DNA from: an uncultured Dehalococcoidia bacterium
GTDB taxonomy: Bacteria; Chloroflexota; Dehalococcoidia; Lucifugimonadales; G958296245
Assembly: GCA_958296245.1 (NCBI GenBank)
Contig: OY282458.1
Span: 1,572,777 to 1,636,776, forward strand
Length of the DNA: 64,000 bases
Direction of reading: 5' to 3'
The number at the start of each line of letters is the position of its first letter. The first letter of the stretch is position 1. The position numbers were made by a program, and so were the translations under genes. Below, in pieces: positions 1-64,000 of the stretch. The notes beneath the pieces were generated by a model. The model was not told where the DNA came from, ran no database searches, and worked only from the letters and a program-made list of their open reading frames with translations.

Positions 1-1
1 T

Positions 2-157
2 ATCCAACCTTCCCACGAGCTCCTCCCTACTCGACCCGATCACGGCCTCGCGCCGTATGGATTCCGCAGCACCGGCCCGTGCCCGTGCGGGCCCAGGCGA
101 GGCGGCGCCCAAAGTGTAGTTGGGACGAAGCAGAGCGTCAACGAATTCAGGAGCGGG
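2..157 (-). pseudogene. 5'-truncated open frame at the window edge
   Basis: An open minus-strand frame runs off the left end of the window and reads like protein (…EFVDALLRPNYTLGAAS…, then …EAVIGSSREELVGRL…). No ATG or GTG lies in frame near its right end, and it enters the R1 repeat copy at 159-320, so the 5' part of a gene appears to be missing. The second string weakly recalls the VIGTPEEV-ERL segment near the C-terminus of luciferase-like flavin monooxygenases; this is only a resemblance. It may instead be chance open frame in G+C-rich DNA. Confidence 0.25.
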
Positions 158-158
158 T

Positions 159-320
159 AACTGTTCAGACTTCGTAATGTCCTTTTCGACTGGCGCAGCC
201 CGATAAAGCAGACGTCTTTGATCTCACCGCCCGCACCTTGGTAACTGGGGGCATCGCCCAGTCCCCCTGCCAGAAGGGATAACCTCCCCTTAGGGTCTCA
301 CACAGAGTCTTGAACAGTTT
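159..320 (+). repeat. R1 MITE-like repeat, copy A
   Basis: The copy is about 160 bp and begins AACTGTTCAGACT and ends AGTCTTGAACAGTT, which are near-perfect terminal inverted repeats. The inside is non-coding and shares long stretches with copies near 2750, 7183, 17632, 25575 and 46590, including AAAGCAGACG, CTTTGATC and GTAACTGGGGGC. It lies just downstream of the sulfatase stop codon and may have truncated the neighbouring gene. Confidence 0.8.
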
Positions 321-334
321 CGGGAGCGGGGTCG

Positions 335-1726
335 CTACAGCCGGAGCTCGGCCCGTGGCCTCCGCAGCGGCTCCGGCAAGTTCGTATCCGACATGAACTC
401 CACCAACCGCTCGTGCACGTCCCGTGCAACGTCGGGCTTCTTGCCGATCAGATCGCTGCTCTGCCCCGCGTCCGATGGCAGGTGGTACAACTGCGACATC
501 CCCGAGTCGATGCTGTACAGCATCGACCATTCGCCTGTCGTGACCGTCGTCACCGGCGCCATCCCGAGCTGCCGCCTTATGTTGTCCACAGAGTTCACCG
601 AGTCGCCCGGGTTGGCGAACGGCACCGTCGAGACTGTGAACCCCCGCCCCGGCAGGCTGGGGTCGTGAACCTTCGGCAGCATCGACTCCCCCTGGACCGT
701 CCCCGGAACTGCCATGCCCATCATATCCAAGACCGTAGGCATCACGTCGACCGCCGACGTCAGCCCCTCGTACACCCCTGGCCTCGCGCCCGGCACGTAG
801 ACCAGGAGCGGCACGAGGACGATCTCCTCGTACAGCGGCGAGAAATCCCACACCGCGCCGGGGTCGCCGTGCCCGTACAGCGCCCCGTCCGGGCCCTTGG
901 CAAAGGTGAGCTTCCCAAAGAGACCCCCATGCTCCCCGAAATAGAAGCCGTGGTCGGACGTGAAGATGATCGCCGTATCATCCATCAGGCCCATGTTCTC
1001 GACGGCGCGCAGCAGGTAGCCGACCCACGTATCGACCATTGTAACCTCGCCCTTGTAGGTGGCCAGCGCCTTCCGGACGCGGTCGCCGGTGAAGCCCTGC
1101 GCATCGTGCCAGTGGCCGTAGATGGGCTGCACCACCTCGCCATCGTAGTCCGGCATGTACATCTCGGTGTAGTAGCTGGGCGCGTCCCAGGGCTCGTGTG
1201 GGTCCCAAGTGTCCACGTATAAGAAGAAGCTCTCCTTGTAGTGCAGTTGCAACCACTCCATCGCCCGCGTAACCGTCTGGGCGACGTTCCGGTCCGACTC
1301 GAAGCGCCACGCCTCGCGTGCGTCCCTGGACTCGTGATGATGCGCCTCGATGAGGCGTGTTACCGAGCCCTCCTGGCCCGTGTACATCGAGAAGGTCTGG
1401 AAGCCCTTGTCGTAGTTCATCCCGCCGCGCAAGTAGAACGGCGTGTCCACCATCGCCGCCGTATGAACACCCTGCCGCGCCAGCACCTCTGCCAGCGTCT
1501 CCACCCCGTCCGGTATCGGCTCCCACCCCATGAACGACATCGTCCACTGGCCCGTCGCGTGGTCCGCCCGCGTTGGCATCGTTGGAAAACCCGCCGCGTA
1601 GTGCCGCGTGAACCGCATCGACTTCGCCGCCAGCGCGTCCAGCGCCGGCGTCCTGATCTCAGCCTTCCCGTACGCCCCCAGATGGTCTTGCCTGAAGGTG
1701 TCTGCAACGATCCATATGACGTTCAT
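335..1726 (-). CDS. Sulfatase-fold hydrolase with Thr at the nucleophile position
   Basis: The 463-residue protein belongs to the alkaline phosphatase/sulfatase superfamily. It starts with the metal-binding strand (N-V-I-W-I-V-A-D9 … R12-x-D14-x-L-G-x-Y-G), has W-D175-P-H177-E-P in mid-protein and T-S-D258-H259-G as the second metal site. The sulfatase signature C/S-x-P-x-R reads T49-M-P-T-R53. The residue normally converted to formylglycine is therefore threonine, as in nucleotide pyrophosphatase/phosphodiesterase relatives. The substrate could be a sulfate ester, phosphodiester or phosphonate ester; I cannot tell which. No signal peptide is seen, so it is probably cytoplasmic. The start ATG has GGGAG 9 bases upstream. 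No anaerobic sulfatase-maturing enzyme is nearby. Confidence 0.85.
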   Translation of the reverse strand: MNVIWIVADTFRQDHLGAYGKAEIRTPALDALAAKSMRFTRHYAAGFPTMPTRADHATGQWTMSFMGWEPIPDGVETLAEVLARQGVHTAAMVDTPFYLRGGMNYDKGFQTFSMYTGQEGSVTRLIEAHHHESRDAREAWRFESDRNVAQTVTRAMEWLQLHYKESFFLYVDTWDPHEPWDAPSYYTEMYMPDYDGEVVQPIYGHWHDAQGFTGDRVRKALATYKGEVTMVDTWVGYLLRAVENMGLMDDTAIIFTSDHGFYFGEHGGLFGKLTFAKGPDGALYGHGDPGAVWDFSPLYEEIVLVPLLVYVPGARPGVYEGLTSAVDVMPTVLDMMGMAVPGTVQGESMLPKVHDPSLPGRGFTVSTVPFANPGDSVNSVDNIRRQLGMAPVTTVTTGEWSMLYSIDSGMSQLYHLPSDAGQSSDLIGKKPDVARDVHERLVEFMSDTNLPEPLRRPRAELRL

Positions 1727-2024
1727 CTCAAATACTCCCTCGGCAGTGGATGCCCCAAGTATATTGCGTCGGGTTTCCGAATGTTGCGCTTACGTCAACG
1801 TAACCCACGCGGTCCGTTCCAGCAGGCCCCGGCTGCGCCCCTTCCCGGCGCCCGGCGTTCCGCCGGTAGGCCGTGGGCAACCGGCCCCGGCCAGTCCTCC
1901 ACCGTGTCGCAGCAGGATCGGAATAACGCGGGCGCGTCTTCATACCGACTACGCGTCGTGATCGACGTGACCGCGCCCATACCTGAAGTAGCCAAACCCG
2001 TTCTGGGCGGGCAACCCACCGCCG

Positions 2025-2450
2025 TCAGAGGGGATTGCGCCAGCGGAGGCCGGGGAAGCGGCTGAAGTCGGTATCGTTGGAATGCACCTCTGCTTGATAC
2101 TCCATCGCCAGGGCGGCGACGTGTGCGTCGGTCACCAGATTCGCCCCGACGCCTGCGGCAGCGAGATTCCGCCGCAGGCGGTCCAGGTGGTCGGCGCCGG
2201 GGTTGATCGGCATGACGTGATGGAAGCGGAACCACTCCCGCACGTACTCAACCGCAGCGTCGGGCGTGGCCGGACGGACAAGCACCCTGGGATGAGTCAT
2301 CAGCCTTACGAAGCCCGTCGCCACTACCCAAGAAACGCCGACCATCTCATCGCCGTTGATCAGGTCTTCCCACCAGCGCTTGGCGGCGCCGTGATGAGGG
2401 GATCCCTCGTTGTAGGCATATACCAGCAGGTTGACGTCCGGGACTATCAC
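2025..2450 (-). CDS. vapC: VapC-type PIN-domain toxin
   Basis: The 141-residue PIN ribonuclease domain is the toxin of a type II toxin-antitoxin pair. It begins I-V-P-D5-V-N-L-L-V and has the later acidic sites T-D-A-H and N-D-T-D-F-S-R-F-P-G-L of the TIGR00028-like family. At the position where relatives carry the second active-site Glu (T-E-L-G-F) this protein reads V-A-T-G-F, so that acid seems to be lost; activity may be reduced or rearranged. It starts at a GTG that overlaps the antitoxin stop (GTGA), so the two are translationally coupled. Confidence 0.88.
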   Translation of the reverse strand: MIVPDVNLLVYAYNEGSPHHGAAKRWWEDLINGDEMVGVSWVVATGFVRLMTHPRVLVRPATPDAAVEYVREWFRFHHVMPINPGADHLDRLRRNLAAAGVGANLVTDAHVAALAMEYQAEVHSNDTDFSRFPGLRWRNPL

Positions 2451-2701
2451 CCTTCCCGCCCGGCGAAGTCCTCGGCCTCGAGCTGGTCGCTGAGTTGGTT
2501 CAGCCTCAAGGGGTCTACGCCTGGGATGAGCGCGCTGCGGTTTGGCACTACTCTGTAGGGCGCTGGGTCCTCCCTAACGCTTGGCGACATCCCGCGGCGC
2601 AACGTGTCGTTCACAACGTGCTTGAACGATCTGCCAAGAAGTCTGGCCTGCTCTTTCAGAGAGGCGGCTATGTCCTCGTCCAGTGTCAGTGTGGTTCTCA
2701 T
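2447..2701 (-). CDS. vapB: VapB-type ribbon-helix-helix antitoxin
   Basis: The 84-residue protein has an N-terminal ribbon-helix-helix strand (M-R-T-T-L-T-L-D-E-D-I-A) followed by two helices and a basic-acidic C-terminal tail expected to wrap the toxin. It is the first gene of the vapBC operon and its stop overlaps the vapC start by four bases. No Shine-Dalgarno is visible. The -10 box of a consensus promoter ends six bases before the ATG, so the message is probably leaderless. The dimer is expected to repress its own promoter. Confidence 0.85.
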   Translation of the reverse strand: MRTTLTLDEDIAASLKEQARLLGRSFKHVVNDTLRRGMSPSVREDPAPYRVVPNRSALIPGVDPLRLNQLSDQLEAEDFAGREG

Positions 2702-2707
2702 GCAGGC

Positions 2708-2736
2708 ATCATAGTGTATTCCTCATCTGATGTCAA
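2708..2736 (-). promoter_or_regulatory. Consensus sigma-70 promoter of vapBC
   Basis: On the minus strand a perfect TTGACA (2731-2736), a 17-bp spacer and TATGAT (2708-2713) precede the vapB ATG (2699-2701) by six bases. Transcription would begin at or next to the A of the ATG, giving a leaderless transcript. Confidence 0.8.
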
Positions 2737-2748
2737 GATGCTCTGGGG

Positions 2749-2830
2749 AACTGTTCAGACTCTGTGAGACCCTGAGACCCGAGGGGGAAGGCCAGAGAGG
2801 TTCTACCCTCGGCAGGGGCTATTCTGCACG
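2749..2830 (-). repeat. R1 repeat, copy B (truncated)
   Basis: GAACTGTTCAGACT followed by CTGTGAGACCCT and the GGTTCT/CTCGGCAGGGG segment match one end of R1 in reverse orientation. The other half and the second terminal repeat are missing. The copy sits just upstream of the vapB -35 box. Confidence 0.65.
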
Positions 2831-2925
2831 TGATCTCGTTCAGATAATATGCCGTACACTCCATATCTCATCTCAGCAGCTCTGATAGGATACGGGCGAA
2901 TCCTCGACTCGGAGGCCGGGAGCAT

Positions 2926-3993
2926 ATGACTGGCGGACAGGACACGATCGTATCGGCGGACGCGCACGCCGCCTTCAGCGAGAGGGCGCTCGTTGCCGTC
3001 TCGGTTCCCGCGCCTGACGCCGCAGTGATAGCGGACAGCCTGTTAGAGGCCGACCTGCGCGGCGTCTATTCCCACGGCATACAACTCTTGCACAGGTACG
3101 TTCGCGGGCTCCGGAACGGCATAAATCCAACTCCCGAAATCACCATTACCGCCGATGCCGGCGGGCTGGTCGTCCTAGACGGAGGAGGAGGAATGGGCCA
3201 GGTCGTCTCAGTCCGGGCTATGTCGTTGGCGATAGAGCGCGCCCGCTGTCACGGCGTGGCCACGGTCGTCGTCCGCAACTCCAACCATATGGGGGCGCTC
3301 GCCTACTATGGGATGATGGCCGTCGAGCAGGGGATGATAGGCGCGTGCAGCACGAACGGCCCGGCCATCATGGCCCCCTGGGGAGGCATTACCGAAACGC
3401 TGGGGAACAATCCCTTTTGCGTCGCGGTGCCGGCCGGCGAGGCTCATCCAATCGTCCTCGACATGGCCACCAGCACGGCGGCCCGCAACAAGATCCGCGT
3501 AGCCGCCGCCAAGGGCGAGACTCTACCGCCCGGCTGGGCGCTCGACCGGCAGGGGCGCCCAACCACCAACGCCGAAGAGGCGCTGCTGGGACTCGTGGCC
3601 CCTATGGCAGAAGCCAAGGGCTTCGGGCTGGCAGTCGCCCTGGAGGTACTGACCTCCGTCGTGAGTGGGGGGCCTATAGGTAAAGAGGTGCCCCGCGACG
3701 CGCTGGCGTCCGCGGACATCTTCTATCCCGTAAAGGTCAGCCACTACTTCCACGTAACCGACGTCAGCAAGGTGATGCCACTTGCCGATTTCACCGCAAG
3801 GGTGGACTTACTGGCCCGGCAGGTCCATGAAAGCGCCCTGACCGATAGCGCCGGCGCGGTGTACATGCCAGGTGAGATCGAGTTCCTCACTCGGGAACGG
3901 CGCCTCTCCGAAGGCGTCCCCCTCCTGCCAACGGTAATGTCGTCACTCGACCGCCTGGCCGCTGAGGTCTCGGTCGCAGCCATTGAGCGGTAA
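2926..3993 (+). CDS. Ldh-family malate/L-lactate-type NAD(P)-dependent dehydrogenase
   Basis: The 355-residue protein belongs to the type II malate/L-lactate dehydrogenase family (also sulfolactate, ureidoglycolate and delta-piperideine-2-carboxylate reductases). It oxidises or reduces 2-hydroxy/2-keto acids in the cytoplasm. Visible family features are the S-H-G near residue 49, the glycine-rich G-G-G-G-M-G-Q stretch, S-N-H-M-G, G-N-N-P-F and L-D-M-A-T-S. GGGAG lies just upstream of the ATG. It is followed by convergent sugar-acid genes (an SDR and an HpcH/HpaI aldolase), which suggests hydroxy-acid catabolism. The exact substrate cannot be read from sequence. Confidence 0.88.
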   Translation: MTGGQDTIVSADAHAAFSERALVAVSVPAPDAAVIADSLLEADLRGVYSHGIQLLHRYVRGLRNGINPTPEITITADAGGLVVLDGGGGMGQVVSVRAMSLAIERARCHGVATVVVRNSNHMGALAYYGMMAVEQGMIGACSTNGPAIMAPWGGITETLGNNPFCVAVPAGEAHPIVLDMATSTAARNKIRVAAAKGETLPPGWALDRQGRPTTNAEEALLGLVAPMAEAKGFGLAVALEVLTSVVSGGPIGKEVPRDALASADIFYPVKVSHYFHVTDVSKVMPLADFTARVDLLARQVHESALTDSAGAVYMPGEIEFLTRERRLSEGVPLLPTVMSSLDRLAAEVSVAAIER

Positions 3994-4023
3994 TGCCAAG
4001 CTGAGTTTCATTCCGGCCCGCCC

Positions 4024-4131
4024 ACAGGCTGCGGAAATACGAGGGGCGCTGAGAGGTATAAAGCCCCCATGCTGGGGAGCCTGTGGGATCCCTCAGAACA
4101 CAATCCCCTTCCCTTCCGCTAGGGATGAGCG
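4024..4131 (+). repeat. R2 repeat, short copy
   Basis: CACAGGCTGCGGAAATACG starts this non-coding stretch, matching the end found at 7529 and, inverted, at 13280. The far end is degenerate and reaches the last codons of the SDR gene. It fills the gap between convergent genes. Confidence 0.5.
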
Positions 4132-4925
4132 CGGCCGTAGTAGCCGCCCGACGCGGCGTCGTGATCAAGCGTGTCCCCTGCGTCGTCTTGCGGCTTGTAC
4201 CCGAGTGACCGCTCTCCGGTCTCGATCTCATGAATGCGCAGGGTGTTGTTCGAGATGCCGTACGCCACCAGGAAGCCGACCGAGTGGGGGGCGTCGATGC
4301 TGCGCTCGATGAGCTGAGCAGCGTCACGGTGGCTCAGCCACAGGGCGAGGCCAGGGTAAGACTGGCGGTGCCACCCCTCGTCCATGTTCACCCCGCCGAT
4401 GCGGAGCGCTACGAAAGATATGCCGTACTTGTCCCAATAGAAGCTTCCCAGCGCCTCGCCAAAAGCCTTGCTCACGCCGTAGAGGCAATCGGGCCGCACA
4501 CGCTCGGCGGTCAGTAACGGGAACGGTTTCGGCGCATCGTCGAGCCGCCCCTCGAACACCGCCCTGTACGGATCGTCCTTCTCCGGGTAGTACCCGACCA
4601 CGTGGTTGGTGCTGGCGAACACGACTCGCCTCACGCCCGCCTCTCGGCAGGCCTCCATGACGTTGTAAGCGCCGACGATGTTGTTCGGCAAGACGGAGTC
4701 CCAGGCAGCGCCGCCGCTCGGGTCGGCCCCGAGGTGGACGACGGCGTCCTGTCCCTCGAACGACGGCCTGATGGCGTCCAGATCGGCGAGGTCGGCGATC
4801 CGTGAAGGAATACCCTCTACCGCCACCCTGTCCAAGGCGCTCAACTCGTACTTCGAACTCAGAAACCGCCTGACTATTCCGCCTATACGGCCCGCTGCCC
4901 CGGTTACCAGCACCTTCTTACTCAT
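4119..4925 (-). CDS. NAD-dependent epimerase/dehydratase-family SDR, uronate dehydrogenase-like
   Basis: The 268-residue extended/atypical short-chain dehydrogenase has an N-terminal Rossmann motif V-T-G-A-A-G-R-I-G-G, an A-D-L-x-D adenine contact, H-L-G-A, and the catalytic S-T-N…Y-G-V-S-K pair. The small size and the R-I-G-G-V-N-M-D-E-G-W string fit uronate dehydrogenases, which oxidise glucuronate or galacturonate to the aldarolactone. The chosen start (MSKKVLVTG) is preceded by GGAGGAGCA; an upstream in-frame start adds nine implausible residues. It is transcribed toward the Ldh-type gene and may work in the same sugar-acid route. Confidence 0.85.
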   Translation of the reverse strand: MSKKVLVTGAAGRIGGIVRRFLSSKYELSALDRVAVEGIPSRIADLADLDAIRPSFEGQDAVVHLGADPSGGAAWDSVLPNNIVGAYNVMEACREAGVRRVVFASTNHVVGYYPEKDDPYRAVFEGRLDDAPKPFPLLTAERVRPDCLYGVSKAFGEALGSFYWDKYGISFVALRIGGVNMDEGWHRQSYPGLALWLSHRDAAQLIERSIDAPHSVGFLVAYGISNNTLRIHEIETGERSLGYKPQDDAGDTLDHDAASGGYYGRAHP

Positions 4926-5055
4926 TGCTCCTCCATATTTACCCAGATCCACTTCAGAGAAGTGTTACAGGCGATTGTATCCCCCAGCCCTGATTCCCGC
5001 CTGCCTACCGTAGTTAGGGGGAAGTCCAGAGAGGTTCTCCCCTCCGACGATACCC

Positions 5056-5085
5056 TTGCCTACCGCTCACAACTTGGGATAAAAT
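5056..5085 (+). promoter_or_regulatory. Probable promoter of the HpcH/HpaI aldolase gene
   Basis: TTGCCT (5056-5061), an 18-bp spacer and TAAAAT (5080-5085) lie about 70 bases before the aldolase ATG. The -10 is in an A+T-rich patch that stands out locally. Just upstream, 5013-5045 carries a short stretch like the R1 inner part (GAGAGGTTCTCCCCTC). Confidence 0.5.
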
Positions 5086-5152
5086 TCCCCTCCATCGCAG
5101 CAACGCTTGGGCGCCGTGGCCCAGCCACAGAACGCCTCGATCAGGAGCGGAC

Positions 5153-6043
5153 ATGCCCAGAGTCAACAAGTGCATCGAACTGCTTGAGCAGGGCCGGGCC
5201 ATCACGGTAACCGGCGCGCCGTCGCTGACCTACTCGGCTGGCCGCGAAGCATCCCAGACCTGGTGCGACCTGCTTCTGGTGGAGTTCGAGCACCACCCAT
5301 TTGATACACCGGGCCTGCGCGACTTCATGCGAGGACTGAAGGATGGCGGCCCCACACCCAGCGGACACCTGATGCCGACCGTAGTAGCGACCCTGCCGTC
5401 CAACTGCATCACCCCGGAGGAGGTGTTCTACAACGCTTGGCAGGCGAGGCACGTACTATCGACCGGCGTCCATGGGCTCTTGCACACCCATGCCCGCAGC
5501 CCGGAGGCCGTCCGGGCGTTCGTCAGCACGGCGAGGTACCCGTTCCAAACCATCGGACTTGACCGGGGGATACCCGAGGGCAGACGAGGAGGAGGAGGAC
5601 AGGGAGACCCGGCCCAAATATGGGGGTTGGGACCCAGAGAATACGTCCAGAGGGCGGACCCGTGGCCGCTCAACCCGGACGGAGAGCTGATGCTCGGCCT
5701 GAAGATCGAGGACCGCCACTGCCTACCCAACGCCGATCAGACCGCGGCCGTCCCCGGTCTGGCGTTTGCCGAGTGGGGGCCGGGTGACATGGGGATGTCC
5801 TTCGGCGACCCCGACGCCCACGACCCGCCCTACTCACCGCAGATGGACGAGGCCAGGCGTATAGTCCAAGACGCCTGTCGCCAGGCAGGCATAGCCTTCT
5901 ACTGCGGTTGGCCCGACGACTCCATGACCGAGAGGGAACGAGTCAAGCACCTGGTGGAAGAGGTCGGCGCCCAAATAATCCCCACCCCTACCCGAGACTT
6001 GGCGGAGTACGCCTGGAGCCTGACCGGCCGCACCGACCCTTAA
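5153..6043 (+). CDS. HpcH/HpaI-family aldolase
   Basis: The 296-residue protein is a class II, metal-dependent pyruvate aldolase of the HpcH/HpaI/citrate-lyase-beta superfamily; relatives cleave 2-keto-3-deoxy sugar acids or 4-hydroxy-2-ketoacids. Family features are D-L-L-L-V-E-F-E-H-H near residue 40, the metal ligand strand L-G-L-K-I-E-D and the G-P-G-D-M-G-M-S-F-G-D loop. A G/R-rich insert near residues 140-155 (E-G-R-R-G-G-G-G-Q) corresponds to the R-A-x-x-Y-G loop region of relatives. It stands alone behind its own promoter, next to sugar-acid dehydrogenases. Confidence 0.88.
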   Translation: MPRVNKCIELLEQGRAITVTGAPSLTYSAGREASQTWCDLLLVEFEHHPFDTPGLRDFMRGLKDGGPTPSGHLMPTVVATLPSNCITPEEVFYNAWQARHVLSTGVHGLLHTHARSPEAVRAFVSTARYPFQTIGLDRGIPEGRRGGGGQGDPAQIWGLGPREYVQRADPWPLNPDGELMLGLKIEDRHCLPNADQTAAVPGLAFAEWGPGDMGMSFGDPDAHDPPYSPQMDEARRIVQDACRQAGIAFYCGWPDDSMTERERVKHLVEEVGAQIIPTPTRDLAEYAWSLTGRTDP

Positions 6044-6057
6044 CGGCGGAAGGACCT

Positions 6058-6330
6058 CCCATCCTTACCTGAACAGCACGCAAGTTCCCGGGTGCGCGCG
6101 GCGACGAACCCCTCTATCCCAAGAGCCTGTGCGCGTCACTCAATCACAACAACCCATCCTTACCTGAACAGCAAGGAAGTCCCTGGTGTGCAGAGAGACG
6201 CAGCCCCTACGCCGAGAGCCTGTGGACGTCCCCCGGATACACACCCCCATTACTTCCTGAACAGGAATTTAGGAGTCTTGGGGTGTGTTAGAGGGGCGGA
6301 GAGGTTACGGCCCTCTTGCACACCCTATGT
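6058..6330 (+). repeat. Three degenerate copies of a ~80-90 bp repeat
   Basis: The unit begins CCCATCCTTACCTGAACAG at 6058 and at 6153, and in decayed form at 6244 (ATTACTTCCTGAACAGG). Each continues with a G(G/C)AAGT-CC-GGTG-GC run, a GACG-A-CCCCT run and AAGAGCCTGTG or similar. There is no coding frame. The last copy runs into the 3' end of the sugar transferase gene. Confidence 0.6.
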
Positions 6331-7022
6331 CTCAGCAGCTTGATGGCGGCGTGCGCCCTGGATCTGCCAATTAGCACTACCAAGGCTGTAACAGCCAGCA
6401 GCTTCAGATCCAGGACTGGGCCTAGACGCCTGATGTAGAGATTGTCATACCGCAGCTTGTCCCGGGGGTGCGAATCGTAGATCCCCCTGACCTGGGCCAA
6501 GCCGGTAAGGCCTGGCCGCGCCCGCAGCCTTGAGGAGAACCCCGGGACCTCCTCGGCGAAGCGGCGCACCAGCTCGGGACGCTCTGGGCGAGGCCCAACG
6601 AGGCTCATGTCACCTCTGGCGATGCTGAGTATCTGGGGCAGTTCGTCTAGGTGAAGCGGGCGAAGGACCTTCCCTACCCTGGTGATCCGTGGGTCATGGT
6701 CGGCAGCCCATATAGGACCCGTGAGCTTCTCGGCGCCCTCGAACATAGTCCGGAACTTGAAGGCCGTGAACTCACGCCCCCCCCTGCCCACCCGTCGTTG
6801 AGCGTAGAACACGGGCCCACGGTCGCCCAGCCAGATAGCCAGCGGTATCACGGCGCAGAGTACGATCCAGACCGGGAACAGGACGACCAAGGAGACGACC
6901 AGTATGGCGAGGTCGAACGCACGCTTGTAGCCGTCGCCCAAGCGCGCGTCACCGTCCGACGGCGCTTGCGCAGCCTCGCCGTCTGCCCTGCTAGGGACGC
7001 TTTCAAGCTCGTGAACAGCCAA
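6288..7022 (-). CDS. Bacterial sugar transferase (undecaprenyl-phosphate glycosyl-1-phosphate transferase type)
   Basis: The 244-residue protein of the Bac_transf family transfers a sugar-1-phosphate from a nucleotide sugar to undecaprenyl phosphate, the first step of exopolysaccharide or S-layer glycan assembly. It has an N-terminal hydrophobic hairpin at about residues 36-66, then K-F-R-T-M, the catalytic D-E-L-P-Q pair and S-L-V-G-P-R-P-E-R-P-E. It lacks the long polytopic N-terminus of WbaP, so it is the short PglC-like form. Translation starts at TTG with no clear Shine-Dalgarno; an in-frame stop lies just upstream. No other glycan genes adjoin it. The lipid carrier would be recycled by the UppP-like enzyme at 20191. 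Confidence 0.88.
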   Translation of the reverse strand: MAVHELESVPSRADGEAAQAPSDGDARLGDGYKRAFDLAILVVSLVVLFPVWIVLCAVIPLAIWLGDRGPVFYAQRRVGRGGREFTAFKFRTMFEGAEKLTGPIWAADHDPRITRVGKVLRPLHLDELPQILSIARGDMSLVGPRPERPELVRRFAEEVPGFSSRLRARPGLTGLAQVRGIYDSHPRDKLRYDNLYIRRLGPVLDLKLLAVTALVVLIGRSRAHAAIKLLRHRVCKRAVTSPPL

Positions 7023-7182
7023 GCCGTAGTCCGTTTAGGTTTGGTCGAGTTCTTGGCAGTGGTGAACGGCGCCCCCTACGGCGCCGTTGCAAAGTGCTGG
7101 GTTAGGATCCGCCCCGCGCCTGGCGGCATGGCCGGATTATAAGACGAAGCATAAACGCTTTCAACATCCCTGCCGCCGCGGT

Positions 7183-7515
7183 AACTGTTCAGACTGGCGT
7201 AGCTCCGATAAAGCAGACGCCTTTGATCCCCACCCGCCCACCCCTTAGTAACTGGGGGCACAGCCCCCAGACCCCCTGCCAGAGAGGAGAACCCTAGGTC
7301 CGGCGGACCTGGTGAGTGAGGGTAGGGGGAGGCTTCATGGCAGAGACCCCAAAAACGGAAGGTCAGTGAGGGGAAACTCGCGCTTCGGCCAAAAAATCGC
7401 TCTGCGGGCATCCTGAGCGATTTTTTTCTTGGAGCGTCCGTAAGTTCCAGACCCCCTGCTAGAGAGGAGAACCCTCTGGACTTTCCCCTTCGGGTCTCTC
7501 AGAGTCTGAACAGTT
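7183..7515 (+). repeat. R1 MITE-like repeat, copy C, split by an insertion
   Basis: The ends are AACTGTTCAGACT (7183-7195) and its exact complement AGTCTGAACAGTT (7503-7515), flanked by T and A. The R1 body is interrupted: a 28-bp segment (CCAGACCCCCTGC…GGAGAACCCT) occurs at 7268-7295 and again at 7448-7475 with one mismatch, and about 150 bp of unrelated DNA lies between them. Confidence 0.8.
7391..7428. terminator. Strong intrinsic terminator hairpin with T-tract
   Basis: AAAAAATCGCTC and GAGCGATTTTTTT form a perfect 12-bp stem with a 12-base loop, ending in seven T; it would work in both directions. It lies inside the insertion in R1 copy C, not behind any protein gene, and is the only T-rich terminator I see in the window. 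A smaller perfect hairpin (AGGTCC-GGC-GGACCT) lies at 7296-7310. Confidence 0.7.
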
Positions 7516-7528
7516 ATCCGCCGCGCCC

Positions 7529-7660
7529 AGCAGGCTGCGGAAATATGCGCCGTGCAGAGGGGCCATGCCTTTCTGCCGGGTGTCTGCGATCCCGCCCTGA
7601 GCCTGCCGAAGTGGTGTCCCCTCAGATACGGCCTCTTCCCCTATAGGCACTTGCGCTGTT
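7529..7660 (+). repeat. R2 repeat copy upstream of sodN
   Basis: CAGGCTGCGGAAATATGCG begins the copy. It shares CGCCCTGAGCCTGCCGAAG and GGTGTC-CTCAGATA with the copies at 13108-13280 and 37298-37443. It is non-coding and lies in the leader region of the Ni-SOD gene. Confidence 0.65.
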
Positions 7661-7713
7661 ACCGGGCCTCTTGTAGTCTTTAGGTTACATTCACCAAGGA
7701 GACTGAGGAAAAG

Positions 7714-8193
7714 ATGAGACTGCAAAAGATGCTAACGCGATGGCTACCGGTGCATGAGGGGCGGGCCCACTGCGATATTCCTTGCGGCATATACGACCCC
7801 ATTACCGCCAAGATCGCGGCACAGACCGTTCAGAAGATGGTCATGCGGATCCAGGCCTTGGGCGCGCCTGGCGCCAGCGCCTCCGAACAGGCGGCGCACG
7901 CCAATAACTTGGCAAGATACATTGCCGTCAAGGAGCAGCACGCGGAGCTGACCAAGCACGAGGTCGACATACTCTGGCACGACTACTTCAAGCCGGAGCA
8001 TTTGGACAAGTACCCCGACCTGCACGCCAAAGTCTGGGAAACCACCAAGTTGGCGTCTGCCAACAAGCAGAACGTCGACGCTGACGCCGCCCAGAAGCTC
8101 GTCACCTCGGTCGACGAGATCGCCGCCGTCTTCTGGGCGACTAAGGGCGTCGACTACTGCGACCCCAACTCGGACGTCCGGTTCGGGACCTAG
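7714..8193 (+). CDS. sodN: Nickel superoxide dismutase precursor
   Basis: The 159-residue precursor carries the Ni-hook H19-C20-D-I-P-C24-G-I-Y-D-P. The mature enzyme begins at His19 after removal of an 18-residue propeptide, and His1, Cys2 and Cys6 of the mature chain bind nickel. The rest is a four-helix bundle of about 117 residues, matching the family. The protein converts superoxide to peroxide and oxygen in the cytoplasm, as a hexamer in characterised members. GAGG lies seven bases before the ATG. The dedicated S26-type maturation peptidase (SodX), often adjacent, is not in this neighbourhood. Confidence 0.95.
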   Translation: MRLQKMLTRWLPVHEGRAHCDIPCGIYDPITAKIAAQTVQKMVMRIQALGAPGASASEQAAHANNLARYIAVKEQHAELTKHEVDILWHDYFKPEHLDKYPDLHAKVWETTKLASANKQNVDADAAQKLVTSVDEIAAVFWATKGVDYCDPNSDVRFGT

Positions 8194-8242
8194 TCCCACC
8201 CGGCATCCCACGCGCTCCCTTACACGAGCAACCATTCAATAC

Positions 8243-8273
8243 GGGGCGGCTGTTGCACGCGGTAGGCCGCCCC
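8243..8273 (+). terminator. GC hairpin after sodN, no T-tract
   Basis: GGGGCGGC (8243-8250) pairs perfectly with GCCGCCCC (8266-8273) across a 15-base loop, 50 bases after the sodN stop. No T-run follows. Confidence 0.45.
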
Positions 8274-8429
8274 ACACAATTTCTGTGAGGGGCAGCGCAC
8301 CCAGAAGAAGGGTGAGGCTCGGCACCGATGACGCGGGGTCGCGCGCGTCGAAGCCGTAGCCGTTGTAAGGAATACAGCGCCGGCGCGTTGTCTCACCCGA
8401 CAAGCAAACGGGACCACGAAGGGGGGGCG

Positions 8430-9224
8430 TTGACTTATCGATTCATTCGCTACGAAAAGCGGGGCCCGGTCGCTCACGTAACCATAGACCGGCCCCACCG
8501 CCTCAACGCCATCCACCCGCCAGCCAGCGCCGAGATGCGGGAAGCATTCATGGACTTCCGCGACGACCCCGCGCTGCTGATAGCTATCCTCACCGGCGAG
8601 GGCGACAGGGCCTTTAGCGCCGGCAACGACCTCAAGTACTCGGCCGAGCACGGCAAGTCTGGGAAGACCTACCCGGACTCCGACCGTATGCCCTTCGGCG
8701 GGATCACGTCGGACTTCACGTGCTGGAAGCCGATAATAGCAGCCGTAAACGGCTACGCGGTAGGCGGCGGGCTCGAACTGGCGCTGGCATGTGACATCGT
8801 CATTGCAGCGGAACACGCCCTCCTCGGAACACCGGAGCCCAGGGTGGGGCTGGTAGCTGCCGCCGGAGGCGTGCATCGCCTTCCCCGGCAGGCGCCGTTC
8901 AAGATTGCCATGGGCATGCTGTTGACCGGCAGGCCGATCACGGCGGCGCAGGCCCACGGCTGGGGCCTCGTCAACGAGGTCGTCCCCCAAACGGAGCTGA
9001 TGCCCACCGCCGAGCGGTGGGCGCGGGAGATCGCCGACTGCGCCCCGCTGTCCGTTCGCGCGCACAAGCAGATGGCCACGGAGGGGTTGAGCCTCAGCGT
9101 GAACGAGGCGATGCGGCTCGAGTTCAGCGAGTTGGACCGCGTGCTCGCGTCGCCCGACCTCTTGGAAGGGCCCCGCGCCTTCGCCGAGAAACGTAAACCG
9201 ACGTGGCGCGGGCTCCCGGAGTGA
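8430..9224 (+). CDS. Enoyl-CoA hydratase/isomerase family protein
   Basis: The crotonase-fold protein has both acid/base glutamates of true hydratases: A-V-N-G-Y-A-V-G-G-G-L-E-L-A-L and G-T-P-E-P-R-V-G-L, plus A-F-S-A-G-N-D-L-K forming the oxyanion hole. I start it at TTG 8430 (264 residues), because homologues begin near T-Y-R-F-I-R-Y-E-K-R-G and AAGGGGGG precedes it; the ATG at 8328 would add 34 arginine-rich residues unlike the family. It probably hydrates a 2-enoyl-CoA in fatty-acid or ring-acid breakdown. No other beta-oxidation gene adjoins it. Confidence 0.88.
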   Translation: MTYRFIRYEKRGPVAHVTIDRPHRLNAIHPPASAEMREAFMDFRDDPALLIAILTGEGDRAFSAGNDLKYSAEHGKSGKTYPDSDRMPFGGITSDFTCWKPIIAAVNGYAVGGGLELALACDIVIAAEHALLGTPEPRVGLVAAAGGVHRLPRQAPFKIAMGMLLTGRPITAAQAHGWGLVNEVVPQTELMPTAERWAREIADCAPLSVRAHKQMATEGLSLSVNEAMRLEFSELDRVLASPDLLEGPRAFAEKRKPTWRGLPE

Positions 9225-9275
9225 ATGCGGCCCTTTCCCGCATCATCATCAAAAAGCGACCTACCGAGGTGTGCC

Positions 9276-11867
9276 ATGCCTGAATCGGACGCAGTGATGC
9301 TTCCCAAGAATGTCCGCCCGGTGCATTACCGGCTGACGTTGACCCCGGACTTGGCCGAAGCCGCCTTTTCCGGGGAGGCGTCGATTGACCTGGAGATCCT
9401 GGATCCCACCGATACGGTGGTGCTCAACGCGGTAGAACTCGACGTCGCAGCCGGCAGCATTAGGCTTCCCAACGGCTTGGAGTACGGGGGGGAGGTCGCC
9501 CTCGACGAGGACGAAGAGACCGCAGCCTTCAGATTTGGCGCCATGCTGCCCCCCGGCCCCGCCACGTTGAGCGTCGCCTTTACGGGAGAACTCAACGACA
9601 AGCTCCGCGGCTTCTACAGGAGCAGATACGCCGACCGGTCCGGCGAGGAGCGCTACCTCGCCACAACTCAGTTCGAGGCTACGGACGCCCGCCGGGCGTT
9701 TCCATGCTGGGACGAGCCTGCGTTGAAGGCCAGCTTCCAAGTCACGTTGATCGTGCCAGCGGACCTGGCCGCCGTGTCCAACACCCCGGTAGAGCAAGAG
9801 TGCGAGGCCGGCGGTGACAGGAGACGGGTCAGGTTCGCCAAGACGCCCGTGATGTCCACCTACCTCCTGGCGTTCGTCGTGGGCGACCTGAGGTCCGTGG
9901 AGCGGCGAGCCGCCAACGGCACGCTGATCAGGGTCTGGGCGACTCCCGGCAACGAGAAGAAGGGAGAGTTCGCGCTGGACGTCTCCACCCGGCTGTTGGC
10001 GTACTTCAACGACTATTTCGGAGTCCCCTACCCGCTCGAAAAGCTCGATCATCTCGCGATCCCCGACTTTGCCGCCGGCGCGATGGAGAATTGGGGCGCC
10101 ATCACCTACCGGGAACCTGCGCTGCTGGTGGATCCGGAGGAGAGCTCCATCGAGACGCGAAGAAGGGTCGCGGCCATCATCTCCCACGAGATGGCCCACA
10201 TGTGGTTCGGCGACCTGGTCACGATGGCGTGGTGGAACGACCTCTGGCTCAATGAGAGCTTCGCGTCGTGGATGGGCGATAAGGCGGTCGATAACCTCTT
10301 CCCCGATTGGCAAGTATGGACCGAGTTCGTATCGCAAGACACGAACACCGCCCTGAGCTTGGACGGACTCAAGAGTTCGCATCCGATAGAGCAAGAGGTC
10401 AGGAACCCCGCCGAGATCGGACAGCTCTTCGACGCCATCAGCTACAGCAAGGGCGGCTCGGTACTGCGCATGTTGGAGAACTTCATCGGGGCAGAGACGT
10501 TCCGCAAGGGGATAAACCAGTACCTCGACCGGCACCAGTACCGCAACGCAGCCACCCGCGACCTCTGGGACGCCCTCGGAAACGCCTCGGGGCAGCCGGT
10601 GGCCGAGATGATGGACTCATGGGTGCAGCAGACCGGCTACCCTGTGTTGCACGTCAGCACCCGGCGCGCCGGCAACGACTTGGAGGTAACAGCGCGCCAG
10701 AGCAGGTTCGTGTACGAGCACCTGACCGATCCGGACGACGCCCACGATACACGGTGGCAGGCGCCGCTCAGCGTCATCACTTCCGCCGGAGAGGCGTCCG
10801 AGCCGGTTCTCATGAGCCAAGCCCAGGGGACTATCAGCGTCCCGGCGCCCGGCGGAAACCCCTGGGTGAAGGTCAACCCCGACCAGACCGGCTTCTATAG
10901 GGTTAACTACACGGATGAGGGCTGGACCGGCCTTCGGACGGCCATAGAACAGGCCGCCGTTTCCGCCATAGACAGGTTGGGGTTGCAGGACGACGCCTTC
11001 GCGCTGTCGAGGGCCGGGTACATGCCCGTGACTCAGTTCCTCGACCTGGCGCAGGCCTACGCAAACGAGACTGAGTACCCTGTCTGGTCGGACCTCAGCG
11101 CGAACATCGGCAGCCTCGACAGCCTACTTGCGGACCAGCCTTACCACGACGACTTCAGGGCCTACGCAAGGAGCGTCTTCCAGGCCGCCGGACGTAAGAT
11201 CGGGTGGGACGCTCGGCCCGAAGAGGGGCATCTCGACGCGCTGCTCAGAACCACGCTGCTATCGAGCCTAGGCCACTACGGCGACGAGGCGGCCCTCGGC
11301 GAGGCGAAGCGCCGCTTCGCCCAGTTCACCGACGGCGGCGAGTCCATACACCCCGATATCCGCGACGTCGTACTGGGCCTAGCCGCGCGGCGGGGCGGCA
11401 AGCCCGTCTTCGACGCGCAATGGTCCCTGTACCTGGAAGCCGGCTCGGAGGAGGAGAAGGTGCGTCTTCTCAGGGCCATTGCCCGAGTCGACGACAGCGC
11501 CCTATTGGACGAACTACTGCATCGGTCGCTGACACCCGACGTCCGCGTCCATAACACGGTCGGGGTGGTTGTCGGCGTGGCGTCGAACCGGCGCGGCAGG
11601 GACGCAGCCTGGAGGTTCCTGAAGGATAACTGGGACGAGTTCGACCGCCGCTACGGCGAGGGCGGGTTCGGGTTGATGAGGTTGATATCGCTGACGCAGC
11701 ACTTCAGCACCCGGCAGTTGCACGACGAGGTGGAGAAGTTCTTCGCAGACCACCCGGCCCCCGCGGCAGAGCGCACGGTGCGCCAGTCGCTCGAGCGGAT
11801 ACGGTTGAACATCGCGTGGCTGGAACGCAACTCCGCCGAAGTCGGCGCGTATCTCGCGCGACGGTAG
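9276..11867 (+). CDS. M1-family zinc aminopeptidase (PepN/ERAP-like)
   Basis: The 863-residue metallopeptidase removes N-terminal residues from peptides. The order is an N-terminal beta-saddle domain, the exopeptidase motif G268-A-M-E-N-W-G, the zinc site H304-E-M-A-H308 with E327 eighteen residues on (W-L-N-E), and a long helical ERAP1-C-like C-terminal half. I start at the ATG at 9276 because GAGGTG sits five bases before it; a start at 9225 would add 17 unrelated residues. No signal peptide is seen, so it is cytoplasmic. It is convergent with the NEW3-domain gene, one base between stops, and may process peptides imported by the Dpp-type transporter encoded in pieces nearby. Confidence 0.95.
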   Translation: MPESDAVMLPKNVRPVHYRLTLTPDLAEAAFSGEASIDLEILDPTDTVVLNAVELDVAAGSIRLPNGLEYGGEVALDEDEETAAFRFGAMLPPGPATLSVAFTGELNDKLRGFYRSRYADRSGEERYLATTQFEATDARRAFPCWDEPALKASFQVTLIVPADLAAVSNTPVEQECEAGGDRRRVRFAKTPVMSTYLLAFVVGDLRSVERRAANGTLIRVWATPGNEKKGEFALDVSTRLLAYFNDYFGVPYPLEKLDHLAIPDFAAGAMENWGAITYREPALLVDPEESSIETRRRVAAIISHEMAHMWFGDLVTMAWWNDLWLNESFASWMGDKAVDNLFPDWQVWTEFVSQDTNTALSLDGLKSSHPIEQEVRNPAEIGQLFDAISYSKGGSVLRMLENFIGAETFRKGINQYLDRHQYRNAATRDLWDALGNASGQPVAEMMDSWVQQTGYPVLHVSTRRAGNDLEVTARQSRFVYEHLTDPDDAHDTRWQAPLSVITSAGEASEPVLMSQAQGTISVPAPGGNPWVKVNPDQTGFYRVNYTDEGWTGLRTAIEQAAVSAIDRLGLQDDAFALSRAGYMPVTQFLDLAQAYANETEYPVWSDLSANIGSLDSLLADQPYHDDFRAYARSVFQAAGRKIGWDARPEEGHLDALLRTTLLSSLGHYGDEAALGEAKRRFAQFTDGGESIHPDIRDVVLGLAARRGGKPVFDAQWSLYLEAGSEEEKVRLLRAIARVDDSALLDELLHRSLTPDVRVHNTVGVVVGVASNRRGRDAAWRFLKDNWDEFDRRYGEGGFGLMRLISLTQHFSTRQLHDEVEKFFADHPAPAAERTVRQSLERIRLNIAWLERNSAEVGAYLARR

Positions 11868-11868
11868 C

Positions 11869-13080
11869 CTATCGCCGCCCCAGCCTCAAGAACAGGCCTA
11901 CCATTGAGCCCATGACCACCACCACGGCCGCCAAGCCGATCCAACCCCAGATCGTCGACTGCGTCACCGTGATTACGATGTCCACGGTGTCCGCAGCCCC
12001 CTCCGCCACGGCGGCAACCGTCATGCGGTAGTCTCCGGGGATAGCGTCCTGGGAGGGCTGGACGGTAAGCTTCACCTCCCGCTCGTCGCCCGGCTCGAAG
12101 AGGTTGAGAGCAGCGGGGGCGACCTCAAGCTCCCACCCGTCCGGCGCCTGTCCGAAGAGGTTGACCAAGTCCAGCGGCGCGCCGCCCGGATTGGCAACGA
12201 TCATGGTCATCTCGGTCGGCTCACCCGGGGCCGCGGCTGCATTCAGGCGGCCGTCCGGGGTCTTAAGCCTCAACTCCCTGGCGCCGGTCAACTGAATAAC
12301 CAGACCCGTGGTGAGGTCTCTTTCGCCGCCGGAGGCTATGAACTCCACGTCGTAGCGCCCGGTGTCAGCATTGCTCGCGGGGGTGACTGCGACCGTCACG
12401 GTCGCGGCGGCCCCGGCGTCGATGCTCACCGAAATGATGCGCTTGTCGCGTTCGAAGGAAGGGAAGAAGCCAACGTCCCAGCCCAGCGGCGCCGTGGCCC
12501 CCAGGTCGAGATTCACCGGCTCTTCGGTCGAGTTGAGCAGGCCGACGCCGAACTCGAAGACGCCGTCGTTCTCACCGGCGAGCGACGAGAACCGGGGCGG
12601 GCGCAAGTATATGTCGCCGGCCGGGAATAGGGACTGCGGAGTCTCCTCCTGGGGCTCCACGGTGACCGCGAAAGGCAGCAGCCGTTCCCATGCGCCGTCC
12701 ACGGACTCGGCCCTCATCTCGAAGTGGTAGGCGCCGGCCTCGACGTCGTCCGGGGCCCTGATCTCCAGAGACAGCGACCTGGTATCCCCCGCAGGCATGG
12801 CGACTCCTATTACCTCGAAGTTGGTCAGCGCTCCCCTTATGCCGGTCTCCCAGGCAGGTCCCGGGGTCTTTTCCCACGCCACCACGAACTCCACCGGGTC
12901 AACGCCCTTATTCTCCGCCGTCGCCGGGATGACGATCTTCTCCCCGGGCTCCAGTATGACGTGATGCCATCTCGGCACCAGGAAGAATGTCTCAGCCGGC
13001 TGTGCGCTGGCCGGCCCGAGGGCTGCGGCGAACATCGCTAGGGCCAGAATCAGTATTCCGATCAGAGGCTTCGAGTACAT
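11869..13080 (-). CDS. Secreted, membrane-anchored NEW3-domain (Ig-like) protein
   Basis: The 403-residue protein has a signal peptide (M-Y-S-K-P-L-I-G-I-L… with cleavage near A-S-A-Q at residue 27) and a C-terminal membrane helix ending L-F-L-R-L-G-R-R. In between are about three immunoglobulin-like beta domains. The last (P-G-E-P-T-E-M-T-M-I-V-A-N-P-G-G through Y-R-M-T-V-A-A) matches the NEW3 pattern seen in proteins beside ABC transporters and glycosidases. It is expected on the outer face of the membrane, perhaps binding a surface polymer. It is alone on its strand, so no partner is evident. Confidence 0.8.
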   Translation of the reverse strand: MYSKPLIGILILALAMFAAALGPASAQPAETFFLVPRWHHVILEPGEKIVIPATAENKGVDPVEFVVAWEKTPGPAWETGIRGALTNFEVIGVAMPAGDTRSLSLEIRAPDDVEAGAYHFEMRAESVDGAWERLLPFAVTVEPQEETPQSLFPAGDIYLRPPRFSSLAGENDGVFEFGVGLLNSTEEPVNLDLGATAPLGWDVGFFPSFERDKRIISVSIDAGAAATVTVAVTPASNADTGRYDVEFIASGGERDLTTGLVIQLTGARELRLKTPDGRLNAAAAPGEPTEMTMIVANPGGAPLDLVNLFGQAPDGWELEVAPAALNLFEPGDEREVKLTVQPSQDAIPGDYRMTVAAVAEGAADTVDIVITVTQSTIWGWIGLAAVVVVMGSMVGLFLRLGRR

Positions 13081-13107
13081 TTGGCTTCCACTCTCGCTTC
13101 GTGGTCC

Positions 13108-13280
13108 TATCTAACAGGCGGAAGAACCCTTCCGCGCCATCCTTAAAACCCTCTTCCTGTCGGAAGTCAGGAAGAGATTATATCCGAGGTACACCCCTTT
13201 AGCAGGCTCAGGGCGGGCTCTCAGACTCCCGGCAAAGGGCTTGTGCCCCTCTGCACACCCCGCATTTCCGCAGCCTGTTA
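13108..13280 (-). repeat. R2 repeat, most complete copy
   Basis: Read on the minus strand it begins AACAGGCTGCGGAAATGCGG and ends TCTTCCGCCTGTTA, giving imperfect terminal inverted repeats. It contains CGCCCTGAGCCTGC and GGATATAATCTC shared with the copy at 37298. Length is about 170 bp and it is non-coding. It fills the gap between the NEW3 gene and the DppD-like gene. Confidence 0.7.
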
Positions 13281-14264
13281 ACGTTGCGGCTCGATCGGGT
13301 TGTAACATGCGACCTTGTGGCCCTCCTCAAACTCCACAAGCGGCGGCATGGGGCTAGTTCTGCACTTGCTGGACGCCTTGGGGCAACGGGGCAGAAACGG
13401 ACACTCCACGGGCATCTCCATAGGGTCCGGGGGAGAGCCTGTGAGCGGTCTTAGCGTGCTGAACGGGGAATCGAGCCGCGGCACGGCCTGCAGGAGCGCC
13501 CACGTATAGGGGTGAGCCGGCCGTTCGAAGATGGTGCGCGTGCCGGAATACTCCACCAACGAGCCGGCATACATCACCGCCACCGCGTCGGCGGTGCCGG
13601 CAACCACGCCCATGTCGTGGGTGATCAGCAGCACCGCCGTGTCGTACTCCTGCCTCAGCATCCGCAGCCGGTACAGCAGCTCCGCCTGCAGCGTCACGTC
13701 GAGGTTGGAAGTCGGCTCGTCGGCGATCAGGACCCTGGGGCTCAGCGCGACCGCCATAGCCATCATGACGCGCTGCGCCATCCCGCCGCTCAACTGGAAC
13801 GGATAGCCCCGCATGATCCGTTCCGGGTCCGGGAGCCCCACCTGCCCCAGCAGATGCAGGCTCATCTTTTCCGCGTCTCTCTTAGTGGCGTCCAAGTGGA
13901 CGGTGATGCCCTCGACCATCTGGTCGCCTACCGATAGGACAGGGTTCAACGACGCCACCGCGTCCTGAAAGATGATAGAAATCTCGTTGCCTCTGATCTT
14001 ACGGAGCTCATCGGAGCTGATGGAGAGCAGGTCCCGTCCGTTCAGCTTCACCTCTCCGGATACTACCTCCCCAGGGAAGGGGACCACGCCCAGGATCGAC
14101 AGGGCAGTCATAGACTTTCCGCTGCCGCTCTCCCCCACCAGGCCCAGGACGCCGCCCCTGGCGATCTGGAACGAGACCCCATTGACGACCCTCGCCACTC
14201 CCTCCTTGAGGAAGATGTGCGTGTTCAGACTGTCGACTTCCAGGATCGGGTCCTTGATGTCCAT
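13278..14264 (-). CDS. Peptide/nickel ABC transporter ATP-binding protein (DppD/OppD-like)
   Basis: The 328-residue ATPase has Walker A G-E-S-G-S-G-K-S, Q-loop I-I-F-Q-D, signature L-S-G-G-M-A-Q-R, Walker B V-L-I-A-D-E-P-T, H-loop L-L-I-T-H-D-M-G, and the C-terminal oligopeptide extension with four cysteines (E-C-P-F-L-P-R-C-P-K…K-C-R…V-A-C) that in some relatives binds an Fe-S cluster. It powers peptide import with two permeases. No OppF-type second ATPase is in the window, so this gene either works as a homodimer or its partner is elsewhere. It is divergent from the binding lipoprotein at 14670, and the permeases are 12 kb away. Confidence 0.9.
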   Translation of the reverse strand: MDIKDPILEVDSLNTHIFLKEGVARVVNGVSFQIARGGVLGLVGESGSGKSMTALSILGVVPFPGEVVSGEVKLNGRDLLSISSDELRKIRGNEISIIFQDAVASLNPVLSVGDQMVEGITVHLDATKRDAEKMSLHLLGQVGLPDPERIMRGYPFQLSGGMAQRVMMAMAVALSPRVLIADEPTSNLDVTLQAELLYRLRMLRQEYDTAVLLITHDMGVVAGTADAVAVMYAGSLVEYSGTRTIFERPAHPYTWALLQAVPRLDSPFSTLRPLTGSPPDPMEMPVECPFLPRCPKASSKCRTSPMPPLVEFEEGHKVACYNPIEPQR

Positions 14265-14340
14265 CGCCGTGGAGGCCTCCTCCGGGCGCCCTCATAACAG
14301 TATGCCACAACCAAGCTCCTCAAGCCGCGGGGGATTCTTT

Positions 14341-14461
14341 CTTGATGATGAGGTGCGCAGCGAATCGCCCTTCCCCTGTCTGTCATTCTGAGGAGCGCAG
14401 CGACGAAGAATCTAAAGTCCTTGCACACGCGCCGGGCCGTCTTGGGAATGGACCGCCCCAA
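14341..14461 (+). repeat. R3 repeat, left inverted copy flanking the binding-protein gene
   Basis: This non-coding stretch contains CTGTCATTCTGAGG, AGTCCTTGCACACGCG and GGACCGC. The same sequence occurs inverted at 17098-17216, so the two form inverted repeats of about 115 bp around the binding lipoprotein gene. A related copy lies at 42557-42665. Confidence 0.75.
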
Positions 14462-14669
14462 GTCTGAACGGGGGCGGCCATGACCGCCGGCAAGACAGTT
14501 ACCTTTTGGCAGAATCATGAACGTCCATACCGTTGACACCGGAAATTTGACACTGCTCCTCTGAACATGCTAACTTTCGGGCTACCTTGGCGCAGAGCTG
14601 TTGGAAACGAGCAGCAGGCCGGGGTTGGGTGTGTCCGCAGGCGGAGTCATTAATTTAGTAAGGGGGATC

Positions 14670-16649
14670 ATGATGAAGAGTTACCGACTGCTGGTTGCGA
14701 TAGCTGCAATCCTCGCTCTTGGGGTGGCTGCGGCCTGTACCCGCGAGGTGATCAAGGAAGTCCCGGTGGAAGAGGTCGTCACCCAAGAGGTGATCAAAGA
14801 GGTGCCGGTGGAGGTGGTGGTCGAGAAGCAGGTGCTCAAGGAGGTGCCGGTGGAGGTGGTGGTCGAGAAGGAAGTGCTCAGGGAGGTGGAGGTGCCGGTA
14901 GAAAGGGTGGTCGAGAAGGAAGTCATCAGGGAAGTGGAAGTGCCGGTCGTTGTGGAGAAAGAGGTTGTCAGGGAGGTGGAGGTAGTCAAGGAAGTCGTGG
15001 TTCCCGAAGGGGAACAGGCCTCGGTCATCAACTGGCGCGCCTCCAGCGCCGTCACCAAGCTGTCGCCCTTCACGGCGGTCAGCGGGTACGTGGGCCTCAT
15101 AGGCACTCACGTCTTCTCAACCCTTATGAAGGGCAACCCGCATGCTCAGGTATATGCTCCCGATCTCGCGGCGCGCTGGGAAGTAGCTCCCGACGGAAGC
15201 TCGGCGACGTTCTATCTCCAGAGGAACGCCTTCTTCCACGACGGTGAGCCGGTAACGGCGGACGACATAGCCTTCTCCTTCACGTCGTACATGGACCCGC
15301 GCACCAAGAGCCGCGCCGTCCAGAGGCTCGCAATGGTCAAGGGAGCCGAGGCCTTCGCCGACGGCACCGCCGACTCCGTTGAGGGAATCAACGTAATCGA
15401 CGACTACACGATCCGGTTCGACATGGCCTTCCCGACGGGGCAGTTCCTGACCCAGGCCGCTGGGGTGTACGCGCTCCCGGAGCACATCCTGGGCAAGTTG
15501 GCCCCTGAGGATATCGACGACAGCGAGTTCTTCATCGGCTTGGGGTCTCAGAAGCCAATCGGCTCAGGCCCTTGGAAGTTCGTCCAGCACGAGCCCGACC
15601 AGTTCCACGAGCTGATCAGCAACGACGAATACTACCTCGGCAAGCCGAAGATCGACCGCGTATTCGTACACCTGATCACCAGCCCCGACACGGCCCAGAT
15701 CGCCATGCAGCGGGGTGAGATCGACGGCAGCAGGCGCGGCGGGTTCACGCCCGAAGTGAACCAGACGTTCTTGGCCGACCCTCGATTCATCATCGCGGCG
15801 GTAGGCGGGCGCGGGAACGGGCGCGGCTTCTCGTTCAACTTCCGCACCGACTGGATCGCCGACGCGCGCATCCACCAGGCGTTCATGTGGGCGTTGAACC
15901 GCAAGCAGATCGTAGACACGTTCAGCGCCGGCTTGGGGTACATCCACAACACGAACCTTTTCGTTCCCACGGGCGTCGAGACTCCCGAAATGATGGCCCG
16001 TTACACCCACACCGGCGACAGCGCGATGGCCCGCCAGCTTCTGACAGAGGCCGGCTGGGACTTCGACCGTGAGGTGACCGCCAAGGCCCCCGGATACGGC
16101 GCCGACCAGCGGCCCCAGATGGCCGCCAAGCAGCAGATGCTCGCGGAATCCGGGCTGAAGGTCACCTTTGAGACGATGGAGACCCCGGTCTGGGCAGCCG
16201 TCTACTACGAGAACTACAACTACGACCTCGTGTACGTCGGCGGCTGGGGCGGCGCTGTGGACCACCTGAACTACTACTTCCACAGCCAGAACACCAACGC
16301 AATGGGCTACGCCACCCCGGAACTAGACGCCCTGCTGGACGCGGTGCCCAGGGCCCTCAATGACGACGACTTGGTCAAGATCGGACTTCAGGTCAACGAG
16401 ATGTTCATCGAGGATCTGCCGATCGTGGTGATATCTACGCCTCTCAGCCTTACGACCTACGGCGCTCACGTCTGGATACCCGGATACGGCAGGCGGCCAC
16501 AGCCCGACCAGCTCAAGAACATCGTCTTCACGCCCCAGTTCGCGGGCGGCGGGGAGTGGGAGTACTTGATGCACCAGACCGACATCGTGGAGTTCGGGAC
16601 GACTCACCCGCTCAACGATGCCGGGCCGCTTCACGGACAGCTGCGGTAG
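14670..16649 (+). CDS. Peptide-type ABC transporter substrate-binding lipoprotein with V/E/K stalk
   Basis: The 659-residue lipoprotein has signal peptide M-M-K-S-Y-R-L-L…, lipobox V-A-A-A-C23, then about 90 residues (24-113) of imperfect repeats of V-P-V-E-V-V-V-E-K-E-V-(L/I/V)-(R/K)-E. A family 5 solute-binding domain follows (A-A-R-W-E-V, F-H-D-G-E-P-V-T-A-D-D). The repeats look like a stiff charged stalk that holds the binding domain away from the membrane. ATG 14670 is preceded by AGGGGG, and the frame open from 14601 adds no signal peptide. It probably delivers peptides or glycoside-like solutes to permeases at 25802-27746 and the ATPase at 13278. R3 inverted repeats flank it. Confidence 0.92.
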   Translation: MMKSYRLLVAIAAILALGVAAACTREVIKEVPVEEVVTQEVIKEVPVEVVVEKQVLKEVPVEVVVEKEVLREVEVPVERVVEKEVIREVEVPVVVEKEVVREVEVVKEVVVPEGEQASVINWRASSAVTKLSPFTAVSGYVGLIGTHVFSTLMKGNPHAQVYAPDLAARWEVAPDGSSATFYLQRNAFFHDGEPVTADDIAFSFTSYMDPRTKSRAVQRLAMVKGAEAFADGTADSVEGINVIDDYTIRFDMAFPTGQFLTQAAGVYALPEHILGKLAPEDIDDSEFFIGLGSQKPIGSGPWKFVQHEPDQFHELISNDEYYLGKPKIDRVFVHLITSPDTAQIAMQRGEIDGSRRGGFTPEVNQTFLADPRFIIAAVGGRGNGRGFSFNFRTDWIADARIHQAFMWALNRKQIVDTFSAGLGYIHNTNLFVPTGVETPEMMARYTHTGDSAMARQLLTEAGWDFDREVTAKAPGYGADQRPQMAAKQQMLAESGLKVTFETMETPVWAAVYYENYNYDLVYVGGWGGAVDHLNYYFHSQNTNAMGYATPELDALLDAVPRALNDDDLVKIGLQVNEMFIEDLPIVVISTPLSLTTYGAHVWIPGYGRRPQPDQLKNIVFTPQFAGGGEWEYLMHQTDIVEFGTTHPLNDAGPLHGQLR

Positions 16650-16673
16650 TTAACAACGCTGCCTGCTGAATAT

Positions 16674-16707
16674 AAGAGGGGCCGGTGCGGTTGCACCGGC
16701 CCCTCTT
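16674..16707 (+). terminator. GC-rich hairpin after the binding-protein gene, no T-tract
   Basis: AAGAGGGGCCGGTGC and GCACCGGCCCCTCTT form a perfect 15-bp stem with a GGTT tetraloop 25 bases after the stop codon. It is followed by AACATG, not by T. Confidence 0.75.
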
Positions 16708-17310
16708 AACATGCTTCACGAGCAGGCCCGCGAGGCGGCCCCCTTGGCGCACTACCCCACTGGGCTACGCTAGTAGGCTGCGGGAAAGTGCTTCCGGCCT
16801 CCCTGCAAGCCCCTCCTCTCCTCCTGGGAGGAGTCTTGTATCTGAGGGAAACTCGCTCAGTCTCCACCGCGCAGGGACTCCGCCCTGCACTCCCCTATCC
16901 TGGGAGGTCCTCTAAGTTGTCATTCCGAACGCAGCCCCGGCGGAGTGAGGAATCTAAACGGGCTGCGGGAAAAATACGAAGCGTGCGGAAGGGCGGAACC
17001 CCTCGCCGGGGAGTTTGAGAGCCTGCCCGATGGGTGCAGGAAGGGGATAAAAGGAAGAGCGTAGGGGTTCTTACGCAGTCTGCCAGGGTCTGCTATTGGG
17101 GCGGTCCATCCCTAGACGGGCCCAGCGCGTGTGCAAGGACTTGATCCTTCATCGCGGCGCGCCTCAGAATGACAGACAGGGGAAGGGCGATCCTCTGGCG
17201 CGCCTCATCAAGCCTGCACAACTACGGGTGAAGACCTCTGCACTCCCCGTTTCCGCAGCCCGCTAAGCTAAGGTGTTGGGCCGGCCCGCTCACAATACGG
17301 GACTCACGTC
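16708..17310. other. Gene-free repeat cluster
   Basis: These 600 bases hold no convincing gene. They contain an R2-like piece at 16775-16920 (AGGCTGCGGGAAAGTGC…), a GTCATTCCGAACGCAG segment at 16918-16955, another R2-like piece beginning GGGCTGCGGGAAAAATACG at 16966 and ending TTTCCGCAGCCCGC near 17265, and the inverted R3 copy at 17098-17216 nested between. Repeats seem to have inserted into or next to each other. Confidence 0.65.
17098..17216 (-). repeat. R3 repeat, right inverted copy
   Basis: On the minus strand this reads CCTGTCTGTCATTCTGAGG … AAGTCCTTGCACACGCG … GGATGGACCGC, nearly the same as 14341-14461 in the opposite orientation. Confidence 0.75.
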
Positions 17311-17556
17311 TCATGTGATCTTGGCGTGCCCATTGCGGGCGGCAAGCTCCTCGATCACGGTTTCCCGTGGGGTCTCTTCCGTCCAGGGGGTCGGCAGCTC
17401 GTTCCTGCCATATATCTTGGCCATACGGGGGTCCGGTTCGCCGTCCACCCGATGCACCGTATGCCATCTGCCGTCTCTGAGGACAACCTCTATCTCCCGA
17501 TTCTCGCCGACCCACCCAAAGCTAACGTATCCTATCCCTGAGGTCTTGGTAGCCAT
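17311..17556 (-). CDS. Small hypothetical protein
   Basis: The 81-residue frame starts MATKTSGIGYVSFGWVG and has a plausible soluble composition: a beta-rich front with E-V-V-L-R-D-G-R-W-H-T-V-H and a charged helical end E-T-P-R-E-T-V-I-E-E-L-A-A. GGAG lies nine bases before the chosen ATG; a longer start at 17613 is possible but adds a poor N-terminus. I do not recognise a family. It stands alone between the repeat cluster and R1 copy D, so it could be spurious. Confidence 0.45.
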   Translation of the reverse strand: MATKTSGIGYVSFGWVGENREIEVVLRDGRWHTVHRVDGEPDPRMAKIYGRNELPTPWTEETPRETVIEELAARNGHAKIT

Positions 17557-17631
17557 TGCCGCTGCTCCATCTTGTTGTGAGACGAGGCTAGTACCGATAG
17601 AGCCGTTTGTCAATGCGAACCTAATTCGAGT

Positions 17632-17799
17632 AGCTGTTCAGATTTCGTGAGATCCCTTTCGACTGGCGTAGCCCCGGTAAAGCAGACGCCTTTGATCCCC
17701 GCCCGCCCCTTTGTAATTGAGGCACAGCCCTCAGACCCCCCTGCCCTAAGGGAGAATCTCCCGGACTCTCCTCCGGGTCTCACAGAGTCTGAACAGTTT
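17632..17799 (+). repeat. R1 MITE-like repeat, copy D
   Basis: This is a full-length copy of about 168 bp with ends AGCTGTTCAGATT and AGTCTGAACAGTT, and the internal AAAGCAGACGCCTTTGATC. It lies 50 bases upstream of the response regulator start, so it may carry or displace that gene's promoter. Confidence 0.8.
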
Positions 17800-17846
17800 C
17801 TGATTGGGATACTGCCAGCATCGGTTCGACCGGCGGCGACCACTGT

Positions 17847-18572
17847 ATGATGGTCTCGCACAAGGAGAGCGCGACGAAAGAGACAGTGTTGGTAATCGAG
17901 GACGACGGGAACCTGCTCAGGGCGCTCCAGTACAGCTTGGAGCGAGAGGGGTACTCCGTACGCACGGCCACCGACGGAGAAAGCGGTCTCGAGGCCGCCC
18001 GCGAGGCTCGGCCCGGCCTCGTGATCTTGGACGTGATGCTCCCGCGTCTTGACGGTTTCGAGGTGTGCCGCATCCTGAGACGCGGCACCGACGTGCCGTT
18101 GCTCATGCTGACCGCCCGCGGCGAGGAGATCGACAGGGTGCTGGGGCTGGAACTGGGAGCAGACGACTACCTTGTCAAGCCGTTCAGCATGCGCGAACTG
18201 CTGGCGCGGGTCAAGGCGATGCTGAGGCGTTCCCGGATGGGGGCCGACGGGTTGGGGCGCCCGAAGGATAGGCAGGTGTTTAGGTCCCGCGATCTGGAGG
18301 TGGACGTCGACAGCCATACCGCCACACTCCGAGGCGAGGCGCTTAGCCTGAAGCCCAGGGTGTTCGAGCTGCTGGCCCTGCTCATGGCGCGCAAAGGCAG
18401 GATCCTCAGCAGGAACCAGATACTGGACCACGTCTGGGGACTCAACTATGTCGGAGATAGCAGAACCGTGGACGTTCACGTCCGGTGGCTCCGTGAAAAG
18501 ATAGAGGAAAATCCAGGGGATCCCAAGAGGGTAATAACGGTCCGGGGATTCGGCTACCGGTTCGAGGAATGA
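17847..18572 (+). CDS. OmpR/PhoB-family response regulator
   Basis: The 241-residue two-component regulator has a receiver domain with acidic pocket E18-D-D20, phospho-acceptor D62 in V-I-L-D-V-M-L-P, conserved T-A and L-V-K-P-F, and a C-terminal winged-helix domain with the family ending V-R-G-F-G-Y-R-F. Its stop overlaps the kinase start (ATGA), so both are made together. With pstSCAB-phoU 3 kb downstream and a periodic Pho box before pstS, it is most likely the phosphate-starvation regulator PhoB/PhoP; this is context-based. ATG 17847 or the next ATG may be the start, and no strong Shine-Dalgarno is seen. Confidence 0.9.
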   Translation: MMVSHKESATKETVLVIEDDGNLLRALQYSLEREGYSVRTATDGESGLEAAREARPGLVILDVMLPRLDGFEVCRILRRGTDVPLLMLTARGEEIDRVLGLELGADDYLVKPFSMRELLARVKAMLRRSRMGADGLGRPKDRQVFRSRDLEVDVDSHTATLRGEALSLKPRVFELLALLMARKGRILSRNQILDHVWGLNYVGDSRTVDVHVRWLREKIEENPGDPKRVITVRGFGYRFEE

Positions 18573-19921
18573 ACCCGCGTCTGCTCCAATGGCGTGTCGC
18601 GCTCCCCTGCGCCGTCCTGTTCTTGGTAACGGTGTCGATCGGCTTCACGGCCGGAGACGTATTGGCCGAGAGGGTCGCCCTCATCGCACTAGCGGCCCTG
18701 ACCATCATCGCAGTCGTCACGAGTTTCCTCGTTACTCTTCACACGTCGCGCTCCGTCCGGTCAATATCGGAAGGGGCGCGGCGGCTCGCCGGCGGCGATC
18801 TGGAGCACCGGATCGCGGCGCCCTCGTCCGGCGAGACCCGCGACTTGGCCGATGCATTCAACCTGATGGCGGAGGCCATGGGAAACGCGGTCGGCAGCTT
18901 GACCGCGGAGCGGAACAAGCTGGCCGCCCTGCTGGACATCATGGCCGATGGTGTTCTGGTGATAGACGGAGATGGCAGGGTCTCGCTGCTCAACCGGGCC
19001 GCCGAGTCTATACTGGACGTGCGGGCTCCGGACGCGGTCGGCAGCGGGGTTGCCGAGATAGTGCGCGACCACGAGCTCCAGACCCTGGTACGGGATACCC
19101 TAGAGTCGGGCCGGCCCCACCAGTCCGACGTCGAACTAGTCGCCAAGCGTAGGTTCATTCGAGCCCTAGCCATTCCCGTCCAGGAAGACGGCCCCGACGG
19201 CGTTCTGCTCACGCTGCACGACCTGACAGGGATGCAGCGGCTAGACACGACCCGCCGGGAGTTCGTGAGCAACGTATCACACGAGCTCCGCGGTCCCCTG
19301 GCCTCTATCAAGGCCATGGTCGAGACCCTGACCGACGGGGCCTTGGAGGACAGAGCGGTCGCGGGGGAGTTCCTGGGGCGAATCGGGAGAGAGGTGGACC
19401 GGATGACGGTTATGGCCAACGAGCTATTGGAATTGTCTCTGCTGGAGAGCGGTCAAACCGAGCTCCACCTTGCCCCGCTTTCACTCAGGCCAATTGTGGA
19501 GGACGTGATGGCCCAAGCCGAAGGCTGGGCCGCCGCGACGGGGGTTTCGACGTCGGTTGACATTCCGGATACTCTGCCTCAGGTGGTTGGTGAGGAAGCC
19601 AAGGTGCGCCAGGTGCTTGTGAACCTCGTCGAAAACGCGATCAAGTTCATGCCGGAGGGCGGCCGGTTGTGCGTGCGTGCTGCGGTGGAAGGCAAGCTGG
19701 TAGAGGTCGGCGTCGAGGATGCAGGGGTGGGAATCCCGGAAGAGCACCTGCCCCACGTCTTCGAGCGATTTTACAAGGTGGACCGCTCCCGGCGAAAGGC
19801 GGGTACCGGGCTTGGCCTCGCGATCGTCAAGCACGTGGTGCAGCTGCACGGGGGCGGCGTGCGCGCCGAGAGCCGCGAGGGGGCAGGAAGCACCTTCTAT
19901 TTCACCCTACCTCGAGCCTAG
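18569..19921 (+). CDS. Sensor histidine kinase (PhoR-like)
   Basis: The 450-residue membrane kinase has two N-terminal membrane helices (about 10-28 and 35-57) with almost no external loop, a HAMP linker (55-108), a PAS domain (about 117-220), HisKA with phospho-acceptor H238 in S-N-V-S-H-E-L-R-G-P-L, and an ATPase domain with N-box N-L-V-E-N-A-I-K-F, D-A-G-V-G-I and G-T-G-L-G-L-A-I-V. The lack of a sensory outer domain fits PhoR-type kinases, which sense phosphate through the Pst transporter and PhoU, both encoded just downstream. It is co-translated with the response regulator. Confidence 0.92.
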   Translation: MNPRLLQWRVALPCAVLFLVTVSIGFTAGDVLAERVALIALAALTIIAVVTSFLVTLHTSRSVRSISEGARRLAGGDLEHRIAAPSSGETRDLADAFNLMAEAMGNAVGSLTAERNKLAALLDIMADGVLVIDGDGRVSLLNRAAESILDVRAPDAVGSGVAEIVRDHELQTLVRDTLESGRPHQSDVELVAKRRFIRALAIPVQEDGPDGVLLTLHDLTGMQRLDTTRREFVSNVSHELRGPLASIKAMVETLTDGALEDRAVAGEFLGRIGREVDRMTVMANELLELSLLESGQTELHLAPLSLRPIVEDVMAQAEGWAAATGVSTSVDIPDTLPQVVGEEAKVRQVLVNLVENAIKFMPEGGRLCVRAAVEGKLVEVGVEDAGVGIPEEHLPHVFERFYKVDRSRRKAGTGLGLAIVKHVVQLHGGGVRAESREGAGSTFYFTLPRA

Positions 19922-20190
19922 AGCAGGTTGGGAATGCAGGGAGAGGCGCCCCCTCATGTTGTCCGTGGACTGCGTTCGGAATGACAGTCTTGGGGAGGCC
20001 CTCACGATTCGACTCATGAATACTGAACGGCTACAGCCGATCCCCGGGGCTTGTGCCGCGCTTCACCTCCACGTTAAGCTTGTCTTCATCTGCCCCCGCG
20101 GCCTCTAGGGACCCGCCGAATCTTGTCTTACTTCACGCCATCCAACCATGCCCACAGGCTAGGCCCGGTCCCCGGGGAAGTACGGCTTTA

Positions 20191-20988
20191 ATGGGACCCG
20201 CCCTACTGCTCGGCCTGCTTCAGGGTGTCTTGGAGTGGTTGCCCGTCAGCTCCGAGGGCATGGTCGTGGTGGTATATTCCCTCGTCTTCGAGGGCGGCGC
20301 GGCAGGTGGGATCGAATATGCGCTGTGGCTTCACGCCGGCACCGCTCCCTCGGCGCTCGTCGCCTTCCGGGGAGAGGCCGCCGGCATCCTGCGCGACGTT
20401 CTCACGAGACCGGCCAAGCCGTCCCCGCTGACAGCCTTTCTCTTCGTGTCGACGCTGATCAGCGGCGTCATAGGGCTGCCGCTGTTGCTCTACCTAACCG
20501 AGGTTTCGGACGGGCTGAGCTCCGCTGCTATGGCAATCGTGGGGGCTGCCCTTCTTGTCACCGGCGCTCTCCAATTGCGGCGACCGATTGGGGGCGCCCG
20601 CACCCGCGGGGACCTTTCCGGGGTAGACGGGCTGTTGGCCGGCGTCTCTCAGGGAGCGGCGGTCATTCCCGGCCTTAGCCGGTCCGGTCTGACGGTGGCG
20701 GCGTTGCTCTGGCGCAACCTGGACCGGCGCGAGGCTCTGGTCATCAGCTTCCTCATGAGCGTGCCGGCCAGCCTGACGGCCGCCGCGTACGCTTGGACGT
20801 CCGACAGCTTCTCGGTCTCTGCCGAGGCTCTGGCCGCAGCCGCCGTAGCATTTGTGATCAGCTTGGCCACGATTCGCGTACTGATGGCCGTGGCGGAGCG
20901 GGTCAACTTCGGCGTGTTCGTAATGGCGGCGGGGGCAGGCATCGTAGCCGGGACTGCCCTGCTTACATTCGGCTCGGCCACCGGTTAG
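20191..20988 (+). CDS. uppP: Undecaprenyl-diphosphatase (UppP/BacA family)
   Basis: The 265-residue polytopic membrane protein has both BacA signatures: G-L-L-Q-G-V-L-E-W-L-P-V-S-S-E-G and P-G-L-S-R-S-G. It dephosphorylates undecaprenyl diphosphate outside the membrane, which recycles the lipid carrier for wall and surface glycans and frees phosphate. I start at ATG 20191 because the family begins close to M-G-P-A-L-L-L-G-L-L-Q-G and GGGGAAG precedes it; a start at 20053 adds 46 unlike residues from repeat DNA. It sits between the two-component genes and pstS, so phosphate control is possible. One difference is S-S-E-G-M-V where many members have S-S-S-G-H. Confidence 0.88.
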   Translation: MGPALLLGLLQGVLEWLPVSSEGMVVVVYSLVFEGGAAGGIEYALWLHAGTAPSALVAFRGEAAGILRDVLTRPAKPSPLTAFLFVSTLISGVIGLPLLLYLTEVSDGLSSAAMAIVGAALLVTGALQLRRPIGGARTRGDLSGVDGLLAGVSQGAAVIPGLSRSGLTVAALLWRNLDRREALVISFLMSVPASLTAAAYAWTSDSFSVSAEALAAAAVAFVISLATIRVLMAVAERVNFGVFVMAAGAGIVAGTALLTFGSATG

Positions 20989-21056
20989 CCCCTGCCCTAC
21001 CCTCGAATCCCGTTCACGCACGGGCCTGCCCCGTATTCACAGCCTGCCGGAGCACA

Positions 21057-21088
21057 CCGGGCGAGCGCCCTACCCCACGCTCGCCCGG
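21057..21088 (+). terminator. GC hairpin after uppP, no T-tract
   Basis: CCGGGCGAGCG and CGCTCGCCCGG make a perfect 11-bp stem with a 10-base loop, followed by GGTTGCC. It separates uppP from the Pho box and pst operon. Confidence 0.65.
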
Positions 21089-21119
21089 GGTTGCCGGGGG
21101 GCCGCGCCTAAGGCCGAAC

Positions 21120-21158
21120 GTTAACAGTCCGTTAACCTTCCCTTAGCCGAACGTTAAG
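21120..21158 (+). promoter_or_regulatory. Pho box: four half-sites at exact 11-bp spacing
   Basis: GTTAAC (21120), GTTAAC (21131), CTTAGC (21142) and GTTAAG (21153) start exactly 11 bp apart. This matches the direct-repeat, one-helical-turn layout of PhoB/PhoP operators, in which two dimers bind. The block ends 65 bases before the pstS ATG, the right place for an activator. Confidence 0.8.
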
Positions 21159-21223
21159 ACGCAGGGGTTAGTCTCCTTTGTAGAAGTAGCGCGGGATAGA
21201 GAAACGGAAAGGAGAAGTGTTTG

Positions 21224-22183
21224 ATGATGAGGTCCTTCAAGACTTGGAAGCTGTGGGTAGCCGTGCCGGTGTTGGCGCCTCTTCTGGCTGCCGCCTGCGG
21301 CGGCGGTGACGCAGAGCCGACGTCGAAGATGGGCGAGACACCCACGGAGCAGCTGAGCGGCACCATCGAGATAGACGGGTCCAGCACGGTGTTCCCAATC
21401 TCCGAAGCGGTCGCTGAGGAGTTCGGAAAGGTACATCCCCGAGTGCGGGTGAACGTCGGGGTGTCCGGCACCGGCGGCGGTTTCAAGAGGTTCGCAGTCG
21501 GTGAGACCGACATTTCCGACGCCTCGAGACCCATCGGGGAATCCGAGGCCCGGTTGGCCGCCGACAACGGCGTCGAGTACATCGAGATCAGGGTCGGCAC
21601 CGACGGCCTGTCGGTTATAGTCCACCCTGATAACGATTTCGTGGAATGTCTGACCGTGGGTGAGCTCAAGAAGATCTGGGAGCCGGGTTCTGAGGTCAGG
21701 ACTTGGGACCAAGTTAGGACAACCTTCCCTGACAGGCCTCTGAGGTTGTATGGGCCGGATACCGACTCGGGCACCTTCGACTACTTCACCGAGGAGATCG
21801 TCGGGGAGGCCCAGGCGAGCCGTTCCGATTACACGGCCTCGGCTGACGACAACGTGTTGGTCCGGGGCGTATCGGGCGACAGGAACTCGATGGGCTATTT
21901 CGGATACGCCTACTACTCGGAGAATGCGGACAAGCTCAAGCTGGTGGCGATCGACGACGGCGAAGGGTGCGTGACGCCCACCGCCGAGACCATAGAGTCG
22001 GGGGACTATACGCCCTTGGCGCGGCCCTTGTTCATCTACGTGAGCAAGAAGAGCCTGGAACGCCCCGAGGCGGCGGCGTTCGTGCAGTTCTACATGGAGC
22101 ACGGGCGCGAGTTGACCCGGGAGGTCGGATACATCCCGCTGGAGGCCGACGCCTACATGAGAACTATAGAGATGATCCGGTAG
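21224..22183 (+). CDS. pstS: Phosphate ABC transporter substrate-binding lipoprotein
   Basis: The 319-residue lipoprotein has signal peptide and lipobox L-A-A-A-C25, a short linker, then the phosphate-binding fold with G-S-S-T-V-F-P and the G-T-G-G-G-F-K-R-F loop that grips the anion, plus D-S-G-T-F-D-Y-F in the second lobe. It captures phosphate outside the membrane for PstCA. AAAGGAG lies upstream of tandem TTG-ATG-ATG; I take ATG 21224. It is the first gene of pstSCAB-phoU, behind the Pho box, and is followed by a hairpin that may keep PstS more abundant than the permeases. It lacks the V/E/K stalk of the other lipoproteins here. Confidence 0.95.
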   Translation: MMRSFKTWKLWVAVPVLAPLLAAACGGGDAEPTSKMGETPTEQLSGTIEIDGSSTVFPISEAVAEEFGKVHPRVRVNVGVSGTGGGFKRFAVGETDISDASRPIGESEARLAADNGVEYIEIRVGTDGLSVIVHPDNDFVECLTVGELKKIWEPGSEVRTWDQVRTTFPDRPLRLYGPDTDSGTFDYFTEEIVGEAQASRSDYTASADDNVLVRGVSGDRNSMGYFGYAYYSENADKLKLVAIDDGEGCVTPTAETIESGDYTPLARPLFIYVSKKSLERPEAAAFVQFYMEHGRELTREVGYIPLEADAYMRTIEMIR

Positions 22184-22195
22184 GCAGCAGCGGTA

Positions 22196-22236
22196 GGGTT
22201 CAGGCGGCGCCCTCTCAGGGGTTGCCGCTTGAACCC
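22196..22236 (+). terminator. Hairpin between pstS and pstC (possible attenuator)
   Basis: GGGTTCAGGCGGC and GCCGCTTGAACCC pair over 13 bases with one mismatch, 13 bases after the pstS stop. There is no T-tract. In pst operons such structures commonly give partial termination or protect the pstS message. Confidence 0.55.
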
Positions 22237-22283
22237 GGCTGTCTTAGAGTGTCGGAACAAAACAGTCGGACGATACCATCTCA

Positions 22284-23219
22284 GTGCACAGCTCCGCAGA
22301 AGACACGAGAACCCCGCGCCTGCCGCGCCCCCGAGGGGCATGGCGGGATATGGAAAGCCGCATCGCCAAGGCGTTATTCTTTGCCTGCGCGATGGTGTCC
22401 GTGCTGACGACGATGGGCATCGTCGTCAGTCTCGTCTTCCAGGCTTGGGGATTCTTCGTAGAGATACCCGTTTGGGACTTCCTATCAGGCGACCGCTGGT
22501 CTCCGATACTGAAACCCCGGTCCCACGGGGTGCTGCCGCTCGTCTCCGGGACCCTGCTGGTGGCCCTCATCGCCGCGCTCGTAGCGATACCCGTGGGAGT
22601 GGCGACGGCCATCTTCCTTTCCGAGTACGCGCCCGACGCGGCGCGCAGGGCGCTCAAGCCATTTCTTGAAGTACTGGCTGGCATCCCGACAGTGGTATAC
22701 GGCTATTTCGCGTTGACGTTCGTAACGCCCAATCTCCAGGTCATCCTTCCGGACGTGATGGTGTTCAACGCACTGAGCGCCGGCCTTGTCATGGGGCTGA
22801 TGATCATCCCGATGGTCTCTTCTCTGAGCGAAGACGCCATGCTCGCGGTGCCTCGGTCGCTCCGGCAAGGCGCCTACGCCCTGGGCGCCACTCGTTTGGA
22901 GGTGGCCCTCCGGGTTGTCGTACCCGCGGCGCTGTCCGGTATCGTAGCCTCCTTCATCCTCGCCATCTCGCGGGCGGTCGGAGAGACGATGCTCGTTACG
23001 ATCGCCGCCGGGGCGACCCCCAGGATGACCTTGAACCCGCTGGAGAGCATTCAGACCATGACGGCCTATATCGTGCAGCTAAGCTTGGGGGAGACCCCCC
23101 AAGGCTCCTTGGAGTTCAACACGATCTTCGCGGTGGGGCTGCTGCTCTTCCTGATGACTCTGGCTATGAACATACTCGGGCACTGGGTCGTGAGGCGTTG
23201 GGGGGTGAAGTGGGCATGA
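22284..23219 (+). CDS. pstC: Phosphate ABC transporter permease PstC
   Basis: The 311-residue membrane protein of the binding-protein-dependent transport family has six predicted helices and the permease loop E-A-A-like [13 protein letters not shown]…R-A-V-G-E-T-M. It forms the phosphate channel with PstA. The start is uncertain: GTG 22284 gives a Pro/Arg-rich lead, while ATG 22350 (M-E-S-R-I-A-K) would put the first helix closer to the N-terminus. Its stop overlaps pstA by an ATGA. Confidence 0.93.
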
Positions 23220-24094
23220 AGGCCGCTCAGCAATTTCGCCCCAGGCTCGCCGAGCGCAAGCTGGTGGGCAACGTGTTCTACGTCCTCTTCTTCGCGGCGA
23301 TTCTGATTGGCGTCGTGGGGCTGCTGATACTGCTGGCCCGGATACTGTACGAGGGGCTGCCCAGTTTCGGCGCCGCCCTGTTCTTCAACTACCCGTCCAG
23401 GCACCCGGAAGAGGCGGGGCTGAGGGCGGCCATAATGGGGACCATCTGGCTCATGGGCCTCACCGCCCTGTTCACCGTGCCGGTCGGGATCGGCGCCGCC
23501 ATCTACCTTGAGGAGTACGCCCCGCGCAACAGGCTAACGACGTTCATCGAGATAAACATCTCCAACCTGGCCGGCGTGCCGTCCATCGTCTACGGACTTC
23601 TCGGGCTTGCCCTCTTCGTCCAGTGGCTCGCGCTGGGGCGGAGCGTTCTAGCCGGCGCGCTCACTATGTCGCTGCTCATCCTGCCCATAGTCATACTCAC
23701 CTCCAGGGAGGCGATCAAGGCCGTGCCGTTGACCTACCGGGAGGCCGCGTATGCGCTGGGCGCCACTCAATGGCAGGTCATCAGGGGCGTCGTGGTGCCA
23801 ACCGCGTTTCCCGGCGTTCTGACCGGCGTCATCTTGGGCCTGTCCCGAGCAGTGGGAGAAACGGCGCCCGTAATAGCCATAAGCGCGCTGGTCTACCTTC
23901 GCTTCGTGCCCGGCTCGCCCCTGGACCGGTTCACCGTACTGCCGATCCAGATATTCAACTGGGTTGCCAGGCCGCAGGAAGAGTTTCGCAGCCTGGCCGC
24001 CGCGGGCATCATCGTGCTCCTAATCGTGCTGCTGTCGATGAACGCCCTCGCCATATACCTGAGAAACAGATACCAGGCAAAGTCCATTGAATGA
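23216..24094 (+). CDS. pstA: Phosphate ABC transporter permease PstA
   Basis: The 292-residue partner permease has six helices and the cytoplasmic loop [11 protein letters not shown]…[10 protein letters not shown] start at ATG 23216, whose ATGA overlaps the pstC stop and which has GGGGGGTGA upstream. Its end overlaps the pstB start by eight bases. With PstC and PstB it imports phosphate received from PstS. Confidence 0.94.
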
Positions 24095-24869
24095 TTCATT
24101 CAACGGCGCATACGTCCTGGATGCCCGCGGCGTCCAGGTCCGCTATGGCTCCTTCCTAGCCCTCAAGGAGGTCAGCCTGCGGGTCAAGCGCCACAAGATC
24201 ACGGCGCTGATCGGTCCGTCGGGCTGCGGGAAGAGCACCTTGCTGCGCTGCTTCAACCGCATGAACGACCTGATCCCCAGCGCGGTCGTCGAAGGAGATA
24301 TATATTTCAACGATCAGCAGATCAACTCATCGACCATAGACCCGACGGAGATCAGGTCACGGATTGGGATGGTATTCCAGAAACCCAACCCCTTCCCCAA
24401 GTCCATACGCGACAACGTGGCCTTTGGGCTCAAGATCAACGGATTCACCGGACGCATCGATGACGCCGTAGAAGGCTCTCTACGGCGCGCCGCGCTCTGG
24501 GAAGAGGTGAAGGACCGGTTGGACAAGAGCGCCCTGGAGCTCTCGGGCGGGCAGCAGCAGAGGCTCTGCATAGCGCGGGCGCTGGCGGTAGAGCCTGAAG
24601 TCATCCTGATGGACGAGCCAGCCTCGGCCCTGGACCCCATCGCCACACTGGCGATAGAGGAACTGATCAGGGAGGTGGTCTCCGACGTGACCATCATAAT
24701 CGTTACCCACAACATGCAGCAGGCGGCCAGGGTCTCCCACGAGACGGCTTTCCTGATGGTGGACGACAACCGATCGGGATATCTGGTCGAGCATGGAGAG
24801 ACCAACCGGATATTCACCGACCCCAAGGACGAGAGGACGGAAGCCTACATAACCGGACGCTTCAGCTAG
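24087..24869 (+). CDS. pstB: Phosphate ABC transporter ATP-binding protein PstB
   Basis: The 260-residue ATPase has Walker [10 protein letters not shown], the PstB-typical R-C-F-N-R-M-N-D-L and Q-K-P-N-P-F-P, signature L-S-G-G-Q-Q-Q-R, Walker B V-I-L-M-D-E-P and H-loop V-T-H-N-M-Q-Q-A. It energises PstCA. Translation appears to start at TTG 24087 inside the end of pstA; a nearby ATG is out of frame. Confidence 0.96.
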
Positions 24870-24884
24870 GTAGAGGGCAACGCC

Positions 24885-25550
24885 ATGGCAAGAACAGACT
24901 TCGACCGAGACCTGAGGATCCTTAGCGACGACCTGCTCATGCTGGGCAGCATGGTCGAAAAGGCGATTGCGAGGGCCGTAGACGCCCTGAAGCGCCGCGA
25001 CGTGGACGCCTCGCGCGAGGTGATAGACCAAGACGACCTGATCGATTACAAGAGGTACGAGATCGAGGAGAAGTGTATAAACTTGATCGCGACCCAGCAG
25101 CCCATGGCCGTCGACCTCCGCATGTTGGTCTCCCTACTCCATATCTCCGTCGAGCTGGAGCGGATGGGGGACTACGCCGAGGGAATCGCCAAGATCAGCC
25201 TCGCCATGGGCGGCGAGCCTCCGCTAAAGCCGCTGATCGACATACCGCGAATGGCCGACCTCGCAGGCGACATGCTGCGGAGGAGCCTGAACGCGCTGGT
25301 CGACCGCGACATAGTCGCCGCCACGCAGGTATGCAACGACGACGACCAGGTGGACGCGCTCTACGATCAGGTGTACCGCGAGCTCCTCACCTTCATGATC
25401 GAGGACCCAAAGTCCATCCGCCGGGCCACCTTTCTCCTATGGGTAGCTCACGATCTGGAACGTGTAGCCGACCGCGCTACCAATATCAGTGAGCGAGTGC
25501 TCTTCCTGGTAACCGGTAAGTTTAACGAAGTCAGGACATCTACCTACTAG
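24885..25550 (+). CDS. phoU: Phosphate signalling protein PhoU
   Basis: The 221-residue all-helical protein has two PhoU repeats, each with the metal-binding E/D-x-x-x-D pattern (R-M-G-D-Y-A-E-G-I; R-V-A-D-R-A-T-N-I). PhoU links the Pst transporter to the PhoR-type kinase and damps the phosphate response when phosphate is plentiful. It is the last gene of pstSCAB-phoU, 15 bases after pstB. R1 copy E follows directly. Confidence 0.95.
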   Translation: MARTDFDRDLRILSDDLLMLGSMVEKAIARAVDALKRRDVDASREVIDQDDLIDYKRYEIEEKCINLIATQQPMAVDLRMLVSLLHISVELERMGDYAEGIAKISLAMGGEPPLKPLIDIPRMADLAGDMLRRSLNALVDRDIVAATQVCNDDDQVDALYDQVYRELLTFMIEDPKSIRRATFLLWVAHDLERVADRATNISERVLFLVTGKFNEVRTSTY

Positions 25551-25574
25551 CTGGCCGGGCAGCCTCGGTTGAGG

Positions 25575-25712
25575 GGGGTTCTCCCCTCAGTGGCGGGGGG
25601 TCTCCGGGGGCTGTGCCCCCAGTTACCAAGGGAGCGGGCGGGTGTGGATCAAAGGCGTCTGCTTTATCGGGGCTGCGCAGTCGAAAAGGACCCATGAAGT
25701 CTGAACGGTTAC
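25575..25712 (-). repeat. R1 repeat, copy E (one end lost)
   Basis: Read on the minus strand it begins AACCGTTCAGACT and contains TGGGTCCTTTTCGACTG, AAAGCAGACGCCTTTGATC and GTAACTGGGGGCACAGCC; the second terminal repeat is absent. It fills most of the gap between phoU and the peptide permease. Confidence 0.7.
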
Positions 25713-25801
25713 GCCGGTGAAAGCGGTTGCAACCGGCTCGCATAACGGCTAGAATCGGTAGGCTTTCGGCCTAAGCACAACTAGGAGCGGATAGGCAGCC
25801 A

Positions 25802-26761
25802 ATGAGGAAATACATTATTCGCCGCGTCCTGATCTCCCTGCCCATGCTGCTGGGCATCTCGATCATCACCTTCACGTTCATCAATCTGGCCCCGGGCGAC
25901 CCCATCAGCGCGATGATCGACCCGGAGGAGTTCCAGGGCCTCGAGGACGCCCAGGCGATGCGTGAGTCCCTGGGCTTGGACAGGCCTATCCCGGTGCGGT
26001 ACGTACTGTGGCTCAGGGAGGTGCTCCAAGGCAACTTCGGGTACTCCTACATGAGCAGGCGGCCCGTCCTCGACATCATCATGGACAGGATGCTCGCTAC
26101 CTTGGAGCTCACCACGAGCGGCTTGGTGATCGCCACGATCCTGGGCACCATCTTCGGCATCATTGCAGCGCTCCGGCAGTACAGCGCCTATGACTACACC
26201 TTGAGCATCGCATCGCTGTTCGGCATTTCGATCCCGACCTTCTTCTTCGCCCTGGTGGCCTTATACATCTTCTCCCTAAAGCTGCATTGGATCCCAAGCT
26301 ACGGCATGTACAACGCCGCGGAGGGGTTCACCATCCTTGGCAACCTGCACCACTTAATCATGCCGGCGTTCGTGCTGTCGATCGACTCGATGTCGGGGAA
26401 CACACGTTACGCGCGCACGGCAATGCTGGAGGTGCTGAACGCAGACTACGTCACAACTGCCAGGGCCAAGGGTCTGGCAGAGTACGTGGTCATAAGCAGA
26501 CACGCCTTCCGGAACGCGCTCTTGCCGATGATAACGATCACGACGCTGCGTCTGCCGGGGCTGATCGGCGGCGCCATCCTGATCGAGACGATGTTCTCCT
26601 GGCCGGGGATGGGGCTTCTTTCCATCAAGTCCATAACGAACCGTGACTACCCTATCCTGATGGGGCTCACCTTCTTCAGCGCGACCCTCGTCCTCTACGC
26701 GAATCTGCTGGCGGACATCCTTTACGCCTACGCCGACCCGCGCATACGAGTCCAGGATTAA
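25802..26761 (+). CDS. Peptide-type ABC transporter permease (DppB-like)
   Basis: The 319-residue permease has the conserved N-terminus R-K-Y-I-I-R-R-V-L-I-S-L-P, the first helix, the large periplasmic-side loop (D-P-I-S-A-M-I-D…L-G-L-D-R-P-I-P-V-R-Y), five further helices and the cytoplasmic A-R-A-K-G-L loop that contacts the ATPase. It starts at the ATG at 25802. It is paired with the DppC-like gene that follows by 43 bases. The ATPase and binding lipoprotein most likely to serve it are at 13278 and 14670. Confidence 0.93.
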   Translation: MRKYIIRRVLISLPMLLGISIITFTFINLAPGDPISAMIDPEEFQGLEDAQAMRESLGLDRPIPVRYVLWLREVLQGNFGYSYMSRRPVLDIIMDRMLATLELTTSGLVIATILGTIFGIIAALRQYSAYDYTLSIASLFGISIPTFFFALVALYIFSLKLHWIPSYGMYNAAEGFTILGNLHHLIMPAFVLSIDSMSGNTRYARTAMLEVLNADYVTTARAKGLAEYVVISRHAFRNALLPMITITTLRLPGLIGGAILIETMFSWPGMGLLSIKSITNRDYPILMGLTFFSATLVLYANLLADILYAYADPRIRVQD

Positions 26762-26804
26762 GGCCGCCCGCGGCATTTGCCGGCTGCGGATGGAGGATTA
26801 GAAA

Positions 26805-27746
26805 ACGGAAACCACAGGGGAACGCACAGAGGGCATAGACCAAGAAGCTCTGGCGGAGTTCGAGCGGCCCAGACGAGGTGCGCCCTCGCTATGGCGTCGC
26901 TTCCGCCGTCACCGCTTGGCGCTCATCGGCCTGGCGATCATAGTACTATTCAGCTCCTTGGCCATCCTCAGGCCGATCGTCACCTGGCACCATCCCAACG
27001 CCGTCGATCTGACCAAGTTCAAGAACGCCCCCTCGCTGCCCTTCATTCACGGCTCGCTTTCGGAATCCCACATAATGGGGACCGACGAAGCGGGGCGCGA
27101 CATATATGCGAGAATCGTCGATGCCGGGCGCGTATCCCTGACCGTCGGCCTACTGGCTTCGGGCCTCTCGGCCTTCATAGGCACCATCATAGGCATGGTG
27201 TCCGGCTATGCCGGAGGCCGTATCGACGATCTTCTCATGCGGTTCACAGAGCTTGTGATGACCTTCCCGACGTTCTTCATGATCATAATCTTGGTCTCTC
27301 TGTTGGGACCGAACTTGCTCAACTTGATCGTGGTCATCGGGTTCTTCGGATGGCCCGGCAAGGCCCGCCTTGTTCGCGGGCAGGTGCTCTCACTGCGGGA
27401 GATGGACTACGTTATGGCCGCAAGAGCCCTGGGAGCCTCGGATCGGCGCCAGATATTCATACACATACTGCCGGGCATCATGGGCTACGTGGCCGTGGCC
27501 TCCATGCTGACGATCGCCGGCGCGATCCTTACGGAGGCCGGTCTCAGCTTCCTGGGCATCGGCGTGCAGATCCCAACGCCCACGTGGGGCAACATGATGA
27601 CCTCGGCGCAGTCGATGTTCATCCTCGAGAACAACCCCTGGATATGGTTGCCGCCCGGCGTCGCCATCTCGCTAACGGTGATCGCGGTCAACTTCATGGG
27701 CGACGGCCTGCGGGACGCTCTAGACCCCAGGACTCGTATCGAGTAA
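26805..27746 (+). CDS. Peptide-type ABC transporter permease (DppC-like), unusual start
   Basis: This is the second permease, with six helices, G-T-D-E-A-G-R-D-I-Y-A-R and A-A-R-A-L-G-A-S. The first standard start, TTG 26916, falls at the first helix and drops the cytoplasmic N-terminus. The frame is open upstream to 26802 and reads E-F-E-R-P-R-R-G-A-P-S-L-W-R-R-F-R-R-H-R-L-like sequence typical of DppC. GGAGG (26792-26796) lies eight bases before an in-frame ACG at 26805, giving 313 residues. An in-frame ATG at 26790 is stopped by TAG at codon 4 (26799). Either ACG initiates, or codon 4 is a nonsense change in a longer gene. Confidence 0.85.
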   Translation, partial: TETTGERTEGIDQEALAEFERPRRGAPSLWRRFRRHRLALIGLAIIVLFSSLAILRPIVTWHHPNAVDLTKFKNAPSLPFIHGSLSESHIMGTDEAGRDIYARIVDAGRVSLTVGLLASGLSAFIGTIIGMVSGYAGGRIDDLLMRFTELVMTFPTFFMIIILVSLLGPNLLNLIVVIGFFGWPGKARLVRGQVLSLREMDYVMAARALGASDRRQIFIHILPGIMGYVAVASMLTIAGAILTEAGLSFLGIGVQIPTPTWGNMMTSAQSMFILENNPWIWLPPGVAISLTVIAVNFMGDGLRDALDPRTRIE

Positions 27747-27773
27747 CCCCCGCCCCTGCTCGCATCAGACACC

Positions 27774-27808
27774 CGAGAGGGCGCCGCGCAGCTTGCGGCG
27801 CCCTCTCG
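27774..27808 (+). terminator. GC-rich hairpin after the permease gene, no T-tract
   Basis: CGAGAGGGCGCCGC and GCGGCGCCCTCTCG form a perfect 14-bp stem with a seven-base loop, 28 bases after the stop codon. The def -10 box begins five bases later. Confidence 0.75.
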
Positions 27809-27812
27809 CTGC

Positions 27813-27818
27813 TATAAT
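27813..27818 (+). promoter_or_regulatory. -10 box of the def promoter
   Basis: A perfect TATAAT lies 27 bases before the deformylase start codon. The matching -35 would fall within the terminator hairpin (TTGCGG at 27793) with short spacing, so the -35 is uncertain. Confidence 0.5.
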
Positions 27819-27844
27819 CCGCCCTGCCCTCCCTGGGAGCAAAT

Positions 27845-28369
27845 GTGATGGCCGTCCTGCAAGTGACCCGCAGTCCCGATCCGTTGCTCCGGCGGAGGAC
27901 GCGCTGGGTCAAACGGATAGACGCCTCCATTCAGAAAATCATCGACGACATGATCGAGACGATGCACGCGGAGCGCGGCGTTGGCTTGGCGGCAAACCAG
28001 GTGGGGATACCCCTGCGCTTGGCCGTGGCCCAACCGGAGGAAGACGACGAGCCCATCGTCCTGATCAATCTTGAAATAGTGCGCCGCAAGGGTGAGCGCG
28101 AGGTGAATGAGGGCTGCTTGAGCATCCCCGGCTACCGCGGGACGGTCCGGCGGTCTGTAAAGGTGCGGGCCAAGGCGCTGGACCGCACCGGCAGGCCCTT
28201 CAAGATCAAGGCCGAGGGTGACGTCCTTGCACAGGCGCTCGAGCACGAAACCGACCACCTCAACGGCGTGCTGTACACCGACCACCTCGTCGACGGCCAA
28301 CTGCGGCCTGTGGGAGCGCCATCCGCATCGGAGGACCCGGTCGGACCCGCCGAGGCCGCAGCGTCTTAG
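27845..28369 (+). CDS. def: Peptide deformylase
   Basis: The 174-residue metallo-enzyme removes the formyl group from new proteins. All three motifs are present: G-V-G-L-A-A-N-Q, E-G-C-L-S-I-P and H-E-T-D-H-L, whose Cys and two His bind the metal. It has a Pro/Ala-rich tail after about residue 155. GTG 27845 or ATG 27848 is the start; GGGAG lies upstream. Its stop codon lies within a terminator hairpin. Confidence 0.96.
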   Translation: MMAVLQVTRSPDPLLRRRTRWVKRIDASIQKIIDDMIETMHAERGVGLAANQVGIPLRLAVAQPEEDDEPIVLINLEIVRRKGEREVNEGCLSIPGYRGTVRRSVKVRAKALDRTGRPFKIKAEGDVLAQALEHETDHLNGVLYTDHLVDGQLRPVGAPSASEDPVGPAEAAAS

Positions 28370-28394
28370 CTCGCTGCGCGCCCGCGCGAGCTAA
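28366..28394 (+). terminator. Hairpin overlapping the def stop codon, no T-tract
   Basis: TTAGCTCGC and GCGAGCTAA form a perfect nine-bp stem around an 11-base G+C loop; the left arm includes the def stop. Confidence 0.55.
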
Positions 28395-28493
28395 CCGGAC
28401 GCCAGGCCCCCCTTTCGGACAAGGTGCGCGGCCAAGCCCCGGGGGCGTTGCCAGCGTAGGAGTTGGAACGTCCGTAGCTTGGGACTGGCTTCC

Positions 28494-30923
28494 TCATTCT
28501 GCCGCATCAAAAGGGAACTCCGCCTCCCAGAGGTGTTTGTAACCGCCTTCCACGGGCACGAACTGGCCGGTCTTGATGGAGGCGATGTCATAGGCGGGAA
28601 GCTCGCGCACGGCTACGGGCCGCTCGGTTAGCTGAAGTTCGTAGTCCTCAAAGCGGAAGTCGAGATTGTCGAAGCCGTACTGCGCGCGGTGGTCGGGGAG
28701 GTCGTTCACGTCGGCGGGGTACAGGTGGAGGAAGAATCGCACGGCGGCGGCGCTGCTGGGCTGCACAGGTAGGGAGGACACGGTCATCGCCTTGACCCGA
28801 TTGCCACGGCTGTCGGTGTAGTGAACATAGGCCCGCAGCCGCTGGCCGACATCCGCGGCGGTGGGCGTGTACATGCCTGCGTGACCAAAGGGGGGGCCGG
28901 AGACATTGGTCCAGCCTTCGGCATCGCTGCCGCGCTCCCACTGCCAGGCGCTCCGGTCTGTGAAGCCCGCGCGGTGCACGGCAGGGGACAACACGGCATA
29001 GAACGGCTTACCCACTATCGGAATGTCCTGTTGGTACGATAATCGGGCGGCTCTATCTTCGCCTTGATTCCCCACGTAAATCAGTTTGTTCCCACTGCGA
29101 TACACGTCAAAATAGCCATCGCGACGGACTACGAGTTCAGATTCCTGAATCATCTCGTCTATCTGCGTGGAATAGCCGCTCTGGCGGTAGAGAAAGAACC
29201 GCCGGTTGTCCGGCGTCAGCAGAGCGGGGACGTCGATTCGTTGGCGCGAGACGAAGAAATCGTATGCGAAGATATCAGGCCACGCAGGCCACGAGCGTCC
29301 AATCACTCTTCCTGCAAGATAATAATTCATCACCCTACCTACCCCGACAAACAGACTGGAGGATGCGGTGACAAAAACACTCTGTCCCGGCTCTACTATT
29401 GTCCTGATATGCTCAAAATCCGAAATGGCCGCCTGAAGTTCAGACGCCTGCCGGTCGTGCCCAACGCGCCCCATCTGGAAGCTGGAAAGGACGAATATCA
29501 GCAGCGCGGCCGCGGAGAGACCGACCAGAAGACGGCCGGCGAGTAACCGGCGCATGCACAACAGCCCTATCGAGAAGAGGACCAACGGAACGCCGATATA
29601 GAAGACGCTCTCATAATCATAGAGGGCGGTATTATGGCGCATCGGCAATGCCCAGCAGAAGCCGGCTATCAGCAAGGTTGCCAGCAGCATCTTCTGGCGG
29701 GCAAACAGCAGCCCAATGACGGCGAGGCCGACCGCCAACGCTCCGACAATCACGCTGAGGTAGTTATCGTACCTCCATCTATCTTGGTCAAACGGATTGA
29801 TTATGAACGGCAGCGTAGCTCCGGCGATGCGGTAGAACTGATTCGGCAGGAAGTTTCCCCATTCGAGAGTCTCGGCGAAGTACTCATTGAACCCTTCACC
29901 CGCTCCAAGGCGATCCGTCATGGACTTCACCGTAGGCAACTCAGTCAGCGGGACCTCACCGTCAAACGCCCGATATTCGTTGCCCAGGTTGAAGGCCAAC
30001 ACCGCTATGCCGAAAAGCAGGGTGACGACGCCCAGCGTCATGTATCGGCTGAACAGCAGCGCCGAGGCGCAGCGCTTGATTCGACCTGTCAAGCTCGGAG
30101 GGGTAGATAGCCGGCGCGCCCGGTTCAGCTCGATCGCCATACCCAGGACAATAAAGGGCAGCAGCAGCGCATAGACGTGCCAGCCCAGCAGCAGAGCCGC
30201 ACACGCCTTGATGAGCAACTGCCGGAAGCGGCCCTCTTGGACAAAGAGGACCATGCCGTGGAAGGTCAGCAGCACGCCGAAAAGGGAAAGGCCATTTTCG
30301 GTAGCTATCATGTCGTTGTAATAGAGCAAGTAGTACGACGAGAACGCCAGCAGAGCGGTAGTCAAGGCAATCCAGCGGTTGTCGGCAAGCCGGTAGAGGG
30401 ATAGGTAGGCCAGCGCGGCGCTGCCGGCAAAAAAGAGCAGAAACACCATGCGGGCGGCATAGATTTTCGCCGCTAGGCCATCCCCGAACGGCAGTATGGC
30501 CAGTTTGATCAGCGCATAGCCGCCAATCGGAAAACGATTGTATGGGATGTAAGAGGGGGCGCCGTCTTCATCCAGGGTTTGACGACGGAACAACAGGAAG
30601 TTGTGTTCGGGAGATAGATTCGCGGCTACCGACAAGTGGTTCGCCGATACGGAATTGTGGTATCCCGGCCGGTATAAAGAGTCTCGCCGGTCGTTGCCGA
30701 ACAGGAACACCGTTGACAGCGCCAGCAGCAGCAGCAACAGCGGCAACGACGCCCACGCGCTCATGTTCTGGTAGCGCACGGCAAGGGCGCGCCACAGATT
30801 ATTCAGCGCGAAGCGACGTAGGCCGTTCCCGCTACTGTTCAAGGCGTATCTCTCCCCCCCAGATGTTATCGAAACCGCCTTCCACGGGCACGTACTGGCC
30901 GGTCTTGATGGAGGCGATGTCAT
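28494..30923 (-). CDS. Large polytopic membrane protein, tandem paralogue 1 (with Ig-like domain)
   Basis: The 809-residue protein has about ten membrane helices in residues 55-470 (first L-P-L-L-L-L-L-L-A-L-S-T-V-F-L-F), loops with S-P-E-H-N-F and R-F-P-I-G-G-Y-A-L-I-K, then a soluble outer region. The layout recalls GT-C glycosyltransferases, but no clear catalytic acid motif is seen, so function is unknown. The outer part holds an Ig-like domain (W-Q-W-E-R-G-S-D…Y-T-P-T-A-A-D-V-G-Q-R-L) and a family-specific end (F-F-L-H-L-Y-P-A-D-V…F-V-P-V-E-G-G). The first 27 codons reuse the tail of the upstream paralogue in another frame. A coupled TTG at 30842 is an alternative start. Confidence 0.8.
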   Translation of the reverse strand: MTSPPSRPASTCPWKAVSITSGGERYALNSSGNGLRRFALNNLWRALAVRYQNMSAWASLPLLLLLLALSTVFLFGNDRRDSLYRPGYHNSVSANHLSVAANLSPEHNFLLFRRQTLDEDGAPSYIPYNRFPIGGYALIKLAILPFGDGLAAKIYAARMVFLLFFAGSAALAYLSLYRLADNRWIALTTALLAFSSYYLLYYNDMIATENGLSLFGVLLTFHGMVLFVQEGRFRQLLIKACAALLLGWHVYALLLPFIVLGMAIELNRARRLSTPPSLTGRIKRCASALLFSRYMTLGVVTLLFGIAVLAFNLGNEYRAFDGEVPLTELPTVKSMTDRLGAGEGFNEYFAETLEWGNFLPNQFYRIAGATLPFIINPFDQDRWRYDNYLSVIVGALAVGLAVIGLLFARQKMLLATLLIAGFCWALPMRHNTALYDYESVFYIGVPLVLFSIGLLCMRRLLAGRLLVGLSAAALLIFVLSSFQMGRVGHDRQASELQAAISDFEHIRTIVEPGQSVFVTASSSLFVGVGRVMNYYLAGRVIGRSWPAWPDIFAYDFFVSRQRIDVPALLTPDNRRFFLYRQSGYSTQIDEMIQESELVVRRDGYFDVYRSGNKLIYVGNQGEDRAARLSYQQDIPIVGKPFYAVLSPAVHRAGFTDRSAWQWERGSDAEGWTNVSGPPFGHAGMYTPTAADVGQRLRAYVHYTDSRGNRVKAMTVSSLPVQPSSAAAVRFFLHLYPADVNDLPDHRAQYGFDNLDFRFEDYELQLTERPVAVRELPAYDIASIKTGQFVPVEGGYKHLWEAEFPFDAAE

Positions 30924-33246
30924 AGGAGGGAAGCTCGCGTACGGCTATGGGCCGCTCGGTTAGGGGAAGATAGTAGTCGTCGAAGCGGAAGTCGAGGTTG
31001 TCGAACCCCTGCCGCTTTCTGTGGTCGGGAAGGTCGTTCACGTCAACGGGGATGAGGTGCAGGAAGATGACCGCCTCGGCGGCGCTGCTGGGCTGCACAG
31101 GTGGGGAGGGCGTGGTCATCGCCTTGATCCGATTGCCGCGGCTGTCGGTGTAGTGGACGTAGGCACGCAGTCGATAGCCCTCATCTGCAGCGGTGGGCGT
31201 GTACTCGTAGGTGGGTCCTGGACGGTCGGAGCCGGAGACGTTGGTCCAGCCTGCGGCATCGCTGCCGCGCTCCCACTGCCAGGCGCTCCGGTCCGTGAAG
31301 CCCGCGCGATGCACGGCTGGGGACAGCGCGGTAGAGAACGGCTTACCCACTATCGGAATGGCCTGTGCGATGAATCGGGCTGCTCTATCCTCGCCTTGGT
31401 TCCCGACGTAAATCAGCCTGTTCCCGCTGCGATACACGTCAAAATAGTCATCGCCACGGATTACAAGTTCGGATTGTCTGATCATCTCGTCTATCTGCGC
31501 TGAGTAGTCGCCCCTTCGGTAGAGAAAAATCTGCCTGTTTTCAGGCGTCAGCAGAGCGGGGACGTCGACTCGCTGGCGCGAGATAAAGAAATCGAAGCTG
31601 TCACGCCACACGGACCAAGGGCGTCCAATCATCCTTCCTGCAAGATAATAATCCACCGCCCGACCTCCCCCGGCAAACAGACGGTGGGGTATGAGGTTAA
31701 GAACGCTCCGGCCCGGCTCTGCTATCGTCCTGATATGCTCAAAATCGGCAACCACCGCTTCTTGATATTCGGACGCCTGCAGGTCGTGACCAACGCGCCC
31801 CATCTGGAAGCTGGAAAGAACGAAGACCAGCAGCGCGGCAGCGGAGAGACCAACAATAAGACGGCCGCCGAATGACCGGTGCAGGCGCGACAACCCCACT
31901 GAGAAGAGGACCAACGGAACGCCGATATAGAAGACGCTCTCAAAATCATGGAAGGCGGTATTATGGCGCATCAGCAATGCCCAGCAGAAGCCGGCTATCA
32001 GCAGGGTTGCCAGCAGCATTCTCCGGCGGGCAAACAGCAGCCCGATGACGGCGAGGCCGACCGCCAACGCTCCGACAATCACGCTGTTGTAGTTATCGTA
32101 CCTCCATCTATCTTGGTCAAACGGATTGATTATGAACGGCAGCGTCGCTCCGGTGATGCGGTAGAACTGATTCGGCAGGAAATTTCCCCATTCCAAAGTC
32201 TCGGCGTAGCGCTCACTGAACCCTTCATCCGCTCCAACGCGATACGTTATGGACTTCACCGTAGGCAGTTCAGTCAGCGGGACCTCACCGTCAAACGCCC
32301 GGTATTCGTTGCCCAGGTTGAAGGCCAGCACCGCCATGCCGAAAAGCAGGGTGACGACGCCCAGCGTCAGATAGCGGCTGAACAGCAGCGCGGATACGCA
32401 GCTCTTGATTTGACCTGCCAAACTCGGAAGGGCAGATAGCCGCGCCCTGTTCAGCTCGATCACAATACCCAGGACGATAAAGGGCAGCAGCAGCGCATAG
32501 ACGTGCCAGCCCAACAGCAGCGCGACGCACGCCTTGACGAGCAACTGCCGGAAGCGGGCCTCTTGGACAAAGAGGACCATGCCGTGGAAGGTCAGCAGCA
32601 CGCCGAAAAGGGAGAGGCCACTTTCGGTAGCTGTCATGTCGTTGTAGTACAGCAAATAGTACGACGAGAACGCCAGCAGAGCGGCAGCCAAGGCAATCCA
32701 TCGGTTGTCTGTCAGCCGGCGGAGGGACAGGTAGGCCAGCGCCGCGCTGCCGGCGAAAAAGAGCAGAAACACCATGCGGGCGGCATAGAGCTGCGCCGAA
32801 AAGTCGTTCCCGAAAGGCAGGGTAACCAGTTTGATCAGCGCATAGCCGCCAATCGGAAAGCGGCTGTAAGGCTCGTATACGGGAGCGCCGTCTTCATCCG
32901 GGGTTTGATGATAGAACAACAGGAAGTTGTGTTCGGGAGATAAATTCGCGGCTACCGCCAGGTGATTCGCCGATACCCCACTGTGGCCCCCGGGCCGGTA
33001 GAAGCGCCCCCGGTCGTTGCCGAACAGGAACACCGTTGAAAGCGCCAACAGGAGCAGCAATAGCGGCAACGACGCCCCCGCGCTCATGTTCTGATAGCGT
33101 GCGGCCAGGGCGCGCCACAGATTATTCAGTGCGAAGCGACGTAGGCCGTTCCCGCTACTGTTCAAGGCGTATCTCTTCCCCCCAGATGTTATTGAAACCG
33201 CCTTCCACGGGCACGTACTGGCCGGTCCTGATGGAGGCGATGTCAT
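30832..33246 (-). CDS. Large polytopic membrane protein, tandem paralogue 2 (with Ig-like domain)
   Basis: The 804-residue protein is collinear with paralogue 1, with long near-identical DNA tracts, the same helices and the same Ig-like domain (S-A-W-Q-W-E-R-G-S-D-A-A-G-W-T-N). It ends N-I-W-G-G-E-I-R-L-E-Q with TAG at 30832. That stop overlaps a possible TTG start of paralogue 1 (TTGAACAGTAG), so the genes look translationally coupled. Its own first 27 codons again lie out of frame in the tail of paralogue 3. The protein is expected in the cell membrane with its C-terminal region outside. Function is unknown; a role in surface glycan transfer is only a guess from the fold pattern. Confidence 0.8.
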   Translation of the reverse strand: MTSPPSGPASTCPWKAVSITSGGKRYALNSSGNGLRRFALNNLWRALAARYQNMSAGASLPLLLLLLALSTVFLFGNDRGRFYRPGGHSGVSANHLAVAANLSPEHNFLLFYHQTPDEDGAPVYEPYSRFPIGGYALIKLVTLPFGNDFSAQLYAARMVFLLFFAGSAALAYLSLRRLTDNRWIALAAALLAFSSYYLLYYNDMTATESGLSLFGVLLTFHGMVLFVQEARFRQLLVKACVALLLGWHVYALLLPFIVLGIVIELNRARLSALPSLAGQIKSCVSALLFSRYLTLGVVTLLFGMAVLAFNLGNEYRAFDGEVPLTELPTVKSITYRVGADEGFSERYAETLEWGNFLPNQFYRITGATLPFIINPFDQDRWRYDNYNSVIVGALAVGLAVIGLLFARRRMLLATLLIAGFCWALLMRHNTAFHDFESVFYIGVPLVLFSVGLSRLHRSFGGRLIVGLSAAALLVFVLSSFQMGRVGHDLQASEYQEAVVADFEHIRTIAEPGRSVLNLIPHRLFAGGGRAVDYYLAGRMIGRPWSVWRDSFDFFISRQRVDVPALLTPENRQIFLYRRGDYSAQIDEMIRQSELVIRGDDYFDVYRSGNRLIYVGNQGEDRAARFIAQAIPIVGKPFSTALSPAVHRAGFTDRSAWQWERGSDAAGWTNVSGSDRPGPTYEYTPTAADEGYRLRAYVHYTDSRGNRIKAMTTPSPPVQPSSAAEAVIFLHLIPVDVNDLPDHRKRQGFDNLDFRFDDYYLPLTERPIAVRELPSYDIASIKTGQYVPVEGGFDNIWGGEIRLEQ

Positions 33247-35353
33247 AGGGGGGAAGCTCGCGCACGGCTATGGGCCGTTCGGTTAGCGGAAGCTTGTAGT
33301 CGTCGAAGTGGAAGTCGAGATTGTCGAAGCCGTACTGCTTGCGGTGGTCGGGAAGGTCTTCCACGTCAACAGGGGTGAGGTGCAGGAAGAAGGTGAATTG
33401 GGTGGCTCTATCCTCGCTTTGGTTCCCGACGTAAATCAGCTTGTTCCCGCTGCGATACACGTCAAAATAGTCATCGCCACGGATTACAAGTTCGGATTGT
33501 CTGATCATCTCGTCTATCAGCCCTGAATAGTCATAGTCGCCCTGGCGGTAGAGAAAAATCTGCCTGTTTTCAGGCGTCAGCAGAGCGGGGACGTCGACTC
33601 GCTGGCGAGAGATAAGAAAATCGTATGCGAAGCTGTCACGCGGGGTTCCAATCACTCTTCCAGCAAGATAATAAGGCAGCGCACGCGCCCTGGCAAACTG
33701 ATAAGAGTCAAGGAGTCCCCATACGGGTTGGGGGACAGAAACGCTCTGTCCCGGCTCTGCTATTGTCCTGATATGCTCAAAATCGGCAACGACCGCTTCT
33801 TGGAATTCAGACGCCTGCCGGTCGTGACCAACGCGCCCCATCTGGAAGCTGGAAAGAACGAAGACCAGCAGCGCGGCAGCTGAGAGACCAACAATAAGAT
33901 GGCCGCCGAATAACCCCCGCAGACGCAACAGCCCTATTGAGAAGAGGACCAACGGAACGCCGATATAGAAGACGCTCTCAAAATCATGGAAGGCGGTATT
34001 ATTGCGCATCAGCAATGCCCAGCAGAAGCCGGCTATCAGCAGGGTTGCCAGCAGCATTCTCCGGCGGGCAAACAGCAGCCCAATGACGGCGAGGCCGGAC
34101 GCCAACGCTCCGACAATCACGCCGCGGTAGTCATCGTACCCCCATATATCGTGGTCAAACGGATTGATTATGAACGGCAGCGTCGCTCCGGTGATGCGGT
34201 AGAACTGATTCGGCAGGAAGTTTCCCCATTCCAGAGTCTCAGCGTAGCGCTCACTGAACCCTTCATCCGCTCCAACGCGATACGTTATGGACTTCACCGT
34301 AGGCAGTTCAGTCAGCGGGACCTCACCGTCAAACGCCCGATATTCGGTGCCCAGGTTGAAGGCCAACACCGCCATGCCGAAAAGCAGGGTGACGACGCCC
34401 AGCGTCAGATAGCGGCTGAACAGCAGCGCGGCTGCGCAGCTCTTGATTTGACCTGCCAAACTCGGAGGGACAGATAGCCGCGCCCTGTTCAGCTCGATCA
34501 CAATACCCAGGACGATAAAGGGCAGCAGCAGCGCATAGACGTGCCAACCCAACAGCAGCGCAATGCACGCCTTGACGAGCAACTGCCTGAAGCGGCCCTC
34601 CTGGACAAAAAGGACCATGCCGTGGAAGGTCAGCAGCACGCCGAAAAGGGAGAGACCATTTTCGGTAGCTGTCATGTCGTTGTAGTACAGCAAATAGTAC
34701 GACGAGAACGCCAGCAGAGCGGCAGCCAAGGCAATCCATCGATTGTCTGTCAGCCGGCGGAGGGACAGGTAGGCCAGCGCCGCGCTGCCGGCGAAAAAGA
34801 GCAGAAACATCATGCGGACGGCATAGAGCTGCGCCGAAAAGTCGTTCCCAAAAGGCAGGGTAACCAGTTTGATGAGCGCATAGCCGCCAATCGGAAAGCG
34901 GCTGTATGGGACGTAATCAGGGGCGCCTTCTTCATCCAGGGTTTGATGATAGAACAACAGGAAGTTGTGTTCGGGGGATAAATTCGCGGCCACCGACAAG
35001 TGATTCGCCGATACCCCACTGTGGAGACCGAGCCGGTAGAAGCGCCCCCGGTCGTTGCCGAACAGGAACACCGTTGAAAGCGCCAGCAGGAGCAGCAACA
35101 GCGGCAACGACCGGAGGAAGGTTGAATTGCCCCCCCCCGTACTTATGTTCTGATAGCGCGCGGCCAAGGCGCGCCACAGATTATTCAGCGCTGAGCGCTG
35201 GGCGTACCTCTTCCTCCCAGATCTTCTGCTGGATCTTCTTCTGCGTCTGGCGGGGTTCCGGTTACTACTCAAGGCGTATCTCTTCCTCCCAGATGCTATT
35301 AAAACCGCCGTCCACGGGCACGAACCGGCCAGTCCTGATGCGGGTAGTATCAT
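33155..35353 (-). CDS. Large polytopic membrane protein, tandem paralogue 3 (lacking the Ig-like domain)
   Basis: The 732-residue protein is closest to paralogue 2 through the membrane region. After V-G-N-Q-S-E-D-R-A it passes directly to F-F-L-H-L-T-P-V-D-V, so the roughly 100-residue Ig-like domain of the other two copies is cleanly absent (junction near 33393). It has an extra N-terminal Arg/Ser-rich stretch (R-R-R-R-R-S-S-R-R-S-G-R-K-R-Y-A) made by a short duplication, and an insert S-T-G-G-G-N-S-T-F before the first helix. As first gene of the array in transcription order it may be the founder or a derivative. ATG 35353 lies in the remnant of a fourth copy; TTG 35272 is an alternative. 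Confidence 0.78.
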   Translation of the reverse strand: MILPASGLAGSCPWTAVLIASGRKRYALSSNRNPARRRRRSSRRSGRKRYAQRSALNNLWRALAARYQNISTGGGNSTFLRSLPLLLLLLALSTVFLFGNDRGRFYRLGLHSGVSANHLSVAANLSPEHNFLLFYHQTLDEEGAPDYVPYSRFPIGGYALIKLVTLPFGNDFSAQLYAVRMMFLLFFAGSAALAYLSLRRLTDNRWIALAAALLAFSSYYLLYYNDMTATENGLSLFGVLLTFHGMVLFVQEGRFRQLLVKACIALLLGWHVYALLLPFIVLGIVIELNRARLSVPPSLAGQIKSCAAALLFSRYLTLGVVTLLFGMAVLAFNLGTEYRAFDGEVPLTELPTVKSITYRVGADEGFSERYAETLEWGNFLPNQFYRITGATLPFIINPFDHDIWGYDDYRGVIVGALASGLAVIGLLFARRRMLLATLLIAGFCWALLMRNNTAFHDFESVFYIGVPLVLFSIGLLRLRGLFGGHLIVGLSAAALLVFVLSSFQMGRVGHDRQASEFQEAVVADFEHIRTIAEPGQSVSVPQPVWGLLDSYQFARARALPYYLAGRVIGTPRDSFAYDFLISRQRVDVPALLTPENRQIFLYRQGDYDYSGLIDEMIRQSELVIRGDDYFDVYRSGNKLIYVGNQSEDRATQFTFFLHLTPVDVEDLPDHRKQYGFDNLDFHFDDYKLPLTERPIAVRELPPYDIASIRTGQYVPVEGGFNNIWGEEIRLEQ

Positions 35354-35369
35354 ACTCCGGGAGAGCCAT
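35265..35369 (-). pseudogene. Tail remnant of a fourth membrane-protein paralogue
   Basis: The minus strand encodes L-P-E-Y-D-T-T-R-I-R-T-G-R-F-V-P-V and then D-G-G-F-N-S-I-W-E-E-E-I-R-L-E-stop. This matches the last 32 residues of the three paralogues (L-P-P-Y-D-I-A-S-I-R-T-G-Q-Y-V-P-V…). Nothing upstream continues the match, so only the 3' end of a fourth unit is left at the edge of the array. Confidence 0.8.
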
Positions 35370-35443
35370 CGCCGCCTTACATTTCAGCACGGAACTGCAA
35401 TTCAAAGCGAAAATAAACTTGCGATGGCCCTGCCCTCGGGCTA

Positions 35444-35471
35444 TTGACACCCCTAGGCCGCTGAGGATAAC
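35444..35471 (+). promoter_or_regulatory. Promoter of the gamma-glutamyltransferase gene
   Basis: A perfect TTGACA (35444-35449), a 16-bp spacer and GATAAC (35466-35471) lie 33 bases before the ATG. Confidence 0.6.
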
Positions 35472-35504
35472 GTTGGCGTACGGCCAGACAGGAGGCAGAC
35501 TAAA

Positions 35505-37298
35505 ATGGCATTCACCACCCGCCCCGTAATCCTGGGAACCCGGGGCGTCGTCACGTCCGGGCACTATCTGGCCACCGCAGCGGGGTTTCGCATCATGGAG
35601 CAGGGCGGGAACGCCATCGACGCAGCGGCGGCGATGTGCTTCTGCCTGAACCTGTTGGAGCCGCAGAGCAACGGCATCGGCGGCGAGGTCCCTACCCTGA
35701 TCTATTCGGCCAAGGAGAACAAGGCGGTCGCAGTCAGCGGCATGGGCTGGTCCCCGAAGGACTTCACCATAGAATGGTGCCGCGCCCACGACGTCGACCT
35801 GATCCCTGGGGACGGCTATCTCCCGGCCACCGTGCCCGCTCCCGTCGACACGTGGGCTACGGCAGTGGCGCGCTACGGAAAGCTCAGCTTCTCGCAGGTG
35901 CTTCAGCCTGCCATAGAGCTGGCCGAGAACGGCTTCCCCATGTACGAGGAGCTTCACAACAGTCTGACTGCCAGCTTCGACAAGTTCAACGAGCGCTATC
36001 CGACCACCGCCGAGATATACTATCCGAACGGCGCCGTCCCGGAGACCGGCGAAGTGTGGCGCAACGTCGATTTCGCGGCAACGCTCAAGACCATGGCGAA
36101 AGCCGAGGACGCCGCAAACCACAGGGGCAGGGTTGCGGGGATCGAAGCAGCCCGCGACGCCTTCTATGAGGGCCCTATAGCCGAGCGCATGGCCGGCTTC
36201 ATCGCCGCCAACCCGGTGCAAGACGCCAGCGGACGCGCCCGCGCAGGGCTTCTGTCCTATGAGGACATCGCCGGCTGGCGAGCCGCGGTCGAAGAGCCGG
36301 CTACCTATGAATACAAGGGGCTGGAGGTCCACAAGTGCCCGTCGTGGACCCAAGGTCCCGTGTTCCTTCAGCACCTCGCCCTGCTCGAGGGCATCGACCT
36401 AAAGGGCCTGGGGCACAACTCCGCCGAGTACCTCCACGCATACGCTGAGACGGCCAAGCTGGCCTTCGCCGACCGCGAAGCATACTACGGCGACCCCCTG
36501 TTCGACGACGTACCCCTGGACGTTCTGCTGTCCAGGAGCTACAACGACGCCCGGCTCGCCCTCGTTGGCAGCGCCGCGTCTATGGACATGCGGCCCGGCG
36601 ACGCCGGAAGCGGGATACCGCCCTACGACCACGACGTGGCCGAGGATAACCGGCGCGCCCTCGGGGTCGGGGCCACCGCGGTCCAGGACCTGGGGTTGGG
36701 CCATGCCCACGTCGGAGATACGACGCACTTGGACGCCGTAGACATCGAGGGCAACATGGTTGCCGCGACACCAAGCGGAGGATGGATCGGGACGTCCCCC
36801 GTCGTCAAAGGGCTGGGGTTTCCGATGGGCACCCGTGGGCAGATGTTCTATCTGAACCCGGAGCGGCCCAACGCCTTGGCCGGACACAAGCGGCCCCGGG
36901 CAACCCTTACGCCGTCGCTGGTGACTGAGAACGGAAAGCCGTTCATGGTGTTCGGCACGCCCGGAGGCGACATCCAGGACCAGGTGACGCTCCAGTTCTT
37001 CTTGAACTACGTCGAGCACGGCATGAACATACAAGAAGCGTTGGACGCTCCCACGGTCTTCTCGCGCCACTTCCCATCGTCCTTCTATCCCAGGGAGGCC
37101 TACCCGGGGCACCTGACCGCGGAGGCCCGCATCCCGCAGGGCGTAGTGGCGGAACTGGAACGCCGCGGCCATATCGTAGACCGCTCCGAGGCTTGGAGCG
37201 GCGGCAAGCCCATGGGCATCCGGCTTCACAGAGACAGGGGCGTCATCGCCGGCGGCGCGGCCCCCAAGGGGAATATCGGCTATGCCCTGGGCTGGTAG
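35505..37298 (+). CDS. Gamma-glutamyltransferase-family protein
   Basis: The 597-residue Ntn-hydrolase precursor should self-cleave before T406 in G-D-T-T-H-L-D-A-V-D, giving large and small subunits. The N-terminal part has the family strings G-G-N-A-I-D-A-A-A-A and N-G-I-G-G-E-V; the small subunit has R-P-R-A-T-L-T-P and F-G-T-P-G-G-D-I-Q. Members hydrolyse or transfer gamma-glutamyl groups of glutathione or related amides, or act as cephalosporin-type acylases. No signal peptide is seen, so it is likely cytoplasmic, unlike classical periplasmic GGT. It may link to the gamma-glutamyl chemistry of the operon at 55-61 kb, which is speculation. Confidence 0.92.
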   Translation: MAFTTRPVILGTRGVVTSGHYLATAAGFRIMEQGGNAIDAAAAMCFCLNLLEPQSNGIGGEVPTLIYSAKENKAVAVSGMGWSPKDFTIEWCRAHDVDLIPGDGYLPATVPAPVDTWATAVARYGKLSFSQVLQPAIELAENGFPMYEELHNSLTASFDKFNERYPTTAEIYYPNGAVPETGEVWRNVDFAATLKTMAKAEDAANHRGRVAGIEAARDAFYEGPIAERMAGFIAANPVQDASGRARAGLLSYEDIAGWRAAVEEPATYEYKGLEVHKCPSWTQGPVFLQHLALLEGIDLKGLGHNSAEYLHAYAETAKLAFADREAYYGDPLFDDVPLDVLLSRSYNDARLALVGSAASMDMRPGDAGSGIPPYDHDVAEDNRRALGVGATAVQDLGLGHAHVGDTTHLDAVDIEGNMVAATPSGGWIGTSPVVKGLGFPMGTRGQMFYLNPERPNALAGHKRPRATLTPSLVTENGKPFMVFGTPGGDIQDQVTLQFFLNYVEHGMNIQEALDAPTVFSRHFPSSFYPREAYPGHLTAEARIPQGVVAELERRGHIVDRSEAWSGGKPMGIRLHRDRGVIAGGAAPKGNIGYALGW

Positions 37299-37443
37299 CC
37301 GTGCGGAGGGGCGGGTCCCTCGCCGGGTCTGAGATTCCGCCCTGAGCCTGCCGAAGGGGTGTCTCTCAGATATAATCTACTCCCCTTCCCTGCCAGGAAG
37401 GGAGCGCTGCAAGGAAGCCGGAAGCGTTTTTCCGCAGTCTGCC
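37298..37443 (+). repeat. R2 repeat copy with TATAAT box
   Basis: The copy contains CGCCCTGAGCCTGCCGAAG, TCTCAGATATAATCTAC and an end TTTTTCCGCAGTCTGCC. The left end is cut at the gamma-glutamyltransferase stop codon. TATAAT (37371-37376) lies 84 bases before the next gene and could serve as its -10 box. Confidence 0.7.
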
Positions 37444-37459
37444 CGAAGGAGCAACTCGC

Positions 37460-38278
37460 ATGGCGCGCAAGATCAGCATTCTGAACGTCGGGGGGCACCC
37501 CAAGGACGCGATTATGTACGCGGGCGGCACGTTGGCGAAGCACGCCGCCAACGGCGACCGAGTCTGTACCCTGACCCCAACCCACGGCCTCTCCCACCAC
37601 GGACGAGCCCTGGACGACTACAAGAAGGGCAAACAGGTCGACCTCGGCGCGCTGATAGAGGAGCGCAAACAGGAACTGATAGAGGCTGCCGCCGAGCTTG
37701 GCGTGACCGACGTGCGCTTTCTGGGCCACGACGATGACGTCGTGTTGCCCCGCGAGGAGATCATAGAGGAGATCGCCGACGTGATCGGCGACGTCAGGCC
37801 GGACATCATCATCACCCACTGGCCTTACGATACCGTCGCCGCCCACGCCAACGCGGCCCAGATGACCTTGCTGGCCATGGAGGCCGCCTCCTGCATACGC
37901 CCGGGCAAGGCCGCCCCCCACGGGGTGCATCAAGTTTATTTCCACGTCATCCAGGGGAGGACCAACCACCGCGAGAACTACCGGCCGGTCAATCCGACGA
38001 CGGTCGTCGACGTCACCGACGTGATCGACAAGAAGGCCGCCGCCATGAACAGGTTCAGATCCCAGTACTACGGCGGCGACGGCAGCCTTCAACGCAAGCT
38101 GGGCGAGATGATGGACGGCGGGATCCACGCAGTCCACGCCCGCGTCCCCTACGCCGAGGCCTTCGTCGCAGACAAGCCGGAGCTACACCCGCTGCTCCCG
38201 CTCAGCGAGTACGACCTTCAGATGTCGGCCAAGACGGAGCCCGAGCAGTACGAGCACATGACGCAGATGCTCATCTGA
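37460..38278 (+). CDS. PIG-L/LmbE-family deacetylase-like protein with altered motif
   Basis: The 272-residue protein has the Rossmann-like PIG-L fold (N-V-G-G-H13-P14-K15-D16-A…A-G-G-T-L-A; later T-H-W-P-Y-D-T-V-A-A-H-A-N-A-A). Family members remove acetyl groups from GlcNAc-type substrates using zinc held by two His and one Asp. The usual H-P-D-D-E reads H-P-K-D-A here: the zinc ligands H13 and D16 remain, but the general-base Asp is Lys15. Catalysis is therefore doubtful or different. GAAGGAG precedes the ATG. The R2 copy just upstream may supply its promoter. Confidence 0.82.
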   Translation: MARKISILNVGGHPKDAIMYAGGTLAKHAANGDRVCTLTPTHGLSHHGRALDDYKKGKQVDLGALIEERKQELIEAAAELGVTDVRFLGHDDDVVLPREEIIEEIADVIGDVRPDIIITHWPYDTVAAHANAAQMTLLAMEAASCIRPGKAAPHGVHQVYFHVIQGRTNHRENYRPVNPTTVVDVTDVIDKKAAAMNRFRSQYYGGDGSLQRKLGEMMDGGIHAVHARVPYAEAFVADKPELHPLLPLSEYDLQMSAKTEPEQYEHMTQMLI

Positions 38279-38307
38279 GCCCGTGAACGCCCCCGGCCCT
38301 GGCACGC

Positions 38308-38676
38308 ATGTCGCATAGGAGCACTCAATTCAAGCGGTGGCCGCTTTGGGAGCGCGAAGGCAACCCCAACCTGTGGGACCACTACGCCGCGCACACGATG
38401 GAGCCGGGCTGGGCCGGGAAGCTGAGCTCGGCCCAGGTTAGCTACATCCGCGGCGTCCTCGCCGGCACGGTCAAGAGCCCATTCCATCGAAGCGTCACCA
38501 TCCTGAGACGCAAATGGGGCTTCGAGGCGGACGGCGCAGACGTGACCACAGCCGCCATCGAGGTGGTGGCGCTAAGCGGCGACCCCGACGATCCGGCATT
38601 CAACGCCGCGCTGGTAACCGGAGCCAACGGCAAATCTCTTAGACCACCGCGCCAACTGACGATGCTGGTCCCGTAG
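38308..38676 (+). CDS. Hypothetical protein
   Basis: The 122-residue frame begins M-S-H-R-S-T-Q-F-K-R-W-P-L-W-E, rich in Trp and His at the front. A helical basic middle (S-Y-I-R-G-V-L-A-G-T) follows, then V-E-V-V-A-L-S-G-D-P-D-D-P. It follows the PIG-L gene by 29 bases on the same strand but has no Shine-Dalgarno. I recognise no family. It may be a fragment of a larger gene or spurious; a competing frame on the other strand (38442-38795) is no better. Confidence 0.35.
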   Translation: MSHRSTQFKRWPLWEREGNPNLWDHYAAHTMEPGWAGKLSSAQVSYIRGVLAGTVKSPFHRSVTILRRKWGFEADGADVTTAAIEVVALSGDPDDPAFNAALVTGANGKSLRPPRQLTMLVP

Positions 38677-39257
38677 GTCCCACAGCGGCGAGCCGGCTGG
38701 CCGTCAGTTGCCCTTCCGCGCAAGGACGATGAGGAAATACCGCCTATCGCCGTTTTCTTGCCGCGACCACTTGACCATCGCGCCCAATGGCGCATCGCGC
38801 ACCGGGGCTTCTATGAGGCTCACGCCGGACATACGCGGGTCGGACTACCTCGACGCGATAGCGTCTGCGGGCTGCTCGGTCTCGGCCCATATCAGAGCAG
38901 AGCTTGGACGACTATCCCCTTGTCCAGGCCCATCACGCGCCCCCCTACCCTCTACACGAGGTATATAATCAGCGCGCAGAGGGATAAGCAGAATGACAGA
39001 TCCTGCGATGGACTACTTCGGCGACCGGTTACGCCCGGAATGACCCTACGCAAGGTAGACGACTATGCCCTATCCTACGGAACGCTGGGCTAGGCTTGAG
39101 CCGCAGATGATTCGAGAATGGATGAAGAGAGCATGTTGCGGGCCGCCATGCCGTTCTTGGGACCCCTCATATCCGCTCACGTGGAACGGGCCTAGCTACT
39201 ACGGAATCACCAAGACGTAGGCCGACCCTCAGGGCGGCCGGAGAGGGAGGATTGAAC
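38677..39257. other. 580-base gap with a possible decayed gene
   Basis: No confident gene is present. On the minus strand 38704-38832 encodes 42 residues (M-S-G-V-S-L-I-E-A-P-V-R-D-A-P … Y-F-L-I-V-L-A-R-K-G-N) that look protein-like. Protein-like sequence continues in frame upstream of an intervening TAG (A-E-T-E-Q-P-A-D-A-I-A-S-R-stop). This suggests the 3' end of a decayed gene. The remainder to 39257 shows nothing I can name. Confidence 0.3.
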
Positions 39258-40169
39258 ATGTCAGAGCGGTCAAAGCGAGTAGCCGAGAGAATCAAAGGCC
39301 CCGTCGTACCTCTCAACATATGCTTCAACGAGGACGGCTCCGTGGACTTCCCGTCCGTGGTCAAGTACGTGGACTGGATGTGCAGCAGCGGCGTGCCCGT
39401 AATCTCCATGGCCAGCGGCAGCAGCGAGTTCGCCAGCCTCTCTGATGAGGATGTCTGGCGGCTGACCTCGGCTATAGCGGAGGTCACCGCCGGCCGCTCC
39501 GTGTACATAGCCGGCACCGGCCGCTGGAAGACCAGCAAGTGCCGGGAGTTTCTGGTCCACGCGGACAGCGCCGGCGCGGACGCCGTCAGGATCCAGGTAG
39601 ACCCGGCGATTCGCGACGCGCCCGACGCGTATATCGGCTACTTCGACCTAATAGGAGACGCCTCAGGCATCCCGCTGGTGCTCGAGGACGGGGCCCCGCC
39701 TGTCTCGATGGGGGCGGAGCTGGCCAAGCGCCCCAACGTGGCGGGAGCGATGATCCACGACAACCAGGCATACTTGGACCTGACCATCGCGACTACTAAC
39801 GAGGACTTCTCGACCATCTGCGCGGGGCGGATGCGCTACATGATCTACGCCCATCAGGCCGGCTCTCCGGCCTACCAATGCGGCATCGCGCCGTTCCGCC
39901 CCGACCTCGCCAACGAGTTCTACGACCTTGTCGACTCCCGCCGTTACGACGATGCCTGGCAGATGGTCTTCCGCTACGAGGACCCGTGGTTCGAAGGCGT
40001 CCAGGGGGTGGACTGGATTCACGCCATCAAGACGGCCATCCACCTGCGGGGCCTCTACCCAAGCAACCGGCGATGCCCTCCCTGGCCGGCAGTCCCGCCC
40101 GAAACCGTTGCCACAGTCCGCCAGGTCGTGGAAGAGGTGTTCGGCCCCATCGAAGAGGTGGGACTGTGA
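39258..40169 (+). CDS. Dihydrodipicolinate synthase/KDG aldolase-fold protein lacking catalytic Lys and Tyr
   Basis: The 303-residue TIM barrel has family strings G-P-V-V-P-L-N, G-S-V-D, G-S-S-E-F-A-S-L-S and G-T-G-R. At the active site, the Tyr of I-P-L-x-L-Y-N is Glu143 (P-L-V-L-E-D), and the Schiff-base Lys of V-x-G-I-K-D is Met165 (N-V-A-G-A-M-I-H-D). It therefore cannot work as a normal class I pyruvate aldolase. I start at ATG 39258 with GGGAGG upstream. It converges with a cluster of deoxy-sugar genes, where a 2-keto-3-deoxy-acid aldolase or hydratase would fit. Its true reaction is unknown. Confidence 0.85.
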   Translation: MSERSKRVAERIKGPVVPLNICFNEDGSVDFPSVVKYVDWMCSSGVPVISMASGSSEFASLSDEDVWRLTSAIAEVTAGRSVYIAGTGRWKTSKCREFLVHADSAGADAVRIQVDPAIRDAPDAYIGYFDLIGDASGIPLVLEDGAPPVSMGAELAKRPNVAGAMIHDNQAYLDLTIATTNEDFSTICAGRMRYMIYAHQAGSPAYQCGIAPFRPDLANEFYDLVDSRRYDDAWQMVFRYEDPWFEGVQGVDWIHAIKTAIHLRGLYPSNRRCPPWPAVPPETVATVRQVVEEVFGPIEEVGL

Positions 40170-40170
40170 T

Positions 40171-41025
40171 TCACAAGCCGAGCCTGTAGAAATCGACCGC
40201 GTTCCGGAATAGGAAGCCCTCGCGCTGCTCAGGGGTCAGGCCGCCCACGGCCTCCAAAGCCGAGCTGAGCACCCGGGCGTAGCTTCCGGCCATCAGGCAC
40301 ACCGGCCAATCGCTGCCCCACATAAGGCGTTCGAAACCGAACTGCTCTACGACGTGGGTCACGTAGGGCTTCAGGTCTGCGACCGCCCACTGCGCGTGGT
40401 CGGCCTCGGTTATCAAGCCCGAGACCTTGCAGTAGACGCCCGGGATGGCGGCGACGGCGGCGATGCCGGTTGCCCACGGCTCCATCTCCCCTGCCGCGAT
40501 GGGCGGTTTGGCTATGTGGTCAACGACCATCCGCAGGTCGGGCGCCTTTTCCGCCAACTGGGGCACGTACTTGACGTGCGGCCCTTTGACCAGCAGATCG
40601 TAGGCGAGACCGCGCCGGGCGACCTCCTTCAGCCCGTCTATCACCGCCGGCCTGGATAGCCATGTCTCGTCCGGCTCCTCTTCGACCTGGTGCCTTATGC
40701 CCACCAGGCCCCGCCTGGCGCATATCGAGTCCAAGTCTCTGCCAAGGTCCGGGCTGGTCAGGTCCGCCCACGCCACGACCCCAACCACGAAGTCGGTTGC
40801 CTCGGCGACGTCCAACATCCAGTGCGCCTCCTCGATGGACTGGTGCGCCTGCACGAGAACCGTCCCGGAGACGCCCGCGCTCTCCAGGAGCGGCGCCATG
40901 TCCTCAGGGAGGTAGTTCCGGCGGACCACACTGGGCGGCGGCGGCATCCAGGGATATTCCCGCCGTCCCATGTCCCAGAAGTGATGATGGCTATCTATGA
41001 TCTTGTCACCGGGCGTTCCTGCCAT
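40171..41025 (-). CDS. Amidohydrolase-2 family lactonase-like protein
   Basis: The 284-residue TIM-barrel amidohydrolase begins K-I-I-D-S-H-H-H-F-W-D, with later V-V-D-H-I-A-K-P-P and W-G-S-D-W-P-V-C at the barrel mouth. These are the marks of L-fuconolactonase and related sugar-lactone hydrolases. It likely opens an aldonolactone made by the aldo/keto reductase in the same operon. GGGGAGGG precedes the ATG. It is the last gene of a three-gene minus-strand operon. Confidence 0.88.
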   Translation of the reverse strand: MAGTPGDKIIDSHHHFWDMGRREYPWMPPPPSVVRRNYLPEDMAPLLESAGVSGTVLVQAHQSIEEAHWMLDVAEATDFVVGVVAWADLTSPDLGRDLDSICARRGLVGIRHQVEEEPDETWLSRPAVIDGLKEVARRGLAYDLLVKGPHVKYVPQLAEKAPDLRMVVDHIAKPPIAAGEMEPWATGIAAVAAIPGVYCKVSGLITEADHAQWAVADLKPYVTHVVEQFGFERLMWGSDWPVCLMAGSYARVLSSALEAVGGLTPEQREGFLFRNAVDFYRLGL

Positions 41026-41037
41026 GGCAGCCCTCCC

Positions 41038-41373
41038 CTACCAGTCGAGGTCGAAGACCTCCTCCATTTCGGCCCACCACTCCCCCGGCTTTGCGCCGGG
41101 CGCCGGTTCTTGAAGCCCGCGCATCAGTTCGTCCCACTCCTTGGCGCGAGGGTCGTCCATGTATCTGGGGAAGTCTCGCGCAGGGTCGAAGTCGTCATCG
41201 GCCTCCAAGTACATGAAGAGCTTCCGACCGTGAAGGTATATCTTCATCTTCTTAATGCCGATTCCGCGCAAACCCTCCAGCACCTCGGGCCAGACGGCGC
41301 GGTGGCGTCTCGTGTATTCATCGAGCACGCCCGGATCGCTCTTGAGGCCCAGGGTCATCGCGAAGGACTTCAC
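41038..41373 (-). CDS. L-rhamnose mutarotase-family protein
   Basis: The 111-residue protein of the RhaM/FucU-like alpha-beta barrel dimers interconverts sugar anomers. Family features are K-S-F-A-M-T-L-G-L-K near the start, Y-T-R-R-H-R-A-V-W-P-E-V (catalytic His), Y-L-H-G-R-K-L-F-M-Y and the D-P-R-A-K-E-W region. It starts at GTG, 9 bases after the aldo/keto reductase stop. It would supply the anomer used by the dehydrogenase. Confidence 0.92.
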   Translation of the reverse strand: MKSFAMTLGLKSDPGVLDEYTRRHRAVWPEVLEGLRGIGIKKMKIYLHGRKLFMYLEADDDFDPARDFPRYMDDPRAKEWDELMRGLQEPAPGAKPGEWWAEMEEVFDLDW

Positions 41374-41382
41374 GACCCTAGC

Positions 41383-42408
41383 CTACTCGTCAGGCGTCGG
41401 CGCCTCAGCCGGGATCAGCCCGGCGCGGCGCAGCTCCGACCATAGGTCGGCAGGCACGGGGAAGCGCACCATCGCGCAGTTCTCCTCGGCCTCCCGGACC
41501 GACCTGGCGCCCGGGATAACCGCGGCTACGGCCGGGTGAGCCAGGCAGAATTGGAGCGCGGCGGCCTTCAACGGCACGTCATAGCGGTCACAGACCGCCT
41601 TGATGCTCCCAGCCCGCGCCAGCACCTCCGGCGGCGATTCCGTGTAGAAGTAGGTGGTGCGGTGCGACAGATCCGACGCCAGAATACCGCTGTTGTAGGG
41701 CCCGCCGATCACCACGCTGATGCCCTTGCTCTCGCATAAGGGCAGCAACTCCGGGAGCGAGGATTGGTCCAGCAGGGTGTATCGGCCCGCCAGCAGGAAG
41801 CAATCGAAATCGCCGTCCCGGGCGAACCGCGTCAGCATCTGCCATCCGTTCATCCCTACGCCCACGGCATCGATTACGCCTTGGGATCGAAGCTCGGCCA
41901 TTGCAGGGAGGGCCTCGTCCATGACCTGCCTGTAATGGTCCGGGCCTGAGAAGACATGGTCTACGGAGCGGCCTTCATCGGGGTCGTGGACGTAGAGAAT
42001 ATCGACCCGGTCGAGGCCCAAGCGGTCCAGGCTGTCTTCCAAGGACCTCATCACGCCGTCTCGGCTGAAGTCGAAGACCGGTTCCAGGGGCGGCAGGTCC
42101 ACGAACTGCTCAGACGTTGGCGGCTCGCTCACCGGCTTCAGAATACGCCCGATCTTAGTAGATAGCAGGAAATCGCCTCGGGGAAACGACGATAACGCCC
42201 GCCCAACCAGGCGTTCGCTTCGACCATGGCCGTACAGCGGCGCCGTGTCTACATAGTTTGCGCCCAACTCGACCGCGCGCCGGAGCGTGCTCACCGCCTC
42301 GCCCTCGTCTACGGGATAGAAGAGCCCGCCCAGAGGGGCGCTTCCTATCCCGATACGAGGCAGGCTAAGCCCGGTTGATCCCATCTCTACAGTATCCGGT
42401 TTGTCCAT
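41383..42408 (-). CDS. Aldo/keto reductase, L-fucose (D-threo-aldose) dehydrogenase-like
   Basis: The 341-residue (alpha/beta)8 NAD(P) oxidoreductase has the catalytic tetrad visible as Y-V-D-T-A-P-L-Y-G (Asp, Tyr), S-T-K-I-G (Lys) and Y-V-H-D-P-D (His). The sequence resembles D-threo-aldose 1-dehydrogenase/pyridoxal 4-dehydrogenase, which oxidises L-fucose and related sugars to lactones. I choose ATG 42408 (MDKPDTVEMG); GTG 42435 adds nine residues. It is the first gene of the operon with a mutarotase and a lactonase, which together give mutarotation, oxidation and lactone opening. Confidence 0.9.
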   Translation of the reverse strand: MDKPDTVEMGSTGLSLPRIGIGSAPLGGLFYPVDEGEAVSTLRRAVELGANYVDTAPLYGHGRSERLVGRALSSFPRGDFLLSTKIGRILKPVSEPPTSEQFVDLPPLEPVFDFSRDGVMRSLEDSLDRLGLDRVDILYVHDPDEGRSVDHVFSGPDHYRQVMDEALPAMAELRSQGVIDAVGVGMNGWQMLTRFARDGDFDCFLLAGRYTLLDQSSLPELLPLCESKGISVVIGGPYNSGILASDLSHRTTYFYTESPPEVLARAGSIKAVCDRYDVPLKAAALQFCLAHPAVAAVIPGARSVREAEENCAMVRFPVPADLWSELRRAGLIPAEAPTPDE

Positions 42409-42439
42409 GCGACCCCCAACCGTGATTGTACACAATCCG

Positions 42440-42670
42440 ACTCATCCCTACCCGTTCAGTCTCCATGAGTTGAACCGTGAGCTTACCAAGTTGTGATTCC
42501 GAACACGGCGCCAGTTGCCCTAAATTGTCATTCCGAACACAGCGCCAGCCTCCCCAACTGTCATTCCGAACGCAGCGCAGCGGAGTGAGGAACCTGAAAG
42601 GCCCTGCCATCGGGGCGGCCCATCCGCTCCCCGACGGCCCGGCGCGTGTGCAGGGCTTCAAAAGCAGTCG
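42440..42670 (+). repeat. R3-type repeat cluster
   Basis: Three tandem-like pieces start GTGATTCCGAACACGGCGCC (42494), GTCATTCCGAACACAGCGCC (42527) and GTCATTCCGAACGCAGCGC (42560). The last continues AGTGAGGAACCTGAAAGGC and GGCGCGTGTGCAGGGCTTC, as in the R3 copies at 14341 and 17098. This is the only content of the 323-base gap before the ABC genes. Confidence 0.65.
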
Positions 42671-42758
42671 TTGATATTATCTCAGGGCTTTTGAGATAAT
42701 CACTTCGTCGCACAGTGTCCACACACTGAGCCCGCATCCCCTCGTTACCATCAAGGCA

Positions 42759-43664
42759 ATGACGACTCCCCGAGCAGTGGCCGAAGTACGCGGAATCCAC
42801 AAGAGGTTCGGCGGTCGTGACGTGGTCCGGGACGTCAGCTTCACGGTGGACCCCGGCTACGTGCTGGGCATGGTCGGGCCCAACGGCGCCGGCAAGACAA
42901 CCACGATACGCATGCTGCTGGACATAATCCAGCCGGACCACGGCGAGGTCCGGCTGTTCGGCAAGCCCTTCTCAGGGGGGCACAGGGCCATGATCGGGTA
43001 TCTCCCCGAGGAGCGCGGGCTGTATCGAGACTTGGACGTACGGGAGACGTTGGAGTATCTTGGCGCGCTCAAAGGGCTTCACAAAGCCCAAGCCAAGCGG
43101 AGCGCGGCGGAGACCATCGAGCGCCTGGGCATGCATGAGCACCGGAGCAAGAAGGTCAAGGAGCTCAGCCGAGGCATGAGTCAGCTGATCCAGGTAGCCG
43201 CGGCCATACAGCACCGGCCGCGGCTACTCGTACTAGACGAGCCGTTCTCCGGCTTGGACCCGGTGAACGTCCGACTCCTCAAGGAGGTGCTGGAGGAGCT
43301 CAGAGATGACGGGGCCGCCATAGTATTGAGCACCCACCAGATGAATCTGGTCGAGGAGTTCTGCGACCGCGTGCTCATGATCAACGACGGGCAAGTTGTG
43401 CTGTACGGCCACCTGGATGAGGTGCGGAGGGACTTCGCCGACGGTTCCATCTTGGTGGACGCAGACCCTCTGCCCGCCCATCTGCCGGGGGTCGTCAGCG
43501 TTACGGACCGCGGCTCTCACAAGGAGCTGGTCATGGCCGGCGCGGCGCCAACCGGACCGGTTCTCAGAGCCCTGGCGGAAAGCGGGTGCCACGTCCGCAG
43601 GTTCGAGATAGCTTCGCCGCCGCTGGAAGAGATCTTCGTCCGAATAGTGAGGCACAGGCGATGA
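42759..43664 (+). CDS. ABC exporter ATP-binding protein (NatA-like)
   Basis: The 301-residue ATPase has Walker A G-P-N-G-A-G-K-T-T, signature L-S-R-G-M-S-Q, Walker B L-L-V-L-D-E-P-F and H-loop S-T-H-Q-M-N. A C-terminal extension of about 80 residues (…P-L-E-E-I-F-V-R-I-V-R) is typical of NatA/YhaQ-type exporters. It would power the permease that follows by an ATGA overlap. The substrate is unknown; NatAB relatives export Na+ or small molecules. Confidence 0.92.
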   Translation: MTTPRAVAEVRGIHKRFGGRDVVRDVSFTVDPGYVLGMVGPNGAGKTTTIRMLLDIIQPDHGEVRLFGKPFSGGHRAMIGYLPEERGLYRDLDVRETLEYLGALKGLHKAQAKRSAAETIERLGMHEHRSKKVKELSRGMSQLIQVAAAIQHRPRLLVLDEPFSGLDPVNVRLLKEVLEELRDDGAAIVLSTHQMNLVEEFCDRVLMINDGQVVLYGHLDEVRRDFADGSILVDADPLPAHLPGVVSVTDRGSHKELVMAGAAPTGPVLRALAESGCHVRRFEIASPPLEEIFVRIVRHRR

Positions 43665-44869
43665 GAATGGCCCTCATCGTGGCAAGGCACGAGTTCGGCG
43701 CCATATATCGGCGCCGCATGTTCCAGGTGATAACATTGGGGCTCCCCGTGATTGCCCTCGCCGTAATGGGCGTAATCTGGATCGTGCAGCAAGCCGGCGG
43801 CGGAGATGAGGACGATACCCGGGAGGTCGGCTACGTCGACCGGACAGGCTTCTTTGCCGGCCACCGCACCCAGGGCGGCACGCGGTTCGTGGACTACCGG
43901 GACCGAGAGTCCGGGATGGACGCACTGCTGGCCGACGACGTCGATCTTCTCTACGTCATCCAAGAGGACTACATGGCCCGGGGCGCGGTCGAGCGCGTCG
44001 CGGTGGGGCTGGGCCTGAACCTCGACGACGGAGGCGACGGGGTCCTCCAAGCCTTCCTGCTGGACAATCTGTCGGACGCGGCGCCGGACACCGACGTCGT
44101 AGAGCGGCTCAAGGCGCCGCTGAAGCTGACGTCGATCACCGTAGACGCCGAAGGGCGCCCCAGGGAACTGGACGCGGCGCGGGTATTCTTCTTCCTGGGG
44201 CTGGCGTTTCTGGTGGTGATGTCGGTTGCCATGACGGGCGGGTTCCTGCTCCAGGCCCTGGGCGAGGAGAAGGAGAACCGGATCATGGAGGTCCTCCTGT
44301 CCTCCGTGTCCCATTTCGAGCTCATGGCCGGCAAGGTATTGGGTCTGGGCGGGGCGGGACTTACCCAGATACTGGTCTGGGCAGTCTCCGGCGTGATCGT
44401 CTTTCAAGCGGCGTCCAGGCTCTTTACCGGCTTCAGCTTCAATGCGCCGGGCATCGGTATGACGCTTCTCGCCCTTGCTCTCTTCGTGTTGGGATACCTG
44501 CTGGTCGCCACGTTGATGGCGGGCCTTGGAGCAATCGCGCCCACGACGAAGGAGGCTCAGCAACTCTCCATCCTGCTGGCCCTACCGCAGTTCGTGCCCA
44601 TATACGCATGGGTGTATATCGTCGAGAATCCCACGGCGCCTATCGTGCAGGCGCTAACGTACCTCCCTCTCACGTCCGCCGTCGTGGTGCTACAGAGGAT
44701 AGGCCCCGACGCCATCGAGGTGTGGGAGGTTGCCCTCGCTATTGCCGTACTCGCCGCGTCCATCGGAATCTCTCTCGTTGCTACGGCGCGCATCTTCAGG
44801 GCATACCTACTCATGTACGGGAACCGTCCCAGCCTCCGCGAGGTCGCGCGCACCCTGGCCCGAGGATAG
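43661..44869 (+). CDS. ABC-2 family exporter permease (NatB/YhaP-like)
   Basis: The 402-residue membrane protein has one N-terminal helix (Q-V-I-T-L-G-L-P-V-I-A-L-A-V-M-G), a large outer domain of about 150 residues and five to six C-terminal helices, the ABC2_membrane_3 plan. I start at ATG 43661, which overlaps the ATPase stop; the frame is open earlier but that part is inside the ATPase gene. The string E-E-K-E-N-R-I-M-E-V-L-L-S-S-V matches the coupling segment of NatB-like permeases. It ends at a hairpin shared with the convergent VWA gene. Confidence 0.9.
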   Translation: MRMALIVARHEFGAIYRRRMFQVITLGLPVIALAVMGVIWIVQQAGGGDEDDTREVGYVDRTGFFAGHRTQGGTRFVDYRDRESGMDALLADDVDLLYVIQEDYMARGAVERVAVGLGLNLDDGGDGVLQAFLLDNLSDAAPDTDVVERLKAPLKLTSITVDAEGRPRELDAARVFFFLGLAFLVVMSVAMTGGFLLQALGEEKENRIMEVLLSSVSHFELMAGKVLGLGGAGLTQILVWAVSGVIVFQAASRLFTGFSFNAPGIGMTLLALALFVLGYLLVATLMAGLGAIAPTTKEAQQLSILLALPQFVPIYAWVYIVENPTAPIVQALTYLPLTSAVVVLQRIGPDAIEVWEVALAIAVLAASIGISLVATARIFRAYLLMYGNRPSLREVARTLARG

Positions 44870-44871
44870 GA

Positions 44872-44901
44872 CGAGGGGCCGGCTCTCCGGCCGGCCCCTC
44901 G
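44872..44901. terminator. Perfect GC hairpin between convergent genes, no T-tract
   Basis: CGAGGGGCCGGC and GCCGGCCCCTCG form a 12-bp stem two bases after the permease stop. It could serve both the plus-strand exporter operon and the minus-strand VWA gene. Confidence 0.7.
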
Positions 44902-44970
44902 CTCTTAGGCATCACGGCATCGCGTCGTTTTTTGCGTTCATGTTAGGCTCTCTCCGGCGTCTCCCGGAAT

Positions 44971-46542
44971 CTACTGGGCTAGAGTCGCCCTCACCTGCTC
45001 GGTGCGAGCCACCAGGTCCGCGAACTCCGCGACGCGGATGTCCTGCGCAAGCAGCTCTTGGACGCGCCTGGCCTCCGGGAGCACGGCGCTCAGGCTCCCG
45101 TCCTGCGCCCAGTAGCTCCCACGCAGCACCTCGGCGTATTCGGCGACGACCGCCGCCATCTGGAACCTGGGCGAGGCCTCTTCGAATTCGGCGGTAAGCT
45201 CGCCCCGTTGGAACTCGCGGCTCATCTCGGAGACCTCCCCCGTGTCGGGGTTTTCGTAGCGCAGATACACGGTTGCCAACGTTCCGTCCGCGCCGCCGTG
45301 GAGCTTCAGTTCGTAGAGCGCCGTCACGCTGTGGTCGGCGCCGACCTCCCCCGCGTCCACGGAGTCGTTGCGGAAGTCCTCATCGGCGACCCGCCGGTTC
45401 TCGTACCCGAGCAGCCTGTAGCGGCTGACCACGTCGGGGTTGAAGTCAACCTGTACCTTGGCGTCTTTGGCTATCACCTGTAGGGTCCCAACGAGGTTCT
45501 CGGAGAAGATGCGCCTAGCCTCCGTGAGAGAGTCCACGTAGTGGTAGCTGCCGTCGCCGTCGTTGGCAAGCTGCTCCATCAGAACGTCGTTGTAATTACC
45601 CATCCCGAATCCGACGGTGGTGAGGGTCACGCCCTGTTCGACGTGCTCCCTGATCTCACTCAGGATGCCATCCGCGCCGGTCCGGCCGACGTTGCCCACG
45701 CCGTCCGAGAGGAGGAGGACGCGGGTAATCCTTCCGGGCCGCGCCCGTTTGGCCGCCAACTCATACGCCAGCCGCAGCCCGTCCTCTACGTAGGTGGACC
45801 CTCCCGCGCTCAGGGAGTATACGGCCCTCATTATCGCGTCCTTGTCCTCGCCGTCGGTGGGATCGAGGACGACTTGGCCATAGTCGCCGTAGACCACGAT
45901 TCCAACCTCGTCCGTAGGCCGTAGCTCATCGACGAGGATCTGCAGGGATCTCTTGACCATCCCCAACCGATCCTCGCGCCCCATGGATCCCGATACGTCT
46001 ATGGCAAAGACGAGTGTGGCGTCCTTCCGTTGCCCCGCGTCAACCGACTTCCCCCGCAGGCCCACCCGCAGAAGCCAATGGTTGCCGCCGCCGAAAGGCG
46101 AAGGCGACCCATCGACGTGGATGGCGAATGCGTCCTGCGCCGGCGGGGCGTAGCCCTGCTCGAAGAAGTTCACGAACTCCTCCACCCGCACCGAGTCCGG
46201 GTCGGGCAGATTGCCGTCTTGCACGAAGCGCCGGGTCACGCTGTACGACGCGGTGTCCACGTCCGTGGCGAAGGTGGACAGGCGGTCGTCCTCGGTATCG
46301 ATGAAGGGGTTTACGCCGTAGTTCTGGAAGAAGGTCAGGTCGTAGGGCTTGTCGTTGACCGTCGCGGTGCCGCCTATGACGTTGAAGTGCTCGGGTCCAA
46401 CCTGCTCGGCGGCGGCCCCTCGCTCCACCACCACTTCGACAGGCATCTCTTTGACCGTTTCCCCTGATGAACAGGCCGCCAGTACCATGGCCAGCGCGGC
46501 CATCCCAATAATCGCCGCTATGCTCTTCAGATTAAGCCTCAT
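44971..46542 (-). CDS. VWA-domain lipoprotein (YfbK-like)
   Basis: The 523-residue lipoprotein has lipobox V-L-A-A-C24 and a short stalk piece K-E-M-P-V-E-V-V-V-E-R. A VWA_N-like region follows (N-P-F-I-D-T-E-D-D-R-L-S-T-F-A-T-D-V-D-T-A-S-Y), then a von Willebrand A domain with MIDAS D-V-S-G-S-M-G and T-Y-V-E-D-G-L, and a C-terminal domain like that of E. coli YfbK. AGGAGGT precedes the chosen ATG; the longer frame to 46662 lies in R1 copy F. It is probably outside the cell membrane, binding a protein partner through a metal. Its neighbour upstream on the same strand is a second VWA lipoprotein. Confidence 0.9.
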   Translation of the reverse strand: MRLNLKSIAAIIGMAALAMVLAACSSGETVKEMPVEVVVERGAAAEQVGPEHFNVIGGTATVNDKPYDLTFFQNYGVNPFIDTEDDRLSTFATDVDTASYSVTRRFVQDGNLPDPDSVRVEEFVNFFEQGYAPPAQDAFAIHVDGSPSPFGGGNHWLLRVGLRGKSVDAGQRKDATLVFAIDVSGSMGREDRLGMVKRSLQILVDELRPTDEVGIVVYGDYGQVVLDPTDGEDKDAIMRAVYSLSAGGSTYVEDGLRLAYELAAKRARPGRITRVLLLSDGVGNVGRTGADGILSEIREHVEQGVTLTTVGFGMGNYNDVLMEQLANDGDGSYHYVDSLTEARRIFSENLVGTLQVIAKDAKVQVDFNPDVVSRYRLLGYENRRVADEDFRNDSVDAGEVGADHSVTALYELKLHGGADGTLATVYLRYENPDTGEVSEMSREFQRGELTAEFEEASPRFQMAAVVAEYAEVLRGSYWAQDGSLSAVLPEARRVQELLAQDIRVAEFADLVARTEQVRATLAQ

Positions 46543-46588
46543 CTCTAACACCTCCTGAATGTGACCGTTGATCATCCATTCCACTGTG

Positions 46589-46696
46589 TAACTGTTCAGA
46601 CTTCGTGAGGTCCTTTTTCGGCTGGCGTAGCCCCGATGAAGCAGACTGTCTTTGATCCCCACCCGCCTGCCCCTTGGGGTCCCACAAAGTCTGAAC
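46589..46696 (+). repeat. R1 MITE-like repeat, copy F (internally deleted)
   Basis: Both ends are kept (TAACTGTTCAGACT; AGTCTGAACTAG), but only about 108 bp remain because the centre is missing. It includes TTCGTGAGGTCCTTTTTCGGCTGGCGTAGCCCCGAT-like sequence shared with copies A, C and D. Its right end coincides with the stop codon of the second VWA gene. Confidence 0.8.
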
Positions 46697-48264
46697 TAGC
46701 GCCTCCGAGAGGTCTGCGCTTGACCGTCGACCAAGTGGGCCATCTCCTCCTGTACGAGCCTTACCACGAGGTCGTCCAGCTGCTGGATCGTGTACTGGCT
46801 CACGTGGTGGGGCGTCGCGCCGCCGGCGCCGTAGACGATGAAGATGAACCGGCCCATCGTATGCTGGGATATCTGCCTGAAGACGTATTCGCCCTGGTCG
46901 TCCAACCCGCTGGAAGCTATGGTGAATATCTTGATGCCCCGGCGGTGGGCCTCGATCATCTCCTCGGCGTAGTCGTTGTCCTGCGAGTAGTCCAGGTGAG
47001 GAGGGGCATCGGCGATCATGAAGACCAGGCGAATGGCGTCGCCCAGCCGCCAGCTAGGCCCGTGTACGGCCTCGTGGAGCGCCTCGTTGACCGACTCCGG
47101 GTAGTCACCCCCGCCGTCGGCGTGTACTCCCTGAATCGTATTCAGGAACTGTTGCACGTCGCGGTCGAAGTCGAAGGTCAGGGTAACGTAGTCGTCGCCC
47201 CTATCCCTGTAAGTTACCATCCCGAAGCGCAGGTCGGGCCGCGACGGCAGGTTGTGTATCCGCTCCGATATGGACAGGAGCGTATCCTTGACCTGGTCTA
47301 TCTCGTCGGCCATGCTGCCCGTGGAATCCAGCAGGAACAGGACGTCGAGCGGGACTCTGCGGCTGTTGGACCTGTCCACGTCGAGCTTCACGACCCACTC
47401 GTTCCCCTGGCGGCGAGTGGTGTCCAAGTACTGGCTCACGCCGTCTTTCTCGACGTGGAGGCGGAAGGCCGAAACGTTGCTGGCTTGAGGGAATGCCCGT
47501 GGAAAGAACAACGATTGTCCGTTGGCGTAGGTGCGCCCTTCGAAGATCGTCGTCTGGTCCGCGGAAACTCGCACGATCGCGTTGGGAACGGGCCGGCCGC
47601 GGGAGTCCCTCACCGAGATGACGTACCGCTCGGACACGTCGACGTCGTGAACGCGCGGGCCGGCATAGCTGCTGCGATACCGCAGGTATTCTCCCCAGCG
47701 TTCGTTGTCGTCTACCTCGCCTGCCGAGAGCGTTACCGGATTGGGCCTGGAACGCCTCCTCTCGGGACTCGGTGAGCCGGACGCGGGCGCCGCCGAGTCC
47801 GATTCGGCGGACTCCGCCTCCACCATGGCCTCTATCTCTCTGACCACGTCCTTCTCCACCACTACCGGCACCTCCTTGACCACCTCCTTCTCCACCACTA
47901 CCGTCTCCCCCGGCACACTGACCTCTCTGACAACCTCCACCTCCACCTCTCTGACAACTTCCTTCTCCACCACCACCTCGACCGGCACCTCCACCTCTCT
48001 GACAACTTCCTTCTCCACCACCACCTCGACCGGCACCTCCACCTCTCTGACAACTTCCTTCTCCACCACCACCTCGACCGGCACCTCTACCTCTCTGACA
48101 ACTTCCTTCTCCACCACCACCGGTACCTCTTTGACCACTGTCTCAGTGACGACCTCAGTCACAGGCACCTCTTTGACCGTTTCCCTTGAACAGGCCACCA
48201 GCGCTATAGCCAACACAGCCATCACTCCGGCGGCGGCGTATATCCCCAAACGGCGTATCATCAT
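46696..48264 (-). CDS. VWA-domain lipoprotein with V/E/K stalk repeats
   Basis: The 522-residue lipoprotein has lipobox A-L-V-A-C25, then about 110 residues of repeats around V-E-V-P-V-E-V-V-V-E-K-E-V-V-R-E; three units are exact 48-bp DNA repeats. A Ser/Pro/Arg-rich linker, a possible small beta domain and a von Willebrand A domain (F-L-L-D-S-T-G-S-M-A-D-E) follow, with a late aspartate site M-I-A-D-A-P-P-H. GGAGGGAGTA precedes tandem ATGs. The stop is inside the end of R1 copy F. It is divergent from the HTH-TM-TPR gene across 164 bases, which suggests shared control. It is expected to stand on the cell surface on its stalk. Confidence 0.88.
   Translation of the reverse strand: MMIRRLGIYAAAGVMAVLAIALVACSRETVKEVPVTEVVTETVVKEVPVVVEKEVVREVEVPVEVVVEKEVVREVEVPVEVVVEKEVVREVEVPVEVVVEKEVVREVEVEVVREVSVPGETVVVEKEVVKEVPVVVEKDVVREIEAMVEAESAESDSAAPASGSPSPERRRSRPNPVTLSAGEVDDNERWGEYLRYRSSYAGPRVHDVDVSERYVISVRDSRGRPVPNAIVRVSADQTTIFEGRTYANGQSLFFPRAFPQASNVSAFRLHVEKDGVSQYLDTTRRQGNEWVVKLDVDRSNSRRVPLDVLFLLDSTGSMADEIDQVKDTLLSISERIHNLPSRPDLRFGMVTYRDRGDDYVTLTFDFDRDVQQFLNTIQGVHADGGGDYPESVNEALHEAVHGPSWRLGDAIRLVFMIADAPPHLDYSQDNDYAEEMIEAHRRGIKIFTIASSGLDDQGEYVFRQISQHTMGRFIFIVYGAGGATPHHVSQYTIQQLDDLVVRLVQEEMAHLVDGQAQTSRRR
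47940..48110 (-). repeat. 48-bp in-frame tandem repeats in the stalk
   Basis: About three and a half 48-bp units, each encoding V-E-V-P-V-E-V-V-V-E-K-E-V-V-R-E, follow each other almost without change. Such a run can gain or lose units by slippage, altering stalk length without changing frame. Confidence 0.85.
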
Positions 48265-48384
48265 TACTCCCTCCTCACGCGGCGCAGCGGCCACGGTTGT
48301 CGGCTTGACCGGTCTGCTCCCTGCGGGCGCATCCGTCAGCTGCGCGACCAGCATGGCAAGACGGTCTGTACACTCCGAACAGCA

Positions 48385-48424
48385 GTTACGTTACACTTGG
48401 GTTGTATCACGTATCAGAGTTGTA
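48385..48424 (+). promoter_or_regulatory. Repeat elements in the divergent control region
   Basis: Between the VWA lipoprotein and HTH-TM-TPR genes, GTTAC occurs twice in tandem (48385-48394) and GTTGTA twice 18 bp apart (48401 and 48419). The second copy forms GTTGTAACAT just before the ATG. These may be operator half-sites for the HTH protein; no clear promoter can be assigned. Confidence 0.35.
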
Positions 48425-48428
48425 ACAT

Positions 48429-50333
48429 ATGGCCACTTTCGCCGAGCTGTTGACCAAATACATGACCCGGACCGGCATCGGCGACGCCGAGTTGGCGCGC
48501 CGTGTCGGGGTGAGCCGGCTCACCCTGGTACGCTGGAAGGAGGGGGTAACCAGCCGGCCCCGCCACCGGGAGGACGTGATCCGCTGCGCGGAGCTGCTCC
48601 GCCTAGAGCCGGAAGAGCGGGACGGGTTGCTTCTGGCCGCGGGCTTTTCCCCGGACAGCGCCCCAGACCCCATCGAGCCGCTCACGCCGGAGCACGCCGA
48701 GGAGACACAGCCGGCCTCCGGGTCAGCGGCTGCTCCGGCGCCGCGTAAGCTGAAGAGGCTCATGATAGCGGGCGCGGTTGGCGCGGTCATGCTGGCCGTA
48801 CTCGCGGGCGGTCTTGCGGCGGTCATGCTGAGCCGCCCCGCCCTCCCGGAGGCCGCAGACGGGGAGTCGCTCATCGTCATGGCGCCGTTCGTCAACTACA
48901 CAGGGGGGCAGCAGGGATTCAACGTTCGAGGCCGGCTGAAGCAAGAGATAGACCGAGAGCTCGAGGCGGCGGGGCTTGAACAGGTGAGAACGGCCGAGTG
49001 GCCGGAGGAGATCGAGGGGGAGGATGCGGCGGTGACGGCGGGGAGACAGTCCGGCGCCACGATCGTTATCTGGGGGGAGTACGACAGCGGGAGGGTCATC
49101 GCCGCGTTCACGACCCCCCACAGCCGTTCAGAAATGCGCGAACAGCAGAGCGTGTACCTAGCGTCTTCGCCTTCCGATCTGCCCGCAACGGTCAACGTAA
49201 CCCTGACCGAAGAGGTCCGCCACGTAGCGTTGCTGACACTCGGTCAGCTCTACTTGGAGCAGAGGGAGTACGACCATGCCAAGACGGTCTTGATCCAAGC
49301 CATGAGACGGCCGCCCTCGGACCCCGAGGCGCTGGCCGGCTTGAGGTTCCGATTGGGACGCGCGTATCAGGGAGGAGAGAAGGTGGACCTCGACGAGGCG
49401 ATAACGCTGTTCACACAGGTACTCGCCGTTCAGCCCCGCTCCGTAGATACCCACAACAGCCGGGCGCTGGCCTATCTGGACCGCGGCACGTCCGGCGACG
49501 TGGAACGAGCCATCGCGGACCTGACCAGGGCGGCGGCTATCGATCCCAAGAGTGCCGCCACGTACGTCAACCTAGCGGTCGCCTATAGCGAACGCCGTCA
49601 GGCCGGGGACTTGGACCGGGCCATATCGGAGCTGACTCGGGCTATACAGATGCGGGCCGATTACGCCGGCGCATACGTCAACCGGGCGGTGATCTACGTG
49701 GAAAGGGGCGGGGCCGAGGACCTCGAGCGGGCTTTCGACGACGTCGAGCACGCCCTGGGGCTGGACCCCGATCTATCGACCGCGTTCCTCAGCCGAGGGA
49801 ATGCCCACCTGGCCCGAGGACTGGCCGGCGACTACGACCGCGCTTTGGAAGACTTTGGCCGCGCGATCCAGTTGGCGCCCAACTCCCCCATGGCGTACTT
49901 CAACCGGGGCCTGGCTTACTCTTCGCTTAGGGACTTGAACAGATCGTTGGCCGACCTGCGAAGAGCCCAAAGGTTGCGTCCGAGCGACCTCAAGTTCAAC
50001 AATACCCTCTGCTGGCAGTTGGGGGTAACGGGAGAGCCCGAGGCGGCGCTTGCCTACTGCGATCTGGCCGTCAAGGCCGACCCTTCGGGGGTTTCAAAAG
50101 ACAGCCGAGGCCTCGTGTACGCAGTGATGGGCCGAGCCGCCGAAGCGATCGACGACTTCGACTCGTTCCTTGCATGGGTGGACAGCTCGCCAAAGGAGAC
50201 TTGCCGAAGCTATTACCGACCCAGCCGCATGGCGTGGATAGAAGCACTGCGGGCAGGCGAAATCCCATTCGACGCGGAAACGCTTCACGGGTTGCGCGTC
50301 AGACCGAGAATGTCCAGAGATGATCCTTGCTGA
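48429..50333 (+). CDS. HTH-TM-TolB/FlgO-like-TPR membrane protein
   Basis: The 634-residue protein has an N-terminal lambda-type HTH (A-E-L-A-R-R-V-G-V-S-R-L-T-L-V-R-W; residues 1-75), a Pro/Ala linker and one membrane helix (about 113-135). An outer alpha/beta domain follows (I-V-M-A-P-F-V-N-Y-T-G-G…G-A-T-I-V-I-W-G-E), resembling TolB-N/FlgO-like domains, then about seven TPR repeats (270-575). The layout is that of a one-component sensor: cytoplasmic DNA binding, outside protein-binding repeats. It is divergent from the stalked VWA lipoprotein, a plausible target and partner. I infer it senses envelope state; no ligand is known. Confidence 0.85.
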   Translation: MATFAELLTKYMTRTGIGDAELARRVGVSRLTLVRWKEGVTSRPRHREDVIRCAELLRLEPEERDGLLLAAGFSPDSAPDPIEPLTPEHAEETQPASGSAAAPAPRKLKRLMIAGAVGAVMLAVLAGGLAAVMLSRPALPEAADGESLIVMAPFVNYTGGQQGFNVRGRLKQEIDRELEAAGLEQVRTAEWPEEIEGEDAAVTAGRQSGATIVIWGEYDSGRVIAAFTTPHSRSEMREQQSVYLASSPSDLPATVNVTLTEEVRHVALLTLGQLYLEQREYDHAKTVLIQAMRRPPSDPEALAGLRFRLGRAYQGGEKVDLDEAITLFTQVLAVQPRSVDTHNSRALAYLDRGTSGDVERAIADLTRAAAIDPKSAATYVNLAVAYSERRQAGDLDRAISELTRAIQMRADYAGAYVNRAVIYVERGGAEDLERAFDDVEHALGLDPDLSTAFLSRGNAHLARGLAGDYDRALEDFGRAIQLAPNSPMAYFNRGLAYSSLRDLNRSLADLRRAQRLRPSDLKFNNTLCWQLGVTGEPEAALAYCDLAVKADPSGVSKDSRGLVYAVMGRAAEAIDDFDSFLAWVDSSPKETCRSYYRPSRMAWIEALRAGEIPFDAETLHGLRVRPRMSRDDPC

Positions 50334-50357
50334 AGATACTGGCCGGAGGTGATACGG

Positions 50358-51311
50358 ATGGATAGCGTCATGACCGTCACGGGGCCCGTGCCCGCCAACC
50401 GGCTCGGCTTCACGTTGATACACGAGCACATCTTTCTCGATCTAATGCGCGACGTCTGGTCGGGAGACGGTTTTCTGAACGACCCCGAGCTCGCAGTTGA
50501 AGAGATCGGGGCCTTCAGAGACGCCGGCGGCGCTACCATCGTCGACCAGACGAGCGGCGGCCTTCGGGGCAACGATCACGACCTATTCCCCGTCAAGCAC
50601 GCCGTGGCGGTGCGCCAGGTCGCCGAGCGCACGGGGGTAAACATCGTCCTTGGATGCGGATGGTATAGGGAGACCTACTACGAGCCTTCCCTGTGGAGGA
50701 AGAAGACCGACGAGATCGCCGAAGAGATGGTTGTCGACTTGACGGACGGCATCGAGGGCACCGACGTCAGGGCTGGCATCATCGGCGAGATCGGCGCCCA
50801 CTTCACGTGGCTGTCGCCGGTGGAAGAGCGCGTGCTGAGGGCTGCCGCCCGCGCCCAGAGGAAGACCGGCGTGCTCCTCACCACCCACTCTACGCGCGGG
50901 CCGGTCGGTCTCGACCAGCTGGACATCCTGGAGAAAGAGGGCGTCGACCCGCGCCGGGTGTCGGTGGGCCACTGTCACAGCTACCCCTACTTCGAATACA
51001 GCGCGGAGATCGCCAGGCGCGGGGCCTTCATCTGCTTCGACCGGATGGGCACCTTGCTCAAGGCCAATGATTACGAGCGCGAGAAGCTGCTCGGGCTCCT
51101 GAGTCGGATACTGGACGCCGGGCTGATCGACCACCTGCTCTTCTCACACGACATCTGCTACAAGAAGGACTTCAAGGCATACGGCGGCTTCGGCTACGAT
51201 TTCATCCCCACCCGGCTCCTGGGTATACTGGCCGACCTCGGCGTCGACGAAGAGCAGTTCCACCGCATTATGGTAGATAACCCACGGCGCGCGCTCACCG
51301 GCGCGGGCTGA
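50358..51311 (+). CDS. Phosphotriesterase-family amidohydrolase
   Basis: The 317-residue TIM-barrel metal hydrolase has the first metal pair H-E-H in T-L-I-H-E-H-I-F, later His ligands T-T-H-S-T-R-G and V-G-H-C-H, and the final Asp in F-S-H-D-I-C-Y. At the bridging position, phosphotriesterase has a carboxylated Lys; here G-E-I-G offers Glu, as in the phosphotriesterase-homology protein PHP. It likely cleaves a lactone or ester. ATG 50358 follows GGAGGTGATACGG. It lies 24 bases after the TPR gene but appears functionally separate. Confidence 0.9.
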   Translation: MDSVMTVTGPVPANRLGFTLIHEHIFLDLMRDVWSGDGFLNDPELAVEEIGAFRDAGGATIVDQTSGGLRGNDHDLFPVKHAVAVRQVAERTGVNIVLGCGWYRETYYEPSLWRKKTDEIAEEMVVDLTDGIEGTDVRAGIIGEIGAHFTWLSPVEERVLRAAARAQRKTGVLLTTHSTRGPVGLDQLDILEKEGVDPRRVSVGHCHSYPYFEYSAEIARRGAFICFDRMGTLLKANDYEREKLLGLLSRILDAGLIDHLLFSHDICYKKDFKAYGGFGYDFIPTRLLGILADLGVDEEQFHRIMVDNPRRALTGAG

Positions 51312-51312
51312 C

Positions 51313-51354
51313 AGGCGGCAGACGATACGGACAGATACGGCTGGGCTGCCGCCT
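51313..51354. terminator. Hairpin between convergent genes, no T-tract
   Basis: AGGCGGCAG and CTGCCGCCT pair perfectly over nine bases across a 24-base loop, in the 47-base gap between the phosphotriesterase-family and Gfo/Idh stop codons. Confidence 0.5.
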
Positions 51355-51358
51355 CTCC

Positions 51359-52396
51359 TTAAAGCGAGTCGATGGCGAGGCTGCGGTCCAGGCCGCCGGG
51401 GACGCGGACGCGGCTGCAGTCCCGGCGTGACGAGCAGTAGATGCCTACTATCTGCTCCAGCGCCTTGAGCGCTGTCCGGCCGTTGGAGACCGGCTCCGGT
51501 CCGCCCTCTATGGCCTCCACCAGCTCGTCGATTAGCTTAACCATAGGCGAGACGTAGTTGAGACTCTGCGGGAAGGGATAGACGACGGGCTCATAGCCCA
51601 TCCGGCTCCCAGGTCTGTTGCGCCAAAGCCGGAGGTCGTAGCGGCTGATGACCATCTCCCCGTCCGAGCCGATGACGTGCAGCCTGAAGCCGACGGGGTT
51701 ATCCTTGAAGCCGTTCACAAAACCCCGCACGCCGTTCTCGTATTCGAATATGGCGTTGCCTCCCGGGTCGCGTTCGCCTCCCGCTTGGATCTCGCCGCTA
51801 ACCCAGCTTACCTGCGCGTCTCCGACGATGAAGTTCATCAGGTCCATGCCGTGTGTGCCTATCCACATCAACCTACTTGGGAATAGCATCATCAGGCTGT
51901 GCAACTCGCCGACTGCGCCCGACTGCGCCAGCTCGGCGGCTTTCCGGTAGACTGCGTCGCCCCGGCGGGTGTGGTTCACGGCCAAGGGGATACCGGCGTT
52001 GGCGCACGAGGCCACTACCCTATCGGCGCCAACCAGGCTGCTGGCGATCGGCTTTTCTAGGAAGATGGCCTTGACGCCGGCTTCCACAGCCGCCAAGGCC
52101 ATCTCCTCGTGCAAGGGGGTCGGCGTGGCTATGCTGACGACGTCGGGTTGCTCCGCGCGCAACATATCCCGGTAGTCGGCGTAGACGTGATTAGCTATAC
52201 CCCAACGCTCCCCGAAGGCCAGCCGCCTTTCTTGGTCGATTTCGGCGGCTGCAACGAGTTCCACGCGGGCGGCGGCCTCGTAGGACGGGGCGTGGCCGTG
52301 CGGCAGCACCCAACGCCCCGGTGCGCCCAACATGTCGTCGCCTATGGTGCTCGCGACGTCACCGCATCCGATGACGGCGGCGCGGTAGGCGGTCAC
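51359..52396 (-). CDS. Gfo/Idh/MocA-family oxidoreductase
   Basis: The 345-residue NAD(P) oxidoreductase has an N-terminal Rossmann motif V-I-G-C-G-D-V-A-S, the signature E-K-P in I-F-L-E-K-P-I-A-S-S, and a C-terminal alpha/beta domain with G-T-H-G-M-D-L-M-N near the active site. The family acts on sugars, inositols and biliverdin. I start at GTG 52396 (V-T-A-Y-R-A-A-V-I-G), four bases after the upstream gene's stop; the longer frame adds 29 unrelated residues. It is the second gene of an operon with the DUF3830 fusion, which suggests a small-molecule pathway of unknown kind. Confidence 0.9.
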   Translation of the reverse strand: MTAYRAAVIGCGDVASTIGDDMLGAPGRWVLPHGHAPSYEAAARVELVAAAEIDQERRLAFGERWGIANHVYADYRDMLRAEQPDVVSIATPTPLHEEMALAAVEAGVKAIFLEKPIASSLVGADRVVASCANAGIPLAVNHTRRGDAVYRKAAELAQSGAVGELHSLMMLFPSRLMWIGTHGMDLMNFIVGDAQVSWVSGEIQAGGERDPGGNAIFEYENGVRGFVNGFKDNPVGFRLHVIGSDGEMVISRYDLRLWRNRPGSRMGYEPVVYPFPQSLNYVSPMVKLIDELVEAIEGGPEPVSNGRTALKALEQIVGIYCSSRRDCSRVRVPGGLDRSLAIDSL

Positions 52397-52400
52397 GGCG

Positions 52401-53309
52401 TCACCGTCCAAGTCGCGGCTCCTCTGCGCGGGCAGGGCTGCGCTGCAAGGCGCGGTCCATGTCCCCCCAGGGCACCGCTGCATCTACCCATGACTGGAGC
52501 CGGTTGGTGTAGAGTACCAGGCTGTCGATCACGGCGATCAGACCTCGCCGGGTGGGCCTTGGCGACTGATCTAGGTCGTCTGAGACGCGTCCGAGCAGGT
52601 CGCAGGCTTCGGGGAAGCCCCAGTGCGCCAGGCGGCTTCGAGTCCTCCGTATCATGGCCGACGTGATGCGGGCAAGTTGCACGGGCGACAGCTTCCCGTC
52701 CGCGGCGAGGTCCCGAAAGACCAAGAGGTTCTCAACGATCCAGAACAGGTCGAAGTTTGCGTAGAGCACGCACGGCATGTTCCCCATCGGCGGACGCTCG
52801 AAGCTTCGCAAAGCGCTCACGTCGCCCGGCTCGCTTGACCATATGTCGGCCAGCGCCTGCCGCACCACGGATTCGAGTGCGGACCCACTTCCGCGTCGGG
52901 GCCGGGCCTTCGGGCCTTCCCCTCGTTCAATACGCACCGGAGCAGGGCCGCCGCTCAGGATGGTTTGGCCTGCCTGCCGCGCCGCGTCGAGGTCGTCGGG
53001 ATGGACACGCGCGAACAGGCTGACGCTGGCGAAGGGGGCAATCTCGCCGTAGAAGAGGCATAGCGTCTGCCGCGCCGGGTAGTAACCTATGTCCCCCGGT
53101 GAGACCGAAGGGACCTCGTTCTCGGGTTCCTCGTAGAACGGCGTCATCACTATGAGCTCCTCTCCGGCAAACTTCGCGTGCACCGCGAAGCTGTCGAGGG
53201 GGAGACACGCACGGAAAGCCGAGCATATCCGCGGAGCGTCACCGTCCAGCAGGAAGACCCTAACGGGGCGCCCGCCCATTACCAGGGTGAATACGCTATC
53301 TTCGCTCAT
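52401..53309 (-). CDS. DUF3830 (cyclophilin-like) protein with an extra C-terminal domain
   Basis: The 302-residue protein's first 110 residues match the cyclophilin-like DUF3830 family (C-S-A-F-R-A-C-L-P, F-A-G-E-E-L, P-G-D-I-G-Y-Y-P, L-C-L-F-Y-G). DUF3830 proteins are usually single-domain, about 140-170 residues. Here a basic linker (P-K-A-R-P-R-R-G-S-G) leads to about 160 mostly helical residues that I do not recognise (F-D-L-F-W-I-V-E-N-L-L-V-F-R-D-L…). It may bind a small ligand and stabilise or regulate its partner oxidoreductase, encoded four bases downstream. Function unknown. Confidence 0.78.
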   Translation of the reverse strand: MSEDSVFTLVMGGRPVRVFLLDGDAPRICSAFRACLPLDSFAVHAKFAGEELIVMTPFYEEPENEVPSVSPGDIGYYPARQTLCLFYGEIAPFASVSLFARVHPDDLDAARQAGQTILSGGPAPVRIERGEGPKARPRRGSGSALESVVRQALADIWSSEPGDVSALRSFERPPMGNMPCVLYANFDLFWIVENLLVFRDLAADGKLSPVQLARITSAMIRRTRSRLAHWGFPEACDLLGRVSDDLDQSPRPTRRGLIAVIDSLVLYTNRLQSWVDAAVPWGDMDRALQRSPARAEEPRLGR

Positions 53310-53442
53310 CCCAGGGAACTTGACCGCTCTCTTCCTGCTTGACGCCGTGATAATGCCCGAAGCTCACCTCATCGGCGCTCCGGTCTACATATCTGGTCGC
53401 TGACAATCGGCACGCGATTTCTGGGTGTGGGGCTTGCAGAGC

Positions 53443-55374
53443 CTAACTCGTATCTCCCATGGGGTCATGCTCCGGCTCTTCCTCCTCGTATGCCTCGGAG
53501 TAGCCAGCCGAGGTCAACGCTTCCTTGAAGACTTCGGCGCCGCTGCCAATCTCCTTGCCCATGGCCTGTCCGATCAGCCTAAGCATTGCTTCACCTCGTT
53601 CTATGAACGAGTGCCCGAAGTTGTCTGTCTCCAAGTGCGCGGGGTTCAACCAATGAGCCTTAAGTGCCTGTTCTAATCTCTCTCTGCCCATGTCTTTCTC
53701 GAGCCGTTTCAGGTAGGTCGACGGAGCACGCCCGCCGATGATCTGGTTCGTGGTCTTGCTGAGAGGCGTCTTGTTGATCACCGAATCGTAGAGGCGCGGC
53801 GGGATGGCAGGCTTCGAGCTTCGGCACCAAGCGGCTGGGAAGACGTGGTGTATGTCGATGTTCTCTGCACCATAGGCACGAAGGGACAGAGGCTGGTTGC
53901 TTCGCCAGTCATTCGCTCTGTTTTTCATCTGCAATGCGTATATGCCCTTGTACGCCGCGCTGTTACGTTTACGGAGCGTCAGCAGCCGCTCGGGAATGAA
54001 GCTGGCCTCCACAATCAAGGTTGGCTGGGGTCCACCCCTTACGTACTCCGCGACTTGAGCCAGATCCAGCGCGTACTGGGTCTCGATTGTTCCACCGTAG
54101 GTTTCGCTGAAAATGCCTGCCCAATACCAGTGGGCAAGCCTCTCGGCGGCATTCGCGGGCACCAGCTCGTCGCCCAGCTCCACGTACAGAGCGGCCATCG
54201 GCACTAGTTGGGTGTTGTATGGGACATTATGACGCCCAAAAACAAACTGACTCTCCAGGAACTTCGCCGCCTCGCGCAAGCCCTTCTCAACCTTATCGGC
54301 CCATTCCTGGTAATCGCTGAACCGCAGATTGAGAACGTCTCGTCTCTTGCAGCTTATGGGAGGCAGCCTGTTCGCAGGCTGGCCGTCTCTGATGGCCTGT
54401 CGCCGACCTTCCTGAGTCTTGAGCAGGGTAATCGCCTGCAGGAAATGGTCACCCCATATCCCCTGAAGCACGCCGTGGCTGGAGTGGAGGCGATTTCTGC
54501 GCTCATCCCAGTCCTCTCGGAGCGAGAATCCCTCCGACTCAGCGGCGAAGGAGGCCGTCACCAACTCAAAGACGTTTAGTGGTACTCCGCCTGTGTTGAC
54601 CTTCTCGAATACGGTGCAGACAGCCTCTTTCGGAGTTCCCTTATCCAGGTGGATGACGGGCAGCAGGTATTTTGCAAATGGCTGTATGACTAGATGGTTG
54701 AACCTATTGAAGAAGTCGCCAGCACTATTCGTGGGGTGACCGGCTCGGCTACTCCAGTGATCGATGTAGCCTAGTAACCAATTCATGGGTTCGAATAGGC
54801 GCTCCGTAGGAAACATGTGGTTCTCGTACTCGAACTCCGGCTTGGAGAGGTCTCGTACCGTCTCACGTCCGAAGTCGCGGGTGACTTTCTTGTTTTCGGG
54901 AACACTGATGACCGCTTCATCTCTGTCACCAGACTCCGACACTGCCTCCTGCATGTCGATGTAGTACCAGCGTCGAGTCTTCTTGCCGCGGTTATCCTGC
55001 GTGGACACGGGACCGGGGTGTCGCAGAGCCTGATACAAGGAAGTGAGCCGCTGCTGGCCATCCAACAGAAACTGGTTGGGTGTAACACCGTTCTTGTCGC
55101 TGACTCCCTCAATCAAGCGGGCCTTGAATCTGATGTCGCCCCCGGCGCCAAGAGTCATGACCGCGCCGACCGGAAACCCGCGGGAGATACTGGTCAGGAG
55201 TCCCTTAATCCTGTCATCGTCCCATATCCAACCTCGTTGAAAATCCGGAAGCTGGATCACACCCTTTTCGATATTGTCCAGCAATGTGCTGAGTAGAATG
55301 GGATTCGTATTGAACAATGGAGACTCCTTGTCGCCGATACGCCGGTCATACCTAGGCTGCCGACTATCTGGCAT
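53443..55374 (-). CDS. DUF262/DUF1524 (GmrSD-type) nuclease-like defence protein
   Basis: The 643-residue protein has a DUF262 ParB/Srx-fold NTP-binding domain at the front (I-Q-L-P-D-F-Q-R-G-W-I-W, then F-L-L-D-G-Q-Q-R-L-T-S-L) and a DUF1524-like His-Me finger nuclease region near residue 510 (I-D-I-H-H-V-F-P-A-A-W, then I-N-K-T-P-L-S…N-Q-I-I-G-G). This is the single-chain plan of GmrSD-type type IV restriction enzymes, which attack modified phage DNA. Its G+C is visibly lower than its neighbours', which suggests transfer. It stands alone. The start is ATG 55374 with AGGTGA upstream. Confidence 0.85.
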   Translation of the reverse strand: MPDSRQPRYDRRIGDKESPLFNTNPILLSTLLDNIEKGVIQLPDFQRGWIWDDDRIKGLLTSISRGFPVGAVMTLGAGGDIRFKARLIEGVSDKNGVTPNQFLLDGQQRLTSLYQALRHPGPVSTQDNRGKKTRRWYYIDMQEAVSESGDRDEAVISVPENKKVTRDFGRETVRDLSKPEFEYENHMFPTERLFEPMNWLLGYIDHWSSRAGHPTNSAGDFFNRFNHLVIQPFAKYLLPVIHLDKGTPKEAVCTVFEKVNTGGVPLNVFELVTASFAAESEGFSLREDWDERRNRLHSSHGVLQGIWGDHFLQAITLLKTQEGRRQAIRDGQPANRLPPISCKRRDVLNLRFSDYQEWADKVEKGLREAAKFLESQFVFGRHNVPYNTQLVPMAALYVELGDELVPANAAERLAHWYWAGIFSETYGGTIETQYALDLAQVAEYVRGGPQPTLIVEASFIPERLLTLRKRNSAAYKGIYALQMKNRANDWRSNQPLSLRAYGAENIDIHHVFPAAWCRSSKPAIPPRLYDSVINKTPLSKTTNQIIGGRAPSTYLKRLEKDMGRERLEQALKAHWLNPAHLETDNFGHSFIERGEAMLRLIGQAMGKEIGSGAEVFKEALTSAGYSEAYEEEEPEHDPMGDTS

Positions 55375-55491
55375 TCATGGTAATCACCTTTCGCCTCGAA
55401 CTCTAGCCCACGAATCCGCCGAAAGGGTTTTTATCTTCCAACTACAACGGCCTCGACACGCTCAGGCCGAATGGATCCCGGGGCTGCCGCC

Positions 55492-56823
55492 CTACCGGCC
55501 CGCGGGCACCTTGTTGCTGCCCACCATAGGGACGCCCGTTATGAAAGACGCGTCCATGGTGAGGGCGCGCAGGTCTTCGGGTTCCAGGTCGTGCACGTCC
55601 CACTTCCCGCAGGCGCGGGCGACGAGCTGTACTTCCATAGTCAGGGCGTTCAGATAGCGGGTCACCCTATCGGCAGCCTCGTCCACGTCGAGCCGCGCCA
55701 TCAAGTCAGGGTCCTGGGTCGTGATCCCCACGGGGCACATACCAGTGTGGCAGTGGTGGCACTTTCCCGGCTCGGCGCCGAGGGCGCGGTAGTCGTCGAC
55801 GTATATGGCCCGGTTGCAGTTCATGGCTATGAGCGCCGCCGTGCCGATGGCCACGGCGTCTGCGCCAAGGGCCAGGGCCTTGGCGATGTCCGCGCCGCTC
55901 CGTATCCCGCCCGCAATGATTAGCTGTACCTCGTCCTTGAGGTCGATGTCCTCCAGCGCGGCCACCGCCTCCACCAAGGCTGCCATGGTCGGGATCCCCG
56001 TATGGTCGAGTTGCATCTCCGGAGATGCCCCTGTGCCAGCCTCCATTCCGTCCACGAAGACAACGTCCGCGCCCGCTTTGGCCGCCAGCTTCACGTCGTC
56101 GGTCACCCTGCCGGCGCCCACCTTGACGTAGACGGGAACTCGGTTCTCGGTCGCTTCTCTCAGTTCCTCGATCTTGATGATCAGGTCGTCGACCCCCATC
56201 CAGTCCGGGTGGCGCACGGGGCTGCGCTGGTCGATTCCGGGCGGAAGGTCCCGCTGACGGGCGACCTCATCCGACAGCTTCTGCCCCAGCAACAAGCCGC
56301 CCGTGCCGGGCTTTGCGCCCTGCCCCACCACGACCTCCAACGCATTCGCCATACGGAGGTGGTCGGGGTCGAATCCATAGCGGCTGGGCAGCACCTGGTA
56401 GACGAGCAGCCGCGACGCATCGCGTTCGGCGGCCAGCATTCCACCGTCTCCGGTGCAGGTCGATATGCCCACGCGGGTCGCGGCTTTGCCCAACGCCACT
56501 TTGGCGTTTGGGGACAGGGCCCCGTAGCTCATCCCGGTTATGGTTATGGGCGCTTCCAGCCGCAGCGGCTCGGAGGCGTACCTGGAGCCGAGCACAGTCT
56601 CGGTGCTGCACTTTTCACGGTACCCCTCCAGGGGCACCCGGCTGAGACCCGACGTAACGAAGGTCAAGTCGTCGAACCCGGGCAGCTTTCGCAGCGTTCC
56701 AAAACCCCGGATCCTATAGCGGCCCAAGGCCGCCTTGGCCTGGATGTCCTCGATTACGCTGGGGCTGTAGAAGTAGCTCTCCTCCAGCAATGGTCCGGCG
56801 CCATCCTCGGCATCGCTCATCAT
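55492..56823 (-). CDS. FMN-binding glutamate synthase-family protein (MgsC/GltB central domain-like)
   Basis: The 443-residue protein equals the FMN/Fe-S domain of glutamate synthase: I-T-G-M-S-Y-G-A-L-S near the front, V-K-V-G-A-G-R-V and A-G-G-I-R-S-G-A-D for FMN, and C-H-H-C-x4-C-P-V-G for a 3Fe-4S cluster. It uses ammonia or methylamine released by the amidotransferase subunit to make glutamate or N-methylglutamate from 2-oxoglutarate. It overlaps the GXGXG gene (ATGATG, TGA). Its size and order match MgsC of N-methylglutamate synthase as well as archaeal-type glutamate synthase; sequence alone does not decide. Confidence 0.9.
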   Translation of the reverse strand: MMSDAEDGAGPLLEESYFYSPSVIEDIQAKAALGRYRIRGFGTLRKLPGFDDLTFVTSGLSRVPLEGYREKCSTETVLGSRYASEPLRLEAPITITGMSYGALSPNAKVALGKAATRVGISTCTGDGGMLAAERDASRLLVYQVLPSRYGFDPDHLRMANALEVVVGQGAKPGTGGLLLGQKLSDEVARQRDLPPGIDQRSPVRHPDWMGVDDLIIKIEELREATENRVPVYVKVGAGRVTDDVKLAAKAGADVVFVDGMEAGTGASPEMQLDHTGIPTMAALVEAVAALEDIDLKDEVQLIIAGGIRSGADIAKALALGADAVAIGTAALIAMNCNRAIYVDDYRALGAEPGKCHHCHTGMCPVGITTQDPDLMARLDVDEAADRVTRYLNALTMEVQLVARACGKWDVHDLEPEDLRALTMDASFITGVPMVGSNKVPAGR

Positions 56824-57515
56824 AGCGCCGCCTTCCAGAGGCCGACGTCCTGCTTGTCGAAGTTGTACAGACGCCTGCCCGATTCTATCTTGGTAAACGC
56901 CTCGGGATCCGGGGCTCCACGTATCCCATATCGAACGAACAGCCCCCTCAGCATGGACACGTCTTCATCGTCGGGCTGCTTGGCTACGGTGTCGTTGCCG
57001 AGCTGTTCGATACGTCCGCCCACGTAGATACGGCCTTCGTACAACGAGTCTCCCAGAGCCTCGCCGGCATCCCCGCAGATAACGAGGACGCCCTTCTGCA
57101 TCATGAACCCCGACATGTAGCCGACGTCGCCCCCGATGACGATGGCGCCGCCCTTCTGAGAGATGCCCACCCTCGGCCCCGCGCTGCCGTGGACTACGAG
57201 CGTGCCGCCGCGCACCGCCGCGCCGACTGCAGCGCTTGCGTTGCCTCGGACGATGATACTGCCCGACATCATCCCTTCACCCACCGACCACCCACAGTTG
57301 CCGTTCACTTCGACGTCGGCGTACTTGAGCATTCCGCCGCAATAGTACCCGACGTTGCCATCGAAGACGATGTTGCCCGGGTGGTTGACCGCTACGGCAA
57401 GGTTGTGACGTGAAGACGGGTTCACCACCCTGACCAGACCTTCGGGGCCGAGAGAGTGTCTGATGCCCCGGTTGATCTCGGAGGTCGTGAGGCCGGCGCA
57501 GTCTATCTCGACCAA
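56820..57515 (-). CDS. GXGXG-domain subunit (GltB C-terminal/MgsB-like)
   Basis: The 231-residue right-handed beta-helix protein corresponds to the C-terminal domain of glutamate synthase alpha chain. Repeated G-x-x-G-x-x-x-G turns run through it (G-N-C-G-W-S-V-G-E-G-M-M-S-G, G-G-T-L-V-V-H-G-S-A-G, G-G-D-V-G-Y-M-S-G). It is structural, linking the amidotransferase and FMN subunits. It starts at TTG, 13 bases inside the upstream amidotransferase gene, and ends overlapping the FMN subunit. Confidence 0.9.
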   Translation of the reverse strand: MVEIDCAGLTTSEINRGIRHSLGPEGLVRVVNPSSRHNLAVAVNHPGNIVFDGNVGYYCGGMLKYADVEVNGNCGWSVGEGMMSGSIIVRGNASAAVGAAVRGGTLVVHGSAGPRVGISQKGGAIVIGGDVGYMSGFMMQKGVLVICGDAGEALGDSLYEGRIYVGGRIEQLGNDTVAKQPDDEDVSMLRGLFVRYGIRGAPDPEAFTKIESGRRLYNFDKQDVGLWKAAL

Positions 57516-58432
57516 GTCTTCACCGCCTTGGCTACGGGTTCGTGGACGACCGAATCCGGCGTGATCGCCGGGCGCAGGGCCACCTCTTCCGAAGCCATGG
57601 CCACGTACCTGTCGTTCTCGGCTACCACCAGCGGCTTCGTGGCGAACCGGTCCTTCGCGTACCCGATCGAATCTTTGGTCGATACTAGATAGGTGAACGT
57701 GCCGTCCAACGCGTTAACCGAGTCGGTCAGCGCTTCGGCCAGCGCGGCGCCCTGGGACAGGCGGTCTGCCACGTAGACCGCTATCACCTCGGAGTCGTTT
57801 TCGGTTAGGAACTCATAGCCGCGCCGCTCGTACTGTCGGCGCAGCTTGTGATGGTTGGTGAGCTGTCCGTTATGTACGACCGCTATGTCGGGGAATGGGC
57901 GAGCCCAGAACGGGTGAGAGTGGCAAACATCCACGCGGCTCTCCGTCGCCAGCCGAGTGTGCGCCAGCCCGTGCGTCCCCGTCGCCGCCCCCACACCGTG
58001 CCGGCCGTTCAGGCGCTCAGCCACCCCGACGTCCTTGATTATCTCCATGCCGCGTCCAATGCTGAACACCTTCACGTCGTCCACGGACTCAGCGGCGCGG
58101 GTAAGCCGGCCCAGAAGGTCGGTGCTCGCCTCTTCCGAGACGTCTCTAACTACAAGGCGCAGCAGGTCGCCGGCGAGTCGGGATCCCTCCACGGGCGCGA
58201 CCTCTCCCACGCGGTCTATGACCTCGCGGTCCCGGCCTCCGGTGTCGGCCGGGCCGAGGCCTTCCAAGTAGGCCACCATGATGAGCGCGCCCGGCTGTCC
58301 CAAGCGCGTGATCGCCATCCCGGTGGAGTCGGTCCCGCGGCTCGCGAGGGTAGACGCCATGGCCAGCAGCTGCCGGCCCACCGGGCCCTCGTCGCGGTAA
58401 TCCTTGAAGAGAATCCCTGCGATCCCGCACAT
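57503..58432 (-). CDS. Class II glutamine amidotransferase subunit (MgsA-like)
   Basis: The 309-residue Ntn amidotransferase should begin at M-C-G-I-A-G-I, so that Cys2 becomes the N-terminal nucleophile; the longer frame from 58462 adds ten residues and would block this. It has R-G-T-D-S-T-G-M for amide binding, H-T-R-L-A-T and H-N-G-Q-L-T-N. It splits glutamine, or gamma-glutamylmethylamide if this is an MgsA, and passes the amine to the FMN subunit. The upstream dehydrogenase stop is two bases away. Confidence 0.9.
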   Translation of the reverse strand: MCGIAGILFKDYRDEGPVGRQLLAMASTLASRGTDSTGMAITRLGQPGALIMVAYLEGLGPADTGGRDREVIDRVGEVAPVEGSRLAGDLLRLVVRDVSEEASTDLLGRLTRAAESVDDVKVFSIGRGMEIIKDVGVAERLNGRHGVGAATGTHGLAHTRLATESRVDVCHSHPFWARPFPDIAVVHNGQLTNHHKLRRQYERRGYEFLTENDSEVIAVYVADRLSQGAALAEALTDSVNALDGTFTYLVSTKDSIGYAKDRFATKPLVVAENDRYVAMASEEVALRPAITPDSVVHEPVAKAVKTWSR

Positions 58433-58434
58433 TC

Positions 58435-59457
58435 TCAGGCGTCCTCCCCGTCTTCGTCCCACGTCAATGCCACTTGGAGGGAGGGTTCCGATTTGGTGCG
58501 GATGATCTCGTAAGCGCGGCTGATCTCCGTGTAGGGCAACACGTGAGTGATCAGCCCGTCGGTACGGATGAGGCCGCGGGAGATGAGATCGAGGACCAGC
58601 GACCGGTTCTTGAACGTGCTCCAGCGTCTGTGGCCGGCCTCCGCGGCGCCGGGATAGCCGCTGCCGCGCGACGCCAGCAGGTCCAGTTCCTTGTACAGGA
58701 AGTCCTCCCCAGGCTCGAAGTCGACCGACTCCAGGTGCCAGCCTATGATCACGACGCGGCCCTCGTCACGAGCAAGGGCCAAGGCCAGAGGCACTGCGGG
58801 CGCGACGCCGGCAGTCTCCAACACGACGTGGGCGCCCCCGTCGGAGATGCGCGCTATGGCTTCGACCGGGTCTCCGTCATCCGGGTTGATGCAGTACTCG
58901 GCGCCGAGACGCCTCGCCACGTCGAGGCGCCACGGGTCCTTGTCGACGGCTATTGCGCGGGCGGCGCCCACCAATCTGGCGTGCTGAATGGCCATCTGGC
59001 CCATTTGGCCCATGCCCACCACGGCCACGGTGTCCCCGTACCCTATCCTGCCCCGGCGCACGCCGTGCAATGAGGTGGTGGCCAGTACGGACAACGTGGC
59101 CTGCCGGTCCGAGACGTTGTCGGGCAACTTGGCGGTCGTGGCCTCGTCGACGGCGCAGTACTCAGCGTGACCGCCGTAGCATATGACGCGGTCGCCCGGC
59201 TTGAGCCGGTCGGCGCCGGGGCCGCGCTCCACCACCCTTCCAACGGCTTCGTAGCCGGGGTACATGGGGTAGACCCAATCCTCGCCCCAGCGCCGCTTGA
59301 CCAGCGCCTCGTTCGTCCCCTTGTACAGGCCCATCTCCGTACCGGCGCTGATGCCGCTGACGGACGTCTTTACCAGCACCTGCCCGGGACCGGGCGTCGG
59401 CTCATCGCAGTCGTCTATGCCTGCCTCGAGTGGCTTGGTTATAACTACTCTCTTGAT
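58435..59457 (-). CDS. Zinc-type medium-chain dehydrogenase, apparent ATC start
   Basis: This is a GroES-like plus Rossmann dehydrogenase with Y-P-G-Y-E-A-V-G-R-V, V-A-V-V-G-M-G-Q-M-G-Q-M and a long loop. The first standard start, GTG 59379, begins inside the first beta strand. In frame upstream the sequence reads K-R-V-V-I-T-K-P-L-E-A-G-I-D-D, an ordinary MDR beginning, and starts at ATC (59455-59457). That ATC lies one base after the glutamine synthetase stop and nine bases after GGAGG. I therefore propose ATC initiation, giving 340 residues. It sits inside an amine-assimilation operon; the substrate is unknown. Confidence 0.85.
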   Translation of the reverse strand: MKRVVITKPLEAGIDDCDEPTPGPGQVLVKTSVSGISAGTEMGLYKGTNEALVKRRWGEDWVYPMYPGYEAVGRVVERGPGADRLKPGDRVICYGGHAEYCAVDEATTAKLPDNVSDRQATLSVLATTSLHGVRRGRIGYGDTVAVVGMGQMGQMAIQHARLVGAARAIAVDKDPWRLDVARRLGAEYCINPDDGDPVEAIARISDGGAHVVLETAGVAPAVPLALALARDEGRVVIIGWHLESVDFEPGEDFLYKELDLLASRGSGYPGAAEAGHRRWSTFKNRSLVLDLISRGLIRTDGLITHVLPYTEISRAYEIIRTKSEPSLQVALTWDEDGEDA

Positions 59458-59458
59458 T

Positions 59459-60793
59459 TCAGTACACCTCCATGTATTCGGAGCGCTCCCAGTCCGTGAC
59501 GTGCTCCCGGAAGCGTTGCGCCTCGTTCCGCTTCATGGCGCAGTAGACTTGGATGAACTCGCTGCCTAGAAGTTCCGAGAAGCTGCTATCGGCCTCCAAG
59601 GCGTCCAGCGCCTCCGGTAGGCTGCCGGGGAGCGCGTCATGCTCGGGCCGGCTCTCCGCCGGGCCTTCACCGGGAGGGGCTGCGGGGATGCCGGCCTCAA
59701 TTCCAAGCAATCCACCGGCCACGACCGCCGCCAGAGCAAGATAGGGGTTGGACAGACCCGTACCGAGCCTATTCTCCAAGTGGGTATTCTCGTCACGCGG
59801 GTTCTTGGCCCGCACCAACGCCGTCCGGTCCTCAACGCCCCAGCTCACGTTGGAGGGGGCGAAGTGGTGCGGCACGAACCGATGGTAGCAGTTCACCGAA
59901 GGAGCAAGCATCGCCATGCTCGCGCTCGCATGGTCCAGCATTCCCTTGACGTACTGCCGGCAGATACCGGACAGGCCGTCTGCATCCCCCGCGTCCAAGA
60001 ACACATTCTCGCCCGTGTCCTTGTCCAGCAGGCTAACGTGAACGTGGCACCCGCTCGCCGACTGGTCGGCGAACGGCTTGGTCATGAAGGTAGCGTTGTA
60101 ACCGAGTTGGCGGGCTATCTCCTTGACGCCGTTCTTGAACGTAAAGCTCACGTCTCCCGCAGCCACTCCAAGCGCGGGGCTGTAGTTTATCTCGAACTGG
60201 GACGGGCCGTACTCGCTGTTGGCCGTGATTACGTCGACCCCCGCCAGCGGCATCTGGTCGAGTACCTGTCCGATGACCGGTATATAGGTGTTCCTAATGG
60301 TGTTGAAGACGTGGACCCCGCCGAAGGTGGGCTCGCCCGTCTCGCCGTCCATCACGTAGAACTCGTACTCCAAGCCGGCCTTGACCAAGTACCCCATCTC
60401 ATCAGCCCGCTCCACCATGCGCTTCAACACCTGCCGCGGCGCGGCGCGCTGAGGGACGCCGTCGTCCCAGTAGCCGTCGCAGATCAGCCGAGCCGTCGAT
60501 TCTGCCCAAGGAACGACGGACGCTGTCTCGAGGTCCGGGATGAGCCGCTGGTCGGCGTATAGGACTTCCTCATTGTACAGAGTCCCTCCGACCACGGATG
60601 AGGCGGTATCCAGGGCGACGGCGCCGCCGTAAAGGTTCAGTCCCGTAGCGGAGAAGCTCTCCACGTGGTCCAGCGGTATTATCTTCGAACGGCTGGTCCC
60701 GTGGAGGTCCGGAAGCTCGAAGCGCACGTAGCGTACGCCGTCCTCTCTCCACGCACGCACCAGTTCCTCTATGGAGGCGTTGTTGGCGGCCAC
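59459..60793 (-). CDS. Glutamine synthetase-family ligase (GlnA or GmaS-like)
   Basis: The 444-residue ligase of the glutamine synthetase fold has an N-terminal beta-grasp (R-Y-V-R-F-E-L-P-D-L-H-G), catalytic-domain motifs G-L-E-Y-E-F-Y, Q-F-E-I-N-Y and H-V-H-V-S-L, and E-N-R-L-G near the end. It joins ammonia or an amine to glutamate with ATP. As first gene of an operon with MgsA, MgsB and MgsC-like subunits, and with the length of GmaS, it may make gamma-glutamylmethylamide; ordinary glutamine synthesis is the alternative. It starts at GTG with GAGGTAAGG upstream. Confidence 0.9.
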   Translation of the reverse strand: MAANNASIEELVRAWREDGVRYVRFELPDLHGTSRSKIIPLDHVESFSATGLNLYGGAVALDTASSVVGGTLYNEEVLYADQRLIPDLETASVVPWAESTARLICDGYWDDGVPQRAAPRQVLKRMVERADEMGYLVKAGLEYEFYVMDGETGEPTFGGVHVFNTIRNTYIPVIGQVLDQMPLAGVDVITANSEYGPSQFEINYSPALGVAAGDVSFTFKNGVKEIARQLGYNATFMTKPFADQSASGCHVHVSLLDKDTGENVFLDAGDADGLSGICRQYVKGMLDHASASMAMLAPSVNCYHRFVPHHFAPSNVSWGVEDRTALVRAKNPRDENTHLENRLGTGLSNPYLALAAVVAGGLLGIEAGIPAAPPGEGPAESRPEHDALPGSLPEALDALEADSSFSELLGSEFIQVYCAMKRNEAQRFREHVTDWERSEYMEVY

Positions 60794-61159
60794 ACCCTTA
60801 CCTCAGAGTTTGACTGGACCGGAGCCCGGCTCATGATCCGTGGGGATTGTACTCAGTCACTCAACGTTCCGCAAACGCGGGGCAGCTTCAGACAGACCGC
60901 CAAGCAGCCTGGAGGGCCGCCGCGCCGTCAGCCCCTCTTGCGGATGGGAATCCCAGTCCACGCCGCGTATCCCATTGACCACACAGGGCGGCTTGTGGCT
61001 TTGAGTCTGTCTTTGCACGAATGCTTGATAGTATACGCTCGTGAGGCCGCTCATGGAAAATCGACCGCTGGAACAGCCCGTCCCCGACTCACGCAGCAAT
61101 CATCCGGAAGGGCTGGCCACTCCTACCCGTCGCTGCCCATTGCCCAAGGAAGCCGCCAG
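60794..61159. other. Non-coding gap before the methyltransferase
   Basis: These 366 bases hold no gene I can support. A frame is open through them to the methyltransferase, but its translation is unlike protein and the methyltransferase has a good internal start. A TTGCAC…GTATAC pair near 61012-61040 could be a promoter, with poor spacing. Confidence 0.4.
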
Positions 61160-62284
61160 ATGACCCTATGGGCAGACGACCCCAGCGCCGAGAACCCGGA
61201 ATACCTGTCCCGCCAACTGATCACCTACATCGGGAATAAGCGCTCCCTACTCGGACATGTCGGCAGCGCGGTCGAGCGTGTCAAGCAACGTCTCGCCAAG
61301 CCCCATCTCAAGATATTCGACGCCTTCAGCGGGTCGGGCGTCGTCTCCCGATTCTTCAAGGCCCATGCCTCACTGCTCATCAGCAACGACGTGGAACCCT
61401 ATGCCGCCGTGACTGCGCGTTGCTATCTGCGAAACAAGAGCGCAATAGACCTCACGGCCGTTTCTGAGATGGTGAACGACCTGAACCGGAGGGTTGACGC
61501 AGAGGCGCTCCCCCCCGGCTTCATCGAAGAGTTGTACGCGCCGCGAGACGAGACGCGCATCACTAAGGAAGACCGTGTTTTCTACACGAAGAGCAACGCC
61601 AGACGCCTGGATAACTACCGCCGCCTCATTGAACCCCTACCCTCTGGCCTCAAGGACATGCTTCTCGGCCCCTTGCTCAGCCAGGCGTCCGTTCACGTCA
61701 ACACTGCGGGCGTATTCAAGGGTTTCTACAAGAACAGGGACACGCAGATCGGACAATTCGGCGGCAGCAGTTCCGACGCGCTGGTCCGCATCATGGGACA
61801 GATCAGGCTGGACGCGCCCGTGCTGAGCAATTTCGAATGTGAATACGAGGTGCTTCAGGAGGACGCCAACGCCGCCGCGCGTAGGCTCAAGGGCCTCGAC
61901 CTCGTGTACGTGGACCCGCCCTACAACCAGCATCCCTACGGCTCCAACTACTTCATGCTCAACCTGCTGGTGCGGTACGAGCGGCCCAAGCGCGTCAGCC
62001 GGGTTTCCGGCATACCGACCGACTGGCAGCGCTCCGGGTACAACGTGCGGTCCAAGTCGCTGCCGCTGCTGCGGCAACTCCTCGACGCACTCGACGCGCC
62101 CTTCCTACTCATCTCGTTCAACAACGAGGGCTTCATACCGACGGACAAGATGTATGCGGCGCTGAACGACTTGGGCTCCGTAGACGTCTTGGAGACGCGG
62201 TACAACGCGTTCCGCGGCAGCCGTAACTTCGATAACCGGCCAATCCACGTAACGGAGCATCTCTTCCTGGTCGAGCGGAGGTGA
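61160..62284 (+). CDS. D12-class N6-adenine DNA methyltransferase
   Basis: The 374-residue SAM-dependent methylase has Y-I-G-N-K-R-S-L-L at the front (motif X-like), F-D-A-F-S-G-S-G-V-V (motif I, SAM binding) and catalytic D-P-P-Y-N-Q-H-P-Y (motif IV) in the second half. This is the alpha-class order of Dam-type enzymes. It methylates adenine at a site I cannot predict. CAAGGA precedes ATG 61160; the frame open from 60665 is otherwise unlikely. Restriction partners usually adjoin such genes; here only tiny ORFs follow, so it may be orphaned. Confidence 0.92.
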   Translation: MTLWADDPSAENPEYLSRQLITYIGNKRSLLGHVGSAVERVKQRLAKPHLKIFDAFSGSGVVSRFFKAHASLLISNDVEPYAAVTARCYLRNKSAIDLTAVSEMVNDLNRRVDAEALPPGFIEELYAPRDETRITKEDRVFYTKSNARRLDNYRRLIEPLPSGLKDMLLGPLLSQASVHVNTAGVFKGFYKNRDTQIGQFGGSSSDALVRIMGQIRLDAPVLSNFECEYEVLQEDANAAARRLKGLDLVYVDPPYNQHPYGSNYFMLNLLVRYERPKRVSRVSGIPTDWQRSGYNVRSKSLPLLRQLLDALDAPFLLISFNNEGFIPTDKMYAALNDLGSVDVLETRYNAFRGSRNFDNRPIHVTEHLFLVERR

Positions 62285-62289
62285 GACGG

Positions 62290-62400
62290 ATGGCCCGAAA
62301 GGACCAGCTAAGAGAACAGCGCGCGGGCACGGTAATAAACGTCGCCTCCAAGAAACAGGAGTCCGACGTCGAGGGCACGGCAAACGTCGGAGACCTCTGA
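62290..62400 (+). CDS. Tiny ORF after the methyltransferase, possible remnant of a partner gene
   Basis: The 36-codon frame (M-A-R-K-D-Q-L-R-E-Q-R-A-G-T-V-I-N-V…) has a very strong Shine-Dalgarno, GGAGGTGA, placed across the methyltransferase stop, as for a coupled second gene. It then hits TGA at 62398-62400. A second short ATG frame follows at 62402 (24 codons). A restriction endonuclease gene that has been cut off or frameshifted is one reading; a small regulator is another. Confidence 0.4.
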   Translation: MARKDQLREQRAGTVINVASKKQESDVEGTANVGDL

Positions 62401-62494
62401 GATGGCCGCTGGACGGGATGGAGACACACGACCGCCGCGCCCGTTCCCCCAGAGTGACTCAACCAGTGCCCTCTGAGTAGTTCCTCCTCGCACC

Positions 62495-63355
62495 CTACCC
62501 GACCAGTTCCAAGCTCATGTCGAGGGCGCGCGGCGAGTGGGTCAGCGCTCCCACCGATATGAAGTCAACGCCGGTTGCGGCCACGCTGCGAACGTTGTCC
62601 AAGGTGATGCCGCCGGATGCCTCGGTGACGGCCCGCCCCTGGGCCATCACGACCGCCGACCTCATCTCATCGAGGCTCATGTTATCGAGGAGCAGGATGT
62701 CCGCCCTCGCGTCGAGCGCCTCCCCGACCTGCTGCAGGCTCTCCACCTCCACCTCCACCTTGACGGTGTGCGGGCAGGACTCCCGCGCCGACTCGACGGC
62801 CTGGGCGATCCCGTATCCCATACGGCGCAACGCCTCGAGATGGTTGTCCTTGATCAGGATGCCGTCCCCAAGGTTGTGGCGGTGGTTCCGCCCTCCGCCC
62901 ACACTCACCGCGTACTTCTCCAAGGCGCGCATCCCCGGCGTGGTCTTCCTCGTGTCCAGGACCCGCGCCGGATGGCCCGCCGCGGCGGCTGCGTACAGGC
63001 TGGCCCCGGTGGCGATTCCGCTCAAGCGCTGGAGCATATTCAGCGCCGTCCGCTCCGCCTTCAGGATGGAGGCGATTGGGCCCTCCACCTCGGCGACGAA
63101 ATCCTTGGGCTCGACCCGATCGCCGTCGCCCACGAGGGGGCGCGTCCTGACAGCGGGATCGAGGCGGCTGAAGACCAGGAGCGCAACGGACAGGCCGGCC
63201 GCCACGCCCGCCGCTTTCGACATGATGACCGCCTTGCCGCAGAGCGAGGGGGGTATGAGACCGTCGGTCGTCGGGTCTCCTGCCGACAGGTCCTCGGACA
63301 GGGCGCGGTCGACCAACTCCTCCAAGTAGGCGGGAGGCGGGAGAACGGGACTCAC
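62495..63355 (-). CDS. nadC: Nicotinate-nucleotide pyrophosphorylase (carboxylating)
   Basis: The 286-residue quinolinate phosphoribosyltransferase makes nicotinate mononucleotide from quinolinate and PRPP in NAD synthesis. Family strings are E-D-L-S-A-G-D-P-T-T, E-R-T-A-L-N-M-L-Q-R-L-S-G-I-A-T, D-T-R-K-T-T-P-G-M-R, G-G-G-R-N-H-R, K-D-N-H and E-A-S-G-G-I. I start at GTG 63355, one base after the nadA stop; the longer frame adds 14 residues from inside nadA. It is coupled to nadA. Confidence 0.96.
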   Translation of the reverse strand: MSPVLPPPAYLEELVDRALSEDLSAGDPTTDGLIPPSLCGKAVIMSKAAGVAAGLSVALLVFSRLDPAVRTRPLVGDGDRVEPKDFVAEVEGPIASILKAERTALNMLQRLSGIATGASLYAAAAAGHPARVLDTRKTTPGMRALEKYAVSVGGGRNHRHNLGDGILIKDNHLEALRRMGYGIAQAVESARESCPHTVKVEVEVESLQQVGEALDARADILLLDNMSLDEMRSAVVMAQGRAVTEASGGITLDNVRSVAATGVDFISVGALTHSPRALDMSLELVG

Positions 63356-63356
63356 T

Positions 63357-64000
63357 CTAGGAGACGGCGAGCATTCGATCCAAGGCCACTCGAGCATCTG
63401 CTCTGGTCTGCTCGTCCACCTCGATGCGGTTCACCACGACGCCCTCGTTCAGGCCGTCGAGCACCCACGACAGGTAGGCGGGGTGGATGCGGTACATCGT
63501 CGAGCATGGGCAGACGACCGAGTCCAAGCAGAATACCGTCTTGTCGGGGTTCTCCTGCGCGAGCCGTTGCACCAAGCTGATCTCGGTGCCCACGGCCCAC
63601 ACGCTGCCCGGCGGCGCCTCGCTGACGGCCTTGATGATGTACTCGGTGGAGCCGTCCATGTCGGCGGCGGCGACCACCTCCATGAAGCATTCGGGGTGGA
63701 CGACGACGTTCACGTCGGGGTACCGCCTCCGGGCCTCCTCTATCTGGGAGACCTTGAACCTGGTGTGGACAGAGCAGTGGCCCTGCCAGAGTATGATCTT
63801 CGCCCGGCTCAGATCCTCTTTGGTGTGGCCTCCCAGGGGCTTGAATGGGTTCCACACGAGCATTTCGTCCAAGCCCACGCCGAGCTTCAGACCGGTGTTC
63901 CTGCCCAGGTGCTGGTCCGGCAGGAACAGGACCTGCTCCCCATGCTCGAAGGCCCACTTGAAGGTCGCCGTCGCGTTGGTGGAGGTGCATACGATGCCGT
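63357..64000 (-). CDS. nadA: Quinolinate synthase NadA, partial (5' end beyond the window)
   Basis: The C-terminal 214 residues are present and run off the right edge. The three cluster cysteines are visible: V-C-T-S-T-N-A at the edge, G-H-C-S-V-H-T-R-F and D-S-V-V-C-P-C-S-T-M-Y. These hold the 4Fe-4S centre that dehydrates and condenses iminoaspartate with dihydroxyacetone phosphate to quinolinate. H-P-E-C near the middle fits the family. It is followed at once by nadC; nadB is not in the window and may lie upstream of nadA. Confidence 0.96.
   Translation of the reverse strand, partial: GIVCTSTNATATFKWAFEHGEQVLFLPDQHLGRNTGLKLGVGLDEMLVWNPFKPLGGHTKEDLSRAKIILWQGHCSVHTRFKVSQIEEARRRYPDVNVVVHPECFMEVVAAADMDGSTEYIIKAVSEAPPGSVWAVGTEISLVQRLAQENPDKTVFCLDSVVCPCSTMYRIHPAYLSWVLDGLNEGVVVNRIEVDEQTRADARVALDRMLAVS

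Follow-up and report, generated by a model that had tools for sequence, protein, structure and literature searches.

The analysed stretch of 64,000 nucleotides (the window) spans positions 1572777-1636776 of a single-contig chromosome of 2,685,284 bp (G000) and carries six copies of a short dispersed element, all of which are present where the first-pass annotation placed them. Copy A (157-321, plus strand) has both termini, flanking 8-bp sequences AGGAGCGG and GGGAGCGG that match at 7/8 positions, and a single CRISPR-like repeat unit at 259-284 on the plus strand (G000:1573035-1573060). Copy B (2747-2830, minus strand) is a one-ended fragment that retains the right terminus and a portion of the repeat. 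Copy C (7181-7517, plus strand) possesses both termini within a perfect 8-bp duplication, CCGCCGCG, at 7173-7180 and 7518-7525. Copy D (17630-17800, plus strand) is bounded by both termini and a decayed duplication (5/8) and includes one degenerate repeat unit at 17732-17759 on the plus strand, with approximate borders. Copy E (25572-25712, minus strand) retains the GTAACCGTTCAGACT terminus alone, and copy F (46588-46697, plus strand) has lost the CRISPR-like repeat through an internal deletion. Exact termini AACTGTTCAGACT/AGTCTGAACAGTT occur at window positions 159, 2749, 7183, 7503 (minus), 17786 (minus) and 46590, and near-exact ones at 17632 and 25698 (minus). With up to 3 mismatches the window holds 15 terminus matches against 7.5 expected, and none of 100 shuffled sequences reached 15.

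Beyond the window, the AACTGTTCAGACT terminus has 209 matches in the chromosome at no more than 1 mismatch, compared with 0 for the reversed control, and a blastn search with copy D matched 60 places; the family is real and far exceeds six copies. The element is about 175 bp long (mode 170-179 bp), has no coding capacity and carries terminal inverted repeats (TIRs) of 15-22 bp with the termini GTAACTGTTCAGACT. The ends first described are real termini, but alignment of the flanks sets the true borders 2 bp further out, with a start at GTAACTG and an end at CAGTTTC or CAGTTAC. In 30 full copies the 8-bp flanks match at a mean of 4.23/8 positions against a background of 2.03. Among 56 TIR-paired elements, counted within the 461 kb fetched around matches (17% of the chromosome), the mean is 4.63/8, compared with 2.20 between unrelated flanks; 17 of these 56 match at 7/8 or better, where about 0.05 would be expected (background fraction 0.001), and 11 are perfect, while target duplications of lengths other than 8 bp stay near background in the same 56 elements. 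Our comparison thus revealed inverted termini, an 8-bp target-site duplication and many short copies devoid of a transposase gene, as in miniature inverted-repeat transposable elements (MITEs). The earlier suggestion of a TA-target MITE with no further function was drawn from the T and A beside the ends of copy C; these two letters belong to the IS66-type terminus GTAA, and together with the 8-bp duplications this refutes the TA hint and leaves that version a negligible probability. Whole-element tandem arrays of the MITE were also observed at G000:C1 80865-81393, 234500-235063, 1160479-1161186, 2000987-2001632 and 2221303-2221951; their unit borders differ, with or without a 16-18 bp flank, and some units are devoid of one terminus.

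GTAA termini combined with 8-bp duplications point to the IS66 family, whose ISBst12 group includes ISDge4, an element bounded by GTAACTGCTCAGCA ends with a repeat of 8 bp (PMC12898284). Transposases of IS66 with matching ends were found in the relatives G396, G394 and G370. The transposase gene of G396 (DDE_Tnp_IS66, PF03050; locus L136) lies 80 bp inside a GTAACTGTTCAGAGTTCGTGAG end, and the DDE_Tnp_IS66 gene of G394 (L135) stops about 60 bp before AGTCTGAACAGTTAC. Complete IS66 elements are present in Dehalococcoidia (L138 and L139), where they end in GTAAgAGTTCAGAtT or GTAACTacTCAGAgT and are flanked by perfect duplications of 8 bp, and a same-order genome contains a 1.43-kb IS66 relative with ends GTAACAGTTCAGACT/GTACCTGTTCAGACT, whose target duplication is no longer present (L137). 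Relatives additionally harbor elements with the same ends and perfect duplications around other interiors (111-330 bp). Judged by its termini, which begin with GTAA and have nearly the same sequence as those of the ISBst12 group (e.g., ISDge4; PMC12898284), by the equal length of its target duplication and by the DDE_Tnp_IS66 genes beside such ends in relatives, the MITE is an IS66-type, ISBst12-like, non-autonomous element, and its transposon part very probably adds a new member to an already known kind of element. Unlike ISBst12-group elements, it measures only about 175 bp and has a transposase neither inside it nor elsewhere in the genome: the window indeed holds none, as had been stated, and no IS66 transposase was found in the whole chromosome. 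Since the transposase with matching ends is absent from its own genome, the assignment is limited to an IS66-related MITE and does not extend to an IS66 element. The suggested search for a transposase gene bordered by the same ends thus gave IS66 genes next to identical or near-identical termini in relatives, and none in the host itself; mobilization in trans, with the enzyme supplied from elsewhere, is supported by the TIRs, the 8-bp duplications, the missing coding capacity and the IS66 transposases of relatives. Without an IS66 transposase in its own genome the family looks stranded, in agreement with the 80-95% identity of copies to the consensus and with their decayed duplications. The segments between distant TIRs at L070 and L095, tried as candidate transposase carriers, contain ordinary genes instead.

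The interior of the MITE contains a 28-bp palindrome, CCCAGACCCCCTGCCAGAGGGGAGAACC, that resembles a type I-E CRISPR repeat. This region had been noticed as a palindrome, and what escaped notice is that it is a CRISPR-like repeat which at about one quarter of the loci is expanded with mostly unique spacers of approximately 33 bp. Some copies possess a second CAGACCCCCTGCCAGAGGGGAGAACC unit with a unique insert between the two. Genome-wide, this unit has 101 matches at up to 3 mismatches against 0 for the control, many of them 59-62 bp apart. Parsing of the 461 kb around all listed matches yielded 140 loci, of which 102 have one unit, 23 two, 5 three, 7 four, 2 five and 1 six, i.e., at least two units at 38 of 140. 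The intervals between the 26-bp units measure 33-37 bp in 56 of 67 cases (mode 34-35), and the repeat period has its mode at 61 (25 cases), followed by 60 (11) and 62 (5), with 41 of 60 intervals falling at 60-62. Inserts of 30-40 bp (n = 59) form 42 sequence clusters, 39 of which are not the host hairpin discussed below, and the TIR-paired elements fall into length classes near 170, 230, 290-300 and 350-370 bp, which correspond to steps of about 61 bp. Spacers are found in copies with perfect target duplications as well, at 49661 (one), 416260 (two) and 1888378 (one). One locus pair with a 44-bp insert departs from this pattern and counts against the preferred explanation, as does the 154-bp insert of copy C.

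Copy C alone in the window has a duplicated repeat, the remaining copies having one unit or none. Its units lie on the plus strand at 7268-7293 and 7448-7473 on either side of the 154-bp insert (7294-7447, plus strand), which includes a terminator-like hairpin and shares 91% identity over 137 bp with an intergenic segment at G000:1528678-1528815; the first-pass annotation placed this copy correctly and overlooked the duplicated 28-bp repeat around the insert. Both units have the private variant GAGAGGAG, from which it follows that the duplication arose in place. The atypical insert may be due to an integration of unusual length or to a different type of insertion.

An ordinary IS66-derived MITE, in which replication slippage or recombination duplicated the 28-bp units and produced the inserts with no relation to CRISPR, finds some support in the whole-element tandem arrays (period 133-194 bp, at 81k, 234k, 1160k, 2001k and 2221k) and in a few arrays that contain one insert repeatedly (1296, 247146 and 294348). 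Slippage, however, copies existing sequence and does not generate unique inserts of one length, and neither the 42 insert clusters, the sharp 33-36 bp length and the 61-bp period, nor a 19-mer common to a MITE spacer and the resident type I-E array (see below) fits this explanation, which we regard as quite unlikely. Several of the supposed spacers are a host palindromic repeat, which counts against the preferred explanation. This palindrome, GGAGCGCAGGCGTCTCGCCTGCTCC, was observed as an insert at 19206, 247146, 294348, 549348, 1027949, 1029487, 1550990 and 2221465, and its recurrence may be due either to repeated capture of the hairpin or to transposition of a loaded copy.

The sequences flanking the repeats are constant, GGTAACTGGGGGCACAGCCCC on the left and TCTCTGGACTTCC on the right, and the edit distance between repeats is 3.18 within a locus compared with 4.47 between loci. 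Private variants are common to the units of one locus, e.g., both units at 2621497 read CTGACC..GACGGG. Constant flanks combined with locus-private repeats are the outcome that repeat-duplicating spacer integration would leave in the sequence. These observations also bear on the proposal that the MITE spread already loaded, as a mobilized piece of a former CRISPR array with inserts that are remnants of a larger ancestral array. Identical spacers at 247k, 294k and 2221k could reflect such a transposed loaded copy, but most loci have a single repeat with constant flanks on both sides, the spacers are locus-specific, and the locus-private variants common to the units of a locus imply that most duplications followed insertion of the MITE, which renders this origin very improbable.

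The preferred reading, spacer integration into the MITE, finds a candidate machinery in the same genome. Three CRISPR-Cas loci are present (G000:C1 577-583 kb, 996-1010 kb and 2080-2093 kb), namely a Cas9 locus, a locus with a Cas4-Cas1 fusion and a type I-E locus; the fusion locus is I-G-like, has Cas1g as best match and includes more than 110 spacers within its fetched part. The type I-E operon is complete (cas3, cse1, cse2, cas7, cas5, cas6e, cas1e and cas2e), and its array at 2089299-2093203 comprises 64 repeats of 28 bp, GGTTCCCCCGCACACGCGGGGATAGACC, with a 61-bp period and spacers of exactly 33 bp in 62 of 63 cases. The geometry of the MITE arrays equals that of the I-E array, unlike those of the two other CRISPR loci. 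The reverse complemented MITE repeat, GGTTCTCCCCTCTGGCAGGGGGTCTGGG, shows moderate similarity to the I-E repeat, a level equalled by 0.7% of random genomic 28-mers, which counts against the link. Furthermore, the reverse strand of the third spacer at 1954188 contains GTGGATGATACCAGATTCT, a 19-nt word that recurs identically in the I-E spacer at 2090791, offset by one base in the 33-nt frame. None of 4000 sets of random chromosomal 34-mers shares a word of 19 (the longest reached 17), and among 197 genomes of the order the 19-mer occurs, at up to 1 mismatch, only at the two array positions. We read the two spacers as probable derivatives of related foreign DNA. For the few spacers compared with IMG/VR or phage records, no convincing protospacer match emerged, which counts against the preferred explanation; the 12 matches of one 16-mer were at chance level.

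Direct repeats, unique spacers of constant length, and Cas1/Cas2 with the I-E effector thus occur together in one genome. Because the MITE repeat differs from the repeat of the resident array, the loci are classed as CRISPR-like mini-arrays and not as a canonical I-E array. They resemble a type I-E array in the 28-bp palindromic repeat, the unique spacers of about 33 bp, the 60-61 bp period and the GGTTC end, and differ in that the units are scattered among transposon copies at dozens of sites, with one to five spacers per site and a repeat diverged from the canonical one. An Rfam search of the window and four array loci returned nothing relevant and is uninformative, since the canonical I-E array was also unmatched. 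At the border of one fetched stretch (L191:1-31; G000:1744700), a sequence cut off by the border weakly matches the tmRNA 3' end; a MITE array with two repeats lies about 0.8 kb away.

Across the class Dehalococcoidia, to which the analysed genome belongs, the interior module was found without MITE termini in about 50 of 393 genomes, with the consensus GGGGGACACCCCCAGACCCC(C)TGCCAGAGGGG..CCTCTGGACTCCCC; it is therefore either older than the MITE or was shared with it. Among these 393 genomes, pairs of repeats at periodic spacing with the exact core were restricted to G000 and G378. The same-order G378 and OY282365.1 share a locus (L089 = L105), and their MITE copies also have mostly 33-36 bp spacers. 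Cas1e was not found in OY282365.1/G378, which counts against the preferred explanation; spacers in its absence could be explained if the I-E genes had been lost or are missing. The MITE terminus (up to 2 mismatches) has no match in 346 kb (L308-L333) of G433, a congener of OY282365.1, although the latter has dozens of copies, which points to a recent amplification in a single lineage. An empty-site comparison of these two genomes, at 70-76% DNA identity in coding parts, gave no clean junction.

Taken together, these data would fit a sequence of events in which an IS66 transposase, now gone from the genome, spread the non-autonomous MITE in trans. The interior of the MITE contains a dispersed hairpin module with the 28-bp palindrome, which the host CRISPR adaptation complex may have taken for a CRISPR repeat, integrating spacers of approximately 33 bp at many sites and duplicating the repeat each time, whereby about one quarter of the loci would have become mini-CRISPR arrays dispersed over the genome. 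We consider this course, trans-mobilization of an IS66-type MITE and subsequent Cas1-Cas2 integration, likely on the strength of features read from the DNA, namely the transposition hallmarks, the IS66-type ends, the repeat-spacer architecture, the in-place duplication, the I-E operon and the shared spacer word. That the inserts are CRISPR spacers is very likely, and that the type I-E pair Cas1e-Cas2e placed them is probable; we infer a foreign origin for most of them. An unlikely extension is that the mini-arrays might be transcribed and processed by the resident I-E machinery, so that the transposon would spread working CRISPR landing pads, the extra arrays possibly being selected as helping the host or shielding the element; if true, this would represent mobile, self-dispersing immune memory.

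Integration of spacers at non-array genome sites has been described with overexpressed Cas1-Cas2 (Nivala et al. 2018, Nat. Microbiol. 3:310, as cited in PMC11788318); set against that work as PMC11788318 presents it, the MITE case is natural and involves a mobile repeat at dozens of sites. Ectopic CRISPR repeats such as CreTA (PMC9458426) are likewise degenerate repeats outside arrays, but those of the present genome are located in a MITE and have variable spacers. The GC-rich intergenic hairpin module, distributed through Dehalococcoidia, is also reminiscent of bacterial REP-like palindromic repeats, from which it differs by its enclosure in IS66 ends and its expansion with spacers. MITEs inserted into CRISPRs, the converse case, are known (PMC4852346), and a literature search of partial coverage found no report of MITE copies with CRISPR repeats and acquired spacers, which is weak evidence of novelty. 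A non-autonomous transposon that provides repeats and a CRISPR adaptation machinery that provides spacers would connect systems not normally linked in this way. It would constitute natural, large-scale spacer integration outside canonical arrays, with more than 100 repeat sites per genome as replicates, which makes the target needs of Cas1-Cas2 and the birth of new CRISPR arrays testable. To genome annotators, such loci would appear as dozens of 'orphan' two-repeat CRISPRs.

The window contains other repeats as well. Dispersed repeats unrelated to the MITE were observed at 14358-14461 and 17096-17197 and at 16905-16941, 19967-19986 and 42479-42582, and a TGTCATTCCGAACGCAGC family is among them. 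Low-complexity 48-bp repeats occupy 14715-14978 and 47810-48169 on opposite strands, apparently inside open reading frames. Three tandem paralogous open reading frames of about 730-810 aa, with DNA identities of up to about 90%, lie on the minus strand at 28494-35353.

Follow-up and report, generated by a model that had tools for sequence, protein, structure and literature searches.

A valine-rich stalk with charges sorted by residue parity behind the predicted lipid anchor of lipoproteins from an uncultured Dehalococcoidia bacterium

Alveolin repeats are described, in excerpts of two sources, as Val- and Pro-rich with Glu and Lys (consensus EKIVEVP) and as parts of membrane-skeleton filaments (PMC12465100, PMC4303705). 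The repeat period of the alveolin (IMCp) domain is given there as 12 residues (PMC4303705), and the repeats are said to be unordered when alone and to form a twisted beta-ribbon in AlphaFold-Multimer when paired (PMC12465100). The MAX1 hairpin peptides are built around the turn V-DPro-Pro-T, with VPDGT in an expressed analogue, and hairpins of this type associate both laterally and face to face, as stated in excerpts of PMC12940918. A literature search on the motifs of the stalk reported here, with most subscription journals outside its scope, returned no description of such a stalk.

The window is a stretch of 64,000 nucleotides from the genome of an uncultured Dehalococcoidia bacterium. An earlier note on this DNA had proposed that the same V/E/K stalk follows the lipobox Cys of three unrelated lipoproteins, and translation and a pattern scan find it in all three: a peptide-binding protein (P0001), a second VWA protein (P0002) and a first VWA protein (P0003). 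Their bodies are indeed unrelated or differently built, namely SBP_bac_5, VWA and YfbK-type VWA; that of P0001 belongs to SBP_bac_5 with 221 bits against a PF00496 gathering score of 32.4. The stalk of P0001, put at about 90 residues, has 88, and the single unit expected in P0003 is there, 17 residues long; P0002 does carry the stalk, but its length is 120 residues rather than about 110. The 48-bp repeat units placed at 47940-48110 are real and form a slightly longer array (Table 1). A scan for a basic n-region, a hydrophobic segment and a lipobox Cys close to the N-terminus yields four lipoprotein candidates, of which three bear stalks; on these features P0001, P0002 and P0003 are predicted bacterial lipoproteins, the lipobox of P0001 being loose because its −3 residue is Ala. 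The fourth candidate in the window is PstS-like; behind its Cys, at position 21296, it carries a polar linker of the ordinary kind instead of a stalk.

Table 1. Coordinates of the three stalk-bearing lipoproteins within the window
Feature	Position	Strand	Description or basis
P0001 ORF	14670-16649	+	SBP_bac_5 lipoprotein with stalk
P0001 signal peptide and lipobox Cys (Cys at 14736)	14670..14738	+	translation; hydrophobic segment and lipobox pattern
P0001 V/E/K stalk, 88 residues	14739..15002	+	parity: Glu 23:1, Lys/Arg 0:13
P0001 solute-binding body, SBP_bac_5	15003..16649	+	E 3.3e-65
P0002 ORF	46696-48354	-	VWA lipoprotein with stalk
P0002 likely start codon	~48264	-	judged by eye
P0002 lipobox Cys (Cys at 48192)	48190..48192	-	translation; lipobox pattern
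P0002 stalk, 120 residues	47830..48189	-	translation
48-bp tandem array within P0002 stalk	47938..48121	-	3.8 copies, 99% matches
Pro-Gly of P0002 stalk, charge parity flip site	47908..47913	-	parity scan
P0002 VWA domain	46837..47346	-	E 4.6e-14
P0003 ORF	44971-46662	-	YfbK-type VWA lipoprotein
P0003 lipobox Cys (Cys at 46473)	46471..46473	-	translation; lipobox pattern
P0003 single stalk unit, 17 residues	46420..46470	-	parity: Glu 0:4, Lys/Arg 2:0
P0003 VWA domain, YfbK-type protein	45505..46014	-	domain search

Other features of the window may be recorded here. On the minus strand, 28494-35353 holds a tandem of three similar ORFs (732-809 residues) that look like membrane proteins; only the third has a weak PMT_2 match (E 0.003, below the cut-off). 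Between ORFs, at 42486-42578, there is a 34-bp repeat in 2.8 copies with GTCATTCCGAAC-like cores. A GmrSD_N restriction-type protein (53443-55374, minus strand) and a D12 adenine methyltransferase (60665-62284, plus strand) are encoded in the same window.

Along the stalk the sign of the charge alternates strictly: Glu occupies one residue parity and Lys or Arg the other. The charges lie on their own face in 469 of 482 cases in 15 stalks of the host genome (P0003 is left out; its parity was computed separately) and in 1412 of 1494 cases in 59 distinct stalks of relatives, the shuffled value being 0.59 for both; for 11 stalks with few common 6-mers the count is 303 of 322, with a shuffled maximum of 0.625. 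The first two of these counts pass over segments that hold under 6 charges or under 2 basic residues, as well as any Glu directly after Pro-Gly, and since the stalks share ancestry, the parity, spacing and flip counts are of non-independent events. In those segments of the host genome that lack Pro-Gly, distances are even for a fraction of 0.896 of Glu-Glu pairs, 0.976 of basic-basic pairs and 0.061 of Glu-basic pairs (shuffled about 0.49). A period of 2 is that of a beta-strand, and the charge spectrum has a single large peak there, at 180 degrees (18.6 in the host genome and 15.6 in relatives, with a shuffled maximum of about 1.2), while values for whole stalks at helical angles are 1.3-3.0. 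Windows of 40 residues that score at least 0.85 make up 74% of 367 from stalks, 1.3% of 447 from bodies and 0 of 192 from other proteins of the window.

One face thus sorted is made of Glu, Pro, Thr and Ile, and the opposite face holds Lys, Arg and most Val (178 of 182 Lys/Arg and 364 of 501 Val in the stalks of the host genome). Plain alternation of Val with charge, as in a simple amphipathic strand, was rejected: the hydrophobic moment at 170 degrees is lower than in shuffled sequence in 14 of 14 stalks. The earlier note had held that such alternation suits an extended strand or a coiled fibre; the sorting of charge with period 2 and the strand-only models described below agree with the strand, and the small helical values of the charge spectrum speak against the fibre. 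Read from the sequences, the sorting of charges to opposite faces suggests a built structure and not a floppy leash. This period-2 code is the strongest finding of the analysis, and it speaks for a beta-structured stalk rather than a floppy tether.

The charged motifs recur at even spacings where no Gly intervenes (120/120 in the host genome; 279/282 intervals in relatives) and at odd spacings across Gly (14/14 and 21/24); a slightly different definition of the motif gave 118 even and 14 odd spacings in the host genome. Without Gly, the spacings take ten different even values from 4 to 22. Those of the host genome are 4, 6, 8, 10, 12, 14 and 16 without Gly and 13 and 17 with it, and a unit of 14 residues is common. 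The parity of the charges flips at all 34 decidable [PA]-G-x-T sites, many of which have common ancestry and are not separate events (8 more sites are undecidable), and at 7 of 2539 decidable positions without Gly. In a hairpin whose loop at Pro-Gly has two or four residues, exactly this flip is required if every Glu is to stay on the same side of the sheet; a beta-bulge would account for it equally well.

The stalk extends beyond the three genes in which it was noticed. A search for the motif after lipoboxes across the genome, a single contig of 2,685,284 bases, gives 16 stalk genes: 12 of the 14 SBP_bac_5 genes, 2 VWA genes, one of five Peripla_BP_6 matches and the sole SBP_bac_8 match. This count combines the stalk search, a DNA pattern and a read-out of each locus, and very short or divergent units may be missed by it; two of the Peripla_BP_6 matches (L133 and L135) lie side by side and may be pieces of a single broken gene. 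The DNA pattern for V-x-K/R-E-V has 85 matches in the genome and a control pattern read backwards has 6; given this difference and the 16 stalk genes read out, the motif is not due to chance. A further 12 single matches to the pattern, located in unrelated frames, were judged to be chance and set aside. Stalk length varies between genes, as had been supposed, from 17 to 146 residues. Most stalks of the genome contain about 42% Val, and Pro is regularly present in the Val-rich stalks. In the same genome, P/T/E-rich linkers stand at the same place in L022, L032, L131, L134 and the PstS-like protein, L131 and L134 being Peripla_BP_6 matches.

Among relatives, a 12-row profile finds stalk matches in 61 of 247 genomes of the order, the host included, and a search with a single stalk sequence finds them in 11 of 40 relatives, again including the host. 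An even sample of 400 genomes across the phylum contains 21 with matches: the host, 19 of one family (f73) and 1 of another family. Genomes of the same class with 24-30 reductive dehalogenase matches in 1.4-1.9 Mb accord with a placement in class Dehalococcoidia, phylum Chloroflexota. Genomes of family f73 have up to 20 stalk matches each, and their signal peptides resemble Tat signals when judged by eye. The searches gave 79 loci outside the host genome, of which one (L083) showed no stalk in the segmenter; the remaining 78 were merged to 59 where the first 30 residues were shared, for the counts of parity, spacing and lipoboxes. A lipobox Cys lies at most 9 residues upstream of the stalk in 57 of these 59, with a slight bias towards lipoboxes because the search queries contained the Cys. 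The two stalks with no lipobox nearby (L099 and L100) both belong to YfbK-type proteins; one follows a hydrophobic segment and the other, that of L100, lies inside a Pro/Ala-rich stretch.

The bodies of 51 of the 78 loci, near-duplicates having been removed by hand, were scanned against Pfam and fall into overlapping sets: 29 SBP_bac_5, 10 SBP_bac_1, 10 SBP_bac_8, 8 SBP_bac_6, 3 Peripla_BP_6, 3 OpuAC, 2 vWF_A, 1 RCC1_2 and 1 DctP. In one relative (L060) RCC1 repeats follow the stalk and there is no binding protein. A locus from the Acetobacteraceae was discarded as a stalk relative, its match beginning at residue 143 and so covering the body only; the same holds for the plasmid matches listed (10 of 3077 records), which start at residue 127 or later. 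The view that a shared module stands right behind the membrane anchor is supported by the host genome and by relatives alike, on unrelated bodies. The stalk proves to be a real, sequence-specific module that is widespread across two lineages.

Similar proteins of related genomes, grouped by eye as putative orthologs, form 35 pairs. Stalk pN/pS in these lies between 0 and 0.58 (one pair, with a pS of 0, gives no ratio), and stalk pS reaches 0.59. The stalks of L102/L103 (pS 0.589, pN 0.024) and L116/L123 (pS 0.506, pN 0.028) are comparable to their bodies. Two distant pairs show nearly equal constraint on stalk and body (0.04 and 0.03; 0.06 and 0.04), and several groups of closer relatives have a stalk less constrained than the body, with pN/pS up to 0.58. 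From these comparisons putatively orthologous stalks appear for the most part to retain their residues as synonymous sites diverge. Within the host genome the peptide VVVEKEV occurs in 34 copies in 9 genes, in 21 DNA spellings.

The stalks of 27 of the 35 pairs align without gaps, and the other eight have gap totals of 2, 2, 2, 2, 14, 2, 8 and 6 residues, all even. The proposal that stalk length can change by slippage fits the 48-bp array, which is found in one gene, and the difference of 14 residues between L078 and L079; the gap-free pairs count against it. The DNA of the P0002 stalk has a weak 6-base and a strong 48-base periodicity. In two species, L087 and L091 have identical stalk DNA, their bodies standing at a pS of 0.275, and near-identity extends over about 300 bases upstream and about 540 bases downstream of the start of the stalk; it seems from this that the 5′ region has been exchanged.

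Single-sequence AlphaFold models of the stalk alone contain strands only, at low confidence, for both P0001 (pLDDT 53.6, pTM 0.41) and P0002 (pLDDT 58.5, pTM 0.50). Alveolin repeats are reported to resemble them in this respect, with order seen only when a partner is modelled (PMC12465100). Foldseek with such a low-confidence model against the PDB gave a best E of 1.0 (probability 0.04), a sequence search of the PDB with the stalk gave zero matches at E up to 10, and Pfam and NCBIfam gave chance matches only. Pfam presumably contains an alveolin domain model, and the alveolin family is absent from the Pfam matches of three stalks at E up to 10. Neither this search nor the period places the stalk in the alveolin (IMCp) domain: a 12-residue step occurs in the stalks but is not their period.

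As to the envelope in which the stalk would stand, nothing in the whole genome matched the PBP transpeptidase or Omp85 families, and the organism therefore looks monoderm and without ordinary murein cross-linking. BacA is nevertheless encoded in this genome, at 20053-20988. According to excerpts of PMC10284905, peptidoglycan genes were lost before the marine radiation of Dehalococcoidia, and Tepidiforma keeps peptidoglycan and has a periplasm of 40 nm under an S-layer. Judging from gene content, a thick murein wall is unlikely in the present organism; a candidate S-layer is more likely to be the layer to be crossed, if there is one. By calculation, 88 residues would span about 30 nm and 146 residues about 50 nm at most when fully extended, folded hairpins being much shorter. 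It is possible that the stalk sets the height of surface proteins.

The explanation that we hold to be somewhat better than evenly probable is that of a beta-structured, membrane-proximal, modular spacer, acidic on one face and Lys/Val on the other, by which surface proteins are spaced or co-assemble. The stalk appears from sequence to sit directly behind the membrane anchor of many surface proteins. Its chain would run as extended beta-strands, pairing in hairpins at Pro-Gly or between molecules, with the Glu/Thr/Pro face in water and the Lys/Val face packed, and neighbouring stalks may stack, acidic face on basic. Such a stiff ribbon would keep binding and VWA proteins at a distance from the membrane in what seems to be a monoderm lacking ordinary murein cross-links. 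We infer both the setting of height and the assembly, and the function may be spacing, clustering or a surface skeleton. A disordered, flexible tether like the P/T/E-rich linkers, its composition keeping it soluble while the binding protein roams near its permease, would agree with the low AlphaFold confidence of the monomer, with the wide range of lengths between genes and with the linkers that occupy the same place in the same genome. A floppy chain, however, has no need of strict parity, even spacings or flips at Pro-Gly; the high Val content, the position of 14 of 14 stalks on the folded side of the charge-hydropathy line and the residues kept between relatives also weigh against it, and we consider it unlikely, if still a serious contender. 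More doubtful is an extension of the spacer reading in which stalks of different lipoproteins co-assemble, with strands side by side and acidic faces against basic ones, into a shared beta-sheet lawn outside the membrane: this would be a surface skeleton that clusters nutrient-binding proteins where there is no murein wall, convergent with the alveolin cortex of protists, with the Pro-Gly turns as a written fold-back code.

That Lys, Arg and most Val share a face, and that the stalk begins right at the lipid anchor, would also suit an amphipathic belt lying on the membrane, its Lys/Arg/Val face on acidic lipids and Glu outward, so that the protein is held near its permease. The wide variation in length is hard to explain by such a belt, and the L100 stalk lies within Pro/Ala; we regard it as improbable. 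Neutral slippage of hexanucleotides, that is of dipeptides, would keep parity through its six-base units without selection on structure, and both the periodicities of the P0002 stalk and the evenness of every nonzero gap total accord with it. A one-base change from Glu to Lys, though, would land on the Glu face, whereas Lys and Arg stand opposite it by 178 to 4 in the host genome; moreover, the same peptides are written in many spellings, and amino acids are kept where synonymous sites have diverged, which leaves slippage with a smaller chance still. A coiled-coil fibre could draw on small peaks, at 100-105 degrees for charge and at 105 degrees for hydropathy, but the charge peak at 180 degrees is at least about five times larger and a heptad period of 3.5 is not found. 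Spacings from 4 to 22 break heptads, the stalk is Val-rich with regular Pro, and helix is absent from both AlphaFold models; this fibre is hardly credible.

On the reading as a beta-structured spacer, charge parity offers a readable rule by which a probable strand can be recognised in low-complexity stretches that are usually masked or called disordered. The stalk also bears on how uptake proteins are arranged at the surface of monoderm Chloroflexota without cross-linked murein, and, if stalks do assemble, it would represent a new kind of bacterial surface skeleton.

Alveolin repeats and the designed MAX1 hairpins are the closest analogues of the stalk, a likeness by analogy, homology having been sought in Pfam, NCBIfam and the PDB and not found there. 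Ordinary P/T/S/E-rich lipoprotein linkers occupy the same place between lipid anchor and globular domain, and both kinds occur in this genome; the stalk differs from them in being rich in Val, in its strict charge parity and in its conserved residues. With alveolins (IMCp), articulins and plateins it has in common Val/Pro-rich repeats with Glu and Lys; alveolins, however, belong to the intracellular cytoskeleton of protists, whereas the stalk would stand on the outer face behind a lipid anchor and has spacings of 4-22. The MAX1-type peptides resemble it in the alternation of Val with charge around a Pro-containing turn, for which the stalks use VPGET. MAX1 is synthetic, 20 residues long and charged by Lys only, while the stalk is natural, up to 146 residues long, divided into a Glu face and a Lys/Val face and attached to a predicted lipid anchor; it looks like a natural counterpart of these designed hairpin materials.
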